A stretch of DNA of 64,000 nt from Telopea speciosissima. Its lineage: Eukaryota; Streptophyta; Magnoliopsida; Proteales; Proteaceae. The notes beneath the pieces were generated by a model. The model searched no databases. It was given only the letters and a program-made list of their open reading frames with translations, and was not told the origin of the DNA. The position numbers and the translations under genes were made by a program. Below are positions 1-64,000 of this stretch, one piece after another (the stretch's first letter is position 1; every line of letters starts with the position of its first letter). The stretch covers positions 12,046,001-12,110,000 of the forward strand of contig NC_057916.1 in assembly GCF_018873765.1 (NCBI RefSeq), in the 5' to 3' direction.

Positions 1-1229
1 TCACTTATCAGTCATTGCTCAGCATTGAGCTCGTGCCTCTTTGCATTGACTAGGCATATACAAGAGGAGGTGTATGTCATTTGTTTGTCATATGACTTTG
101 ATTGGGAGGACAGGAGACTAGAGAGGGGAAAGTGCCAAGTCAGAAAGGATTTTGGTTTCCCCTTTGAATTATCTAGTTAAGATGGACTGAAACAGAAGAT
201 GTGTCGATTGCAATTTTGGTGAAATGTGGAAGTAGTTAAGATTTAAGAATGATGACTGAAGAAACCCCTAAAATTGCAATTTTAACTTTCTTGGTTAAAT
301 TAGAGAGTGATTGAAGAGAAATGTTTCAAAAAGTTGGGGCAAGTTGAAGGAAGTTAAGATGCTCTTCTACAGTATTGCATGATGGATTTATACGGTTAAC
401 TTATAAGGGAAAATTTAAGAGTGGCAATAATAGCAGCCACTATTCTTTCGACACAATTTTGCTCAACCATGATACAGAACACGCATAAAATGTGTGTAGC
501 TGGGAAGCAAATGTTGAGATGGATGGGAATAGAAGCAATGCATGGAATTTGAACCTAGAAGTAAACTGTCAGAGTTGGGTATTTCAAAGTTCTAGTAACA
601 TAGGATGAATGACTTGCCATAGAGAGAAGACTGAACAAATGCACTTGCAATAGTCACACATAGAAACCAGGCTTTTTTGAAATGGGCATTTTAAAAGTGT
701 CAACAAAAATGAATGAATCAGAACATAGGAGAGTCTTCACTCACAAGTGAATGCATTATGGGCCTGCACATTGGGCTGGCTGGCACCCAGTGAATGTAAG
801 CCACCTGAGAATGTGCAACATCAGGCTGGGTTGCAATGGGCTGGGCCTGCACTATGCTCAGGCGGGGCAGGCCTAATTTAAATATGAGTTTTAAAAAAAA
901 ATGGTTTCAGCTTTGAATATTTTAGTGCAAAAGGTTATATACCTATTACTAACTACAAATATAATACAATAAAGAAGCCAATAAAATAACTTAGTGTGTT
1001 TTTATAATATGTGAAATATAATACACTCTATTTTATCTAATATGAAAAACCTCAATAGAAAATAGTATAATTTTGGGCTTGGTCTGGGCCAAGGTCCAAT
1101 CTCAGTAGAGTGGTACTGTGGGACAGGATTACACTTAGTCAAGTTGAGCTGAGTTGTGCATTATGAAAATTCATAGAGCTATTATGATTTTCTGTGAGCA
1201 TCAGAGTTGTATTGAACTAGAAGCAATAC
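1..1229 (-). other. Phototropin intron sequence running off the left edge
   Basis: The last visible phototropin exon ends at 1230 with a good donor (GT at 1228-1229 read on the minus strand). I find no match here to the next expected segment (the kinase catalytic loop HRDLKPEN-type motif). The stretch therefore looks like intron. It includes a GGGC-rich dispersed repeat at about 755-870 that recurs in texture near 2040-2150, 42000-42550 and 47890-48410. Confidence 0.6.
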
Positions 1230-4200
1230 CTTACTGCATCTTCCTTAAGGACTTTCATGGGTTGCCGATCCAACAGCAAAAAGAGCTCTCCACCAGGGAA
1301 GTAATCCGTTATCAGACAAATATGGGTTTTGGTCTGTGCAGAATATGTCATCCAGAAGATCTCATCAAATCAGAACAAATGTAGGGGCATGTATTCGAGC
1401 ATGCTATTAGCATAAATATATGTCGTCTACTCAGATGGAATTAGAATCAACAAATGGAATATAAAACATACATTAGTTATGATAGTAATAGTTCAGTTTT
1501 AACAGTTTTCTCTTGAACTGGTAGCCATTTGACATTATATTCAATTCTATGGTGAAGAAACACATATAGTTACGATATAGCCAAAAACCTGTCATTACAC
1601 TATATTGAATAGTCAAATTATAAGTTTAACTTCCAGAACTACATGTTACAGACATATATTTGAGTAGCAGACCTGAAAAGAAGCATATAATGCAGGAAGA
1701 AAAGGGTGATCCAGTATGTCAAGAATTTCTCTTTCAGCACAAGCTCTATGGACCTGTCAAAAAGGACCAAAAAAAAAAAAAGTAAGGAAAGAAGGGAAAT
1801 GTACACATAATATCAACAGTGAGTCCAATAACAAGGGGAAAAAAGGAGGTGCAAACTATTAACTATATGTCATGCATAACTATAATTTCTTACGCAAGGA
1901 AGCATATTTATATCTGGCCACGGACATAAATATATCACTGCATAGGCCTAAACATCCCTAAAGGGAAACCAAAATCTATTGCAAAGTGTTTACTGCTATT
2001 CCATTTAAAGGGGAAAAGCACATACAGTGCAAATCAACAGGGCTGGATTGTGCGATTAATGAATTTTGACTACAGCCAAGCCCAAGGCCAAACCTGATGT
2101 TGTCCAAATTTGAGCCTGAATTTTTTATGGGCTGGCCCTAATTGTGGTACATACTCTGATTACTGTAGAAGCCTAGGCAATCTTTAAATGGAACTATGGT
2201 ACCTGGCAAGTTCCCATTCCATATATTCCAGAAGTTCTCTAATAATCGGAAAGTATGATAGCAGTGCTCAGAATCTACATAAAATAAAAATTTAGCACCC
2301 AATTTGATACTAATTTAACTAGCCCAACCATTCATTTAACACATAATGGCTATAGTACCTCAAATCATGTGACCAATTCCCCAACCATGCTTCTAAAATA
2401 GTTTTGGCATAGTAATAAAATGTAATTTGAGTAAAACTTGAGAGCTGGTTGTGTCAGATCTGGGAAATAGATTTCTAACACATTTTAGACCTTAGTGAAA
2501 TGTCAGTCCGTCATATTTGACATCCAATGTAGATTTTTCCATTGGTCTCAATCTAATAGAATTTTGTATCTGACTCCAGTGGTAAAATATGTATGTGGCA
2601 GAAAAGGTTAAATATCAAAATTGTATAGCTATCACAATAAATAAGGTGCTAATCTTCCATGTAAATATGCATTGCTAGCAACTCATTGTAGCTCTACATA
2701 TAAAAGTTATGGTTAGAAATAGTTACTATGGGAGCTGATACGTGAACATGGAATTCATCAAGTCTGAACATAAACATAGCCAAGAAAGAGGGGAAAGAAG
2801 AATAGCATTTGGAGGATAGCAGCTAATGTACTGTGTGACCAATCAACCACACATAAGTAAGAGCTTTCACGTATTGTCCAATGCCCTATGGGAGTACAAA
2901 GAGAACCAGACACAAAGCTTATAATACCTTGTTGCGGTTAAGCATAATACCCTTATCCATAGCCTTCATTGCAAAGTATTCACCAGTTCCACACAATTCC
3001 ACCAAATGCACACTGCCATACAGGAAATGTTGCAAGTATCAACGAGAATTCATAATTCAGGAAAATAGAAATGAAAGGCTTAAGTTGCACATTGAAATCC
3101 CAAAACCAGTATTTTATGGACTCTTGCTAAATGGATGAAATATATGTACTTGTTTTTTTTGGCTGTAACAAAGAGAATCAGTGCATGTGGGGGGTGGGGG
3201 ATAAATGAACAACTTCCCTTGATTACAACCTTCGTCTTTTACTGTAAAAAGTTTCTGTGGTCAAAATAGTAAACATCTCTCATTAATTTTTGCAATTTTC
3301 AGTTACGATATGCAAACATATACAAGATAGCCCATACCAAAATAGTAATTACTTTTTATTTCTCAAGTTTTGGGAATCATGATTTTCCTTTGTGTTTCAA
3401 ATTCAAGATGCTGTGATGTACTCGTGCTAGTTTGCATTATAGTTGCCAAGACGTCGCCCAAGGCGCCTTGTTGGTGTCACCTTGCATCCAAACCCCATCC
3501 GATACCTTGGGCCGCCTAGCTCACAATATGTTCATCCTATCTAGATACACTAATAGATTAGCATTGATTGTGCTTGTAAGACAGAGGATAAGAATAGGCT
3601 GCTAGTCACCCATTCTTATATTTACAGCTCAAGTTACCCAGGATTTAAAAATCACAAGCATAAGGCACATGTTATATGGATCAATTAGACATCCATTTGT
3701 CCACCCCAGTATGTTTAAACCACGCTTGATGTTGGTGACAGCTCTATTCCAGTATGAGGAACCAGGATGCATATTTGTGTTCTAGTAATTGAATCTGAGA
3801 GCAGAAAATAATGTAAAATTAAGTGCATAACTGTATATTATGTATATCAGGCTTCTTACCTTTCTTGCCCCAGTGCTGGGTGCAGGCTTGGGTATAATAA
3901 ATTCTAAAATAGAAGATGTACAGATTCAAATTGACAGAACACAAGGAAATATAAATTCAAGCTTAAAGTTGGCCAAATTTATCAATGTTATTTGTAATGA
4001 TTCTTGAGGATAGATCATCCATGGTTAAACTTTGCAACTGTTAATTGTAACGACCTTGAGATAAACCATCAAGACACACCATGCAACTTGTTGCAAATGA
4101 ATTTTGACAAGATCCACAGGGTGCACCTGGAAAAGTATGATACCACAGGACTGAGAAGAACTAATCTACCAACCTGCCTGTGTCACCAGATCCCAATGGT

Positions 4201-7200
4201 TTTACTGGCCTGAAATGTTTTAAGCCTATCTCTTCTCCACTATGTAGAATCTGCATCATCATAAAAACAACCTGATGAGATATCAACTGTATGTTTGATT
4301 CTACTAATGCATCAGAAAGAATCAAAGTCTTTGAGATTCCTAATGGGAAAGATAAGAATCACCAGGTGTGAATGCCAAATTAGGTATATATTAATTCACT
4401 ATCCAGTAACATATGCTAAAGAAAGTCATTCAGTACAATGATATTCTTTGAATGCCAAGTACATATGTGACACTGTTTGCATTTCTTGCAATGAGCATTA
4501 TCCATGAGAACGTGAAGAAGGAGAAGCGGTAGTCTTCAATTTATTAAAGAAAACAAATTTCCTCAATATCAAAATTTATTCAATTTTAACAAGTGATAGA
4601 TATATACAACTCAAAGAGCTGAATACCTTTTGAATAGCTCTCCAAGATGAGCTGTCCTTCCTATGAGGCTTTGGGAGAACTGTCTTTGAATGTTTGATCC
4701 ACAGATCCTCTGGTTTCTGCGGGGAACCCATAAATGTGATTCAATTATAGATTTGGAAGTTCATTAATATATGGATTAACCTGTCGACTCACCATGTTAC
4801 CATCCGGAAGTTCCCTCACTGCTTCATCAACATTTCCTGCAGTCTCTTTCACCTGAGAATGAACAATACAAAATGCAGTTAAGAGAAACATATTTGCAAC
4901 ATTATTTGGATGTCAAAAACTTATCCCAGTTAAACGTAGATTCGTAAATCTTGAAATCAAGGTATATAATTCTGTGTGCTAATTGGAGGTAGTTACAACA
5001 AGAACGAAGACATGATGCGTATACCATCAAAATATAACTCTTTCAAGGGAGTGTGTGAAACAATTGACAATGAAGAGATAACCATTACGTCCAAAATCAG
5101 AATTAGAAATGGAATCAACAAAAGATAAATCAACAAAGAGATGTAAAGAGTGTTGAGACCAATTTTGAACTCTCATTTGCAGTAGACTCTGGAATACAGT
5201 TGTGAAGCGGCTCAACATGTTCACTGCCATCAAGCTGTACCCCAATAAAATACTGTACTTCTCCCTATTATGACAGACACAAGTAATTAATTATATCTTG
5301 TAAGCGGGATGAAAGTTCATCAGTGGAAAGAAATGTTGCCAGCTACAAAATTATACAGAGACTCGTGAAGATTATTAATTAGGGTTGTACCTTCTGATCT
5401 CGCATGGGCTGCAGATGAAACAAATTCCAGAACTTCTTACCTGCAAAAATGTAAAACAACTTTGATCATTTTTTGTACTTGTCACACACAAATTGTCGTC
5501 TTCATCATAATAGAATGCAACATAAAGAATTAAAATTTGCAGCACCAAGTTAACGAACTATCTTTCTAAGAAGCTAAAGCAGTAATTCTAGATATTTGGG
5601 TTTATTAGTTTACTACATAATGGACGAATGTTTTTGTTTACCCTAGTTTCTGTTATACAAAGTTCACTACTACCACGAATCCACTGAGTACAAGTTTCAC
5701 ACCACCATTTATGTTGTGTTCGAAGCCTTGGAAGACTTTTGAAATTTAAAAACAAATTTAAGGTTCATATCCATAACATAACCTTAAAATACATGGATTC
5801 TAAGTATTTCAATCAAATAGAACAAATTAGAGAGAATTTTTGACAGAATTTAACTCTGATGCTTCATCAGCTTTGAATAAATAGATCCTCCGAGGAGGAG
5901 GAAACAAAAATAATACCGCTTTTTGTGTAGTTGATGAGCTGCACAGTGACATCCCTTTGGTTATCAATAGCTTCTCTGATTTTCTTCACGGTGGCCGGAT
6001 CAGTTTCGGGACCTTGGAGAAATCTGCATAAATCAATTGAGGAAAGAAAATGTTAAATAGGGAGAAAAAAAATCCCAAACAAAGACTTGATCAACAGCTG
6101 AGTAGAATACGTAAGACAAAACTAATCCGTCAAATCTCCCTTGTTGAAACAAATGCAGGAGCATCAGTGATCATTATACCCACTGGATTTCTTTCATTCT
6201 TTGGCTTGTGAATTACATTTCGTCTTGCTGGTGCAGTAGGAAGTTGATGAAGCGAAGTTACAGAGAGAGAGTACATCTGTACATGCCATGCCATGACACT
6301 CTCTCTCTCTCTAAACCCCAAGAGTACGTTAGGTTTAGGTATCTGTAGTTCCTGAACCTTTTCCATTTTCAAATACGTACCGTTGTACCTTCTTTCTCTT
6401 CTTTTTCCTTTCCCGCCCATAACTCAAGACGGTCTGTTATCGTATTATCAACGCTTTAAAATGCGGAATCGCACAACGATTCCGATCGGGCGGAATCGGC
6501 CTTCAAGAACCCTAGAATCGGTCCACAGATCCAAAAAGAGATACATTTCTAGGATTTTGAGTGTAAATAGGCCGTGTCGGATTGGTAACGGCCGATTCAA
6601 CGATCCAATTCCCGGTTTTAAAGGTCATTGTGGAGAAGGAAGAGGATTTTCATCCTCTCAAGTGTGGTGCATTGCCCATTGCACCATATTTTAAGAATCC
6701 AATTGTAAAAACATGGGCAATGGCATCTTTTTATCCTTTTAAGTGTTGGGTGGACAATTGGATTCTTAAGTGTGTGTGGTGCACTGAGCAATGCATCGCA
6801 CTTGAGAAGATGAATTTTCCAAGAAAGAGCCTCTTTGCACGTGTTCGAGTTTAAAAACAATCTTTATGTGAAAAGCAGGGGTAAAACTGCATACATTATG
6901 ACCATCCCTAGATTTCTCAATGGTGGGAGCATTGTGTATTAGGTATGCCCTTTAAAAAGCCTCTTCACAACAATAAGGTTTCTCCACTATGACCAAGTGG
7001 TCACGGCCTCACGGGTTCGTTTCTCAAAAACAACTTCTCTACAAAGTGGGGTTAAGGTTTCTCCTTTGTTGGAATTTCTTCTTCTTTTTTCTTTATTTTT
7101 TAACGGAGAGAGTTTGCGTCAAAATGTAGATTACAATGTGCAACATCTCACATAATGAGATGTGGGGCCCACACTCTCTCCCTCGTTTAGACTCATGCGG

Positions 7201-10200
7201 CCCAATGTGGATAACCCACTCTCTGCACTACTATTGGTGTAGCGTGCAGATTCTTCCTTACAAATGGCATCGTGGGGAACCCTCTCCCCTATTAAATAAA
7301 AAATAATAAAAAAAAAAGCAAGACATTTTTTTTTTGAAAAAATCATTTGATCACGGTTAATCTGAATCTCGTTACACATAATAAAAGATCATTATGAGGT
7401 TGATATTTTCAATACTAGAAATACGTTATATTTACTCGCTTACCGTTATAATAGGGGATTGTGAAGTGCTTGGGCATGGATAGAGAGTCATTTCAGCCCC
7501 GGGAACGGCGGCCAATCGAGGTGATAAAGATCCTTCCAATAAAGGAAGTAGTTAAAATTACAAAAGATGCCATTTTTGTATTTTATATTCATCTCCATTT
7601 GATAACATTTTGGTAATTTTACTACAACTTTGAATCATAGTTTGAGTAACTTTCATTACTTCTTTTGGACTAAAATAAGGCCATTGAGACTTATGTAGGA
7701 TACTAAGGATTGCCAATTAGCAAATAGTGAAGTGTTGTACTTCACTAGGCATAGTGACACCTAGAAGAACCTTTTTCTTTAATACATTTATGAAATACCA
7801 AATTAAATCAATAAAACTTATCAAGTACCTGCAGTTTCTTCCCAATATCTCTTCACGGCTGTACTCTGTCAACTCCAAGAAGCTATCTGATGCAAATATC
7901 TGAGATATTGATGAACAATAAATATAATCAAATATACATATAGAGTAGTTCAAATTTGAATGAAAGCCCAAAAAAAAAAATATTGTATAATTTAGTTAGA
8001 GTAGTAGTAGTAATAGTTTTAGTAATCTTACAATTGGATTATCAGGCAATCTTGGATCTGTAATGACAAAATTTTTCTCGATTCGTTCAAGTGTTGTAGC
8101 AAGATCAATCCCCTTCCTCATTTCTTTTTGTCTTACTTTGTCATCAACACTATCAGGTCTCTCATCATCTGTACTATTTTGATCATCCTCTGAACCAACT
8201 TCCTCTTCCATGTTTTCGACATTTGATTTACTTTTCTTTATGAACCTACAAATCAATTAATCAATAACTTAAGTGTAAGTACGAATTTTTATCCTCTCAA
8301 GTGCGATGCATTTCTTTCACAAAAAAAAATAAAAATACGGTGCATTTCCCAGTACACCTTTAAAGTACATCAGACGGTGGCCAAGAACATGTTAATGAAT
8401 TTTTATCCTCTCAAATGCAAAGGCCACCATTGGATGCACTTTAAATGTGCACTGGACATGGCACCGCACTTGAGAGGATGAAAATCCATTTAAGTTCTGG
8501 AGATGGGGACTTAAGAATCAAAAGGAGAGAATCTACAGAATTGAAAGGAATCCATACCCCATAAAGGAACGTCGAGCAGGATTTTTGGGTTTGGTTTCAA
8601 GCTTTTCACTAATCCGTTGCATGGAGCTTCTTCTCAAGTTTATACTACCATGTGAATGCCTTCTTCGTGGTGGAGCCATTGTTGTAGTAGCCCCATCTTC
8701 TGAGTTTCTACGAGATCCTCCTCCACCACCACCACCACCTTCGGACTTCCTCATCAATGGCACTCGGTTTGTTGTTGATTCAGATAGACGGCGAGGTTGC
8801 TTCATGGCCTCCACGAGCTCCGTTACAGAATTAACTGCCATTTCCTTCTGCCGGGCTGGTGAAAGTAGTCACAAAGACAAGAAAATTTAATTTTCTAGTG
8901 AATCCCAAATTGAAAATTATGTTGAGATTATGAAGATTATAAGGATCTGGGCACCCTCTCTTTATTAGCTAGCTATACACTCATAGAGTGGAATTATTTA
9001 TTCTCAAGTGGTAAAAAAGTGCCTAGAATATAGGCATGAGGTCTTCTGGAAAGACTCCAAATCCCCACCAATGACATTTCACCACCTGAACCACATTCCA
9101 TGGATGGTGGGAAATCGATGCCGGTGGTGAAATTTCATTGGAGAGGATTCGGGTTCTTCCGAAAAGGGAACCGGAGGCCCTATCATGAATGAACCTTACA
9201 GCGCAATATTCAACCAAGAAAATAATTTTTATTTTCCACCTCCCCTGTTTTATGAGCTTTCTAATACCAAAAAATCCCATGTGACATGTTCGTATTGTGA
9301 GCAGCCTACCTCACATATTCTAAGAGTTCAGCGAAGCACGTTTTAGAAATTGAGTGATTTGATCGATCAATTTGGTAAAACCAAAAATTAAAAATAAAAG
9401 AGAAAGTAACTCTTCAAGTTCCTGATATGGTGGTAGTTGGGTCTAAGTTCAGATATGCTATCCACATGGGGACGGGTGGGGATAGAATTGTAAGGGTATT
9501 TATGTAATATTTTTTCATATGTTCTAATATAATCTTAATTGTATTAATGCCCAGACTGTGAGGGGCAATCTAATAATTAGTCCATCTGACCTAAACCCTA
9601 GTTTCCCTATATATACTAGCTAGAGGCAACAGTCTGGGTATTCCAAACTAGATACTCAGAGTGTAATGTTTTAAGCAATCTTGTGTTTAAACCCTAAACC
9701 CTAACAAGAACTAACCCTCTATGGGGGTGTGGGTTCGGATTCGTTGGGACTTGGGAGAGAATGGTTCTCCAAAAACTGAGCAAACCTCTTGCAAAGGATG
9801 AAATTCCATGGTCAGTTTTTTGATTGCCACCAAAACTTTGAAAAGATCATCTACTCGTACATGTATATTTCATGTATGATTAGGTGAGTACATCTATTTC
9901 ATCTACCACCTTTAAGATTGCATGACTCCATGGAGATACATTTATAAAAGCAAAAAAGGGTAAATGTCGTCACCTATATGTACATGTATGCTACATGTAC
10001 GAGTAGGTGATCAAGATATTTTTTTGAGATAAAAGAATGGTAAACTCTTGGTGTAACCATCGACGGTTATATTATGGGAAAGAGAAAGCCATTTGATCGT
10101 TTGCAATGTGCGATTTTATGCTTAGACATAGGATCGTGCCAAATGATTATTGTATCTTCAGGGATTTTCATCTAATTATATGAAAACACAACGATCATTT

Positions 10201-12965
10201 TGTGCGGCCTGTGTCTAGACTCGACAGTAATACATGCAGTTTAATCAACCCTTGACAATGCAGGTGTTTTTTTTTTTGGTCTTTTTATTGAAATGTGGAC
10301 CCCACCTAACTTATCCAGGGTAGGATAATATGGAAATGAAATACCATACCATCGTATCGGATTAAAGATTCTGGCAATCCATTGGGACGAAGCATCTTGT
10401 CCTTAGCTCCCTCTGTATGCTTGCTCACCTCCACTTGCATTCTGTACACCAACAAAGAACAAACCCAACGTTTCTCAGTTAAAAAAATGGAATAAAAAAA
10501 GTGCACAGAAGTTTAAAAAAACAAAAACAAAGAAGCCTGTCGGGACTCGGGACATCTAGTGATCCATAGTGGGCCCATCAGATTCTCCTGTGTTGTCTTT
10601 ATAAATCACAATCGGACGGTTACAGATCATAGCCCCACACTGGCCCCACACTCAGCATCTTCATCGAGTTTATATTATGGATGTCAAAATGCCCCTCCCC
10701 CCCCCCTAACAAAAAGGGCAAAGCATTTCCATTTCATCATCTCTTCCTGGTTTAAGAAATATGATCGATTTGGATCGAAATTAGCTGAAAATGATCCCGA
10801 TTTTGGCCAATCTAGCTTGGCCGATTCCCTTCCAAAAACTAGAATTAGAGCAAATTTGGATAGGTTCTTACTATTTTATACCAATTCTGATCGAATTGAT
10901 TTTAATTGGAATTGATAAAGACTGATCCGAATCTCGATTCTAGGTTTTAAACCCTGATCTCTCCTTCCCACATAATTAAAAAAACATATATATATCAAGA
11001 TCGATGAATCAATCTCGAATTGGAGCCAGTCAACTCCGAGATTAATGTCAATTCTTGTAATCTAAATTGAGATAGGTCATGAATGCTCTTTGATCTTCAA
11101 TTTTTTGTAAATTTCCCCCCTTTCTTTTAGTCAATCAAATAGCATAAAAAAAGATAAAGAAAAAAAAAATTGATTTCTTGTTGCAACTTGCAAAAGCTAT
11201 ATAAGTAAGTCTTTCGAATAAAAAGCTTTAAAAAATCATAAATATATAAAAATTTGAGCAAGAGAACGTTAAATCGATCGCGTGGCTCCTGCACAATAGG
11301 TATGCGTGCAAACATCAAGGGAATAGGATTTCAACTTTTCCATAGGGTGGAGTGCCCATTTTGTGTCCCATGTATCTAGGCGCAAGAGCCACACCATCGG
11401 TTACTATTCTTTTTTCTTAACTTTTTTTTACTTTTATTTTTTGGAGTTTTGATGCCAGTCCTATTCCTGATGAATTGGATGGAATGCTAAAGGGATTTGG
11501 ATCCTTGCAGCCTGGGGTTGAGTGGCCATTGTGTTGTGCTCAAGTCACAAGCCGCCCTGTGGAATTAATGCTGATACAATTGTTGATAGATGGCGACAAT
11601 TCAAATTGCCGTGCAAAATAAAAAAATGGCAGACCACCATCTACCAACCATTGGATTGACATTAATCGATCGCTCCGATCCCAAGATCACAACACTCACC
11701 AACTCTTGCCAATACATGACCCGATCCATAAAAAAGCAATTTTGGGGGTTTTTTTACCGATCCTGATCGATTTGGACCGATCCGATCTCAATCCAGAAAA
11801 GTTTCGGCCATAACCGATCCCGAGTGCGATACCTGGATTTTGAACCTTGGTTCCAAGACAGCTTCCAGATACTGATAAGGTGTATCCAGTAGCATAACAT
11901 CTGGGTATACACGATCCCATCACAGGAAACCACCGGAAAAGAGCAGTGAACACTGAAAAACTCACCCGATGAATTTGAGGATCTTTCCGGTATCGTCCTT
12001 GATGGGAGTGATAGTGAGAAGGTTCCAGAAGGGCGTCCCGTCCTTCTTGTAGTTCAACAAGCGTCCACAGTAGCTCCTTCCACCTTCCAACGCTTCTCTT
12101 ATCTTATATACGTCTTCAGGATTCGTTCCCACACCTTGCAGAAACCGACTGCAATAAGAAATTGTTGAAGTTACAGTTATGACAGTTAAAGTGACAGTTA
12201 ATGGCACTTGGAGTGGTAATAGTAGTAGTAGTGAAATTACCAGTTACGGCCGACAACTTCTCTGGAGGTGTAACCAGTCATCTTGAAGAACCCTTCGCTG
12301 GCATACAAGATCGGGTAATCGGGTTTGGTTGCATCCGACACTACAAACGTTTGTTGAAACGTAGACAACGCGTCTTTCAAATCTTTCGACACTCTCGGAA
12401 TCCCTCTCTCCTTCCCATCTCCACCATCAGACAACTCGTCCGAGGTCCGAACTGAGTTTCCCGAGTTTCTCCAAGACGTCTCGGCCTTCTGACATCCGTC
12501 TTCCCCTCCGGAAGTCCTCACTGTGACACCCTGCGGTTTTCCGGTTTCCGTGTCAGTTTTCAGTACCAGTCCCCATTCCGCCGCTCTCTGAGCTGCCGCA
12601 CCGAATTCACCGGACGATGGGATCTCCGTTGATTTCTCTGCTACGAGATGTGGTAGTAGTGACAGTGGTGATCGGATCGGATCCTTGATGGCCGGCCATG
12701 GTGTGATCTCTTGGTCCGGTACTGCCGTCCTTCCGATTGCCGAGCCGGAGGGGATAGGGAGATTCGGTGATGCTTCGGGTTCTGGAATGTCAAGTGGGTC
12801 ACCACAGTTCTGCCACGTGGAGTGGGGACGGTAGACCGAGTGGGTAGGTTTGGAATTGGAAGCGTATGTGGCTGATGGATTGAAGACTTCGAGGGAGCCA
12901 CGTGGGTCTCTGGGCAAGGGTGGCGTGTTGGATGGTTTTTCGGGTGAGTTATCGAATCGATCCAT
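1230..12965 (-). CDS. PHOT1: Phototropin 1 blue-light receptor kinase (3' part beyond window)
   Basis: Plasma-membrane-associated blue-light receptor: two flavin-binding LOV domains control a C-terminal AGC Ser/Thr kinase. I place 15 coding exons: 12241-12965, 11966-12148, 10350-10441, 8558-8855, 8032-8245, 7829-7899, 5917-6023, 5391-5440, 5160-5264, 4793-4852, 4627-4716, 4174-4250, 2928-3012, 1673-1753, 1230-1333. Every junction keeps frame, giving 780 complete codons. The N-terminus has the PHOT1-like GSLEVFNPS motif. LOV1 has GRNCRFLQG with photoactive Cys242, its codon split by intron 1; LOV2 has [13 protein letters not shown] with Cys527. The hinge has an octaglycine and basic Ser-rich stretches. 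The kinase begins at [12 protein letters not shown], with the ATP-binding Lys in FAMKAM (about K707), and runs to [16 protein letters not shown] and LKEDAVR. Catalytic loop, activation segment and stop codon are outside the window. PHOT1 is preferred over PHOT2 from the N-terminus and from [19 protein letters not shown]. Confidence 0.95.
6434..6625. repeat. GATC/CGATT-rich dispersed repeat in phototropin intron
   Basis: This stretch is dense in short variants of CGATT, GATCGG and GGAATCGG. The same texture occurs near 10735-10950, 11740-11860, 15640-15720, 18740-18960, 49960-50100, 55150-55330, 60640-60730 and 61790-61940, often next to a TTTTAAAACC- or TTGAACCTTGG-like edge. It looks like a diverged high-copy element; I cannot assign a class. 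Confidence 0.45.
6643..6820. mobile_element. Foldback MITE in phototropin intron
   Basis: The two ends are long imperfect inverted repeats: the left end reads GGATTTTCATCCTCTCAAGT and the right end carries its complement with a few changes (CACTTGAGAAGATGAATTTT). The middle contains a second inverted pair around AAGAATCCAATTG. A related element with the same ends lies at 8284-8488. Confidence 0.7.
7128..7292. mobile_element. MITE-like repeat of the CATCGTGGGGAAC family
   Basis: It contains CACATAATGAGATGTGGG, CACTCTCTCC and a terminal GGCATCGTGGGGAACCCTCT. Similar blocks occur at about 17960-18110, 37060-37195, 37310-37450 and 38300-38450. No protein is encoded. The shared layout suggests a short non-autonomous transposon family. 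Confidence 0.5.
7550..7785. mobile_element. Partial MITE related to the 45.0-45.4 kb element
   Basis: It shares TTTATATTCATCTCCATTT, GGTAATTT, TTTGGACTAAAAT, CCATTGAGA, GCAAATAGTGAA and a CATAGTGAC...AGAAG end, in the same order, with 45170-45380. This copy lacks the opposite terminal repeat, so it is truncated. It lies in the intron just 3' of the LOV2 photoactive-site exon. Confidence 0.65.
8284..8488. mobile_element. Foldback MITE (second copy) in phototropin intron
   Basis: The left end has TTTTTATCCTCTCAAGTGCG and the right end has CGCACTTGAGAGGATGAAAA, an almost perfect inverted pair. An internal copy of the left end starts near 8398, suggesting a nested or duplicated insertion. Same family as 6643-6820. 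Confidence 0.75.
9423..9800. mobile_element. Possible solo LTR or similar insertion in phototropin intron
   Basis: The stretch has a TATA-like CCCTATATATACTAG near 9605, then a transcript-leader-like run and AACCCTAAACCCTAAC near 9690-9710. This layout resembles a small plant LTR. I could not find matched target duplications or an internal coding region, so the call is weak. Confidence 0.3.
9844..10012. mobile_element. Foldback MITE in phototropin intron
   Basis: The left arm reads GATCATCTACTCGTACATGT and the right arm reads TACATGTACGAGTAGGTGAT, which are inverted repeats of each other with one mismatch. About 125 bp lie between them. There is no coding content. Confidence 0.7.
10735..10950. 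repeat. GATC/CGATT-rich dispersed repeat
   Basis: It is rich in GATCGATTTGGATCG-type sequence and ends near AGGTTTTAAACCC. Same texture as the stretches at 11740-11860 and 55150-55330. It lies between phototropin exons 2 and 3. Confidence 0.4.
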
Positions 12966-13654
12966 CTCTCACTTTCCGTCTGCATAAACCAATCAGGCAT
13001 TTTAGTAAATAAACTGATAATAATATTTGTTATTTTCCAGCTATCTAGGGATCTGAGTATCTGACCCCTCTACTTCCGCCTGCTTGGTACTGTCGTGTAC
13101 TTTCACGCACAGGCGCAATGAAAATATCACTTTACCCTTGTTTGGGCAAAGCACCTAAATAGGGGTAAGGCGGTATATTCTACCTTACTTGTGTGTGGGG
13201 CACATATGGTAGTAGGAACGGGCAAAAGTAGAGGAGTCGAATTGACTATCCAATAGGTATTTTGGGAATCGTAAATCATGGAATATTAATGCAGACAACT
13301 ATAGACCATTCGTTGATCTAAAGTTCGTTAAAGCACAAATATCTTTATCAAAAAATAAAGAAAAAAAAAATTATGAAAGTAGTTTTCCTGCACAAAAAAG
13401 AGAGCTAGGAATTCCTTCTCCACTAATGTGACCCTATGGTTGGATTTTAAGTTCTATTATTGACTCCCAACACATTATTGTTCATGGCCATAAATATCTT
13501 GTTGATAATAGAGTTTAGATGCCGATTGTGGGATACTCTTCGTCTCTTCCTTCATTGTGGGAAAAAGAAAATTTATTTTAAATCTTATTTTGTCTACATG
13601 TGCTCAAATGATGCATAATTCCTTTACTGTGTATGTCGGTCTCTGGGGAGGGTT
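12966..13654. other. Phototropin 5' flank
   Basis: The likely initiator is the ATG whose first base is 12965, because it opens the PHOT1-like N-terminus and no upstream in-frame coding sequence resembles the family. The 5' untranslated region and promoter must lie here. I see no clear TATA box close to the start. Confidence 0.4.
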
Positions 13655-13689
13655 TTCTAAGTAAGCGGCATACAAACCACACCATTGAG

Positions 13690-13922
13690 GTTTGCTGAAA
13701 TGGTATTGAGGGTGGATAGCTTTTAGGCTCAGTGACTGGCCTTCACCTAGTTGGAGTGGAATAAGTCTAAGGAGTCGAGGGTTCGACTCCTACTCCACAC
13801 CCTTCATGATATATAGTAGTACTAATACGTAGGTATAATAAGTATGGCCTTGTGCCCCCTTGTTGGTCCCTGGTAGGTCCCTCTCTGGCTCCAAGGTAGG
13901 CTTAACACGAAAAAAAACAAAA
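13690..13922 (+). mobile_element. Possible tRNA-derived SINE
   Basis: A strong pol III B-box match, GGTTCGACTCC, lies at 13780-13790. It is preceded by a weak A-box-like region (around TAGCTTTTAGGCTCAGTG, 13717-13734) and followed about 115 bp later by an A-rich tail. No cloverleaf of a functional tRNA can be folded. The A box is poor, so this may be chance or an old degraded copy. Confidence 0.4.
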
Positions 13923-15847
13923 GAAGACATTGAGGATTGCCCAATACGGTATGGATGTGTTTTTTGGATGAAAATTTTGTTTTGATCTAGAATCGATACA
14001 AATACAGCCTAATACTATCAATACCAATCAACATCCACTGATACATTGAGGATACCATGAACTAAATCCATGCCAGAGGGTGATAAACTTATAAATTTAA
14101 GGTCCAAGAGTGTGCTCCTGTACCCATCCCACCCGCCATAAAAGTAAGAAATCCCATCCCAGTTGATGCTATCTGGTGTGCTCCTATTGGCCTTCACGCT
14201 GACGTCGGGGTAACACTCCCGGACAGAAAACTCTTCCTCTAAATTTAATGAACAAAGATAGTATATAATGGTATTCCAGTAATTAGGCATCATCCAATGT
14301 ATTAATTGCATATATCTAGATTCCTTTTCTTGCCATGTAATTTGAAACGAGTACCTAACTGTCTCACCCTCCGATGATGTAATCACTTCCCAAAAGGGCT
14401 AAAAAAAACAGGTATGCCACACGGGACGGAGCTTCTGGGTAGTTTGCTAATTAAAGCAACTGTGATACCAAAAAAAAAATAAATCTTTTTTTTTGGTTGT
14501 TTGCCTGTGCCTCGTAACTGTACTACTTCTTCTCCCTCTCTCTCTCTCTCTTTCTAGTCAAAGAAATCCAATAAGAGGAGACCAAGAAGAATAAGTTGCA
14601 GTTGAGGAATAAAGAAAACCCTGAAATTGAGGACAGAGCACACTAAAAATCACTCAATCTGAACTTAAAATATTCTAACGAAGAACAACAGTGCTAAACC
14701 TCTCACGGATTCTTCTTAATTGGAAGCTTAACAGATTCACAGACCTTCACATCTGAATTGGAATAGAAAATAAAATTGTAATATGGAAGGTATAGGCACC
14801 CGGCCATTGAATAAAGAGACCAACAGAGAGGGGATGAGAAATTTATAAAGAACTACAATAGTGCTGTGTAGAAAAAAAAAATCTTAAATAGGAGAAATGG
14901 AGTGAAGAAGAAGTACCTGAAGCGCGGAAAGCTCAAAACTCCTGTAGTTCCCAGTGTTCAAATTTCTTCCTTTAGAAGAACATTCTCAAACTGTAACCGT
15001 TCAAGACTGAGAATTGCGAGGAAAGGGAACAGATCAGTAATAAAAAAATAACAATTTATCTTGAAAATTTCGAGAGAAAGAGAGAGAAAAGGAGGGCCTC
15101 CGTTCTCATCCCAACCCATCCCATCCATTCCCTGATTCCCATGAACCCATCCCTGTAGGCCTAAAAGTCACATGCCTTTCCACATCTTTCGAGGACTCCA
15201 AACATGAAATCAAAAATTTAGCTAAAGAAAATCTACTTTTTTTTTTTTGTGGGGGTTCTTCGAAATTTTCTCACCTGAATGAATTATTCTGTGTCGTACA
15301 AAACATTGAATAAAGCTCTACTTCGGTGGCGTTTCAGAGTGTGTGCTTTGGAAATTGGAAGGGTTCGATTTTACAGACTGGAAAACAGAGATGGGTTGGG
15401 ATGGAAGAAAAAGATTATGAGTTCAGAACTTATGAGATTTATAACAGAAACAAACCAAGAGCAAATTAATATTGGGGGAGATTAGAGAGATAGAGAGACA
15501 CGTGGACAAGGGAATCTATGGAGTTTAAGATACCATTTGCTGTTAGCTCTTGAAGTGAAGATAAGAAAGCTAAAACACGAAGACAAGTGGGTGGGTGTGG
15601 GTTGCTACAACGAAAAAAGCTAATTGGGGTGCGAATCCCAATCAAGGATTCAAAACTTGGAATCCGATCAGATCGGGACCAGCCAATTGGGATCCGAATC
15701 TGGATAGGAAATTCGATCCTATGACTTTCTGGGGGGCATGCACTTCAGCTGGCAAATCATTGATCAATGGAGCAAGCTGTCATTCATCGCACAATTAGCT
15801 ATTTTAGGAATGTACAGTGGTAAGGTGGGTGTTTAAGGGGTAGATAT
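13923..15847. other. Intergenic, no gene recognised
   Basis: An open frame at 14018-14386 (minus) has no recognisable domain, and part of it resembles the AGTTTTCTGTCCGGGAGTGT edge of the foldback elements near 32 kb. The rest is AT-rich with CT and A runs. A GATC-rich block lies at 15640-15720. Confidence 0.5.
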
Positions 15848-16117
15848 TAGGGTTGTAAACGGATCGGATTCGGTTCGGATAGTGCTATATCCGTATCCGC
15901 ATCCGATTAGCTATCAGACACATTCAGATAGTGTTAAACAGATACGGATACGGATACGGATCAGATATTTTATTTGTTTACATGTAAATATAACTTTTCG
16001 GATAGTTATAGTCTATCCGTATCCGCATCCGCTTAGCTTTAGGATGGATTCGGATAGTGCTAAACGGATACGTACACAGATATAGAAACGGATTTTGACT
16101 ATTCATTTACACCCCTA
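15848..16117. mobile_element. hAT-type MITE, copy 1, with 8-bp target duplication
   Basis: It is a complete 270-bp element. Ends are TAGGGTTGTAAA and TTTACACCCCTA (inverted, one mismatch). An exact 8-bp duplication, GTAGATAT, flanks it (15840-15847 and 16118-16125). The interior repeats CGGATACGGAT and its complement, so it folds extensively. It has no transposase. The 8-bp duplication and end pattern point to hAT mobilisation. Confidence 0.88.
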
Positions 16118-16125
16118 GTAGATAT

Positions 16126-17442
16126 GCCTACATGTCCACATGCCCATGGGTATTCTTTTGTAAAAACCAAAAGTTAGGTTTTCCTTTTGGACCGAGTTTC
16201 CCTAGTTCCCATTCACAGTGGAGAGGAAGAGGGCGGAAAAGGGTATCGAAACGATATTTTGGGACATACTAAAACCGTAGGAAGGGGTTTGTGAACCATA
16301 GGATGGTGGGTGAACCGTCCTCTATGGGTGGGGGGAAACTTAGTCATTTCCTTTTTGTCACCACGAAAATCAAAGTTTTGCTACGTTGATGAGTAGAAAA
16401 GACCGTATCCAGTGCATGAAGTTCCCGTTACTATGAGGCCTAAGGAGGGTAATGATGTACACAACCTTACTCTTGCTTCACCGAGACCCGTTACAAAATC
16501 CATGATAAGATTAAGCCATTAGTAAGGATTATGAAAATTATAATTGTAAAATGCAAAACCTTAAGATATTAGGTAGATAAGCTTTTTATTTAAAAAATAA
16601 GAAAAAAATAAAAAAAAAAGTAGAGAAGCTCAATTAGTATTTGAAGACATTCAAGATTTCAGGGTATTCCAGTGTGATTATTCCCAAATACTATGTATAA
16701 CCCTTCTTTTGATATGTTGATTTTTCAAAGTGGGCTATCTCATGTGACTTTGTCGGAGAAGCCTTAAGTCCCCCTCCCCTCCCCTCTCCCTACCCTAGCC
16801 TACCCAACCCAACCCTACCCTCCATTTCTCCTGCTTCTTGTGGTAGGTAGTTGTGGACCATCTACTTGTTTTCATTTAAGGTCATCATGGTCCCAATTGA
16901 ATGTCTGGATTATTTGCGGTTATCAAGGCGTTTATGGATGCCAAAGATATTGTGGAGGAGATTGGCAGTTCAAGAAGAGAGAAAAAGGATTAGAGAATTT
17001 GAAAACTTATTTCCAATGAGATTACTATGTTTTGCAAGTAGATTTTTATGAGACATGCTTTGAAACATTGTTTCAGTTAATTTTTCTTTTTTCTACCAAA
17101 ATTTAAGAAGAAGAAAAAAAATTATATACAAAAGTTGAATATAGATAGGCAGGACATAAAAGGTTATACATCATACATATATAATATGGACGGAAGCTTG
17201 GATGGGGTTCAAATTTTGTGGACGGGTAAATGCTGAGTTACTCTCACATGTCAAGTTTGCCTAAATGGATTTTGCCAAGTGGCAAAAATAGAGCTTTGAA
17301 AACCAAGACTATTGGAAATTAACTAGTAGTCCTCGGAGTAATGTAACCATGCATGTAACGAGTCAACGAATATATGGGGAATATACTTGCAAGCATCTCG
17401 TTTTACTTAGTCTAACAAATAAAAATCCCCTAAATTAATCAA
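16126..17442. other. Intergenic, no gene recognised
   Basis: AT-rich sequence with a pyrimidine-rich CCCTACCC tract near 16770-16830. The open frame at 16851-17051 has no recognisable domain. Around 17200-17340 there is a fragment with GCCAAGTGGCAAAA and CTTTGAAAACCAAGACTAT that also occurs near 47240-47300, so it is a dispersed repeat. Confidence 0.45.
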
Positions 17443-17581
17443 GGGAAAGAGAAAACTATTTGGGCGCGTGCAGTATGCTAGCCTGTCTTTCCATGGGGGT
17501 TTGGTGGTCATTTTGCCATACCCCTTGTGTCTGGGAGCAGGGACAATGCACTGCACACGCCTAAGTAATGTTCTTTCTCCC
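17443..17581. mobile_element. Mutator-type MITE with exact 9-bp target duplication
   Basis: It is 139 bp, opening GGGAAAGAGAAAAC and closing GTTCTTTCTCCC, with inverted GGGCGCGTGCAGT / ACTGCACACGCC just inside. ATTAATCAA is duplicated exactly at 17434-17442 and 17582-17590. A 9-bp duplication is typical of Mutator-like elements. Same end style as elements at 31.9, 32.2, 40.5, 43.8 and 49.4 kb. Confidence 0.85.
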
Positions 17582-17590
17582 ATTAATCAA

Positions 17591-20066
17591 AGAGTGCTTG
17601 GATAAATGTATGGCCAATCCTGCTTGGGTCTCTCTTTGGCCATATGCCTCTCTTGTTTCTTCCACCTTCTCATTTTGTTAAATACATATTCTTCTCCATC
17701 CTCTTTTAAAAAGATTATTCACTTTCATGCTGCATGGATTAAAATTTTTATAGACAATTACAAGTGAATAGGTACTTAATTGAATTAAGCTTTGAAAATT
17801 GGCATATGATTAATCAGATCGATCAAATGGTTGGAAGAGTCGAATCATGTCTATCTGGTTAAGGAATAGTGAACAAATATAGAAAAAAAATTAATGGAAA
17901 GAACAATTTACAAAACAAATGAAATGAGGAACGCTTAAGATTTAAATCATGGGAAAAAAGATCCTGTGACGATGAAGTGGGATTCCATCCTATGTCCTCT
18001 CACATAATGAGCCGTGAGATCCATATTGATACTCTCTCACCTCATGCTAAAATATGAACCCAACCCTTCTTATTGATATGATTTTTTACTTTGACATCGT
18101 GAAAGTATCTACCCTATTTTTGGTTTTTTTTTAAAAGAAAAAGAATGTTATCAAATTACATAGTATACACTAGTGCTTTAGTGCGTCTATTTCACTCTTC
18201 TCTTCTTTTGAAATTATATATCTACCCCTTAACATTGAAGGAAGGATATAGACACAGAAAGATATTAACGTAAATTGCACAACATGATAGATTTTTTTTT
18301 TTTGGGGGGCACGGGAGGTAGAACCCCTAATTTTAAGTTTAGGAGATTAAGACTTGAACGGAGATTGTCTCAAGCGACCGACCAATCCCATTTTCACGTA
18401 GAAATCCAAAGCTAGTGGGCCCAAGATGCGGAAAGGCTTAGGTCCCAAGAGCCAATTCATTATCAAAGAAGGGGAAAGGAGAGAAAGGATAGGTCCAAAG
18501 GCCACGTGAACAGCAGGATTCATCCGTGCAAGCCTATCCATTCATAAGGTGGAACGCTGTCAATAGTCACATCTGCAATGTCACATGATCCCCCCTATAT
18601 AGTCAAATCGCACATGTTGCCTTTTCCCTGACCTTTTAATTTGTTTTGTCCCTGTGGTTATGGTATGGATGTCCATCACCCTCACCTGTAATCGTAAGAT
18701 AGACCCTTGCTTAGTGGGTGGTCCATTCATGGTTTGGGAATTTGAGAGATCGGTACGACTGATCGATTCGTATCGATATAGGTAGAAGCTGGAGATCGAT
18801 ATTGATTCTTGTTCGATCCCATATCGATGAATTGGTATGGATCAATGCATACTAATGCGGATCGATCTGGATCAGTAGCGACCAAGACAGATACCAATCC
18901 CAATACAAAAAACCTAGGACCCATCAATGTCTAGTTTTCATGGTTTGAGAAATCAAAATCGAGATCTGTATTAATATTGATCTATGATGAAGACACAAAA
19001 GTTTTAAGCTATTAGGTGGAGATAATCTAATGGTATATGGAGACACACCCAAAGATCATAGATATAACGTAATAGTCCAGGAAGTACCATACTTGAGAGT
19101 TCGACCCAAAAGCTTACGATATTATGTGGATATGGCCCCAATGGTATACGGAGACATGTCCAAGATCTTAGATAATCGATAACCATCGACAATTTGGATC
19201 CTCTACTGCCAAGCTGCCCGACATGACTGTGCTATTAAAACACGATAATTAAGATGCACAATGACCGCCTTAGAGGATCTGGATCCTAACTATCAATCGA
19301 TGACTCAATACTAGTACCTCATCGATCCTGGAAGAATAATAATAGTTGATTGCGGACGCTGGGCCAGGCCAGGCCTTGGTGGGTCTTATGCTATAGCTAG
19401 TACCTAACTAATAAATAGCCTGACAAACACAAGTTAGGTCAGGCGTGGGCCTGGAAACCATCTCTAAAATGCAAGCCCACTCCAGCCCCAAATCCAGGTG
19501 GGCTCGAATGGGTTTTTGAATTTGTCACTTATCCTCCTTACAGTTGTGATTTGTGCTTTGGGTCAATGTTGATCCTTGGCCCAATACGCAAATTTAAGTA
19601 AACGTCACCACCATAGTGACACCTATATTTTCTCAAATTTACTAAGTTTCGGTCCAAGGGGGCCAATCCCAGAACCGTCCCATTTAATTTGAAAAAGGAT
19701 CGTTTTGATTATTCTCAATTGTTGCTTACAGAGATGTGGCTTAGGCATCAAAGACTCCCCTACTATTACAAACTGACTGACTTTCTAGATATAACTCATT
19801 ACCAGCTACCACATTCTCTAGCCTGAAAAATACCTTAAAAAAAAAAAATCCTTGCCAGAAAATAAGAGAAAATTAAATAAAAAATACATAAATGAATGAA
19901 AGGTAAATCTAAACAGAATGATTCTATTAAAATAGATGAAATGTGCCCTATATATATATATATATATATAAAATACTAGCAAACAGAAACAGATAAACTC
20001 TTCTTTCAATAAGTACTAATTAAAGATGATCAGAGGGAGAGAGTGATCTGGACATGGTGGACGTCC
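17591..20066. other. Intergenic, repeats only
   Basis: Contains a CATCGTGG-family block (about 17960-18110), a GATC-rich block (18740-18960) and two adjacent related units with TTCGACCCAAAAGCTTA at about 19010-19190. At 19345-19690 there is a copy of the repeat that recurs at 23065-23310 and 32480-32790. A (TA) run lies at 19951-19970. No gene recognised. Confidence 0.5.
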
Positions 20067-20913
20067 TTACTCTCCTCCTCCTGCGGCCTCTTTGACTCTT
20101 TTGAGAATAATCGTCCTGAGCACTCCATTCTTCATCTCTGCCTCGATCTGATCATCCATCTTGTACAGCTTGTAGAGCTTCTCAAGAATAACAATCCTGC
20201 AAAAATACCTGACTCCCCATCTTCCACTTTCCTCCTCTTCCTTGTAGCCTCCTGCTGCGACGTACATCATATTCTTTTCCACCGAAACCATAACCTTCAC
20301 GTCCTTCTTCTCTACGCCAGGCAGTTTGGTACTTATGTAGACCCCACCACCATTCTCCACATATTTCATATCTACTATTGGCATTGATCCAGTCTCCATC
20401 ATCTGATTCCTGTTGGAGGCCCTAGACAGTGAGGATGTGTCGATCACATCTGTCCATCGAAGAATTGAATGAGAATTAGTAAATCATAACCAATTAGATA
20501 TCATGCATCAATCATTATCGATTAATATAATATAATTAATGCATGGTAGGAAGGAAATGTGAGAAATTTTTGAAAAAAAAATAAGTAAATTTGGAACTAC
20601 CAATGCATTATTTATTATTATAAGTTAATTCTCCGTACAACAAGTACCTACCCAACAAGATACGAGAGGATGATCCATCAGAGGAGGAGACGCGGACCAC
20701 GTTGACGTTGCTCTCAAAATCATCAAAGTGAGATGATGAATTGGTGTTGAAGGCACGACGACCACGAATAGGAAAAAACAACGGTGGTTCTACTGCTACT
20801 GCAACGTCAGAACGGAGGATTGGATTGAAAAACAATTTTTTTGGGTTTTTGTTGAGGAGTACCACCGAACTAGAAGAAGCTCTCCTCCGTAATAATGCCA
20901 ACGATGAAGCCAT
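20067..20913 (-). CDS. Diverged mitochondrial-type small heat-shock protein
   Basis: ATP-independent holdase-type chaperone family. Exon 1 is 20652-20913 and exon 2 is 20067-20449; the 202-bp intron interrupts a codon in phase 1 (G|AT), giving 213-214 residues. The N-terminus MASSLALLRRRASSSS, with Arg-rich sequence up to GRRAFNTNSSS, resembles the mitochondrial presequence of plant HSP23-type proteins. The alpha-crystallin domain shows the conserved KLPGVEKKDVKV and, near the C-terminus, MDDQIEAEMKNGVLRTIILK, matching the family's consensus around GVL. ILEKLYKLYKMDD carries an insertion relative to the usual DKIYKIDE. A TATA-like sequence lies near 21021 on this strand. I infer mitochondrial targeting; divergence suggests relaxed or altered function. 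Confidence 0.8.
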
Positions 20914-20934
20914 TTTTTTGATCTTATTAATTCG

Positions 20935-20981
20935 AAAATCAAAAATCAAAAATCAAAAATCAAAAATCAAAAATCAAAAAT
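20935..20981. repeat. Period-7 tandem repeat in sHSP 5' leader
   Basis: About six copies of AAAAATC lie just upstream of the start codon of the minus-strand sHSP gene, inside its probable transcribed leader. Confidence 0.8.
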
Positions 20982-21218
20982 CGATTGATGGATGGAACAA
21001 AGGGGTAGAACAAAAACGAATATATATAATAGCAGAAGCGGTAGAGGAGGAATAATTGAGAATAAAAGGTTCGTTCTGGTTGGTTTTTTAATTACTATTT
21101 TATCGGAACCCAAGTAAATTACGATACTACTTTCTTGGAACCCAAGAAAAGGACCGAATCCTGATTACTGACGGCAGTTGTGTTTTAAGTTGGATTTAAT
21201 TTTCATATCACATTATTC

Positions 21219-21606
21219 TTATCCTTATCGTTATCGTTATCGTTATCATTATCATCATTAGGGCTGTAAACGGATCGGATTCGGCTTGGATAGTGCTGTA
21301 TCCGCATTTGCATCCAATTAGTTATCGGACGAATTCAGATAGTGCTAAACGGATACAGACATGGATACGGATCGGATATTTTATCCGTTTGCATGTAAAT
21401 ATAGCTTTTCGGATAGCTATAACCTATTCGTATCCGCATCCGTTTAGCTTTTGGATAAATTCGGATAGTACTAAATGGATATGAATACGAATACGAAAAC
21501 GAATTTCAGCTATTCATTTATACCCTTAATCATTATCATTATCATTATCGTGATCGTTATCGTTATCGTTATCATTATCATCATCATCATCATCATTATC
21601 ATTATA
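21219..21606. repeat. TTATCR microsatellite split by a MITE
   Basis: Runs of TTATCG/TTATCA/ATCATC occupy 21219-21258 and resume at 21529-21606 on the other side of the inserted 270-bp element. The flanking runs have the same composition and were evidently one tract. Confidence 0.8.
21259..21528. mobile_element. hAT-type MITE, copy 2, inside a microsatellite
   Basis: It is 270 bp long, the same length as copy 1, opening TAGGGCTGTAAACGG and closing with TATACCCTTA. The flanking octamers ATCATCAT and ATCATTAT match at seven of eight positions, but the tract is repetitive so this is weaker evidence than for copies 1 and 3. Confidence 0.82.
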
Positions 21607-22810
21607 AATACTACTTTTAAAGTTCAAACCCAATTACGATTATGAAGGTTTACTACAAATAGAATTTGATTTTTATTTGATAGTATGGGATGTTATCTAA
21701 TTCCCATACTCACCGTCTATTTTTTCGAATCATACTCCTCTCAGGTTCCCTTCCTGAACACACTACCCGGGTGGGATTAAATCGTCATTTCCACCTCCAG
21801 GAACTTGCAAGGAACCTATCTTTTCACGTTTCCTTTTGTAAGTCTACTAGTAGGAATTAATACACAAAACCTTAATAAACACCAAAATTAGGAAATTACC
21901 TAATAGATATCTCTTTTTTTTTTTGGATAAAAACCTAATAGATATCGGTTCACAAAATGGAGATACAAGGTATTAAATAGAAATTTAAAATATATAGAGA
22001 GAGAGTTGAAGAGGGGGTTTTCGGGAAGAGAGAGAAAGAGAGATGAGTGCATGAAATAGAAATTTAATAGAAACAAGAAACAAGACTCGAGAATACGGGA
22101 GAGTAGGGTTTTGGTTTTTGTTTTGTAAATATTTTCCAAATCTAATTCTAATTCCAATTTTATCTCCCATCTATAAATCTATCCCCATATTTACCATCTA
22201 TCCTTCTTTCCTCTTCCACGTCTCTTATTGTAACTCTAATAATATAATACATTGAAAACTTAGAAGTAAACCATCCTAATAAAAAAAAACAAAAAAAAAA
22301 CTCCCTAATATATCAACTCACATTGTTTCATTTATCTTTATTTATTATAACAAATGGAGTAGGCAAGTTTATATTTTATTATTTGTGGCTTTCAGTGAAT
22401 TTTAACATCATAAATATTCACAAGTGCAAAAAGGGCAAAAGTACCTCTCATAGAGTCATAGTCTATGCCTAAATTACCTTTAATTTATGGGTTGGGGTTT
22501 TTTGGTCGGTTCACCTCATATAGGAATCTTTTGATTAGTATCTTTTGCACCACACATAAATCTAATGTATTGATTTAAAATAAAAAAATATACGGTATTA
22601 TATAATAAGTATTGCATAAAAATATCAAATATATTAGGGAAAATTTCACGGACACTCCCTTACAAGTTTATCGAATATAATAGACATCCAAAAAACTATC
22701 AAAATGTTAACATTCCCTCCGACGTTAAGCACAATTAGCACCCTATAGACACCTCATTTTGTCTTTTCCTACTGGAGGATCCTTGTGACGATGATAAGCA
22801 CCCCTCAAGG
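21607..22810. other. Intergenic, no gene recognised
   Basis: AT-rich. About 21730-21830 has a CCTGAACACACTACCCGGGTG block related to foldback sequence near 33200-33385, 38500-38600 and 42930-43060. A GA/CT-rich stretch lies at 21990-22050. Open frames on the minus strand at 21900-22170 look like chance frames. Confidence 0.45.
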
Positions 22811-23062
22811 CCTAGAATTGGTATATCTGTGGATGTAGCATCAATGTGCACTGTCCAAATCTGTTTATTGAATGTCGATTCCCTTTGCCGGAGCCCAAAC
22901 CAGAGCCTCCAAATCCTCCAAGATCCCCTGAAAAAGCCAGTTCTGACCTAGACACCTTGAAACCGGGCTGACCCAGCACAAACCTGGCCCAAACATGGCT
23001 ATCGACATTGAAACCTAGGTCGACACTCAAAAGACCCCTCACCTTCCATCGACATCGAGCAC

Positions 23063-24468
23063 TAGCTAGGTCAGGCGTGGGGCTGGAAACCATCTCTAAA
23101 TGCAAGCCCACTCCAGCCCCAAAGCCAGGTGGGCTCGAATGGGTTTTTGAATTTGTCACTTATCCTTACACTTGTGATTTGTGCTTTGGGTCAATGTTGA
23201 TCCTTGGCCCAATACGCAAATTTAAGTAAACGTCACCACCATAGTGACACCTATATTTTCTCAAATTTATTAAGTTTCGGTCCAAGGGGGCCAATCCCCG
23301 AACCGTCATAACCAAACGGTCTTAAAACTAAAATTAATGTAAAATGATAGTTCCAACGTGCCAACTAGGCAAATCCAAACCATTGAATGAGAAAAAAGAC
23401 CCACAGTTTGGTCATGTGTCATATTTACGGTTCTAATTTAATTTATATTTGCTGTTTAGCACTGAAATTTGGGCCCACCTAACTTGCCACATATATAGCA
23501 GATAATACCGCACTTAATTACTGATATGCACTGGGATACAGTCCCATTGGACTGCACATATAACACCCTATATGGATTTTTTTTTTGGTACAAATAAATT
23601 TAATCATTTTTTGGTAGAACAGTAGAAGTGAAAATAAATTTATTCAGAGGAACTGGAAGGACTCATGAATGTCAAACATTGATCTTGAATTCATGGATCG
23701 GAGTTGGGCCAAACTGTCTTGCTCCACGGTGCCCTCCTTGACATGGAGTCTGCTAAGTTGTTCAACTCCCTTGAAACAAAAGAAAAAACACCATGGAGAA
23801 GTTTCACTATTTTCATAACCCTCAACAAAAATTTAAAAAGGATCATTTTGGCCAAGTATTACTCAATAACTTGAAAAAAAAAGCAAAAAAAGAGTCTTAC
23901 ATGATTATGATGTAACATTATGATTGGATTATTGGATAGGTGAGTTTTATCAATAACTCCTACCTACCGCTATTGTACAAAGTAAAAACAGTCTTCCCCA
24001 TCTCAATCGAAGAAGTTCGCTCATTTCTCCTTTATTGAATTTCACTTTAGCAATAAATTTTTTTTTATTTCATTTAAATTTAATAAAATAAATTTATAAA
24101 AATAATTTCCTTGTCATTCTTATAAAAATATTATTCACTTTTGTTGTTTTCAATTAAAAATAAGTACAACCTATAAGGGTATGTGCCACACTATAAAATA
24201 ATCCTGTATACAAGGATAACTCTCCTCCCTTGATTACAGAGGTTTTGGGGGACCGGGGGGGTTTAAAATGAGAAACTTCATGTAAGGACTAGGGAGTTAA
24301 TATACAAAAGGTTGAGTTTATATTGAAAAAAGAAAGTTACACAGTATACACAAGACACTGAATATACAATCTTAGACGTCAAAGTGCTAGAGCTCCTCTT
24401 TGATATAGATTCCAATCGTACGACAACAGAGAGCACTAGCTAGTAAACGAGTATAATGGAATAGATCT
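23063..24468. repeat. Left copy of about 1.4-kb direct repeat flanking the sHSP array
   Basis: It matches 32571-33990 in order and orientation: GGTCAGGCGTGGGGCTGG, TTTCGGTCCAAGGGG, GGGCCCACCTAACTTGCCAC, TTATTCAGAGGAA / TTATTTAGAGGAA, AAAATGAGAAACTTCATG and TAGACGTCAAAGTGCT. The copies diverge after a shared ATAGATCT. A shorter related copy of the first 250-350 bp lies at 19345-19690. No gene is seen in it. Confidence 0.8.
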
Positions 24469-24864
24469 CCACCACATAAGGTATGCATTATTGGAACGCA
24501 TTAATTAGTGCTTGATTTCGCATCTTGAGAGATAAAAATAATTATTTTTTATCATTCGAGAATATGAAATTAACTTAAAATGCATTCCAAGAATACTTAA
24601 GAATACATACCAAACACCGCACAATTGAGACTAAAACATGGATTTACCAAACCTAAAAAAAGGACTAAAACATGGAGAGTATAAAAGATCTTTGTTTGTC
24701 TTATATACAGACAGGCCAATGTCGCTTTCACAAATATTCTATATTCTAACAAACTTTGTCAGGCACACCTATTAGCAAAAGGTGTTGGCTAGTGCCAGGG
24801 TAAAATGGGGATAAAATCTCTTTTTGTTTTTTTGGGAGATAGGGTTAAGGGTAGAATGGGTAGA

Positions 24865-24890
24865 GAAAATTCTTCCTTTGCCTATATATA
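24865..24890 (+). promoter_or_regulatory. HSE-like half-sites and TATA box, unit 1
   Basis: GAAAATTC at 24865-24872 fits two of the alternating 5-bp modules of a heat-shock element (GAAnnTTC). A TATATATA box follows at 24883-24890, about 40 bp before the ATG. The arrangement repeats in units 2 and 3 (TATA near 25662 and 26442). In unit 4 the box reads CTGTATACAG and is probably weakened. Heat induction is inferred, not shown. Confidence 0.45.
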
Positions 24891-24928
24891 GTAATCTGCC
24901 CGTTCAATAATTCCAAAAACATTGTAAA

Positions 24929-25382
24929 ATGGGATTTTGGCTCTCTAGGGCGAGGGGGAATACTATAGTTGCTGTCTCAGCTTTGCTCTCTATTGATGTT
25001 GGTCAGTCGGTCAGGAAAGTCGATGCTCTCTGGTTCAAGGAACCTGTTTGGTGTGAGAAAGTTTAGTGTAGGTGATGATGTAGTGCCCGAGACTCCTCCC
25101 TCTCCCGGCTTTGATTGGGCAACCGGTCATCATCTTCATTGTTATGACTACGCTGTAGAAGGTAAGTTTTATATTGTATTTAGATTAAACACGTTCATAT
25201 TTACATAATAATCCCTATTCAAAATATATTTAATTTTTTTTTTGGCAGAGTGGTTTGACGTTTTCAATACCGCCGATGATCGGACCGTTGTCATCAAAAC
25301 AACGGGCGGGTATTTAATCTATCACGTGGCAAATAGGACTTTGTGGGTAACGGGCGGGTATTTAATCAACATTAGTAAGTAG
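24929..25382 (+). pseudogene. sHSP-array unit 1, frameshifted first exon
   Basis: ATG at 24929 opens MGFWLSRARGNTIVAVSALL, but compared with unit 2 the exon lacks 11 bp after GTCGAT. This shifts the frame and gives a TAG at 25064-25066 (about 45 residues). The rest of the exon, the donor GTAAG (near 25162) and the acceptor (near 25250) are preserved, so splicing may still occur. In the second exon the usual Cys codon TGC is TGG. The tail is the substituted ACGGGCGGGTATTTAATC sequence, present twice. Probably non-coding or decayed. Confidence 0.75.
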
Positions 25383-25701
25383 TAAGAGACTAAAACATGG
25401 ATTTACCAAACCAAAAAAACAAAGGAAAAAAAAAGGACTAAAACATGGAGAGTATAAAAGATCTTCGTTTGTTTTATATATAGACAAGCAAATGTCGCTT
25501 TCACAAATATTCTATATTCGAACAAACTTTATCAGGCACACCTATTAGCAAAAGGTGCTGGCCAGTGCCAGGGTAAAATGGGGATAAAATCTCTTTTTGG
25601 TTTTTTGGGAAATAGGGTTAAGGGTAGAATGGGTAGAGAAAATTCTTCCTTCCCCTATATATAGCAATCTGCCCGTTCAGTAATTCGAAAAACATTGTAA
25701 A

Positions 25702-26161
25702 ATGAGGTTTTGGCTCTCTGGGGCGAGGGGGAATACTATAGCTGCTGTCTCATCTTTGCTCTCTATCGATGCTGGTCAATCGGTTAGGAAAGTCGATACT
25801 CTGTCGGTGCTCTCTGGTTCAAGGAACCTGTTTGGTGTGAGAAAGTTTAGTGTAGGTGATGATGTAGTGCCCGAGACTTCTCCCTCTCCCGGCTTTGATT
25901 GGGCAGCCGGTCATCATCTTCATTGTTATGACAACGCTGTAGAAGGTAAGTTTTATATTGTATTTCGATTAAACACGTTCATATTTACATAATAATCCCT
26001 ATTTAAAATATATTAAAATTTTTTTTTTGACAGAGTGCTTTGACGTTTTCAATACCGCCGATGATCGGACCGTTGTCATCAAAACAACGGGCGGGTATTT
26101 AATCAGTCACGTGGCAAATAGGACTTTGTGGGTAACGGGGTGGGTATTTAATCAACATTAG
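25702..26161 (+). CDS. sHSP-array unit 2: intact leader with replaced C-terminus
   Basis: Exon A is 25702-25945 and exon B 26034-26161, joined in phase 1 (G|AG), encoding 123 residues. Residues 1-51 look like a mitochondrial presequence: basic, Ser-rich, no acidic clusters, with SGSRNLFGVRKFSV as a plausible cleavage region. Then come GDDVVPETSPSPGFDWAAG and ECFDVFNTADDRTVVIKT, shared with the downstream array. The alpha-crystallin domain is missing; the tail after VVIKT is TGGYLISHVANRTLWVTG plus a few residues. I do not know a protein with this tail. It could be expressed as a truncated protein or serve as a 5' donor for downstream exons; it could equally be a decayed copy. Confidence 0.55.
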
Positions 26162-26487
26162 TAAGTAGTATGAGACTAAAACATGGATTTACCAAACCAA
26201 AGAAAAAAAGAAAAAAAAAAGGACTAAAACATGGAGAGTATAAAAGATCTTCGTTTGTTTTATATATAGACAAGCAAATGTCGCTTTCACAAATATTCTA
26301 TATTCTAACAAACTCTATCAGGCACACCTATTAGCAAAAGGTGCTGGCCAGTGCCAGGGTAAAATGGGGATAAAATATTTTTTTGGTTTTTTGGGAGATA
26401 GGGTTAAGGGTAGAATGGGTAGAGAAAATTCTTCCTTCCCCTATATATAGCAATCTGCCCGTTCAGTAATTCCAAAAACATTGTAAA

Positions 26488-27012
26488 ATGGGGTTTTGGC
26501 TCTCTGGGGCGAGGGGGAATACTATAGCTGCTGTCTCTTCTTTGCTCTATGGGGCGAGGGGGAATACTATAGCTGTTGTCTCTGGGGCGAGGGGGAATAC
26601 TGTAGCTGCTGTCTCATCTTTGCTCTCTATCGCTGTTGGTCAGTCGGTCAAGAAAGTCGGTGCTCTCTGGTTCGAGGAACCTGTTTGGTGTGAGAAAGTT
26701 TAGTGTAGGTGATGATGTAGTGCCCGAGACTCCTCCCTCTCCCGGCTTTGATTGGGCAGCCGGTCATCATCTTCATTGTTATGACAACGCTGTAGAAGGT
26801 AAGTTTTATATTGTATTTCGATTAAACACGTTCATATTTACATAATAATCCCTATTTAAAATATATATATTTTTTTAGGTAGAGTGCTTTGACGTTTTCA
26901 ATACCGTCGATGATCGGACCGTTGTCATCAAAACAACGGGCGGGTATTTAATCTGTCACATGGCAAATAGGACTTTGTGGGTAACGGGCAGGTATTTAAT
27001 CAGCATTAGTAA
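26488..27012 (+). pseudogene. sHSP-array unit 3, frameshifted, with triplicated presequence motif
   Basis: ATG at 26488. The GARGNTIAAV segment is present three times where units 1 and 2 have one. As in unit 1, 11 bp are missing near GTCG, so the frame ends at TAG about 40 bp later (71 residues). The deletion junction differs from unit 1 (GTCGGTGC against GTCGATGC), suggesting separate events or later conversion. The second exon starts at 26883 and carries the replaced tail. Confidence 0.75.
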
Positions 27013-27324
27013 GTAGTAAGAGACTAAAACATGGATTTATCAAACCAAAAAAAAGAAGAAAAAAAACATGGAGAGTATAAAAGATCTTCGTTTGTCTTAT
27101 ATATAGACAGACAAATATCGTTTTCACAAATATTCTATATTCTAACAAACTTTGTCAGGCACACCTATTAGCAAAAGGTGCGGGCTAGTGCCAGGGTAAA
27201 ATGGGGATAAAATCTCTTTTTGGTTTTTTGGGAGATAGGGTTAAGGGTAGAATGGGTAGAGAAAATTCTTCCTTCCCCTGTATACAGCAATATGCCCGTA
27301 CAGTATTTCCAAAAACGTTGTAAA

Positions 27325-28469
27325 ATGGGGTTTTGGCTCTCTGGGGCGAGGGGGAATACTATAGCTGCTGTCTCTAGGGCGAGGGGGAATACTATAGCTG
27401 CAGTCTCTGGGGCGAGGGGTAAGACTATAGCTTCTATCTCATCTTTGCTCTTTATTGATGCTGGTCAGTCGGTCAGGAAAGTCGATGCTCTCTCGGTGCT
27501 TTCTGGTTCGAGGAACCTGTTTCGTGTGAGAAAGTTTAGTGTAGGTGATGATGTAGTGCCCGAGACTCCTCCCTCTCCCGACTTTGATTGGGCAGCCGGT
27601 CATCATCTTCATTGTTACGACAACGCTGTAGAAGGTAAGTTTTATATTGTATTTCGATTAAATACGTTCATATTTACATTAAAATATATATAGTCCCATA
27701 AAGACATGGGAAAATGGGATTATAATTTTTATCCCCATGCCAGGACTATCTGAGGCCAAAGTGACCGTGAGAGGAAAAACTTTCATTGCTGAAGGTGAGT
27801 CCGGGATACTGGGCAGAAAGTATGTAACCACCGTTTCGTTTTCAGAGAACATGGTGAATCTGAATGAGTACAGTATGGAAGTTGATAAGGGGGTCCTAGT
27901 AGTATCTGTTCCTACCGAGTAGGTTTTTGTGTTTTGAGTTTGGGGTTTGTTCTTGTTTAAGTTTTTGTGAATGTGTTGGTTATGTGTATACCTTTAGGTG
28001 ATGATGTAGTGCCCGAGATTCCTCCCTCTCCCGGCTTTGATTGGGAAGTCGATCATCATCTTCATTATTACGACAACGCTATAGAAGGTAAGATTTATAT
28101 TGTATTTCGATTAAATACGTTCATAATTACATAATAATTCCTATTAATATATATATATATATTTTGGCAGAGTGTTTTGACGTTTTCAATACCGCCGATG
28201 ATCGGACCGTTGTCATCAAAACTCTCTCAGACATTTATAGTCCCATAAAGACATGGGAAAAGGGGATTATAATTTTTATCCCCATGCCAGGACTATCTGA
28301 GGCCAAAGTGACCGTGAGAGGAAACACCTTCATTGCTGAAGGTGAGTCCGGGATGCTGGGCAGAAAGTATGTAACCACCGTTTCATTTTCGGAGAACATG
28401 GTGAACCTGAATGAGTACAGTATGGAAGTTGATAAGGGGGTCCTAGTAGTGTCTGTTCCTACCGAGTAG
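27325..28469 (+). CDS. Candidate spliced sHSP-like gene: unit-4 leader exon + crystallin exon D2
   Basis: Exon A4 (27325-27634) is open: a presequence with three GARGNTIAAV-type repeats, LSGSRNLFRVRKFSV, then GDDVVPETPPSPDFDWAAG. It ends G|GTAAG (phase 1). Its own acceptor and the start of its crystallin exon are deleted (see D1). The first downstream acceptor with an intact crystallin exon is D2 (28171-28469, stop TAG). Joined, they stay in frame and give 202 residues, close to plant mitochondrial sHSPs. D2 carries FIPMPGLSEAKVTVRG and NEYSMEVDKGVLVVSVP, matching the two consensus regions of the alpha-crystallin domain. This gene model is my inference; D3, D5 and D6 could substitute for D2. 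Confidence 0.5.
27691..27922 (+). pseudogene. Crystallin exon D1, 5' truncated
   Basis: A deletion joins intron TA-rich sequence directly to TATAGTCCCATAAAGACAT, removing the acceptor and the ECFDVFN part. The remaining frame from 27737 reads MPGLSEAKVTVRGKTFIAEG to PTE-stop (61 residues). It could be read only from its own ATG or by readthrough, so it is probably a relic of the unit-4 gene's own second exon. Confidence 0.75.
27998..28087 (+). other. 90-bp symmetric exon L1
   Basis: Same sequence as the 3' part of exon A. Acceptor ACCTTTAG precedes it and donor GTAAG follows. Its phase is 1-1, so it can be included or skipped without frame change. It encodes GDDVVPEIPPSPGFDWEVD, with more substitutions than the other copies. 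Confidence 0.6.
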
Positions 28470-28569
28470 GTTTTTTGTGTTTTGAGTTTGGGGTTTGTTC
28501 TTGTTTCAGTTTTTGTGAATGTGTTGGTTATGTGTATACCTTTAGGTATACTGCTTATTATACCTTTAG

Positions 28570-28659
28570 GTGATGATGTAGTGCCCGAGACTCCTCCCTC
28601 TCCCGATTTTGATTGGGCAGTCGGTCATCATCTTCATTGTTACGACAACGCTGTAGAAG
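28570..28659 (+). other. 90-bp exon L2, donor lost
   Basis: The acceptor TTTAG is intact but the donor reads GAAGGAAGT, two bases short of GAAGGTAAGT, so the GT is gone. If transcribed it would run into the intron (SFILYFD-stop). The same lesion occurs in L6. Confidence 0.6.
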
Positions 28660-28723
28660 GAAGTTTTATATTGTATTTCGATTAAATACGTTCATATTTA
28701 CATAATAATCCCTATTTTAAAAA

Positions 28724-28726
28724 AAA

Positions 28727-28780
<54 letters not shown>
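28724..28780. repeat. (TA)n in intron before D3
   Basis: About 50 bp of TA repeats lie immediately before the D3 acceptor (TTGGCAG), replacing the pyrimidine tract seen before D5. Confidence 0.9.
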
Positions 28781-28782
<2 letters not shown>

Positions 28783-28785
28783 CAG

Positions 28786-29084
28786 AGTGCTTTGACGTTT
28801 TCAATACCGCCGATGATCGGACCGTTGTCATCAAAACTCTCTCAGACATTTATAGTCCCATAAAGACATGGGAAAAGGGGATTATAATTTTTCTCCCCAT
28901 GCCAGGACTATTTGAGGCCAAAGTGACCGTGAGAGGAAACACCTTCATTGCTGAAGGTGAGTCCGGGATGCTAGGCAGAAAGTATGTAACCACCGTTTCG
29001 TTTTCGGAGAACATGGTGAACCTGAATGAGTACAGTATGGAAGTTGATAAGGGGGTCCTAGTAGTGTCTGTTCCTACCGAGTAG
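28786..29084 (+). CDS. Crystallin exon D3
   Basis: It is 299 nt after a CAG acceptor, phase-compatible with exon A and L exons. It encodes ECFDVFNTADDRTVVIKT, then PMPGLFEAKVTV (Ser to Phe) and the conserved MEVDKGVLVVSVPTE-stop. It has no ATG of its own before MPGL, so it needs splicing to be translated from the start. Confidence 0.55.
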
Positions 29085-29184
29085 GTTTTTTGTGTTTTGA
29101 GTTTGGGGTTTGTTCTTATTTCAGTTTTTGTGAATGTGTTGATTATGTGTATACCTTTAGGTATACTGCATATTATACTTTTAG

Positions 29185-29274
29185 GTGATGATGTAGTGCC
29201 CGAGACTCCTCCGTCTCCCGGCTTTGATTGGGCAGCCGATCATCATCTTCATTGTTACGACAACGCTGTAGAAG
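29185..29274 (+). other. 90-bp symmetric exon L3
   Basis: Acceptor and donor (GTAAG) are both intact; phase 1-1. It encodes GDDVVPETPPSPGFDWAAD and continues to YDNAVE. Confidence 0.6.
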
Positions 29275-29333
29275 GTAAGTTTTATATTGTATTTCGATTA
29301 AATACGTTCATATTTACATAATAATTCCTATTT

Positions 29334-29334
<1 letters not shown>

Positions 29335-29401
<67 letters not shown>

Positions 29402-29440
29402 GGCAGAGTGTTTTGTATATATATATATATATATATATTA
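29335..29440. repeat. (TA)n with duplicated acceptor fragment before D4
   Basis: A TA tract is interrupted near 29400-29415 by TATGGCAGAGTGTTTTG and then resumes before the real D4 acceptor. The interruption copies the acceptor and the first 12 bases of the D4 exon, so a decoy acceptor exists about 42 bp upstream. Confidence 0.85.
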
Positions 29441-29446
29441 TGGCAG

Positions 29447-29745
29447 AGTGTTTTGACGTTTTCAATACCGCTGATGATCAGACCGTTGTCATCAAAACTC
29501 TCTCAGACATTTATAGTCCCATAAAGACATGGGAAAAAGGGATTATAATTTTTATCCCCATGCTAGAACTATCTGAGGCCAAAGTGACCGTGAGAGGAAA
29601 GACCTTCATTGCTGAAGGTCAGCCCGAGATGCTGGACAGAAAGTATGTAACCACCGTTTCGTTTTCGAAAAACATCGTGAACCTGAATGAGTACAGTATG
29701 GAAGTTGATAAGGGGGTCCTAGTAGTGTCTGTTCCTACCGAGTAG
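29447..29745 (+). CDS. Crystallin exon D4, possibly with its own ATG
   Basis: It is 299 nt. The acceptor context ATGGCAG provides an in-frame ATG at 29440, absent in the other copies (TTGGCAG). D4 could therefore be translated as a free domain of about 101 residues or be spliced. It carries more substitutions than its neighbours (LELSEAKVTV, GQPEMLDRKY, SFSKNIVN). The loss of the Pro in MPGL affects a conserved family position. Confidence 0.5.
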
Positions 29746-29845
29746 GTTTTTTGTGTTTTGAGTTTGGGGTTTGTTCTTGTTTCAGTTTTTGTGAATGTGT
29801 TGGTTATGTGTATACCTTTAGGTATACTGCTTATTATACCTTTAG

Positions 29846-29935
29846 GTGATGATGTAGTGCCCGAGACTCCTCCCTCTCCCGGCTTTGATTGGGCAGCCGG
29901 TCATCATCTTCATTGTTACGACAACGCTGTAGAAG
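29846..29935 (+). other. 90-bp symmetric exon L4
   Basis: Intact acceptor TTTAG and donor GTAAG, phase 1-1. Its sequence equals the consensus GDDVVPETPPSPGFDWAAG. Confidence 0.6.
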
Positions 29936-30020
29936 GTAAGTTTTATATTGTATTTCGATTTAATACGTTCATATTTACATAATAATTCCTATTTAAAATA
30001 TATATATATATTTTTGGCAG

Positions 30021-30319
30021 AGTGCTTTGACGTTTTCAATACGGCCGATGATCGGACCGTTGTCATCAAAACTCTCTCAGACATTTATAGTCCCATAAAG
30101 ACATGGGAAAAGGGGATTATAATTTTTATCCCCATGCCAGGACTATCTGAGGCCAAAGTGACCGTGAGAGGAAACACCTTCATTGCTGAAGGTGAGTCCG
30201 GGATGTTGGGCAGAAAATATGTAACCACCGTTTCGTTTTCGGAGAACATGGTGAACCTGAATGAGTACAGTATGGAAGTTGATAAGGGGGTCCTAGTAGT
30301 GTCTGTTCTTACCGAGTAG
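30021..30319 (+). CDS. Crystallin exon D5
   Basis: It is 299 nt with a good acceptor (TTTTTGGCAG). The open frame has consensus PMPGLSEAKVTV and MEVDKGVLVVSV, ending LTE-stop (Pro to Leu). It is one of the best-preserved copies. Confidence 0.55.
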
Positions 30320-30419
30320 GTTTTTTGTGTTTTGAGTTTGGGGTTTGTTCTTGTTTTAGTTTTTGTGAATGTGTTGGTTATGTGTATACCTTTAGCTATA
30401 CTGCATATTATACTTTTAG

Positions 30420-30509
30420 GTGATGATGTAGTGCCCGAGACTCCTCCCTCTCCCGGCTTTGATTGGGCAGCCGGTCATCATCTTCATTGTTACGACAACG
30501 CTGTAGAAG
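30420..30509 (+). other. 90-bp symmetric exon L5
   Basis: Intact acceptor and donor, phase 1-1, consensus coding sequence. Confidence 0.6.
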
Positions 30510-30596
30510 GTAAGTTTTATATTGTATTTCGATTTAATACGTTCATATTTACATAATAATCCCTATTTAAAAAAAATATATATATATTTTTGGCAG

Positions 30597-30895
30597 AGTG
30601 CTTTGACGTTTTCAATATGGCCGATGATCGGACCGTTGTCATCAAAACTCTCTCAGACATTTATAGTCCCATAAAGACATGGGAAAAGGGGATTATAATT
30701 TTTATCCCCATGCTAGGACTATCTGAGGCCAAAGTGGCCGTGAGAGGAAACATCTTCATTGCTGAAGGTGAATCCGGGATGCTGGGCAGAAAGTATGTAA
30801 CCACCGTTTCGTTTTTGGAGAACATGGTGAACCTGAATGAGTACAGTATGGAAGTTGCTAAGGGGGTCCTAGTAGTGTTTGTTTCTACCGAGTAG
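30597..30895 (+). CDS. Crystallin exon D6
   Basis: It is 299 nt and open throughout. Substitutions include FNMADD, MLGLSEAKVAV, SFLENMV, MEVAKGVLVVFVSTE. The conserved GVL is retained, but the Pro of MPGL is changed to Leu. Confidence 0.55.
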
Positions 30896-30995
30896 GTTTT
30901 TTGTGTTTTGAGTTTGGAGTTTTTGCTTATTTCAGTTTTTGTAAATGTGTTGGTTATGTGTATACCTTTAGGTATACTGCTTATTATACCTTTAG

Positions 30996-31085
30996 GTGAT
31001 GATGTAGTGCTTGAGACTCCTCCCTCTCCCGGCTTTGATTGGGCAGCCGGTCATCATCTTCATTGTTACGACAACGCTGTAGAAG
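30996..31085 (+). other. 90-bp exon L6, donor lost
   Basis: Same GAAGGAAGT donor lesion as L2, with V-P-E changed to V-L-E. Shared lesions in L2 and L6 suggest the L-D units were copied or converted as blocks. Confidence 0.6.
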
Positions 31086-31172
31086 GAAGTTTTATATTGT
31101 ATTTCGATTAAATACGTTCATAATTATATAATAATCCCTATTTAAAATATATATATATATATATTTTGGCAG

Positions 31173-31471
31173 AGTGATTTGACGTTTTCAATACCGCCGA
31201 TGATCGAACCGTTGTCATCAAAACTCTCTCAGACATTTATAGTCCCATAAAGACATGGGAAAAGGGGATTATAATTTTTATCCCCATGCCAGGACTATTT
31301 GAGGCCAAAGTGATCGTGAGAGGAAACACCTTCATTGTTGAAGGTGAGTCCGGGATGCTGGGCAGAAAGTATGTAACCACCGTTTCGTTTTCGGAGAACA
31401 TGGTGAACCTGAATGAGTACAGTATGGAAGTTGATAAGGGGGTCCTTGTAGTGTCTGTTCCTACCGAGTAG
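31173..31471 (+). pseudogene. Crystallin exon D7, early stop codon
   Basis: The first full codon after the acceptor, TGC in the consensus, is TGA, so any transcript spliced to D7 would terminate at once. The rest of the frame is open from MPGLFEAKVIV to PTE-stop. The following spacer ends at 31567, where an L exon would begin, and joins unrelated sequence. Confidence 0.75.
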
Positions 31472-31584
31472 GTTTTATGTGTTTTGAGTTTGGGGTTTGT
31501 TCTTGTTTCAGTTTTTGTGAATGTGTTGGTTATGTGTATACCTTTAGGTATACTGCTTATTATACCTAAATAAAACAACAGAGT

Positions 31585-31826
31585 TTGAAAATTGGGATTT
31601 GTGTAATGCTTGGAGGCCTTGTCGGCGCTCGTCGGAACCCCTGCAAACACCCCATGCTGCACCCTTTTATTCAGGGCCTTGCTTACCTTGAAGCTACAAT
31701 TTGTCTATGCACTGCCATCACAGCTAATGTAATGTATTGGGTCTTAACCTCAATATCCCAATTTCACTCAATTTGCTTCTCAACACCTGCGGAAAGAAGC
31801 CTCCCACTGGATTCCAATGTTCTTAA
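31585..31826 (+). pseudogene. Hybrid proline-rich / lipid-transfer-like protein, 5' truncated and frameshifted
   Basis: The frame from 31585 gives LKIGICVMLGGLVG, then PFIQGLAYLEATICLCTAI, the core of the eight-cysteine domain of DC2.15-type hybrid proline-rich proteins. After AITANV a 5-bp tandem duplication (ATGTA twice, 31727-31736) shifts the frame. The C-terminus [17 protein letters not shown], then TCGKK and FQCS, continues in another frame to TAA at 31824-31826. The signal peptide and proline-rich part are absent. It abuts the end of the sHSP array. Confidence 0.8.
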
Positions 31827-31922
31827 ACAACTTCCTCTTTTCTACCTCGTTATATATTCATCCTGTGTGGCTATAAAGGGAAGGGAAGTTGTTAGTTTGA
31901 AAGATTGTAGTATGTGTTATTC

Positions 31923-32091
31923 GAGAGAAAGTTCTCTGTCCAGGAGTGTGGCCTATGCCAGCACTCCCATGAGTCTATCTCTCTCCTCCTCATTTGAAAA
32001 GACACTTTTGCCCCCTTGTTTTGAGGAGGAGAGAGATAGACACATGGGAGTGCTAGCGTAGGCCACACTCTCGGACAGAAAACTACTTCCC
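31923..32091. mobile_element. Mutator-type foldback MITE with exact 9-bp duplication
   Basis: It is 169 bp with long inverted arms (AGTGTGGCCTATGCCAGCAC near the left, its near-complement near the right). GTGTTATTC flanks it at 31914-31922 and 32092-32100. Close relatives are at 32246-32414 and 40483-40648. Confidence 0.88.
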
Positions 32092-32112
32092 GTGTTATTC
32101 AGATGTGTTCTC

Positions 32113-32146
32113 TCAATAAGTTCTATAAAGGACAGAGATTAACAAT

Positions 32147-32193
<47 letters not shown>

Positions 32194-32240
32194 AATAAGT
32201 TCTATAAAGGACAGAGATTAACAATTACTATATATATATA
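32113..32240. repeat. Tandem duplication around a (TA)n tract
   Basis: TCTCAATAAGTTCTATAAAG and the following 25 bp occur twice, starting near 32112 and 32190, separated by TA repeats. The second copy runs straight into the next foldback element. Confidence 0.8.
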
Positions 32241-32245
32241 TATAT

Positions 32246-32414
32246 GGGAAAAAGTTCTCTGTACGGGAGTGTGGCCTACGCCAGCACTCCCATGTGTCTA
32301 TCTCTCTCCTCCTTAAAACAAGGGGGCAGATGTGTCTTTTCACATGGGGAGGAGAGAGATAGACAAATGGGAGTGTTGGCGTAGGCCACACTCCCAGATA
32401 GAGAACATTTTCCC
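32246..32414. mobile_element. Foldback MITE in a TA tract
   Basis: It is 169 bp, opening GGGAAAAAGTTCTCTG and closing AGAGAACATTTTCCC. The centre is inverted relative to the neighbour at 31923. It is flanked by TA repeats, so the target duplication cannot be judged. Confidence 0.85.
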
Positions 32415-32570
32415 TATATATATATATAGTCATATTGCACATGTGGACCGTTCTGGTGTACTTCACTAAAACAATAATCTGTAGTTGATTGCGGACGTTG
32501 GGCCGGGCCAGGCCTTGGTGGGTCTTATGCTAGATAGTACCTAACTAATAAATAGCCTTACAAACACAAG

Positions 32571-33990
32571 TATAGGTCAGGCGTGGGGCTGGAAACCATC
32601 CCTAAAATGCAAGCCCACTCCAGCCCCAAATCCAGGTGGGCTCCAAGAGTTTTGCTTTGGGTCAATGTTGATCCTTGGCCCAATACGCAATGCAAATTTA
32701 AGTAAACGTCACCACCATGGTGACACCTATATTTTCTCAAATTTACTAGTTTCGGTCCAAGGGGCCAATCCCAGAACCGTCCCATTTAATCAAACGGTTT
32801 TAAAATTAAAATTAATGTAAAATGATAGTTCCAACATGCCAATTAGGAAAATCCAAACCATTGAATGAGAAAAAGGACCCATATTTTGGTCATGTGTCAT
32901 ATTTACGGGTCTAATTTAATTTATATTTACTGTTTAACACTGAAATTTGGGCCCACCTAACTTGCCACATATATAGCAGATAATACCGCACTTAATTACT
33001 GATATGCACTGGGATACAATCCCATTGGACTTCACATAACCACCCCAATATGGATTTTTTTTGGGTGAAAATAAATTTAATCCTTTTTTTTTGTAGTACA
33101 GTAAAAGTGAAAATAAATTTATTTAGAGGAATTGGAAGGATTCATGAATGCCAAACATTGATCTTGAATTCATGGATCGAAATTGAGCCAAAGTTTTTGA
33201 ATCATTATCTCCTCCAATTCGTTGTCTGCTCCAATTTCCTCCAATTCCTCACATAGGAGTGGAAATGACCACCCTACCCCTTGCTCGAACACACTGCCCA
33301 AGATGGGGTAGGATGATCATTTCCACTCCTATATGAGGAATTGGAGAAAATTGGAACGGGCAGCGAAATGGAGGTGATAATTATTCCTAAGTTTCCTGCT
33401 CGTAATAGGCACTACCCTCCTTCTTGGATAGGTAAGTTTTATCATTAACTCCTACCTCTATTGTACGAATTAAAAATTATTTTTTCCCATCTCCATTGAA
33501 ACGCCGGATGTCATGACTTAAGATGTTCTCTTCTCTATGGGTGAAGTTCACTCATTTTTTCTTTATTTAATTTCACTTTTGCAATAAACTGTTTTATTTC
33601 ATTTAAATGCTAATAAAATAAATATATAAAAAATATTTCCTTGTCATTCTTAAAGAAAAAACTATTCACTTTTGTTATTTTCAAATAAAAGTAAGCACAA
33701 CCTATAAGGGTATGTGCCGCCACATTGTAAAAATAATCCTCTATACAAGGATAACTCTCCTCCCTTGATGGGGGGGGGGGGTTGTAAAATGAGAAACTTC
33801 ATGTAAGGACTAGGGAGTTAATATACAAAAGGAAGAATTTATATTGAAAAAAAGGAAAGTTACACAGTATACACAAGACACTGAATTTACAATCTTAGAC
33901 GTCAAAGTGCTGGAGCTCCTCTTTGATATAGATTCCAATCGTACGACAACAGAGAGCACTTGCTGGTAAACGAGTATAATGCAATAGATC
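32571..33990. repeat. Right copy of about 1.4-kb direct repeat flanking the sHSP array
   Basis: Matches 23063-24468 (see that entry), with an extra foldback insertion at about 33201-33384. Sequence upstream (32481-32570) matches 19345-19440, so the repeat unit is longer than the shared left copy. No gene seen. Confidence 0.8.
33201..33384. mobile_element. Foldback insertion within the right flanking repeat
   Basis: ATCATTATCTCCTCC at the left is inverted as GGAGGTGATAATTAT at the right, with inner arms GGAGTGGAAATGACC / GATCATTTCCACTCC. The left flanking repeat lacks it, so it inserted after duplication. Confidence 0.7.
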
Positions 33991-34315
33991 TGCACCGACC
34001 ATGAGATGGGTCCCAACCCAAAGATCGACTTTGTTATAAACATATATATCTATAATCCTAATTATATGATCACAATCGTTAGGGGGAAAAAAAAATATTA
34101 GAGAAAAGCTCCAAAATAAACTATAGATCGGACGGCTATGGATTGCTTGATCATTCTAACATTTGGCTGCAATCTTTGAGGTGGGACCTATTCAATAGTA
34201 GCCTATATAATCCAATGAACATGAAACACGTGGCAAAAGTATGGCACCCCTAAACTATTTTACAAGAAATTTGGTTTAAGCCACTTCATTTTCTTTTTAA
34301 AATGTTCCCCAAAGA
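33991..34315. other. Spacer between repeat and bHLH 3' end
   Basis: AT-rich; would contain the bHLH 3' untranslated region on the minus strand. No other signal recognised. Confidence 0.4.
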
Positions 34316-36203
34316 CTAAAATTCTGGCTCTGGTTTTGTGTTCAAATATGGTGATTGCGACTCTTCTCTGTTCTGATACATCAGCTTCAGCTTCTGACTT
34401 AACATCTCACATTCCAATCTCTGAGTTTCTTTCACCTGTTGAATCACAAGTGAAGGGAAGAAATATTAGATGAAAGAGAAATAAAATTGATATTACGAAT
34501 TATAAAGTTATAGTTTTACATCGTTTTATTCATGTCCTTAGACGATTGCTCTGATATCATATTAAAGAAAATAGAATAGATCACAAAATACTATTTATAG
34601 ATCCCAACGGAAGAGGTTAAGCTATTAGGTTGGGATCCCAATGATATTTTGTGGGCTTACCCACTTTTATTATATTTGATATAGTATCAATCTTTAAGTG
34701 GTATTTTGTGAACTATCCCACTTTATTTAACAAATCAGGTTTGAATTATGTGACGTGCGACTCCTGCTGGCCTAGAAATCTAAGTTGTTTTGTTTCCAAT
34801 GGTAAGATCTAGACTAATTAATCATGGACCCAGTTTCTCTTTAACCCATATAGTGAAAAGAGAATCTTCTCATCCATGGAATCTGACCCTTTGATTGGAT
34901 TAGAGAAATGTATTTTGGACCTTAAACAATAGGGGCTGAGAGTTAAGTGATGACATCTACTCTTCCTTAAATCATAACATCCAATCATCATCGCTCTTCA
35001 CCTACAGTGTGAAGAAAAACTAAATCCTCAGGACAAGATTGAACATACTTCTTGGAACATGATACTAGTAGGACCTTAAGGTTTCATGTTCTATTTCACT
35101 CTCTGGTGGGGGTTCTTTGTTCTTTTCATTCCAAGTAAGAGCTTAAAAAATCTAGAAATGTTTTTCAAACTCAATAGGTTTATAATTGGGTTGAGATCAC
35201 CAACCCTAACCCAACCTACAAGCTACTAATTGGATTGATGGGTTTTTTTTTTTTTTTTAAATTTTATGTTTTTTTAGGGGTGAGGGTGGTTATGAAGTAG
35301 CAGTATACACTGAATGATTTAAGGATGAAATGTCTTTGTTGCTTGCTTAAATAAGATTAAAACAACTGGAATTAAAATTTAATAAGGTAATAATAATAAT
35401 AATAATAATTAATGACAGGAAGAGAAGAATTAATTTTGACCTGAAGATGGAGATTGTAGAAAACCCTTTCACCATAAGAAGTAATAGCTGAAGCACTGAG
35501 GACATAAATCCCAACTTCTTCCAAAACTAATAAAACCTCAGAAAGAGGGATAGTTTTGGCTTTCAATGCACAAATCTGAATCACAACTTCCCTATCATCG
35601 AGTTGACTCGCCGCTACACTCGGCATAGAAACTCGGTCGCCACCTCCACCACCACCGGCAGTTTTCCCCTGTTTCATGGAATCTCCTTGCTTGTAGATAC
35701 TTGATAAAATCTCTTCTTTCTTTTGTGTTAACTTCTGGACATGTTTTTGCAATTCTGGTATATACATGAGTGCACAAGAAACAGTTGCTGGGATACTCAA
35801 TTTCTTCTGCAATAACCACACACTTCATTAATTAATTTAATTAATTAATGACAAGAACTTATATATACAGAGGAGGAGAGACTGATTAATTAAAAATATG
35901 ATCAATAATAAATACCTTTCTATCAGTTTCTGGAAGTAGAGATTGGAGATCTGTGTATAAATCATTCAATCTTTTTCGACGATCGCGTTCACTTGCGTTG
36001 TGGCTTAATTTTTTGGTACTGGAAGGAGGACCATCAAAATCCATCTGTTGCTGTGAAGAAGGAAACTGAAGGAATGATTCTGAAGTTTCTGGTTCTTTGT
36101 AATTGCAGCTCATGAAAGCTTCATTATTGTGTTTATGGGCTGTGGGATCATGATCTAATCTTGATAAATCAAAGGTTGGAAATGGAGTAGAATTAGCCAA
36201 CAT
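34316..36203 (-). CDS. bHLH transcription factor, subgroup Ib-like
   Basis: Nuclear DNA-binding regulator. Exons 35916-36203, 35441-35806 and 34316-34435 join in frame to 257 residues. The basic region HNASERDRRKRLNDLYTDL has the His-Glu-Arg residues expected for E-box binding; helix 2 follows as KKLSIPATVSCALMYIPEL. The intron between ETDRK and KKLS falls in the loop, as in subgroup Ib genes. The C-terminal part (DREVVIQICALKAKTIPLS to FYNLHLQ) resembles the ACT-like region of the ORG2/ORG3, bHLH38/39/100/101 group, which regulates iron-deficiency responses in Arabidopsis. A Gly-rich stretch precedes it. The iron role is inferred from family only; I would not assign a specific member. Confidence 0.85.
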
Positions 36204-36239
36204 TTTGGTTTTGTTGGGAACTCTACTGCTGCTACTACT

Positions 36240-39200
36240 CCAGTCTTTCAGAAAGGGGGGGGAAGTGTTGTTTGGCCTTCAAGGGTTTTTATAGAATTTT
36301 CATATATAGATAGATGCTTTCCATTGTTAATAAGAATAATTTACAGGGCAGATGATGAAGTGGGTAATTGAGATTTAGACCTTTAATGTATTCTTTTATA
36401 AAGATTCAACCAAACTATGTTTGTTTATTAGAGTGAGATTATCAGAAAACAACTAATTTAGTTTAGATTACTGAGACCCTTAATAAATGGTTTACTCTAA
36501 AGCATCAGAAGCCACTAGGGCTTCGACGCGTAAGCCAAAATCTGATGTGGCCTTCTCCAAATTTTCTTACCCTTTTTGCACTTTCCTTTTAAACCTTGGC
36601 ATCAGGTATAGGATTGGTCTCCATCGATTCCAGGGGCCTCACAATCACTAGTCAATATGCTTTTCTCTTAAGCCTTTCATCGTTCATGGTTCGATGTTCT
36701 GGTGTCCTAGGCGTGTAGAGGAACCATACCAATCTATCCTGAACTTCGTGGTTAAACTCTACTGCAGTGATGATATTGCAGGGGAGGTCCTGTGGAAAAA
36801 TAGCTTGGCACCAGGATGATGAAAAGCTTAACACCTCTCATTCTTTTTTGATTCGGATTTGAAATTGTTCGTAATTAATCATAATCGATTGGACTCAACC
36901 TAACTCGGTCGAAGACAACTATTTACTCAGTTGGTTAGTAGCCTAGAGTGCCCCACTTTCAAGTAGTTGTAGTCAAAGTCCCATGGGGCAACCCCCCACC
37001 CCACCAAAAAAAAAAAAAAGAAGAGCTAATTCAATCACTCAATATGCATAGAATTGTGTACTATCACCCTCTCACATAGGGGTTTTTTTTTTCTTGATTA
37101 TGTAGACCTACGTGAATAATACTATTCTCAACGCTACTATTGGTGTGACATGGAAGATTCCCCCCTATATTGACATCGTGGAGAACCCCCTCCTAAGAAA
37201 ATATAAACCTAGAGTGAATGATAATTCCAAAATCCATATATAAAGGATTTGAAAAATATTGCTACACTGGATTTGCACAGATTCCTTTATACCACCACCC
37301 TTATATAATAAAAAGCGGGATACACATTGAAATTTCTCTCTATTATTCTGACTATGTGGACCCTATGTAGACCCATATAAATGATACTATTTCCAACTCC
37401 TCATTGGTTGCAGTGTGTAGATTCATTCATACACTGCCCTTATAGTAAACCCTCCCCTATAAGGGATTTTGAGTGTATAAGTGATTTGTTTACCCAACGA
37501 CCATTGAGAGATTCTCGTGGTTGACTAGGTTTTCTCACCTGGTTCCCTTATTTGGTTTGTTTTGAATTCACAGTTATTATAATTTCTTTCTATAAATATC
37601 ACACTCTCACTTCAACGTGTAGCTTAAGATATCACCTTAATTAATACCTAATTCATAGTTCATAATTAAAATTGAGAGCTACATTTTGTCACTATTCCAA
37701 GAAGTCAACTAAAAAAAAGTCTTAGAAAACTTAGTGAAATTTGAGAACCATCCGCGTGGTAGATGAGGTGGCATCCTAAAAACGTCTCCACGTGTTTTCA
37801 TTTGACTTTATTATTAATGAGAATAACTTCTTGTCACCAAAGTGGTGCATGAACAGGTTGGAATCATATTTTTTTGTCCCTTGTTTTATTCTTAAAAATT
37901 ATTTAATGTAAGGATAAAAATGAGTTTTTAAATAATTGAAAGTTATTTAATGCAGCTTTTATGTGAAATGACAGTAATTACCCTTATCGAAAAAAATAAT
38001 GTATAGTATTAGAATGCCAGAAAAGAAAAAAATAATGTATAGTATTAGCATGCCAGAAAAGAAAATTTTCAATCTTGATGTAACCAACCTTGATTACAGT
38101 AAGATTTTCCCTTTATTAATAAAAGAACCCAGCGCATGCACCTAAAAAAAAGACCCCACGTGCTTTCATTATCACATTTTAGCCAATTTATTTAAACTTT
38201 TTTATACATTTCACGCTATCCATCTGTTATAGGGGGGCCATTAACACAACCATGAGAGATTATGATTTAATTTGATGAATTAGAAAGAAAAAAAAAAAAG
38301 ATTCCCACGATGTCGGACTCAATGAGCCGTGAGGTTACCACTCACACTCTTTCTCCTCAGACAAAATATAGAGACATTTTACTGAGCGAATCCATCTCTT
38401 ACCTTTTCATTGGTGCGGTTTCTACTCTTGCATCGTGGGAAACCTTTGCCTGATGAAATATAGTGCCTTAAATTGTTATTTTTTAACACATTAGCTTTCC
38501 TACCCGACCTAGTTCTCCCACTCTGCTCGAGTGAGGTCCACCCCTCTTATTACAGGCACTGGGGGAACTGGGCCGAACAGGAAACTGGAGGGGACAAAGA
38601 TCCAAAGTGGGTCATGGGTTCTAGGCACATCCCAATCTGATTCAGATTTGTTGTTAAGGAGTAACATATCATGTGAGAGGGAACCCTAATATGAAACTTT
38701 TCTTCCAAATATATTAGTATATTAATCTTCCTCAAAGGAAACAGGACATGGGGGTTAAAATGTCCAGGTTATGTAGTAGAGGAATAAGGGGACAGAATAC
38801 TAGAATATGCGAAGCCTCATTGACCCCCTGTATCCAGATTAAAGCCTTAATTATATTTTAAGCTTAATCACTTAAATCTTTCTTCTAATTGATTTTATTT
38901 CTTTTTTTTTTTTACAAATTTTTATATTTTTATCGATAATAAACCTCCCGTAGATGCAAATCTTGGGTTTTTTTTTTTTGTTTTCTTTTGGGGAAGGGGC
39001 GATGGTAGCAAGGACCACTTTTCACAAGACAAATTTCAACCCGATACGAGTAAAATAAGTGGCAATTTTAATCATTAAACAACTCTAAGGGTGCAAGATG
39101 ATGCATAGGTGTCTCATTACATGAAAGGGTATATAATTGAATATTAGTCGGAATTTGACATGTCACCTTATTATTGGTGAAGCCTGATTTCAATCTAATA

Positions 39201-39275
39201 TAGGTACTATTTCATTTCCCCAATTCCGAGAATTAGGGTTTCTCTATATAGGAGTGATCTCGTAAGGAGACGTGT

Positions 39276-39327
<52 letters not shown>

Positions 39328-40166
39328 ATTTGTAATTTCTTCTACAAAATAGTGGAAACTTTGGTTTATCATTTAGTCGTGGACACAGTCCATCTTGGGT
39401 GAGCCATGTAAATCATTGGTTTTTCTACTACCTTATTAGTTTGTAATACATCTATACAATTATCCATTACCTCACTGATTAAAATTGCCACATCACCTGC
39501 CATGTGGCAAAAATTTTAGTGCCGATCTGAAGATACCATTTTGAGTTACCCATAGGCTTCACAAGAGTGGTAGGGCACCATCAACCACCATCCATAAATA
39601 ACTTAAAACTTTCTTTCAATTTTAGATGAAATTATAGATTAATTAGAGTAGAAATTAGGAAAATCCTGGTCCCATCTAGTTGGACCACCATCTGGCCCAG
39701 TTTATGGAAGTCCATTATCATCAACATGAAATGAAATGAGATGATATGACATGAAATGAAATTAAATCACAGTTTTCCTGTGAAGTATGGACCTAAATTT
39801 ACTGTAGTTATATATTAAATTGAATTTAGATAAAAGAATTAAGATGCTTTCATTGGTTTTAGGTAAAATAGGAAGCCATTTTAAATATTCCACAACACAA
39901 AATGACCAAAATAAATAAATAAATAAATGGGGACCATAACATAATATTCAAAGTGATGTAATGAGATATATATTTATTTCTTTCTTTCTCTTCCTCCCTT
40001 CTTTCCATTTTTTTTAAATAAAATGAGTGATGGAAGTTTGAGAGAAAGCTGTTATGGATATGGAGAGTTCTGATGGTGCCCTCATAAGGATTGTTCCTTT
40101 TGGGTCAAAATCATTAGATTGGAGTTCTTTGTCTTTGGGATTGATTAGGCTCATTGAGGGTTCATA
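36240..40166. other. Intergenic, bHLH upstream and MITE debris
   Basis: Contains the bHLH promoter, CATCGTGG-family blocks at about 37060-37195, 37310-37450 and 38300-38450, and a CTGCTCGAGTGAGGTCC foldback fragment at about 38500-38600. A 32-bp direct duplication with AATGTATAGTATTAG lies near 37998-38060. No gene recognised. Confidence 0.5.
39271..39325. repeat. (GT)n microsatellite
   Basis: About 50 bp of GT dinucleotides with two interruptions near the start. Confidence 0.95.
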
Positions 40167-40335
40167 GAATTTAGCTCGTCTCCAGGGAGCCCAGCACGCC
40201 CAGGGTGCTGCCAGCCGTTGGGCTGTGCCGCACACATCCCTAGGCATGCGCCGAGATGTGTGCGGCATAGCTCAGCCGCTGGATGCCCTATAGCAGCACC
40301 CTGAGTGCTAGGCTCCTTGGAGACGATCCTGATCC
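40167..40335. mobile_element. GC-rich foldback MITE with exact 9-bp duplication
   Basis: It is 169 bp with long inverted arms (TCGTCTCCAGGGAGCCCAGC; right arm complement GCTAGGCTCCTTGGAGACGA). GGGTTCATA flanks it at 40158-40166 and 40336-40344. Markedly more GC-rich than the surroundings. The duplication length suggests a Mutator-like origin. Confidence 0.87.
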
Positions 40336-40482
40336 GGGTTCATAACCATTGAGTGCATTCACCAAGTGATCTATAAAGTCTTAAATTTTCAAGTGTTTAT
40401 TGAGGCAATGTTTGATATATATTCTTCGTATACAATGTTGATCTTAAACTTCTGGAGCAATTATTTATTTAACTCATTTTAA

Positions 40483-40648
40483 GGGAGAAAGTTCTCTTTC
40501 TAGGAGTGTGGCCTACGCCAGCACTCCCATGAGTCTATCTCCCTCCTCCCCATATGAAAAGACACCTCTACCCCCTTGTTTTGAGGAGAGAGATCGACAC
40601 ATAGGAGTGTTGGCATAGGCCACACTCTCGGACGGAAAGCTAATTCCC
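40483..40648. mobile_element. Foldback MITE of the GGGAGAAAGTTCTCT family
   Basis: It is 166 bp and closely related to 31923-32091. The flanks TCATTTTAA and TCATTTTTA match at eight of nine positions. Confidence 0.85.
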
Positions 40649-41560
40649 TCATTTTTATTACATCTTGTCATCTCAATATTTTATGGGTTCCCCCTCTAAA
40701 TCATTGATGCAGTAGAAGATAGGTGTGGTAGATATTGTTTTAGTACGAACGACGCTCAAATCCACAAGGTAGAAGACAGGCGAAAATGTCAAATTTCCAT
40801 TTAAGGGGACATACTCTTACCTAAGGGATGATAAGACAGAATAATCTAAGAGATGGCCATACTGTGAATTGGTTGGTCTGATTTTTCAATCTCCAATTAT
40901 ATTTAGGTAGTAGCCTAAGAAAAAAATTTAAAAAAAATAAAATTGATTTTGTGCATCTAGTAGACTAGTACTTGGTCCTCGTGTGAAATATTAATAAAGG
41001 ATTAATCCAAAATTATAATAAAGAGTTAATAACAACGGCACGCCATGTGGTGGTTGGCTGACAATAACTTAAACTCTTCAAAGAATGGGATATTTCATCA
41101 TTAATTGCCATTGGTTATGAAAATCTACAGGAAAATTAATTTAATGGGCAGGTGAATCCAAAGATTGTCCCCTACTCTTATATAAAGTTTTAGATAAAAG
41201 ATTCACAAAAAAAAAAAAAAATTAGATAAAAGAGAGTGCACAAGTGGTACAAGCAAATATATCAATACACGAGAGGGTATATGGTTGAATCTAAGTCTGA
41301 AATTTGACACGTGGTCAATCTATAATAATTTCTAGATATTTATTCAATCCAGATTTTCATATTACCCTTCTCAAAAGTTCTTTAGTTAAGGGGAAAAAAG
41401 GATTTTAAAATAATTTTAAAAATAATTTGTCTTAATGACATTATTAAGAGCCGCCATTGTCTTGCACATTATTGGAGTCCCAATGACAATATTTGCCCTC
41501 ATTGGAAAAAAAATGTATTAAAGTAAAAAGAAAAAAAAAATCAACATAAGAGATTCCTTC

Positions 41561-41818
41561 TAGGGGTGTAAATGAAGAGCCGAAAGCCGTTTTCGAATCC
41601 ATGTCCGTATCCGTTTAGCACTATCCGAATCCGTCTGAAAGCTAAACGGATGCGGATACGGATAGGCTATTGCTATCCGAAAAGCTATATTTACATGTAA
41701 ACGGATAAAATATCCGATCCGTATCCGTTTAGCACTATCCGAATCCGTCCGATAGCTAATCGGATGCGGATGCGGATATAGCACTATCCGAGCCGAATCC
41801 GATCCGTTTACATCCCTA
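41561..41818. mobile_element. hAT-type MITE, copy 3 (opposite orientation)
   Basis: It is 258 bp, opening TAGGGGTGTAAAT and closing GTTTACATCCCTA. An exact 8-bp duplication, ATTCCTTC, lies at 41553-41560 and 41819-41826. Same internal CGGATACGGAT motifs as copies 1 and 2. Confidence 0.9.
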
Positions 41819-41949
41819 ATTCCTTCCATCAATGATAAAATAGGGCTGGTTTTGGTATTTCTATTGGGGTTTATCCGATGGTTTTGTGTGTGACAATGCA
41901 CAAAATCTTTTGCCGAGATATACTATTGTTATTTCTTTGAATCCTCCAA

Positions 41950-42565
41950 CCTAAGGGTTTTAGTGGCCTAGGTTGGGCCAGGTTTTTTAAAACCCTAACC
42001 CAAGCGTAAGTTCTCTTAACTCGGCACAAGCCTAGCCTAGTCATAGGTCGAGCTCGGATTTATCAGCCCGGCCCTAATTGACCATGATTGGGATTGGCTG
42101 GGTCGGGTTGGCCCTGATTGACCATGTCAGCCCTTAATTTTTGCCACTTCAAAGCCGGATTAGCCTGATTGACCTTGGATGCCCTGTACTTTACCATTTA
42201 TGTCCCTATATGTGCTAAAAAAATAGGTAGAAACACTTATCATTCTTAAACAATAGGTTTTTTTTTTAGGATTCTTAAACAATATTGTTAACCCTGGTAT
42301 AATATACAAAAAAAAAACATAGACTCTTAAAGAGTTTGAATGTTGTGGATAGATTAACCAATAAAGAGTGTGGGTGATGAGTGTATATATTTATAATTTA
42401 TTTATATACATTATATATAAGGTTGGGCTGGACTAGGCTAAGCCATAACTGGTTTTGGGCTTAAAATTCCAGTCCAAACCCGCCCTATGGGCTGAAAAGC
42501 TCAACGCAAGCCCTGTTCGGACTCAGGCAGATTCGGGTTGGTCAGACCAAATTGACACCCCTAAA
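41950..42565. repeat. GGGC/GGCC-rich dispersed repeat
   Basis: It begins GGTTGGGCCAGG with AAAACCCTAACCCAAGC and ends near CCAAATTGACACCCCTAAA. Internally AT-rich. Related to 47890-48410 and in texture to 755-870 and 46310-46390. Possibly a MITE family ending in ACCCCTA, but I could not confirm target duplications. Confidence 0.45.
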
Positions 42566-43805
42566 TTCCATCCACACACTTTTCAAACAAACAAAAAAGA
42601 GAGATATTGTTTTTATTTATTGCTTATCCTACTTTATTATTAAATACAAATTTCTAAAAAGATGGGTGACTGAAAATAGAAAGGAATATGTCAGTAATGG
42701 GTAGGTATATGATTGTATCTAAGTATGAATATTGATTTCCCCACCCAAAAAAAAATTTATTGATTTTTATCAAAAAAAAAAAAAAAAAGTCTAAAATTTG
42801 ATACATGGCAAATCTAGGCAATTTTTTAGATACCCATATGATCAAGATTACCATTTTATCATTCCATGTAGCAAAACATGGTGTTAGAAAAACTTTATCT
42901 ATTATTATTTGAATTTTAGACTTAAAGGGGGGATGGAATGATCACCCTACCCCTGCTAAACACTCTACTCGAGTGGAGTCCAACACTCCCCTATTAGAAG
43001 AACTGAGGAACTGAGGAACTGAGGAACTGAGGAACTAGGCCGTGCTGGGAAGTGGAGGAGATAATTTTCCATTAGATGAGTGTAAGAAATTTATCTTATT
43101 ATTATTAAATTATAATTTGTTTTATTATTATTGTTATGCTTTTCTGTTATGTAAGCACTGGTGACAGAAAAATTTTCCATTTCGAAGGCCGTGAATGTGC
43201 CAAGTGTCAAAACAAACCAGTTGGAGTAATTAGGGGGAAAACAGGAAAAAGAGGATAAAAACAAATCAGTAGGTAATGAATGCCAGATCACCAAACAAAC
43301 CAATCACATCCAAAGCTCCAATGGTGCTGGAGCTGTGGAACTGTCCATTCTCCATTTTTCATTTCCAGTTATTTATTGATATTTGATGACCATTTGAAAA
43401 GGAAGAATAGACTTGGAGGGGTACGTGTAGTAGTTAGGTTGTTTTTTTTTTTTTTACTTCGAAGCTGTGGGATTGTTTTTTGATAAGGAAACTGTAGGAC
43501 TTTTGAGCAGCAGATCTAGAGTCACTTGCTTAGATCTTTTCCTTCTTCTTTTATTTATTGTGTACAGTACGATACTAGCAATGAAGAACTTTTTTCTCAT
43601 AAAAAAAATAAAAGAATTTTTAATGTAAAAATATGTTTTTAGCAATAAGTTTTCTTCCATTGGGTGGTGACTGGTGATGTTTTAGTTCTAGGGTTCACAG
43701 ATCTTTGTAGAGTTTTAGTATATTTTTCAAAATACCCTCTTGATATCCTCGCATGCATTTGAAGCCCCCACAATGAATGAGGGAAATTCCATCTTATTTT
43801 TTTAT
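42566..43805. other. Intergenic, no gene recognised
   Basis: Includes a CTCGAGTGGAGTCC foldback-related block at about 42935-43065, with a short GGAACTGA tandem repeat at 43006-43036. No supported gene. Confidence 0.45.
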
Positions 43806-44131
43806 GGGAAAATGCTCTCTACATTGGGGGAACAGGATGTGCCCAGACACATGGGGTTAGGCGAAATGATAGACCCGCCTCCCTGAATGACTGAAATGGC
43901 CATCTTGTCCCACCCCATGTGTCTAGGTGTAGCCTGCACCCCCATCTGCTCCGAGCCCAAATCATGTCCTTGTACAAATATCGTCCATGGCTCTCTAGAG
44001 ACATTCACATGGAATCCACTGTGGGACCCACATGAGTGGATTCCATGAAAGTGGCCTTGGAGGGCCTTGGACGATAGTTGTACAAGGACACGATCCGGTC
44101 TCATCCGCTCCCAGGTAGAAAACATTGCCCC
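43806..44131. mobile_element. Larger foldback MITE
   Basis: About 326 bp, opening GGGAAAATGCTCTCT and closing GAAAACATTGCCCCC. The arms contain TTGTACAAGGACACGA and its counterpart CATGTCCTTGTACAA. The flanks (T-run plus AT) match at eight of nine positions but are low-complexity. Confidence 0.65.
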
Positions 44132-44639
44132 CTTTTTTATTTATTATTTATATTTTATATATATATAGAGAGATTGAAAATGAAAAAAGAAGCGAAAAAA
44201 AAGTTAACAATTTCATCACAAGTACAAAGCATCCAAAAATGCCATGAAGAAAATGTTCACTTCATTTAGAATCTCTACCTAACCTAATAGTATGTATAAC
44301 ACCGAAAGATCTAACATCCAACAATATATTCCAAGGTCTCTCTCTAGCCCAATTACTTGTCATCAAGACTAATAAATTATAGATCACTTTCTCAAATAAT
44401 TTTCAAAACCCTTTTACACATCTAATTTAAAAGAATTTTTGAAAATAAGAGAAAGGACAATTAAAAGGTGTCAAGTTCTAAATACACCTAATGAAGTGTC
44501 ATTCAGACACTCAGATTGATTAATGAATTTAACTTACACTAAAAAAAAAAACCCCACACCAGCTCCAATAATAGAATAACATGCCAAATAAACAATTTAG
44601 ACTATATTGCCAATAATGATCTATTATTGAATGGATAAA

Positions 44640-44642
<3 letters not shown>

Positions 44643-44686
<44 letters not shown>
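44643..44686. repeat. (CT)n microsatellite
   Basis: About 44 bp of uninterrupted CT dinucleotides. Confidence 0.95.
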
Positions 44687-44691
<5 letters not shown>

Positions 44692-45025
44692 AAAATAGAA
44701 ACTAAAATATCTGGACAAATAAACACTCGAAATGATTTACTGAGATAGACCTTACTTAAATCCAATCCAACTGAAGGTGCCAACTAGTGCGCGCAATTGA
44801 TAAGGGTTTCAGCTGGTGCAAGTTCTTGGGATTGTCTCCCCACCTTCATTTCAAAACAAAAAAAGAATAATAATTCAGCCAACTTCTTTTTAGGTAGGAG
44901 AAAAAATAAAACAAAGACTTAGTATCTAAGCCACCATATGGACATTGAGGAAGTAAATCATATACTAGTTTTGATTAATCTTATTTGTTATGATAAATAA
45001 GCAATTACATAAATAAAAAGTGCTT

Positions 45026-45380
45026 TCTTCATGGTACTATGCCTAGTGAAGTATAACGCTTCACTAATTGACACGTGGCATTACATGGGTTAATCCATGT
45101 GATAGAGGATTAGAAAAACATCTTATTGGTACAATTTCAGCTTAAAATGAATAGAAAAAGTAGCTAAAATTACAATTTCAATTTGTAGTTTATATTCATC
45201 TCCATTTATGGTATTTTGGTAATTTAAGAGAAATATTCCTTGTTTTGGACTAAAATTTGACCATTGAGATGTATGTGAAATCCTTTATCACATGGACTAA
45301 CTCCATGTATTGCCTGCCCCAAATGGCAAATAGTGAAACGTTATATTTCATTAGGTATAGTGACGCTTAGAAGGAACCGC
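45026..45380. mobile_element. MITE with GCCTAGTGAAG / inverted ends
   Basis: The left end ACTATGCCTAGTGAAGTATA is inverted at the right as TATATTTCATTAGGTATAGT. About 340 bp in all. A 3' fragment of the same family lies in a phototropin intron at 7550-7785. Confidence 0.65.
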
Positions 45381-46778
45381 TATAAAATGATAGATAAGGA
45401 CCCATTAAACACAAGTATTTATTTGTGGTTCTGAATTTATAACAACATATATATCCCGTTGTATGGGATTCCTATGCCACTATTTTACTAACAATCAACA
45501 CTCTAGGTTTTCTCTCTCTATCTCAGTAATGGGAGCTTTCATCTATTAACAAATAATGCATTCCTTTCATTGAGGAAAGCTACTCAATTTTAAAATTCCA
45601 GTTCTCTCAATTCGCTAACTATTAATGGAATTAGTATCAATCAATTACAATCCACAATAGGATGATAGTTAGAGGACAAGTCATTTAGTTTGAATTTGAG
45701 GATCATGTGGGCCACACTAGTGGGATAAAGTCCCTATATCCTTGTCCCAATGGGGGTAACAAAGAGGGACTGCACACACAAGTGTAACAGAGTTATTATA
45801 TTTCATTTTAAAACTAATATATCTAATAATAAATAAAAAATCTCTGCTGTACTGCCCAGGTGTGTGGTGCACATCTTGCGACACAGCAGAGACCATGTGG
45901 ATCATGTGTGTCAAAGAGAGAGAGAGGCATATATGGTATGATAGATAACCTAACTTCCATGGAAATTGGGAAGAGAAACAGAGAGAAGGTGACAGATCGA
46001 TCAAAGTAAAATATATACGTAGGAAAGAGGAGGACAGGGTGGATGAAGAATAAACTCTTAAGTCCACAACCTAATAAAATGACAAAAGCAAAAATTATTT
46101 TGGTTTTAAAAAGGACAGCCATGCCATGTCATCTCTCTCTCTCTCAGCTGGCCGGTTAATGGAATTAAAGATGATTATTATGATCCTAACCACTGAATAA
46201 ATTAGTTATTTGTAGCATTAGCCAAATGTCATATTTGATGGTCCTCAATTGTATCTGTTGCTGCTTACCACCCATAAGCTGCTATATATTGCACCTAGTA
46301 CATGGGTCAGTTGAGTTGGCCTAGGCCCATCTTGCATTAAAATCATGGGCCAGGCCTAGGAAAAGCCCATAACCTTAGGCCTAAACCCAACTCATCAAAA
46401 TTGTATTTGGGTATTAAAAAGTGGATCAGAGAAAACTTATGATCCTTGTATTTGGGTATGGGCTTAAAAAGTGTTTGGGTATAGTAGATGACTGTCTAGA
46501 GGGGATGGGTTGTAGGTACATAAAGCTTTTCCTTGTCTATAATATGGGTAAGATATCACAGCCTGGTGGTATGGTCCTTGCACTAATGCAGGGCGAATGA
46601 GAGAATACGCAAGGGTATCAATATGAATGAGATTTTTTTATTTCATGGGGATAAGATAGTAACTTTGTGTACTCCTATGTTTGGGCGTAGGGGCCACTTG
46701 ACGAGGGAACGTACCAATGAAGATTGAGAAGCAACAAAATGTTTTCAATCGAAAGTAAGCAAAGAGGTCAATTCATAT

Positions 46779-46809
<31 letters not shown>

Positions 46810-47890
46810 TGGGACATATTTTGGGCTTCGACTGTTCTTTGGCCCAATTAGGATGTCAATGGGGACAGTAAAAAATCTGGACTCAGTTTTGATTTTTATC
46901 CATTTATTTATATATTTATTCGGATAATTGGATAGAAGAAACATATTTGTATATCTATTACCATTAGAGTGGTAATTAAATATGAATTCGGCAATGATAT
47001 TTATATTTTAATAATAGTTACTAATATTATAGGTTATAATTTAATAGTATATACCTAAATATATTAATATATAATGTTTTTATATTTATCAATATTTCTT
47101 TAAAGGGCAAAGCTTATCGAAATGGCCCACCTTGATGAATTTATCAAGGCAGTTTAAATATCGCTATACGGCAGATTGATAGGGCCCAAATATTGTGAAC
47201 AGATAGACCCGAAGGTCCCCTTCCCATATGTAAAATATCAGTCCAAGTAGAGTTTGCCAAGTGGCAAACCAGAGTTTTGAAAAACAAGACTATGAGAAAG
47301 TACACATTAGTGGTCAGAAAATTATATGTGTATGGACGTATATAAGAATGCATGTCAATATATGAGAGGATATTTGATTAAATCAAACCCTGAAATTTGA
47401 CACGGGCTAATCCAAGGTATGTACTATATTATCCTGTGGTTAGAATCATCATTATCATCATCCCACGTGGCCCAATGAGATGAGCTACTTTAATAAGCCA
47501 AACCATTTAAATGAGTTTTTCCCTTCCTTAAAAAATAAACAATTATGTATAACATTGTATTTTGGTTGCCTAAACCTATACAACAAAGGTAAACGGTTTG
47601 GTACACGGGTATTTACTCTGTTTTGCCACGTGGAAAGAATGATGTGGTAAATCTGATCATTGAATACATATTTATTAGTGTTCATATTTAGCCCCATCTA
47701 AGCTTCCACATGGTAAAAATGAGTGCAACTGTATACTAATTCCGTGTTTATGCTATTGTTTACCAAAATCGATCACTTGTTTACCCCAAAAACTTATTTG
47801 TGCAGGAGTGGTTGAGCAATGCAAAATCTACCTCCTATTTCTGCTATGTGGCATGCTATGTACAAAATCTGAACTGTTGAGTAGTAGAAA
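45381..47890. other. Intergenic, no gene recognised
   Basis: Open frames on the minus strand at 45717-46122 show no domain I recognise. There is a (GA)n tract at 46781-46809. About 47100-47420 carries the GCCAAGTGGCAAACC / AAATTTGACACG repeat also seen near 17200-17340, 41230-41330 and 53930-54130. Confidence 0.5.
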
Positions 47891-48410
47891 GAAGTAGGGC
47901 TGCAATTGGGTCGGGTTGAGCCGGGCTTTATAGAACCCTAGCCTAACCCTAAGTCCCCTTAGCTGGGCCCAGGCCCAACCCGATGCTGACTTAGGGCCAG
48001 AAAAATCCAACCCTGACCCACCCTCAGGGTTGGGCCAGGCTGACCTTGATTGGCCTTGATCATGCGGAGGGAGAAGGAAATGCATGGGTTAGAATGGCCG
48101 GAGAGAAAATTATCAATTTTACGTAAAATAACACTATAATAAAATGTATTATATCACTTATTGTCTTCATATATAATATATTATATAACAAAATGTGGGT
48201 GACATTTAAAGTTTATAATATATATATTATATCAATATATATTTTATAGAATAACTTAAAACAGGGTTGGGCCAGGTTGGGTTAGGCTTAGCCCAAGGCC
48301 TCAACCCTGACTCAGGATCAGAAATTTCTAGTCCTGACCTGCCCTCAGGGCCAAATATCTCAGCCCAAGCCCTGTTCGGGCCTACAGGGCCAAACTTGCA
48401 CCCCACATCA
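47891..48410. repeat. GGGC/GGCC-rich dispersed repeat, second copy
   Basis: It opens TAGGGCTGCAATTGGGTCGG and closes GGGCCAAACTTGCACCCCA, roughly inverted ends with a GCC-rich outer part and an AT-rich core. Related to 41950-42565. No target duplication found. Confidence 0.5.
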
Positions 48411-48452
48411 TCTATTTTATCATCTACTGAATTTGTACCCCTAATTCAAATA

Positions 48453-48650
48453 TGGGAAAGAGATCGCTACTTGGGCTTCTAGAGCTTGTGCACGCTGGCC
48501 AATGGAGAGTGCGCACGCAAGCACAAGCATCACCTTGGATGGGATTTTCGTCTATCTATATATGGGGCAACATAGTACTTTCATGTGCTTCTGTGTCTAG
48601 ACACAGGAGCCACGTGACCACGTGGGCCTCGCGATCAGGTAGCGTTCTTT
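48453..48650. mobile_element. Probable foldback MITE
   Basis: GGGAAAGAGATCGCTACTTG at the left is inverted, imperfectly, as GATCAGGTAGCGTTCTTTC at the right. Same end style as the Mutator-type elements. Target duplication not found. Confidence 0.5.
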
Positions 48651-50372
48651 CTATTTTAAATTCATGATTATTGATTATACAAGGGATAATATCCAATACA
48701 AGATAGACGATATATAATTTGATTTTAAATTTAAGGTTCCAATGTGACACCCATGAACCCAAAGTATCACTGGAACTTAATCCCTAACAGCAGGATTAGT
48801 GTTTGTTGCAAGTAAGAAAATCATGCATGCACATAGCCTTCATCTCAACCAGGTTCATAATTGCCCTAGGGTAATCATGTCATCATGCATCATGAATATG
48901 TTAAATTAAGAGTTGAAAAGAAAACTAAGGAGGCGGTAGGTTTAGTAATAATGTTAGTTCATATTCGATCATCCCTATATTATCTTTTTTTATTTATTTA
49001 TGAAAATCCCTATATTATCATAAAAGTCAAATTTAGACATCTTTGATGTACTCACGTGGCTCATGCCGGTACACCACACAAATGGGTAACCGGTGTGTGT
49101 TTTCTGTACAAAAGTTACAGACCGGGTCGAGCCAACCTTCATGTTTATGGTGGTTGGAATTTGGTTCACAACGTTCAGCAAAATTGACGGTTCGATGGAA
49201 CATGGTTTTAAGTATCGGTATTGGATCGGTCTTGCTATTCGGTTGGAGGTTCGTGTCTTTGACTATAGGATAGAAAAAGACTACCCTCTTGAGTCAAGTG
49301 TTCCATTTTTTGAACCTTTAGTGTAGCAAGGGTGCTCAAATTTCTCGAGACCCGGAGGAGCACCCTTAAACATTAATTAAGAGAGGAATGCTTGAGACCA
49401 GGAGGCTGAAGATGACTTATAAAGAAAGGGGCGCTGTTCTCTGTGCCGCAGCGCAGTCTGTGCCCAGGCACATGGGGGTGGGTGCAATGACCACCCTGCC
49501 CCCCTGCACAGACTGCCCATGTACCTGGGCGCAGGCTGCGCTGCGGCACAGAGAACATTCTCCCTAAAAATAGTTTTTTAATATGTGAAAATACACTTCA
49601 GAAAGTGTATCGACAATCCATATCAAAATTGGTTGAATCTACTATCACCGCTTGGGTAATATTGAAACGACAAAGCCGATCAAATATAGGGGGCAGGGAG
49701 GAGTGGAAGAGGCAGGGGTGAGGAGTGCGGAACAAATGGGTAAGACTTGCAACAACACGACGAAGAAGCACCAGGAGGAAAAGAAGAAGGAGAAAGTTTT
49801 CATCTACCAATAGGGAAGACAATTCACTAACCATCCTAGGGTTCACAAACCCTTATAAAATTTTAATATCTTCCCAAAATACCCTCCCAATGCCCTCTCC
49901 AGCCCACGGTGAATCATTCTCTGTGTGGATTGTTAAGGGGGGGGGGGGGTAATCGGCCTTCTCAACCCCATTCAGGCCAATCCGTGTCTTAATCAGAATT
50001 GGCCCATATTGGTCCAATATCCGATTTCTGAAACAATGATATAAAGTTAAAAACCAAATCGAACCGGACCGGACCGGATTGGACCGATCCAGTCCTCGGT
50101 AGTCTCGTTCGTTCTCTACCATCATTTTGTTGTGCTCGTCACTGCTGTTGTCACGCATTCTGAAACTGAAATATGACATTTGAGGCAGCAAATTAAAATC
50201 GATAAAGAGGTATCACTCTCCGTTCGTCCCCTACAGTTCTACATCTACCTTACGAGTCGACTCGTCGTCTCTTTAATCGATATATTTTTCCTGAGTTCCT
50301 GACTCGAAGCTTTACTCTTTACTCCTTGTTCTCTTTAACCAAGAAGGAAACCAGAGCTCTGAATTAACATCA
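48651..50372. other. Intergenic and GST promoter region
   Basis: Contains the 49429-49564 foldback element and GATC-rich repeats (49960-50100). The lambda GST promoter and leader would lie in the last few hundred bases. Open frames near 49043-49326 and 49598-50191 have no recognised domain. Confidence 0.45.
49429..49564. mobile_element. GC-rich foldback MITE
   Basis: It is about 136 bp. GTTCTCTGTGCCGCAGCGCA and TGCGCTGCGGCACAGAGAAC are perfect inverted arms. The flanks TAAAGAAAG / TAAAAATAG match at seven of nine positions. Confidence 0.75.
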
Positions 50373-53300
50373 ATGGCTCCAGCGTAAGATCTCCCAATCT
50401 CAATTTTGTTTTTCTTCATTGTAGTTATGGGGGTTGTCATTGGTCTTACTTATTTTCCTGCTTCTGGGTTTATCTGAATTTCGTGCATTTTCCTTTCTGG
50501 GGTTTTCTTTCCTGCTTCTTCTATATGATTGGTAAGCTAATGGTGATTTTTTCCCCTTTTCGGACCTGAAGTGCGCAGGAAGTTCTGCCTCCTACTCTGG
50601 CTCCTACTTCGGAGCCCCCCACTCTCTTCGATGGAACAACAAGGTTAGATTCCATTTTGTTTTACTAAAATTCAGTTTCATCTGTCTGTTTGTTTTAATT
50701 TGATTCTAAGCTGTGCTTATGTCCTCCTATTTGGTACAACCCTTCACTTGTTTGTCAGTTTTTTTTTCTGAATTTTTATGGCTTGGAGATTTACCTGACA
50801 ATCAATCTCTTCTTCGTGTGCTGTTTTGAAGGTTATACACAGCTTATGTATGCCCATATGCCCAACGTGTTTGGATTGCTCGGAATTTTAAGGTAGATGT
50901 TCTTTCTTTTGTATGGAATTCATCCTTAAAAGTTAGCTACTAAAGATAGGGATTGGGTATCCAAGTTTTTATATGCCTTCACAACTGATTACTTGCTGCA
51001 AATCGGAGTTGCCACACCTTGGCTACATCCTGGTTTTGATACCACTTGTTGAGACTCGGGTATAATTCTTTCGTAAAAGCTATCCATTAAGGAGAGGGTG
51101 TCCAAACCCTTATATGCCTTCACATCGGATCACTTCAAATTCGATGTAGGATTGTTGTTTTTGTATCGAGTAGAATTCATCTTTAAAAAGTAGACATTAA
51201 GGAGAGAGTGTCCAAGCCTTTATAAGCCTTCACAATGGGCTACTCACATCCGATATATCGTTGTTTTTGCGTGGAACCCCAATAATTTAATGTTATAGTG
51301 TATTTAGGTGTTACAATGGATTTCAAACTAATTACTTTTTTTTTTCTTTTTTGGAGAGCAGGGTTTGCAGGACAAGATAAAGTTGGTTCCTGTTGATCTG
51401 GATAATAGGCCTACCTGGTACAAGGAGAAAGTCTATCCCCAAAACAAGGTGATATTCCTTGTCCATGTAATCATTATGAGTCTGTCAATCATTTTGGTAA
51501 GGTTGTGAGAGGAGAGGGTTTGATGGACTAGTTTTTTTCCTGAAATATTTACTAGAAAAGTTAGGATAATGCTCTTGCATGATGAACAAAGCAATAAGCA
51601 AATTAAGGCCTGCATGGAAAGGACAAAATGAATCAAAATAAACAAGCCAGAACTTCCTTGTTTAATTTAAGTGATATGTGAGAGTACTTTGCAAAGGAGG
51701 AATTGTCTAAAACTCTCTGTTTTTGTCTTTTGTCTTTCGTTTTTTGTTTGTTGTTTTCTTTTTTGTTATGCCTAGTTTCAGTCTCATACTCTCCAGCAAG
51801 AACAGAATAAAACCCATTTCAGAATTCATCTTACCCTTTCATGTTAACTCATTAGATTTTTCTTGTTCCGTAGGTTCCTTCGCTGGAGCACAATAATGAA
51901 ATCAGAGGGGAGAGTCTTGATTTGGTTAAATACATTGATAGCCACTTTGAAGGGCCGGCCCTTCTTCCTGATGTAAGATGTGAATAGTTTTGGCGACAAT
52001 CTTTATCCCCCCCCCCCCCCCAAAAAAAAAAAAATCTTCTTATGTAGTTACAAAGTTTTGACACGGGGGTACTCTGAAACTGTAGGATCCTGCAAAGAAA
52101 AAGTTTGCAGAAGAATTGCTATCCTACTCAGACACCTTTGTTGGAACTGTGTATGGTTCAGTTAAAGCAAACCCTAACGCTGATGTTGGTGAGATTCAAC
52201 AGCTTGAAACTTTCAGGGATTTTATCTAAATTAATAACAAAATGTATGTGGTATGGGGATTCACAATGTTGTCTCAGATATAATTATGGGTTGACTTGCA
52301 TCAACATGAACCAGGTGCTGTTTTTGATTACGTGGAAACAGCTCTTTCCAAATTTGATGATGGGCCTTTTTTCCTTGGCCAGTTCAGTGAGGTAACTCAG
52401 CTCCTTCCTTAAGTATCTCATTGACCAGATGATGTTCTTTTTCTCCATATTTGTTATAATGTTATTTTCTTTTAAATTGAATACAATTGATGTGGTTGCA
52501 TCTCATCATGATTAAAACTTTTTAACTCTAAACTATCAAGAAGATTAAATGAAAAGGTCGTTCTGGCTGGCACCTCTTAAGGTGTAGAAAGGATTTTGTA
52601 GCCTGACTTAATAAACGATCCTTTCGCAACTTTCATGCCCACTTATATCGTTTTTTGCTGCGTTGGAAAAGAGGAAAATATCACCATCGGTGAAGGGCTT
52701 AAGTGAACGATGGTTATGGGAGAAAGCTTATCAGGGTTCTAAAGAGAGAAGGGACTAAAAGGCGTATTGGAGAGTCAAGTTTTTTCCCTCCTCACAATAG
52801 GAGAGATTTGTTTGTGAAATTTCAATAAAAGAAGAATTAAAGGGAAAATCTTGTAGTAACCAAAGTTGGTGAAGAAGTTGTACCTTACTTTTTTGCCCTT
52901 TTACTATAACACACTTCTTCTTTCAATGACAACTCTTGAGAATGACATAATGGTAAGTCACTTTCAAATTATTTTGAAAACCCATTTTTACCCATCACTT
53001 AAAGAATTTTTGGGAATAAGACAAGGAGTAATCAAAAGAAGGTCACAACTTCTCAATTCACCACTTTGGTTACATCAAGATGCACCCAAATAAAAAACTA
53101 TATTTATTGTCATGTTATTTATGTTGATGATTTTGCCCTAGGCCATTGGAAAAGTGACGTTTCTTTTGAGGTTTTCACTTGCATTTGCAATAGATGTCAC
53201 TTTACCTTTTTACCTATCCAAGATTTCATCTCATTGGAATCACCTAGGGTTAGGAGAAATAGGTTACAACTCATTCGACACTTCTTGAGATGTTGGTCAA

Positions 53301-54463
53301 ATATGTTATTCTCAATGAAGTTTGTTTCCCCACCCCATCCTCCCTCAGTTAGCTTGTTTCTCTAGACTCTATGGAAGTAGGCCAATTGTATTTGCTTGTG
53401 TTGTCTAGGCCATGTGTGAGCCTTCGAAGTTTTAGCAATATGAGGGATACAATTAGCAGTTCAGATTTTATGGTCTTTCTTTTGTTATATTGTGTTCTGA
53501 ACTTCTGATTACTGATATGTTGGTGAAATACTTGAATTACAGGTGGATATAGCCTATGCTCCGTTTATCGAAAGATTTGAACCTTTACTACTGGACTTGA
53601 AGAATTATGACATCACCACTGGCAGGCCAAAGCTAGCAGCATGGATTGAGGTACATTATGTCCATTGTACTAAATATTGTCTATACTCTATAGTTTATTC
53701 ATGATGAACCCTTTAATCCATGAGCTGCTGCATTTTTTGTTTTACCAGCAATATACTGTGATATATCTGTCCAATCAAATATATTGGACAGAAATGAGTT
53801 ATAAGTTAAAGTCTCTTTTTCCTGGACAAGTTTGTCCAGATGGTTTTCTGGAGGGCAACTTCTTTTTGCCTCATGGCGAAATCTTGTGGACAGGTCAATG
53901 TCCCCTGTTCTCATATTAAGTTTCAGCTCAAACAGAGTTTGCCGAGTGGTAAAATGGAGCAGCAAAAAATTCATGACTACAAAATGGTTCAGAGAGTACA
54001 AAGGGGATGCATGGACAACCACGAAAGGATAAACCATTACAAGTGAGGTCAAATGATTAAATTTGTGTGTGAAATTTTACATTTGGCTAATCGAGACCAT
54101 TCTCTACATTATCTAACGGTCAGAATTGCCAAATCACCCTTTCATGTGAAAAAAAGTTGGTGCCTGTCCAGAAAACCAAGAAATATATTTGCCTGTAAGT
54201 TAAAGGCAAATAAAAGTTAATTTTTTGTTGCTGTTCTTGTTGTTGTTGGAAAGTAGAGTAGATTCATATACATGTCAAACCATTTTCTGTAGGAGGTGAA
54301 CAAGATCGAGGCCTACAAACAAACCAAAGTTGATCCACAGATGCTGCTTGCACGCCTGAAAAGAAAGCTTCTTGGTAAGGCATTGATTGGATATTTTCTG
54401 AGTTTGTTTCAATGGATAGTTGCTAACCTTTCTAGTTACTTCCATATCTGTGCAGGTCAGTGA
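50373..54463 (+). CDS. GSTL: Lambda-class glutathione transferase
   Basis: Thioltransferase-type GST: a catalytic Cys replaces the usual Ser, so the family acts in glutathione-dependent reduction or deglutathionylation rather than conjugation. Ten coding exons: 50373-50383, 50572-50643, 50832-50892, 51362-51448, 51874-51972, 52086-52188, 52315-52391, 53543-53650, 54293-54374, 54456-54463. All junctions keep frame, giving 235 residues, the usual family length. The N-terminal domain has LFDGTTRLYTAYVCPYAQRV with the catalytic Cys, then KVPSLEHNNEIRGESLDLVKY for glutathione binding. The C-terminal helical domain has FDDGPFFLGQFSEVDIAYAPF. The first exon carries only 11 coding bases and the last only 8. 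Cytosolic or plastid location cannot be decided. Naming a specific member (GSTL1-3) would be a guess. Confidence 0.93.
50935..51260. repeat. Three imperfect tandem copies in GST intron 3
   Basis: GTATCCAAGTTTTTATATGC, GTCCAAACCCTTATATGCC and GTCCAAGCCTTTATAAGCC each follow a TA(C/G)-TAAAG/ATTAAGGAGAG block and precede CTTCACA. Spacing is about 110-120 bp. Origin unknown. Confidence 0.65.
52392..53542. other. Long GST intron, no gene recognised
   Basis: It is 1.15 kb with GC-richer and purine-rich patches (52550-52900) unlike normal intron, possibly an old insertion. No coding homology recognised. Confidence 0.4.
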
Positions 54464-56683
54464 GCATATGTGGTCTAAGGTCTCCCTTAAGTCTCTCCAG
54501 CATCTTCTCCACTATTTAGGTCATGTTATCAGTATATATGGGAATAAAGTGGATAATCTGAGTGTATGCATGAGAGTAAATAACATAAATAGAATGTAAC
54601 CTCTGCCTAGGGTGATGGGAGAAATATAGAATGTATTGTTTGAAGAACCATTATATATATCTTTACCAAAACTAATGTCCATAATATATATTGTTACTTA
54701 ATATCAATTATGTTTGGTGGTTGTTATTGTTCTTGTTATTTTTCGGAGTCCAATCAAAACAGGGTGCAACTTTGGGCCAGACAAGGGCTGAACCTGTTTT
54801 GCACATCCAGATGCAATGGAGGATGATTTAAGATTTGAACTGAATCCTTGATGATAATATATAGGAACAGGTTGGGTTTAAGATGTGAAAGTTTCAGGTT
54901 TTAAGGAGTTACTGGTTGAACCTTCCTCCTTCAGATCGGGCTGGTTTTGGCCCTAAACCAATCTCAATTTCCAATCCAGATAATATGGCAACTTTTCATT
55001 GATTTAAATAACGAATTACAATCCATAATAAATACAGTGATCAGCATCTTCTATTACAAGATCTGATAGCTCAGAAGAAAAATCATCAGATAAACACCAT
55101 ATGATGATCTAATAACTCATGCAGCAGCACCTTTCTTTGATGAGGGGTTGAGGGCAGGGCTCGAGGAATTGGGATTGGATCGGTGAAATCGATTGGTCTC
55201 GACTCTTGATCCCAATTCTGGCCGTTCTGAAGCAGTATAAAAATGTTGAATGATTTGGAATGTAATCGGATCAGTATCAGTGGCAACCAAACCAATTCCG
55301 GTCCAATTCTGAACTCTTGAACCTTGGTCAATGGCTGCATCACAAATGGTTAGACAACAGGCATTTGTGAGTTTGGTTCCTCTGCATGTACCAACAGGTG
55401 AACGTATATGTGAGAGCCAATCATCTGTCCTATTTTTGCCATTCACAAGGGGAGAAGGGGTTTTTATGGAAACAAAATTAAAGTGTGATTGCCTCGGAGA
55501 TGTACATTCACCTATTGGTACGTGCAGATGATCCATTCTTGACATTTGAAAATGAATCTAATAGGAAATCTCAACCAACAAAACCAGCTTGGTTGGGCTG
55601 AGCTGCTGCAGTTCCATCAACAATGAACCACCACATCCCACTGACTGGGTCCTCTCTGTCTCTCTTGTTTGAAGGGGTCATGATCCCCCATTGAATGCGC
55701 ATTCTATGAACAAACTTTCCGTGTCACTTTCAGGTGGCAACGAAAAAAGAATCTTATAGTGACCTGTTGAACAAAATAACATATCCTATTGAGGTTATGT
55801 ATAGTGTCCATCAAAGATCTCAATCCTTTCTTGTGGACCCAAGGCCCATTGTGCACACATGGCCACTGCTACATCGCAGCAACGGATAAAAATTCCCAAA
55901 AAGAGAATTAAGAGACGAATCAAACCTTGAAAACTACGGCTGTAAAAAACAAAAGTGAACCGGCCAAAGTGTCCGAATCCAACCGGACTAAAACCGATTA
56001 AAAAAAAAAAAAAACAGAAACAAATACCAAAACCATAAAAAAGGTAATGTTTTTTTCATACTTTTTTAAAACAAAATAAATCGATAAAGCTACTGAGTTG
56101 TGATCCTTCCTGTAAGCTCTTGATTTCGAGAAAGGAACTGGTTACAGAGCAGGCCTATTGAATGCTCGAGCATGTCTTCCTGCCCATAAAAGCAGGAACT
56201 GCAGACCAATCTATAAGGAAGAGACCGGCAAGTCCAATAAAAGAAACAAAAATAAACCCAAGAGCAGTTCAATTCGATCAAAATTGGATCAAACCGACCA
56301 TTTGAGTCTCTTGAAAACGAAACATAAACCAAAGACGAAGGTCAGAATGGGAATAAAAAAAAAAATTAAAGCCAAGGAAGCAGCTGGATGAGAGAGAGAG
56401 AGTGAGGGAGGGAGGGAGAGATGCACGGCTTCAATTTCGATGGTTGCAAAACAAACTCCAAACCCATAACCTCATGCGTACTAGTGTTCATTCTGAATAA
56501 CCAAAGACATATCTCTGTCCTTGCAGATCCGAAACCTCGCGGAGAAGAAGATTCAATCATCAACTCTCTCTCTCTCTCCAATTCTAATCTAAATCTAATC
56601 TGGTGGTCACGATGAATCATCCTCCATTGCACCCTCTTGATCTCTTCTTTCTTCGCCTATCTTTTTTCCTGAATCCATGTTAG
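54464..56683. other. Intergenic, no gene recognised
   Basis: It holds the GST 3' region and a GATC-rich repeat at 55150-55330. GGTACGTGCAGATG-type sequence around 55390 and 55515 occurs twice as an inverted pair. CAA/ACC-rich sequence lies at 55940-56000, and a GA/GGGA-rich tract at 56390-56420 probably sits in the promoter of the next gene. Confidence 0.45.
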
Positions 56684-59304
56684 TTGTTGATGCCAAGCAT
56701 TTCTCGTTGGGGAAGAGAATCGAACACTATGGGAGGAATAAACAGCCACAGCTACCACCAGCAGCACAGCGGCATTAAATCCGAGGAACACGAGTATGGG
56801 AAGAGCTTAGCGAGTTGGGAACAAAAACAATTGCATTCCCCATCCCAACAACGGAGTTGGGAACAAAAACAAATGCATTCCTCCCCATCCCAACAACGCA
56901 CATTGTGGTGTTTAGGCCTTGGCAGCTTCAGAAGCCTTATCACCTGGTTCCTCCTCATCGTTTCTATGCTCTACATTCTCTACTCCTCCAATCTCCTCCT
57001 CACCAACGATCCCAATTGCGCCTCCACAACTTCCGTCCTCTCCACTGATGAACATCTCTCTTCTTCCTCCACCTCCGACGAACATCTCTCTTCTTCTAGT
57101 CAATTCCTCCGCAATACCAATTTCAGTTCCTCCTCTACCTCTAAACCCATGATCAGACATGGAGGAGAAACAGAGGAACGACAAAGGGTTACTGTGTTGC
57201 AATCCCCACGTCAATTTGACACGGAGCTCAAACACATCGTGTTCGGCATCGCGGCGTCGTCAAATCTGTGGGAGCAGAGGAAGCAATACATCAAACAGTG
57301 GTGGAGGCCAAGGGTAACGAGAGGTGTGGTGTGGATGGACAAACCCGTCAGAACCCGCCCCAATGAAGGGCTGCCGCAGATCCGGATCTCCGGCAACACC
57401 TCCAATTTCCCCTACACGAACCGGCAGGGGAGCCGGTCGGCGCTGAGGATATCGAGGGTTGTATCAGAGATGGCGAGACTAGGGATGAAGGACGTGAGGT
57501 GGTTGGTGATGGGTGACGACGACACGGTGTTCGTGGTGGAAAATGTGGTGAGGGTGCTCTCCAAGTATGACCACCGCCAGTTCTATTACGTGGGGAGCTC
57601 CTCGGAGAGCCATATCCAGAACATCTTCTTCTCCTACGCCATGGCTTACGGCGGGGGCGGTTTCGCCATTAGTTATCCCTTGGCGAAAGCTCTTGAGAAG
57701 ATGCAGGATCGCTGCATCCACAGGTATCCTGGCTTGTATGGCAGTGACGACCGTATACAGGCCTGCATGGCCGAACTGGGTGTGCCCCTCACCAGAGAAG
57801 CTGGATTCCATCAGGTAAACCAAATTAAATTCAAGCCCTTTTTAACACATTTCATCCTTTCCTTGCGTTTCAGAAACATCTTTGTAGTCAAATTAAATTA
57901 AATCTCTTTATAACCCAATTCATCATTTCCATGCGTTTGGGAAACATCTCTGTATAACTCTGTATTAGATTTTCTCATAGCCTGATCATCCCAGAACCAG
58001 ATTAATGCATCTATCTAATGTTGATTTTGTTTGGGAGTTAAAATATGTAATATTTGAGCAGATTGCCTTGTTAACAACTAGAAATGCAACTGAATTGAGT
58101 GGATTCCATCATGAGTCATGAGTCATGACTCGTGAGTCAACCCAATTGACTTGATGGAGCCATTAAAAAGCAATGGGAAAATTTGAAGGGAAAGTGTTTT
58201 CTATGGGGGAGTGTGGCCCCTTGGCGAATGGGGGGCCAATGGGAGCAACCGTAGAAGCATCAATAGGAGCATCATTTTTGCATTTCATGGGGGTAGGGCA
58301 GTCATTTCACCCCCATGTGTCTGGGTGCAGGCTTCACATTCCCCAACAGAAACCATTCATCTCGAATCATTCAGGAATCGTCCAGAACCCTAGAAACCCA
58401 GTATAGATCGCACGATTTTGACAGATCCAATTCTGATTCTTGAAACCCTGCTTGAAACAGTGGTTGTTTACACAGTGGTGAAGGATTCCTTGTACATAAT
58501 ACATTGTGAACTGGAATTAATTCCTGTTTGACATGTTTGGATTTGCAGTATGATGTGTATGGAGACCTCTTGGGTCTATTAGCTGCACACCCTGTAGCTC
58601 CATTAGTATCATTGCATCACCTAGATGTGGTGGATCCTATATTTCCAGGCAAGAGCAGAGCCAGAGCAATCCAACACCTCACCGAAGCCATCAAACTCGA
58701 TTCTGCCAGTATAATGCAACAATCCATTTGCTATGACAAGAAGAGAAACTGGTCAATCTCTGTCTCATGGGGCTATGTTGTTCAGATCTTAAGGGGTGTC
58801 ATCTCACCCAGAGAACTGGAAATGCCCACCAGAACATTCCTCAATTGGTACAAAAGAGCTGATTACACTGCGTACGCATTCAACACTAGGCCTGTAACCA
58901 AGCATCCATGCCAAAAGCCTTATATTTTCTACATGAACACTATCAGATATGATCGTGTTAAGGAGCAGACATTGGGGATCTACTCTCGCCATAGAGCTCC
59001 ACAACCTTATTGCAGGTGGAGAATGGATTCACCAGAGGAAATTGATTCCGTTGTTGTCATTAAGAGACCAGACCATCTACGATGGCAGAAGGCAAGTTTG
59101 TTTTGATATTGAAGAACACTGTGTCAAGGATCTTACATAAGTATATATATATATATATTAGTGTTTGATGTTACTAACAAGAGTCAAAATTTGTTTTTGC
59201 AGTCACCAAGGAGGGATTGTTGTAGAGTTTTGCCATCAAATAAGAAATCAACCATGTACGTACTTGTGGGCAATTGTGAAGAAGGGGAGACTAGTGAATT
59301 ATGA
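56684..59304 (+). CDS. DUF604 / GT31-type membrane glycosyltransferase
   Basis: Three exons: 56684-57814, 58549-59091 and 59203-59304, totalling 591 residues in frame. A type II membrane protein layout: cytosolic tail of about 80 residues, one membrane segment (SLITWFLLIVSMLYILY, about 84-100), a Ser-rich stem, then the lumenal domain. The domain opens HIVFGIAASSNLWEQRKQYI and has the metal-binding acidic motif WLVMGDDDTVF (about residues 273-283) and YGGGGFAISYPLA, typical of DUF604 Fringe-like proteins in CAZy family GT31. The substrate is unknown. Golgi location is inferred from topology. Intron 2 appears to use a GC donor (GAAG|GCAAGT). A later start at MGG (56729) is possible. Confidence 0.9.
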
Positions 59305-60640
59305 CAATGGGATTAGGTTGGTTTTGTTTTAATTTCTTTGTGATTAAATGGAATCTCAACTGATCAAATTAATTGGATATCCTGTGTTGTAGAGGAAATC
59401 CAACAAGCTCATATGCTAGATTCCAAACCAATCTCCCCCTCCCTTTCCCCCCCCCCCCATTAGAAAGGCTGCAAGAAACTTTATAGAGGAATCAAAGATT
59501 CATATTATGTCTTCAAATACTGGTGTTTTGTTGTGTACACTTCATCCAATTTATTTGTACTGTTCTTTTCTTCTTTCTTGAAATCTAAAAATAGGAGTTA
59601 ATTGTTGAAACAAGAAAATCAGAACTTTACTCTTGTCTAGAGAGAGAGAGAGAGAGAGATGTTTAAAAACCCAGAATCAGGATCTGGATCGGTCCGGCCA
59701 GTAGGAATTGGCTTAAAAACACCCTAAAACTAATTTTTGTACAGAATCGGCCTGAGCCAAATTGGCCTGAATCAAGGACAAATAGAGGCGACCTCCTCAG
59801 TTCAAAAGATTTTGTTTGATTTTTAATCAACCACTTGATCTTGGAAATGTCTTTCCATTGAATAATAATCCTATAAACAACACAATAGCTAGTAACTATC
59901 TCACTACGATTAACCACCCTACCATATAGGTACTGAATCTATTCTCCACTTTTTGTGATTAATTTATTTCTAAGTAAAACTATATAAAAGTAATATTTTT
60001 AAATAAAATCATATCCTTTTGTACTAATGTTATAGGATTTTTCTTCTAAACAGTTTCTATCTGAAAACAAGTGGAGCTTTAAGGATAAATTGTGCAAATA
60101 AAAGAAAACAAAGAGGAGTGGAGATCCACAATATTTGACCACTTTTTAGATTTTTTTTTTTATTGACAGTATATCCTTCTTTCCAACTTCATTGTCGAAC
60201 ATATATGATTAATGGTAAAACCAGTTGAAATTTTATTTTGGTCATTAAAGTTATTGTTTCTGTCATACAGTTAAAAATACAAATTCTTGTTTATGTCCTT
60301 TTAAAATGTCCTAAATACCTTCCTATTTTCAAGGTTCCTGTAATACCTCCCTCCCCTCCCCCTTGTTTTAAATCTAAAGACTTAATAAATTTAAAATTTC
60401 TCTAAGTCGATCATGTAGAGGCATTGAGCAATAAAAAGCCAGTGGAACTGGATCATCCATCCATCCATTCATATAGGTTTCATAACTTTTGTTCTTTTAA
60501 TTTGTCAAATGATGTTTCTGTTCTTTTTTTATTCTTAGAATACTTTTGGAAGATTTTTACGTAGCATTAATCTTCAACCAAGGAACATTCTTCCAGAACG
60601 GAATAAGAGTGCATTCAAGAACATTTAGGACATGTAAACA
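59305..60640. other. 3' flank of the glycosyltransferase gene, no other gene recognised
   Basis: Poly-C (59447-59459) and a (GA)n tract (59639-59659), then AT-rich sequence. A GATC-type block occurs at about 59665-59780. Nothing coding. Confidence 0.5.
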
Positions 60641-60719
60641 AGGTTTTAGGAATCAGTATCTGATTGGATCAGCTGTTCTGATTTAAACTGATACCAATTC
60701 CTGATCGGGAGAAGACATT

Positions 60720-61735
60720 ATTTAGATGGATTGGTAGCGCAGGTGGCCCTAATTCAGAGAAGTCTATTGATCCTTCTGAGGAAATTTCGCTTGCTCAAGT
60801 ACAAGCCATGATCAAAGGCAAAAAGACTTCTACCCAATCACCTCATTCTCGAGCTATGGTTTGCCACTACAAAGCCAGCTGGTGGAAGAGAGAACGATTC
60901 ATTTTGAGAACAAAAAAGTTGATCTACGACCACCCTAAGCTAAACGAAGGGAAGGAAGTTGTGGGTGGAGCCGGAAGTCACTTTTCTAGATCCATCCCGA
61001 AGGTTTCATTCCCTCTGACAAGGCTTTGAACGGTTCCGTTACCATTACTCCAAAACTGATACTATTTCATAGGCAAAAGAGGAATTCTCTGCAAAGGAAG
61101 ACGTTTCCCTATTCTTATCAAAGAGAAAGAACGAAAAAACTGAAATCTTCCTACTCGAACAAGAAGTCCTATAGTTAACAACTCTTCTTTGTATAGTAAT
61201 TTGACCTATTGCTTTTAGAAGATAAGAATCAAAAGGCTCTCAGAAGAGCAAGGAGCTTTCATTAAAGGCGTGAATATTTTAGAAAATACATCTTTGGACT
61301 ATGAGTTAATGCTGAATCTGGTTCATTGCCTTTGAGGCTCAAAAACTTGTTAAAAAAAGATAAGTTGGGCTTTTAAGTTACGGTTTTTTCAGTGAGTAGT
61401 CAATTAATAGGAAGGGCAGGACGGCGCCATAGAGGGGGAAACCAAGAAATAAATATCATAGTTATCGTCCCGTCCGTTGTGACCGTGACAACGGTTCATG
61501 GGGACCTCAAAAAACAGGGGATAGAGAGCGTAGAACAGGCTTTCCGAGCAGTTTACATACCACTCTTCTACTTTGAAAGCCTTACAGCTAACCGGTTGCT
61601 TGGTAATAATTAGTTGGTTGGCTAAGAATAAAAAGCAAAAAGTAACTAAGCTTTAGATTTGCTTTAGCTGCCGCTTTCTTTCGTAACGAATCCACCCTAT
61701 CCTCAGCTAATTACTATCCTATCCTATTGGGATTG
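60720..61735. other. Stretch of foreign-looking texture, origin unresolved
   Basis: More balanced base composition than the surroundings, with several conceptual fragments (for example EEISLAQVQAMIKGKKTSTQ at 60777-60836, and an open frame 61392-61613). The texture resembles plant mitochondrial spacer DNA or a decayed retroelement, but I recognise no specific gene. No start-to-stop gene is supported. Confidence 0.3.
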
Positions 61736-62204
61736 ACACTGATATGATACAACCAGAGGGAAAAATGGCCAAAATCCATTACGGTTGCTTGCTGAATCAG
61801 GAATCGGATCAGATAATCGGTCTTCGCATTAGAATCGGCCATGACCTGTCTAGACGATTCCTGCCGACTCTATCATGTTTCCCGCCAATTCTGACCGATT
61901 TCAGCCGATTCAAATTGGAATCGGCACTGCGTACTTCGATCCACGATTCCTTTTCTCAATAAGAAAACGGAAGAAATTTGGAAAAGGGAAGACGTAAAGC
62001 ATGATTGAATCAAAAGAATAGCAGCGAAGTTTGATCTGCAGAAAGAAAAAATATAAGAGACAAATCTTGCTTTGAATCGATTCGTTTTGTTCTAAGAAGG
62101 ATTACTGAGATCTGTAAGATCAGATACTTTGCCGTAATCAAGACTTCAAGAGAGAATTAGTACTGAAGAAGCAAATCGTACATGTAGAAATTTATATATG
62201 GAAC

Positions 62205-62225
62205 CTCTCTCTCTCTCTCTCTCTC
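62205..62225. repeat. (CT)n tract upstream of ATS3-like gene
   Basis: About 20 bp of CT, 235 bp before the start codon; such tracts are common in plant leaders and core promoters. Confidence 0.8.
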
Positions 62226-62459
62226 ACGGTCTCACCTCAAACCGATTGATTAGGGTTTTCTGTTTAATATTAGCAAAGAATTGAAATATTGAAGAAACTT
62301 AAAAGGGAACTGAATCTATTCTCCGCTTTAGAGACTGCGAAGCAACGAACCATTGGAGAAATATATAAAAAATGCAATGACATACCTGAAAAACCTCAGA
62401 ACTAGCTTTGCCACTTTCGAATTTGGAGTTTCATTAGAGCAGATCTAACAAAAGCGAAG

Positions 62460-63198
62460 ATGATGAAGAAGAAGAAAAGCAAGCGATCGATCCTCTTCCT
62501 CGCCCTTTCCGTTCTTGCTGCTTGCGCTCTGATGTCTCCGAGACTCGCAAAAGCCAACGCCAACGCCAACGCCAACGCCAACGCCAACGCCAACGCCGAC
62601 GAATACCTTCCAGTTTTGCCATTAAACAAGGTTAGTAGTTCTCACTACCTGAAATCTTTACTTTTGTGCCATTAATTTTCTCTGCAAATTGCATTTGCAG
62701 GAGAACTACTGCAACTATACGGTTACCATAGAGACTACATGTACCAAAGGCGCGGATACGATGAACCTTGTGAGCCTACGATTCGGTGATACCAAGTCTA
62801 ACGACATTATCGTACGCCGCCTCAACTCCAAGCATGTGAGGAGAGTGGACCCAGTGGATCCAACGGTCCTGGACGACGTGCCAAGGAAACCCTTCCAGCC
62901 TTGCACCGTGGACCAGTTCCAGGTGAGGGGTCTATGCGTGGAGTCCCCGGTTTGCTATATCTATCTAAAACTGAGGGGCAACGATGATTGGAGACCAGGT
63001 CTGGCCCAGGTCCATGTTTTGGGGTCACCTCATCTCTCCTCCAACTATTACTACTTCCGTAGGTACCTTCCCCGGCACGTGTGGCATGGGTTTGATACGT
63101 GTGACAAGGAGGTGACTCCCTTTGGTATCAAATACAAGAGGAAGGCGTTCCCTACAAACAAGACCCCCACCAAAACAATACCAATACTGCCTCCATAG
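62460..63198 (+). CDS. ATS3-like secreted PLAT/LH2-domain protein
   Basis: Exons 62460-62624 and 62701-63198, joined between codons, encode 220 residues. Residues 1-30 form a signal peptide: Lys-rich start (MMKKKKSKR), hydrophobic SILFLALSVLAACALM. An ANANANANANANAD repeat follows, coded by six GCCAAC hexamers plus GCCGAC. The mature part has NYCNYTVTIETTCTKGADTM, ISLRFGD-like VSLRFGDTKSN, six or more Cys, VCYIYLKLRGNDDWRPG and VWHGFDTC, matching the plant embryo-specific protein 3 (ATS3) family of PLAT/LH2 domains. Family function is poorly known; a secreted or apoplastic role is inferred. The C-terminal extension KAFPTNKTPTKTIPILPP is basic and Pro-rich. A possible polyadenylation signal AATAAA lies near 63415. 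Confidence 0.88.
62553..62594 (+). repeat. Coding GCCAAC hexanucleotide repeat
   Basis: Six exact GCCAAC copies and one GCCGAC, in frame, encoding Ala-Asn dipeptides right after the hydrophobic core of the signal peptide. Confidence 0.97.
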
Positions 63199-64000
63199 TT
63201 TATGAATGTTTGCACTACCTTTTGGGATGTGGAGTTATGGTATTCTAATACTACTGGACGTACGGCCAAAGATCAATATCTGTTCTTTTTGTTTCGAGAA
63301 ATACTTTTTCTGTATACTTAAAGTGGTAGTCATTGGGATAAGTATTGAGCGCTACCCATACGTGCAGCATACCCGGCCTTGGGGGTGCCCTTTTCCGTCC
63401 TTAGACAGATGCTTAATAAAGTTTGTTTGCTACCTTGTCAATGTACTTGTAATTATATAATAATAGTGGGAAAATTATAGTAATAGAATCCCTTATCCAA
63501 GGTAATTATCTTATCTGAATTAGTGTTACTGATTTGATGAAAACTCCAAGAGAGTGATAAGTCCAATGTATATTATTTAGATCTGATCATTTCTTTTGGT
63601 AATTATTAGGGTATGTTTACCAAAAACAAAGAAAAGAATTAGGGCTTTCCTTCAAGAACAAAGCAGGTCCTACCAAATAAGAATTAGAAAATAAAAGAAA
63701 AAACTGGAAAGAAAGAAGGCATGAAACAAAAGCCAGCCCAAAAGTTTTATAAATGGGCTAGACTTGGCTTAACATTTTAGTTGAAAGTGTCTTAAAGCCA
63801 ATCCAAGGCTGGGGTTAGTTTTTGATCAAATAGTCCATTCGAAGGATACATCCAATCGATAGCTCGAATCCGCTCATTAGGAACAATAACCATTTTTCAT
63901 TGTGGAGAGTTTTGTGCTTTCATTTTGGATAACCATGTTATCAAGAAAAACCATATATGTACTTTGGAGAGAGAGAGAGAGAGAGAGAGTATACAAAGGC
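63199..64000. other. 3' flank of ATS3-like gene and window edge
   Basis: AT-rich, no gene recognised; ends with a (GA)n tract at 63967-63989. Confidence 0.5.

Follow-up and report, generated by a model that had tools for sequence, protein, structure and literature searches.

In the window, that is, the whole 64-kb stretch of Telopea speciosissima DNA analysed, reading of the sequence and repeat analysis reveal a tandem array on the + strand, with four promoter and exon-1 units (A1 to A4, 24.6-27.7 kb) ahead of a row of seven exon-2 copies (B1 to B7, 27.7-31.5 kb). The context around the four start codons (24929, 25702, 26488 and 27325) is near-identical, and the exon-2 copies end, with the stop counted, at 27922, 28469, 29084, 29745, 30319, 30895 and 31471. 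Six 90-bp stretches, starting at 27998, 28570, 29185, 29846, 30420 and 30996, are copies of the terminal 90 bp of exon 1, a segment that closes exon 1 in all four A units. A preliminary description had proposed this two-level array, in which a single two-exon gene would have had its 5′ and its 3′ part amplified separately, next to each other, and both points are borne out; the "90-bp exons" that it listed as a separate kind turn out to be exon-1 tails. Its four promoter plus first-exon units are present, but A1-A3 also extend through the intron into exon 2, of which they keep the first 52 nt, and finish with an 84-89-bp tail.

Structure of the array and its surroundings

Unit A1 (24629..25389) consists of a promoter with TATATATA, a frameshifted exon 1 (24929-25161), an intron (25162-25248), an exon-2 fragment (25249-25300) and the tail, which runs to ~25389. 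The same order and the TATATATA promoter recur in A2 (25390..26172), with an open exon 1 (25702-25945), intron (25946-26033), exon-2 fragment (26034-26085) and tail, and in A3 (26173..27018), with a frameshifted exon 1 containing internal repeats (26488-26798), intron (26799-26882), exon-2 fragment (26883-26934) and tail. The same 11 bp are missing from exon 1 of A1 and A3. In A4 (27019..27682), the TATA of the promoter is altered (CTGTATACAG), exon 1 (27325-27634) is open and carries two extra 33-bp repeats, and the donor GTAAGT leads into an intron truncated into B1. Each A promoter has one two-unit GAAnnTTC, a motif that occurs 53 times across the 64-kb window. In a genome search with 25290-25390, with common words skipped, all three matches to the A-unit tail fall in A1-A3 and none elsewhere; the tail is left unaccounted for by the origin favoured below and counts against it.

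The B series opens with a remnant, B1 (27683..27997), whose exon 2 (27683-27922) has lost the acceptor and roughly the first 20 codons and is followed by 3′ UTR. From B2 onward, each unit comprises a 90-bp exon-1 tail, an intron, exon 2 and 3′ UTR. B2 (27998..28569; tail 27998-28087) holds the first acceptor-bearing exon 2 downstream of A4 (28171-28469, open). In B3 (28570..29184), the tail has lost its donor GT and the intron contains a long AT run ahead of an open exon 2 (28786-29084); in B4 (29185..29845), the intron has an AT run and a repeated acceptor region, and the open exon 2 (29447-29745) carries 10 nonsynonymous changes relative to the consensus, the highest number among the exon-2 copies. 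B5 (29846..30419) and B6 (30420..30995) both have an open exon 2, at 30021-30319 and 30597-30895. In B7 (30996..31571), the donor GT of the tail is again lost, exon 2 (31173-31471) has a TGA immediately after the splice junction, and the 3′ UTR is terminal. The AATAAA at 31569..31574 is the sole + strand instance within 24600-31700.

Outside the array and on the opposite strand lies a neighbouring mitochondrial-type small heat-shock protein (sHSP) gene (20067..20913, - strand; exon 1 20913-20652, exon 2 20449-20067, with the splice sites set by eye), which matches PF00011 above the cut-off (E 4.7e-6). Derivation of the array from this neighbour by local duplication is unsupported, the alignment of B2 with the neighbour scoring 50 against a shuffle maximum of 54. 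The array is flanked by two + strand direct repeats (23178..24473 and 32650..33996, 88-91% alike) 9.5 kb apart. The reading of these repeats as an LTR-retrotransposon finds no support in a genome search with 23178-23713, in which the 27 matches comprise the query itself, two hits close by (535 and 130 bp) and 24 short hits elsewhere, these confined to the last ~120 bp of the query.

Ancestry of the second exon

The preliminary description assigned exon 2 to the sHSP/alpha-crystallin family and took the absence of a Pfam HSP20 match as grounds for giving up its proposal. Taken literally, that is the outcome: none of the seven exon-2 copies, and none of three queries, passes the gathering score of PF00011 (HSP20). 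The family link is drawn from paralogues, fold and tree, and these support descent of exon 2 from the sHSP/alpha-crystallin family, as ancestry only.

Matches of exon 2 in the genome include a canonical mitochondrial-type sHSP, L021 at C6 (E 3.9e-4), the second exon of which matches PF00011 at 3.6e-19. The local alignment of B2 with L021 scores 113, whereas 300 shuffles reach 53 at most. The C9 paralogue, located on a different contig from the array, scores 130 with L021 (shuffle maximum 57) and 80 with the neighbouring gene (53); its own PF00011 score is 14.4 bits, under the 20.8 cut-off, and the C4 piece has no match. In C9, the ACD half is directly duplicated over ~500 bp (81%), and the 5′ part contains a repeat of 80 bp. 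Against an HSP20 HMM trained on the genome itself (25 of its 98 HSP20 places), all seven exon-2 copies outscore all 10,000 shuffles.

The exon-2 model predicted from seven array sequences is of low confidence (mean pLDDT 58.6); searched with Foldseek against the PDB, this model retrieves sHSPs at ranks 1-22 among the best 50 matches shown (best E 1.9e-4, TM ~0.6), with CS and p23 domains from rank 23 on. In a tree of 25 sequences, the mitochondrial-type sHSPs, the array and C9 split from the rest with 97% ultrafast bootstrap, and the branch of the array and C9 is long. This tree includes 22 of 25 HSP20 domains (L034, L043 and L053 left out), B2, C9 and the neighbour, and omits C4 and the array copies other than B2.

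The array and the mitochondrial-type plant sHSPs L021 and the neighbour share a two-exon structure, with a phase-1 intron at or just before the DVF/DVI motif (splice sites read by eye); the array junction falls three residues ahead of the D in DVF, and C9 has no intron at this position. Also shared are an alpha-crystallin-type second exon with GVL near its end and an Arg-rich N-terminus with the R-x-F-S/N motif. The class name "mitochondrial-type" is itself a reading of the N-terminus and sequence. Of the two family consensus regions claimed earlier, GVL is present, but the proline of the canonical LPEN is replaced (FSEN). In contrast to L021, the array protein stays under the Pfam cut-off, lacks the LPEN proline and has a shorter loop ahead of GRKY. 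An I/V-x-I/V in the C-terminal extension is an sHSP motif; it is missing from the array protein, which stops right after VP-TE (VPTE) without the C-terminal V-x-I of L021 (VHEVKIE), and C9 ends in MVNGE.

Other profile searches give little. NCBIfam Hsp20 matches five of the seven exon-2 copies weakly (E 0.015-0.086), with values comparable to those of the unrelated V-type ATP synthase subunit F (E 0.022-0.08, five of seven). Profile-profile comparison with four class-I sHSPs reaches a probability of 5%, the GVL segment alone being aligned, and a PDB sequence search returns nothing relevant.

Divergence of the copies and origin of the array

Pairwise, the exon-2 copies are 1.7-7.9% apart and the promoters 2.9-7.3%, little enough to rule out chance likeness; since the copies are mutually different, the array is not one copy repeated by the assembler. 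Exon 2 diverges at the pace of intron and 3′ UTR (mean p-distance 0.046 for exon 2, 0.048 for the 3′ UTR and 0.023-0.061 for introns between B units). Of 47 exon-2 changes, 19 are synonymous, an excess over the 10.9 expected under equal substitution rates (p 0.008), with 13.5 expected under a transition/transversion model (p 0.11) and 16.1 under the observed spectrum (p 0.36), a test tilted to "no difference" because that spectrum derives from the tested changes themselves. The 43 distinct changes include 17 synonymous ones (p 0.13-0.52), and one stop is seen against 1.0 expected. Constraint among the copies, suggested by a raw site-count ratio of 0.44 and the equal-rates test, thus loses significance when either transition bias or the spectrum of the observed changes is taken into account, and with mutation bias considered the tests do not reject neutrality of the exon-2 copies. 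Taken jointly, B1, B2 and B5 have 10 of 14 changes synonymous (p 0.001-0.008), in a grouping picked post hoc. Between B2 and the C9 paralogue, dN/dS is ~0.13, with dS near saturation, which counts in favour of earlier selection.

The acceptor and frame are kept by five of the seven exon-2 copies (B2-B6), and the donor GT is absent from two of the six 90-bp stretches (B3, B7). Joins were made from exon 1 of A2 or A4 to B2-B7, leaving aside the frameshifted A1 and A3 and the acceptor-less B1; 10 of the 12 give complete ORFs, so a working gene is conceivable. Each of B2-B6 joined to A2 or A4 yields a complete ORF of 180 or 202 aa, and the frame is kept on inserting the B2 90-bp piece or four such pieces ahead of B6. 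A TAG ahead of all six 90-bp pieces provides an acceptor-like site at each. Pure debris would need neither the intact acceptors and frames nor the ORF joins, an observation that speaks against decay.

The array probably derives from one gene of the mitochondrial-type sHSP lineage that was hit by independent partial tandem duplications and is now mostly decayed. The ancestor would be a single two-exon gene, within which at least two independent partial tandem duplications would have occurred: one of promoter, exon 1, intron and the first 52 nt of exon 2, giving the A units, and one of the 90-bp end of exon 1, the intron, exon 2 and ~100 bp of 3′ UTR, giving the B units. The B series may have started at a 5-bp microhomology, TAGGT, shared by exon 1 and the 3′ UTR, and undergone a further duplication at a 7-bp microhomology, TATACCT, with copy number growing probably by unequal exchange between copies. 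Most copies would now be in decay, with selection not detectable, and the locus is presumably mainly silent. At the upper limit of function, one gene would skip the debris and join exon 1 of A2 or A4 to one of the open second exons, the simplest case being A4 to B2 over a 536-nt intron.

An unlikely alternative is that the locus is a working compound gene, in which alternative first exons (A2, A4) are spliced in PEP1/UGT1A-like fashion to tandem second exons, yielding at least one mitochondrial sHSP-like isoform, with the 90-bp pieces as optional phase-1/phase-1 exons. The open first exons of A2 and A4 and their complete ORFs with each of B2-B6, the frame that survives added 90-bp pieces with an acceptor-like TAG at all six, the retention of TATATATA in A1-A3 and the synonymous changes dominating in the post hoc group B1, B2 and B5 all fit it, but the TATA is altered in A4, two of six 90-bp donors are lost, and exon 2 changes no more slowly than intron and UTR. 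The only AATAAA sits past the last copy, as if earlier units were read through, but a lone AATAAA across 7 kb of repeats is weak evidence, this signal not being obligatory in plants. A broader version, in which an sHSP-derived subfamily splits repeatedly, its 5′ and 3′ parts being duplicated separately at two loci (array and C9, on different contigs), and the array is a compound transcription unit of alternative promoters and second exons plus optional 90-bp cassettes born of the duplication junctions, all sharing one phase, appears decidedly unlikely.

It is also improbable that the locus is a silent repeat array maintained as heterochromatin, whose tandem copies would draw DNA methylation, with an excess of CHG C-to-T changes as the footprint and any role exerted via small RNA. 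In the A and B alignment columns, C-to-T changes affect 26/78 CHG sites, against 32/313 CHH (p 3e-6) and 6/60 CG (p 0.001). However, CG is not raised, which is odd for ordinary heterochromatin, and three local flanking-repeat pairs share the CHG lean (CHG 8/98, CHH 27/690, CG 3/84; p 0.07), so the excess may be regional. An assembly artefact, in which the assembler enlarged or wrongly joined a smaller array, is very improbable: long AT runs in two introns are hard to assemble, but the exon-2 differences exceed the 0.76% heterozygosity given for Telopea speciosissima in PMC13080361, and a similar pattern occurs in the paralogue on another contig.

Comparison with known loci

Usable second exons (B2-B6) lie downstream of repeated promoter and exon-1 units (A2, A4), the arrangement of a PEP1-type alternative-first-exon locus. 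At PEP1 of Arabis alpina, as described in PMC3527215, the proximal promoter, exon 1 and part of intron 1 are partially tandem-duplicated before a shared exon 2, and cDNA shows transcripts from both exon-1 copies with one downstream exon set. The 5′ duplication is alike, whereas the array has four exon-1 units and an amplified 3′ half as well; among plants, PEP1 sets a precedent for the 5′ half alone. Incomplete duplication with breakpoints within the gene is what a review describes for partial (intragenic) tandem duplicates (PMC3449122); the array differs in that both of its adjacent halves have multiplied, one to four copies and the other to seven. The earlier statement that no plant locus of this layout has been described holds in so far as none with both gene halves amplified was found among the matches listed in open-access literature on sHSPs or partial duplication, which include a report on exon shuffling in brown-algal ROCO genes (PMC11378527), but the 5′ half is covered by PEP1 (PMC3527215). 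The open-access literature searched contains no paper joining sHSP, Proteaceae and Telopea.

Partial duplicates in tandem are frequent, but with the two halves of a single gene amplified next to each other and the junctions still legible, the array illustrates how a gene can become a series of exons. With a junction TAG ahead of it, the exon-1 tail could become an internal exon that leaves the frame unchanged, a concrete and testable way for new exons to arise. Should transcripts exist, the array would be a plant case combining alternative first exons with alternative last exons; otherwise it plainly shows a gene breaking up into repeated sequence. In vertebrate clusters of the UGT1A type, a row of promoter and first-exon units lies upstream of common exons that are single and functional; the row of front units is alike, whereas the array has seven second exons, several of them damaged.

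Organization of the array

The array occupies 24629-31571 and comprises four promoter/exon-1 units (A1-A4) followed by seven exon-2 units (B1-B7), every one on the plus strand, which bears out the tandem structure proposed in the preliminary description. In A1-A3, a promoter of ~300 bp precedes exon 1 and an intron of 84-88 bp, after which come the opening 52 nt of exon 2 and a tail of 84-89 bp; in A4, by contrast, the intron continues directly into B1. B2-B7 each carry the final 90 bp of exon 1, an intron, a 299-nt exon 2 and 100 bp of 3' UTR, with B1 shortened at both ends. The earlier count of four and seven units thus stands, but the 90-bp pieces, taken there for separate exons, are the tail of exon 1, and A1-A3 also carry the intron and the start of exon 2. 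Across the 822.9-Mb assembly (1287 contigs, of which C1-C11 are large, ten of these measuring 57-88 Mb), protein searches place 7 of 10 exon-2 matches and 12 of 12 exon-1 matches in the array, these counts being lower bounds. Exon 1 at 26488-26798 and 27325-27634 contains internal 33-bp repeats (SGARGNTIAAV).

The array is real, unusual in layout and ordinary in its ingredients. In PEP1 of Arabis alpina, the promoter, exon 1 and part of intron 1 are duplicated, each exon-1 copy splicing to a single exon 2 (PMC3527215), and partial duplicates are the subject of a review (PMC3449122). The layout had been put forward as lacking any described plant counterpart; PEP1 offers a precedent for the promoter and exon-1 part, while no plant locus with both gene halves amplified was found in the literature searched, mostly outside subscription journals.

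Descent from a small heat-shock protein gene

Outside the array, exon 2 matches C9:17402576 (53%), C4:22472868 (51%, one stop) and C6:58516022 (43%). The C6 locus, whose second exon is PF00011 (3.6e-19), reads as an ordinary two-exon mitochondrial-type small heat-shock protein (sHSP) gene, and its alignment with array exon 2 scores 113, against 53 for the best of 300 shuffles. With an HSP20 HMM built from 25 domains of the same genome, the seven exon-2 copies score 11.2-20.4 bits, C9 25.2 and the C4 piece 9.5; the maximum among 10,000 shuffles is 8.9 bits. Among 344 other local ORFs, the sole scoring decoy (43.3 bits; runner-up 3.7) is a real sHSP gene, a two-exon mitochondrial-type member that lies 3.7 kb away from the array on the opposite (minus) strand (20913-20067). 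This neighbour has a PF00011 match above cut-off (4.7e-6) and is missing from the 98 places given by the genome-wide HSP20 search. C9 aligns with it above shuffles (80 vs 53), whereas B2 does not (50 vs 54). In a tree of 25 sequences, the array and C9 lie on a long branch among mitochondrial-type members, split from the rest at 97%.

The crystallin identity first proposed is therefore retained as descent, on the C6 alignment, the same-genome HMM and the tree, and not as a Pfam assignment: Pfam HSP20 is not found in the array, exon 2 included. NCBIfam gives a weak Hsp20 match beside an equally weak unrelated family, and profile comparison with four class-I sHSPs yields no successful match. Among 50 PDB fold matches listed for the AlphaFold model, itself poor (mean pLDDT 58.6), the first 22 are sHSPs. 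The array intron is in phase 1, three residues upstream of the D in DVF; the phase-1 introns of the C6 gene and the neighbour fall at the D itself (of DVF and DVI, respectively). Since the array proteins lack a Pfam-level signal, the LPEN proline and the C-terminal V-x-I, the gene is termed sHSP-derived and is not filed as a working sHSP.

Probable decay and growth of the array

Lesions occur in both unit types: A1 and A3 are frameshifted, the A4 TATA is altered, B1 lacks its acceptor, B7 has a stop, and donors are lost in two of the six 90-bp pieces. Copies differ by a mean p-distance of 0.046 for exon 2 and 0.048 for the 3' UTR. Of 47 exon-2 changes from consensus, one is a stop (1.0 expected) and 19 are synonymous, compared with 16.1 expected under the observed mutation spectrum (p 0.36), 13.5 under a transition/transversion model (p 0.11) and 10.9 under equal rates (p 0.008); under the first two, more realistic models, constraint among the copies does not emerge. 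A live compound gene has a small chance of being correct. Against full decay, A2 or A4 joined to B2-B7 gives a complete ORF in 10 of 12 combinations, and 10 of 14 changes are synonymous in B1, B2 and B5 (p 0.008 or 0.001 by model), a grouping picked after looking. Independent partial tandem duplications within an sHSP-derived gene, now mostly decaying, are the probable explanation. Between B2 and C9, dN/dS is ~0.13 with dS near saturation, which would mean that selection acted on the lineage earlier.

From the letters of exon 1 (GTGTAGGTGATG), the 3' UTR (CTTTAGGTATAC) and the B1/B2 junction (CTTTAGGTGATG), the first B duplication may have gone through TAGGT. At the five later B junctions, the 3' UTR is longer by 24 bases and joined at TATACCT, with single changes in some copies. 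As TATACCT is present in both the first junction and the terminal 3' UTR, re-duplication at this motif is likely. B3 and B7 have the donor loss and one change in exon 2 in common, and 3' UTR types alternate along B2-B6; unequal exchange would produce both patterns. A genome search placed the A-unit tail in A1-A3 only.

C-to-T or G-to-A accounts for 33 of the 47 exon-2 changes. Across the array units, C-to-T changes concentrate at CHG columns of the alignment (26/78) rather than CG (6/60), with CHH at 32/313. The flanking repeats lean the same way more weakly (CHG 8/98, CHH 27/690, CG 3/84; p 0.07), so the concentration may be regional.

Paralogous loci and surroundings

The C9 paralogue (L055, L019, L054; C9:17394000-17413500) is intronless, and its alpha-crystallin (ACD) half is present as a head-to-tail duplicate (81%; 7793-8290 and 8297-8779 in the joined 19.5-kb sequence), of which the second copy matches over two frames and is thus apparently frameshifted. 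An 80-bp repeat runs for 2.6 copies in the 5' part of this paralogue. Both parts have therefore been copied separately in two loci of the subfamily, the array and C9. The C4 paralogue (L020; C4:22470500-22475500) is in pieces: an ACD piece with a stop lies upstream of, and on the same strand as, an exon-1-like 5' part with 3.5 copies of a 93-bp repeat. The C9 and C4 repeats sit in the part corresponding to exon 1, and their units also contain GAR.

A direct duplication flanks the array (23178-24473 and 32650-33996, with a partial third copy at 19343-19688; 88-96% identical); a search of the assembly with part of it gave no long match away from this locus. A palindromic MITE-like element lies at 31928-32410 and 40482-40648; its relatives in the vicinity of the C9 paralogue reach 87-91% (best four). 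On the minus strand are a bHLH gene exon (35889-36278; PF00010, 1.7e-8) and a PAS-domain-like exon (12240-12968; PAS_9, E 0.0013, under cut-off) that resembles a phototropin.
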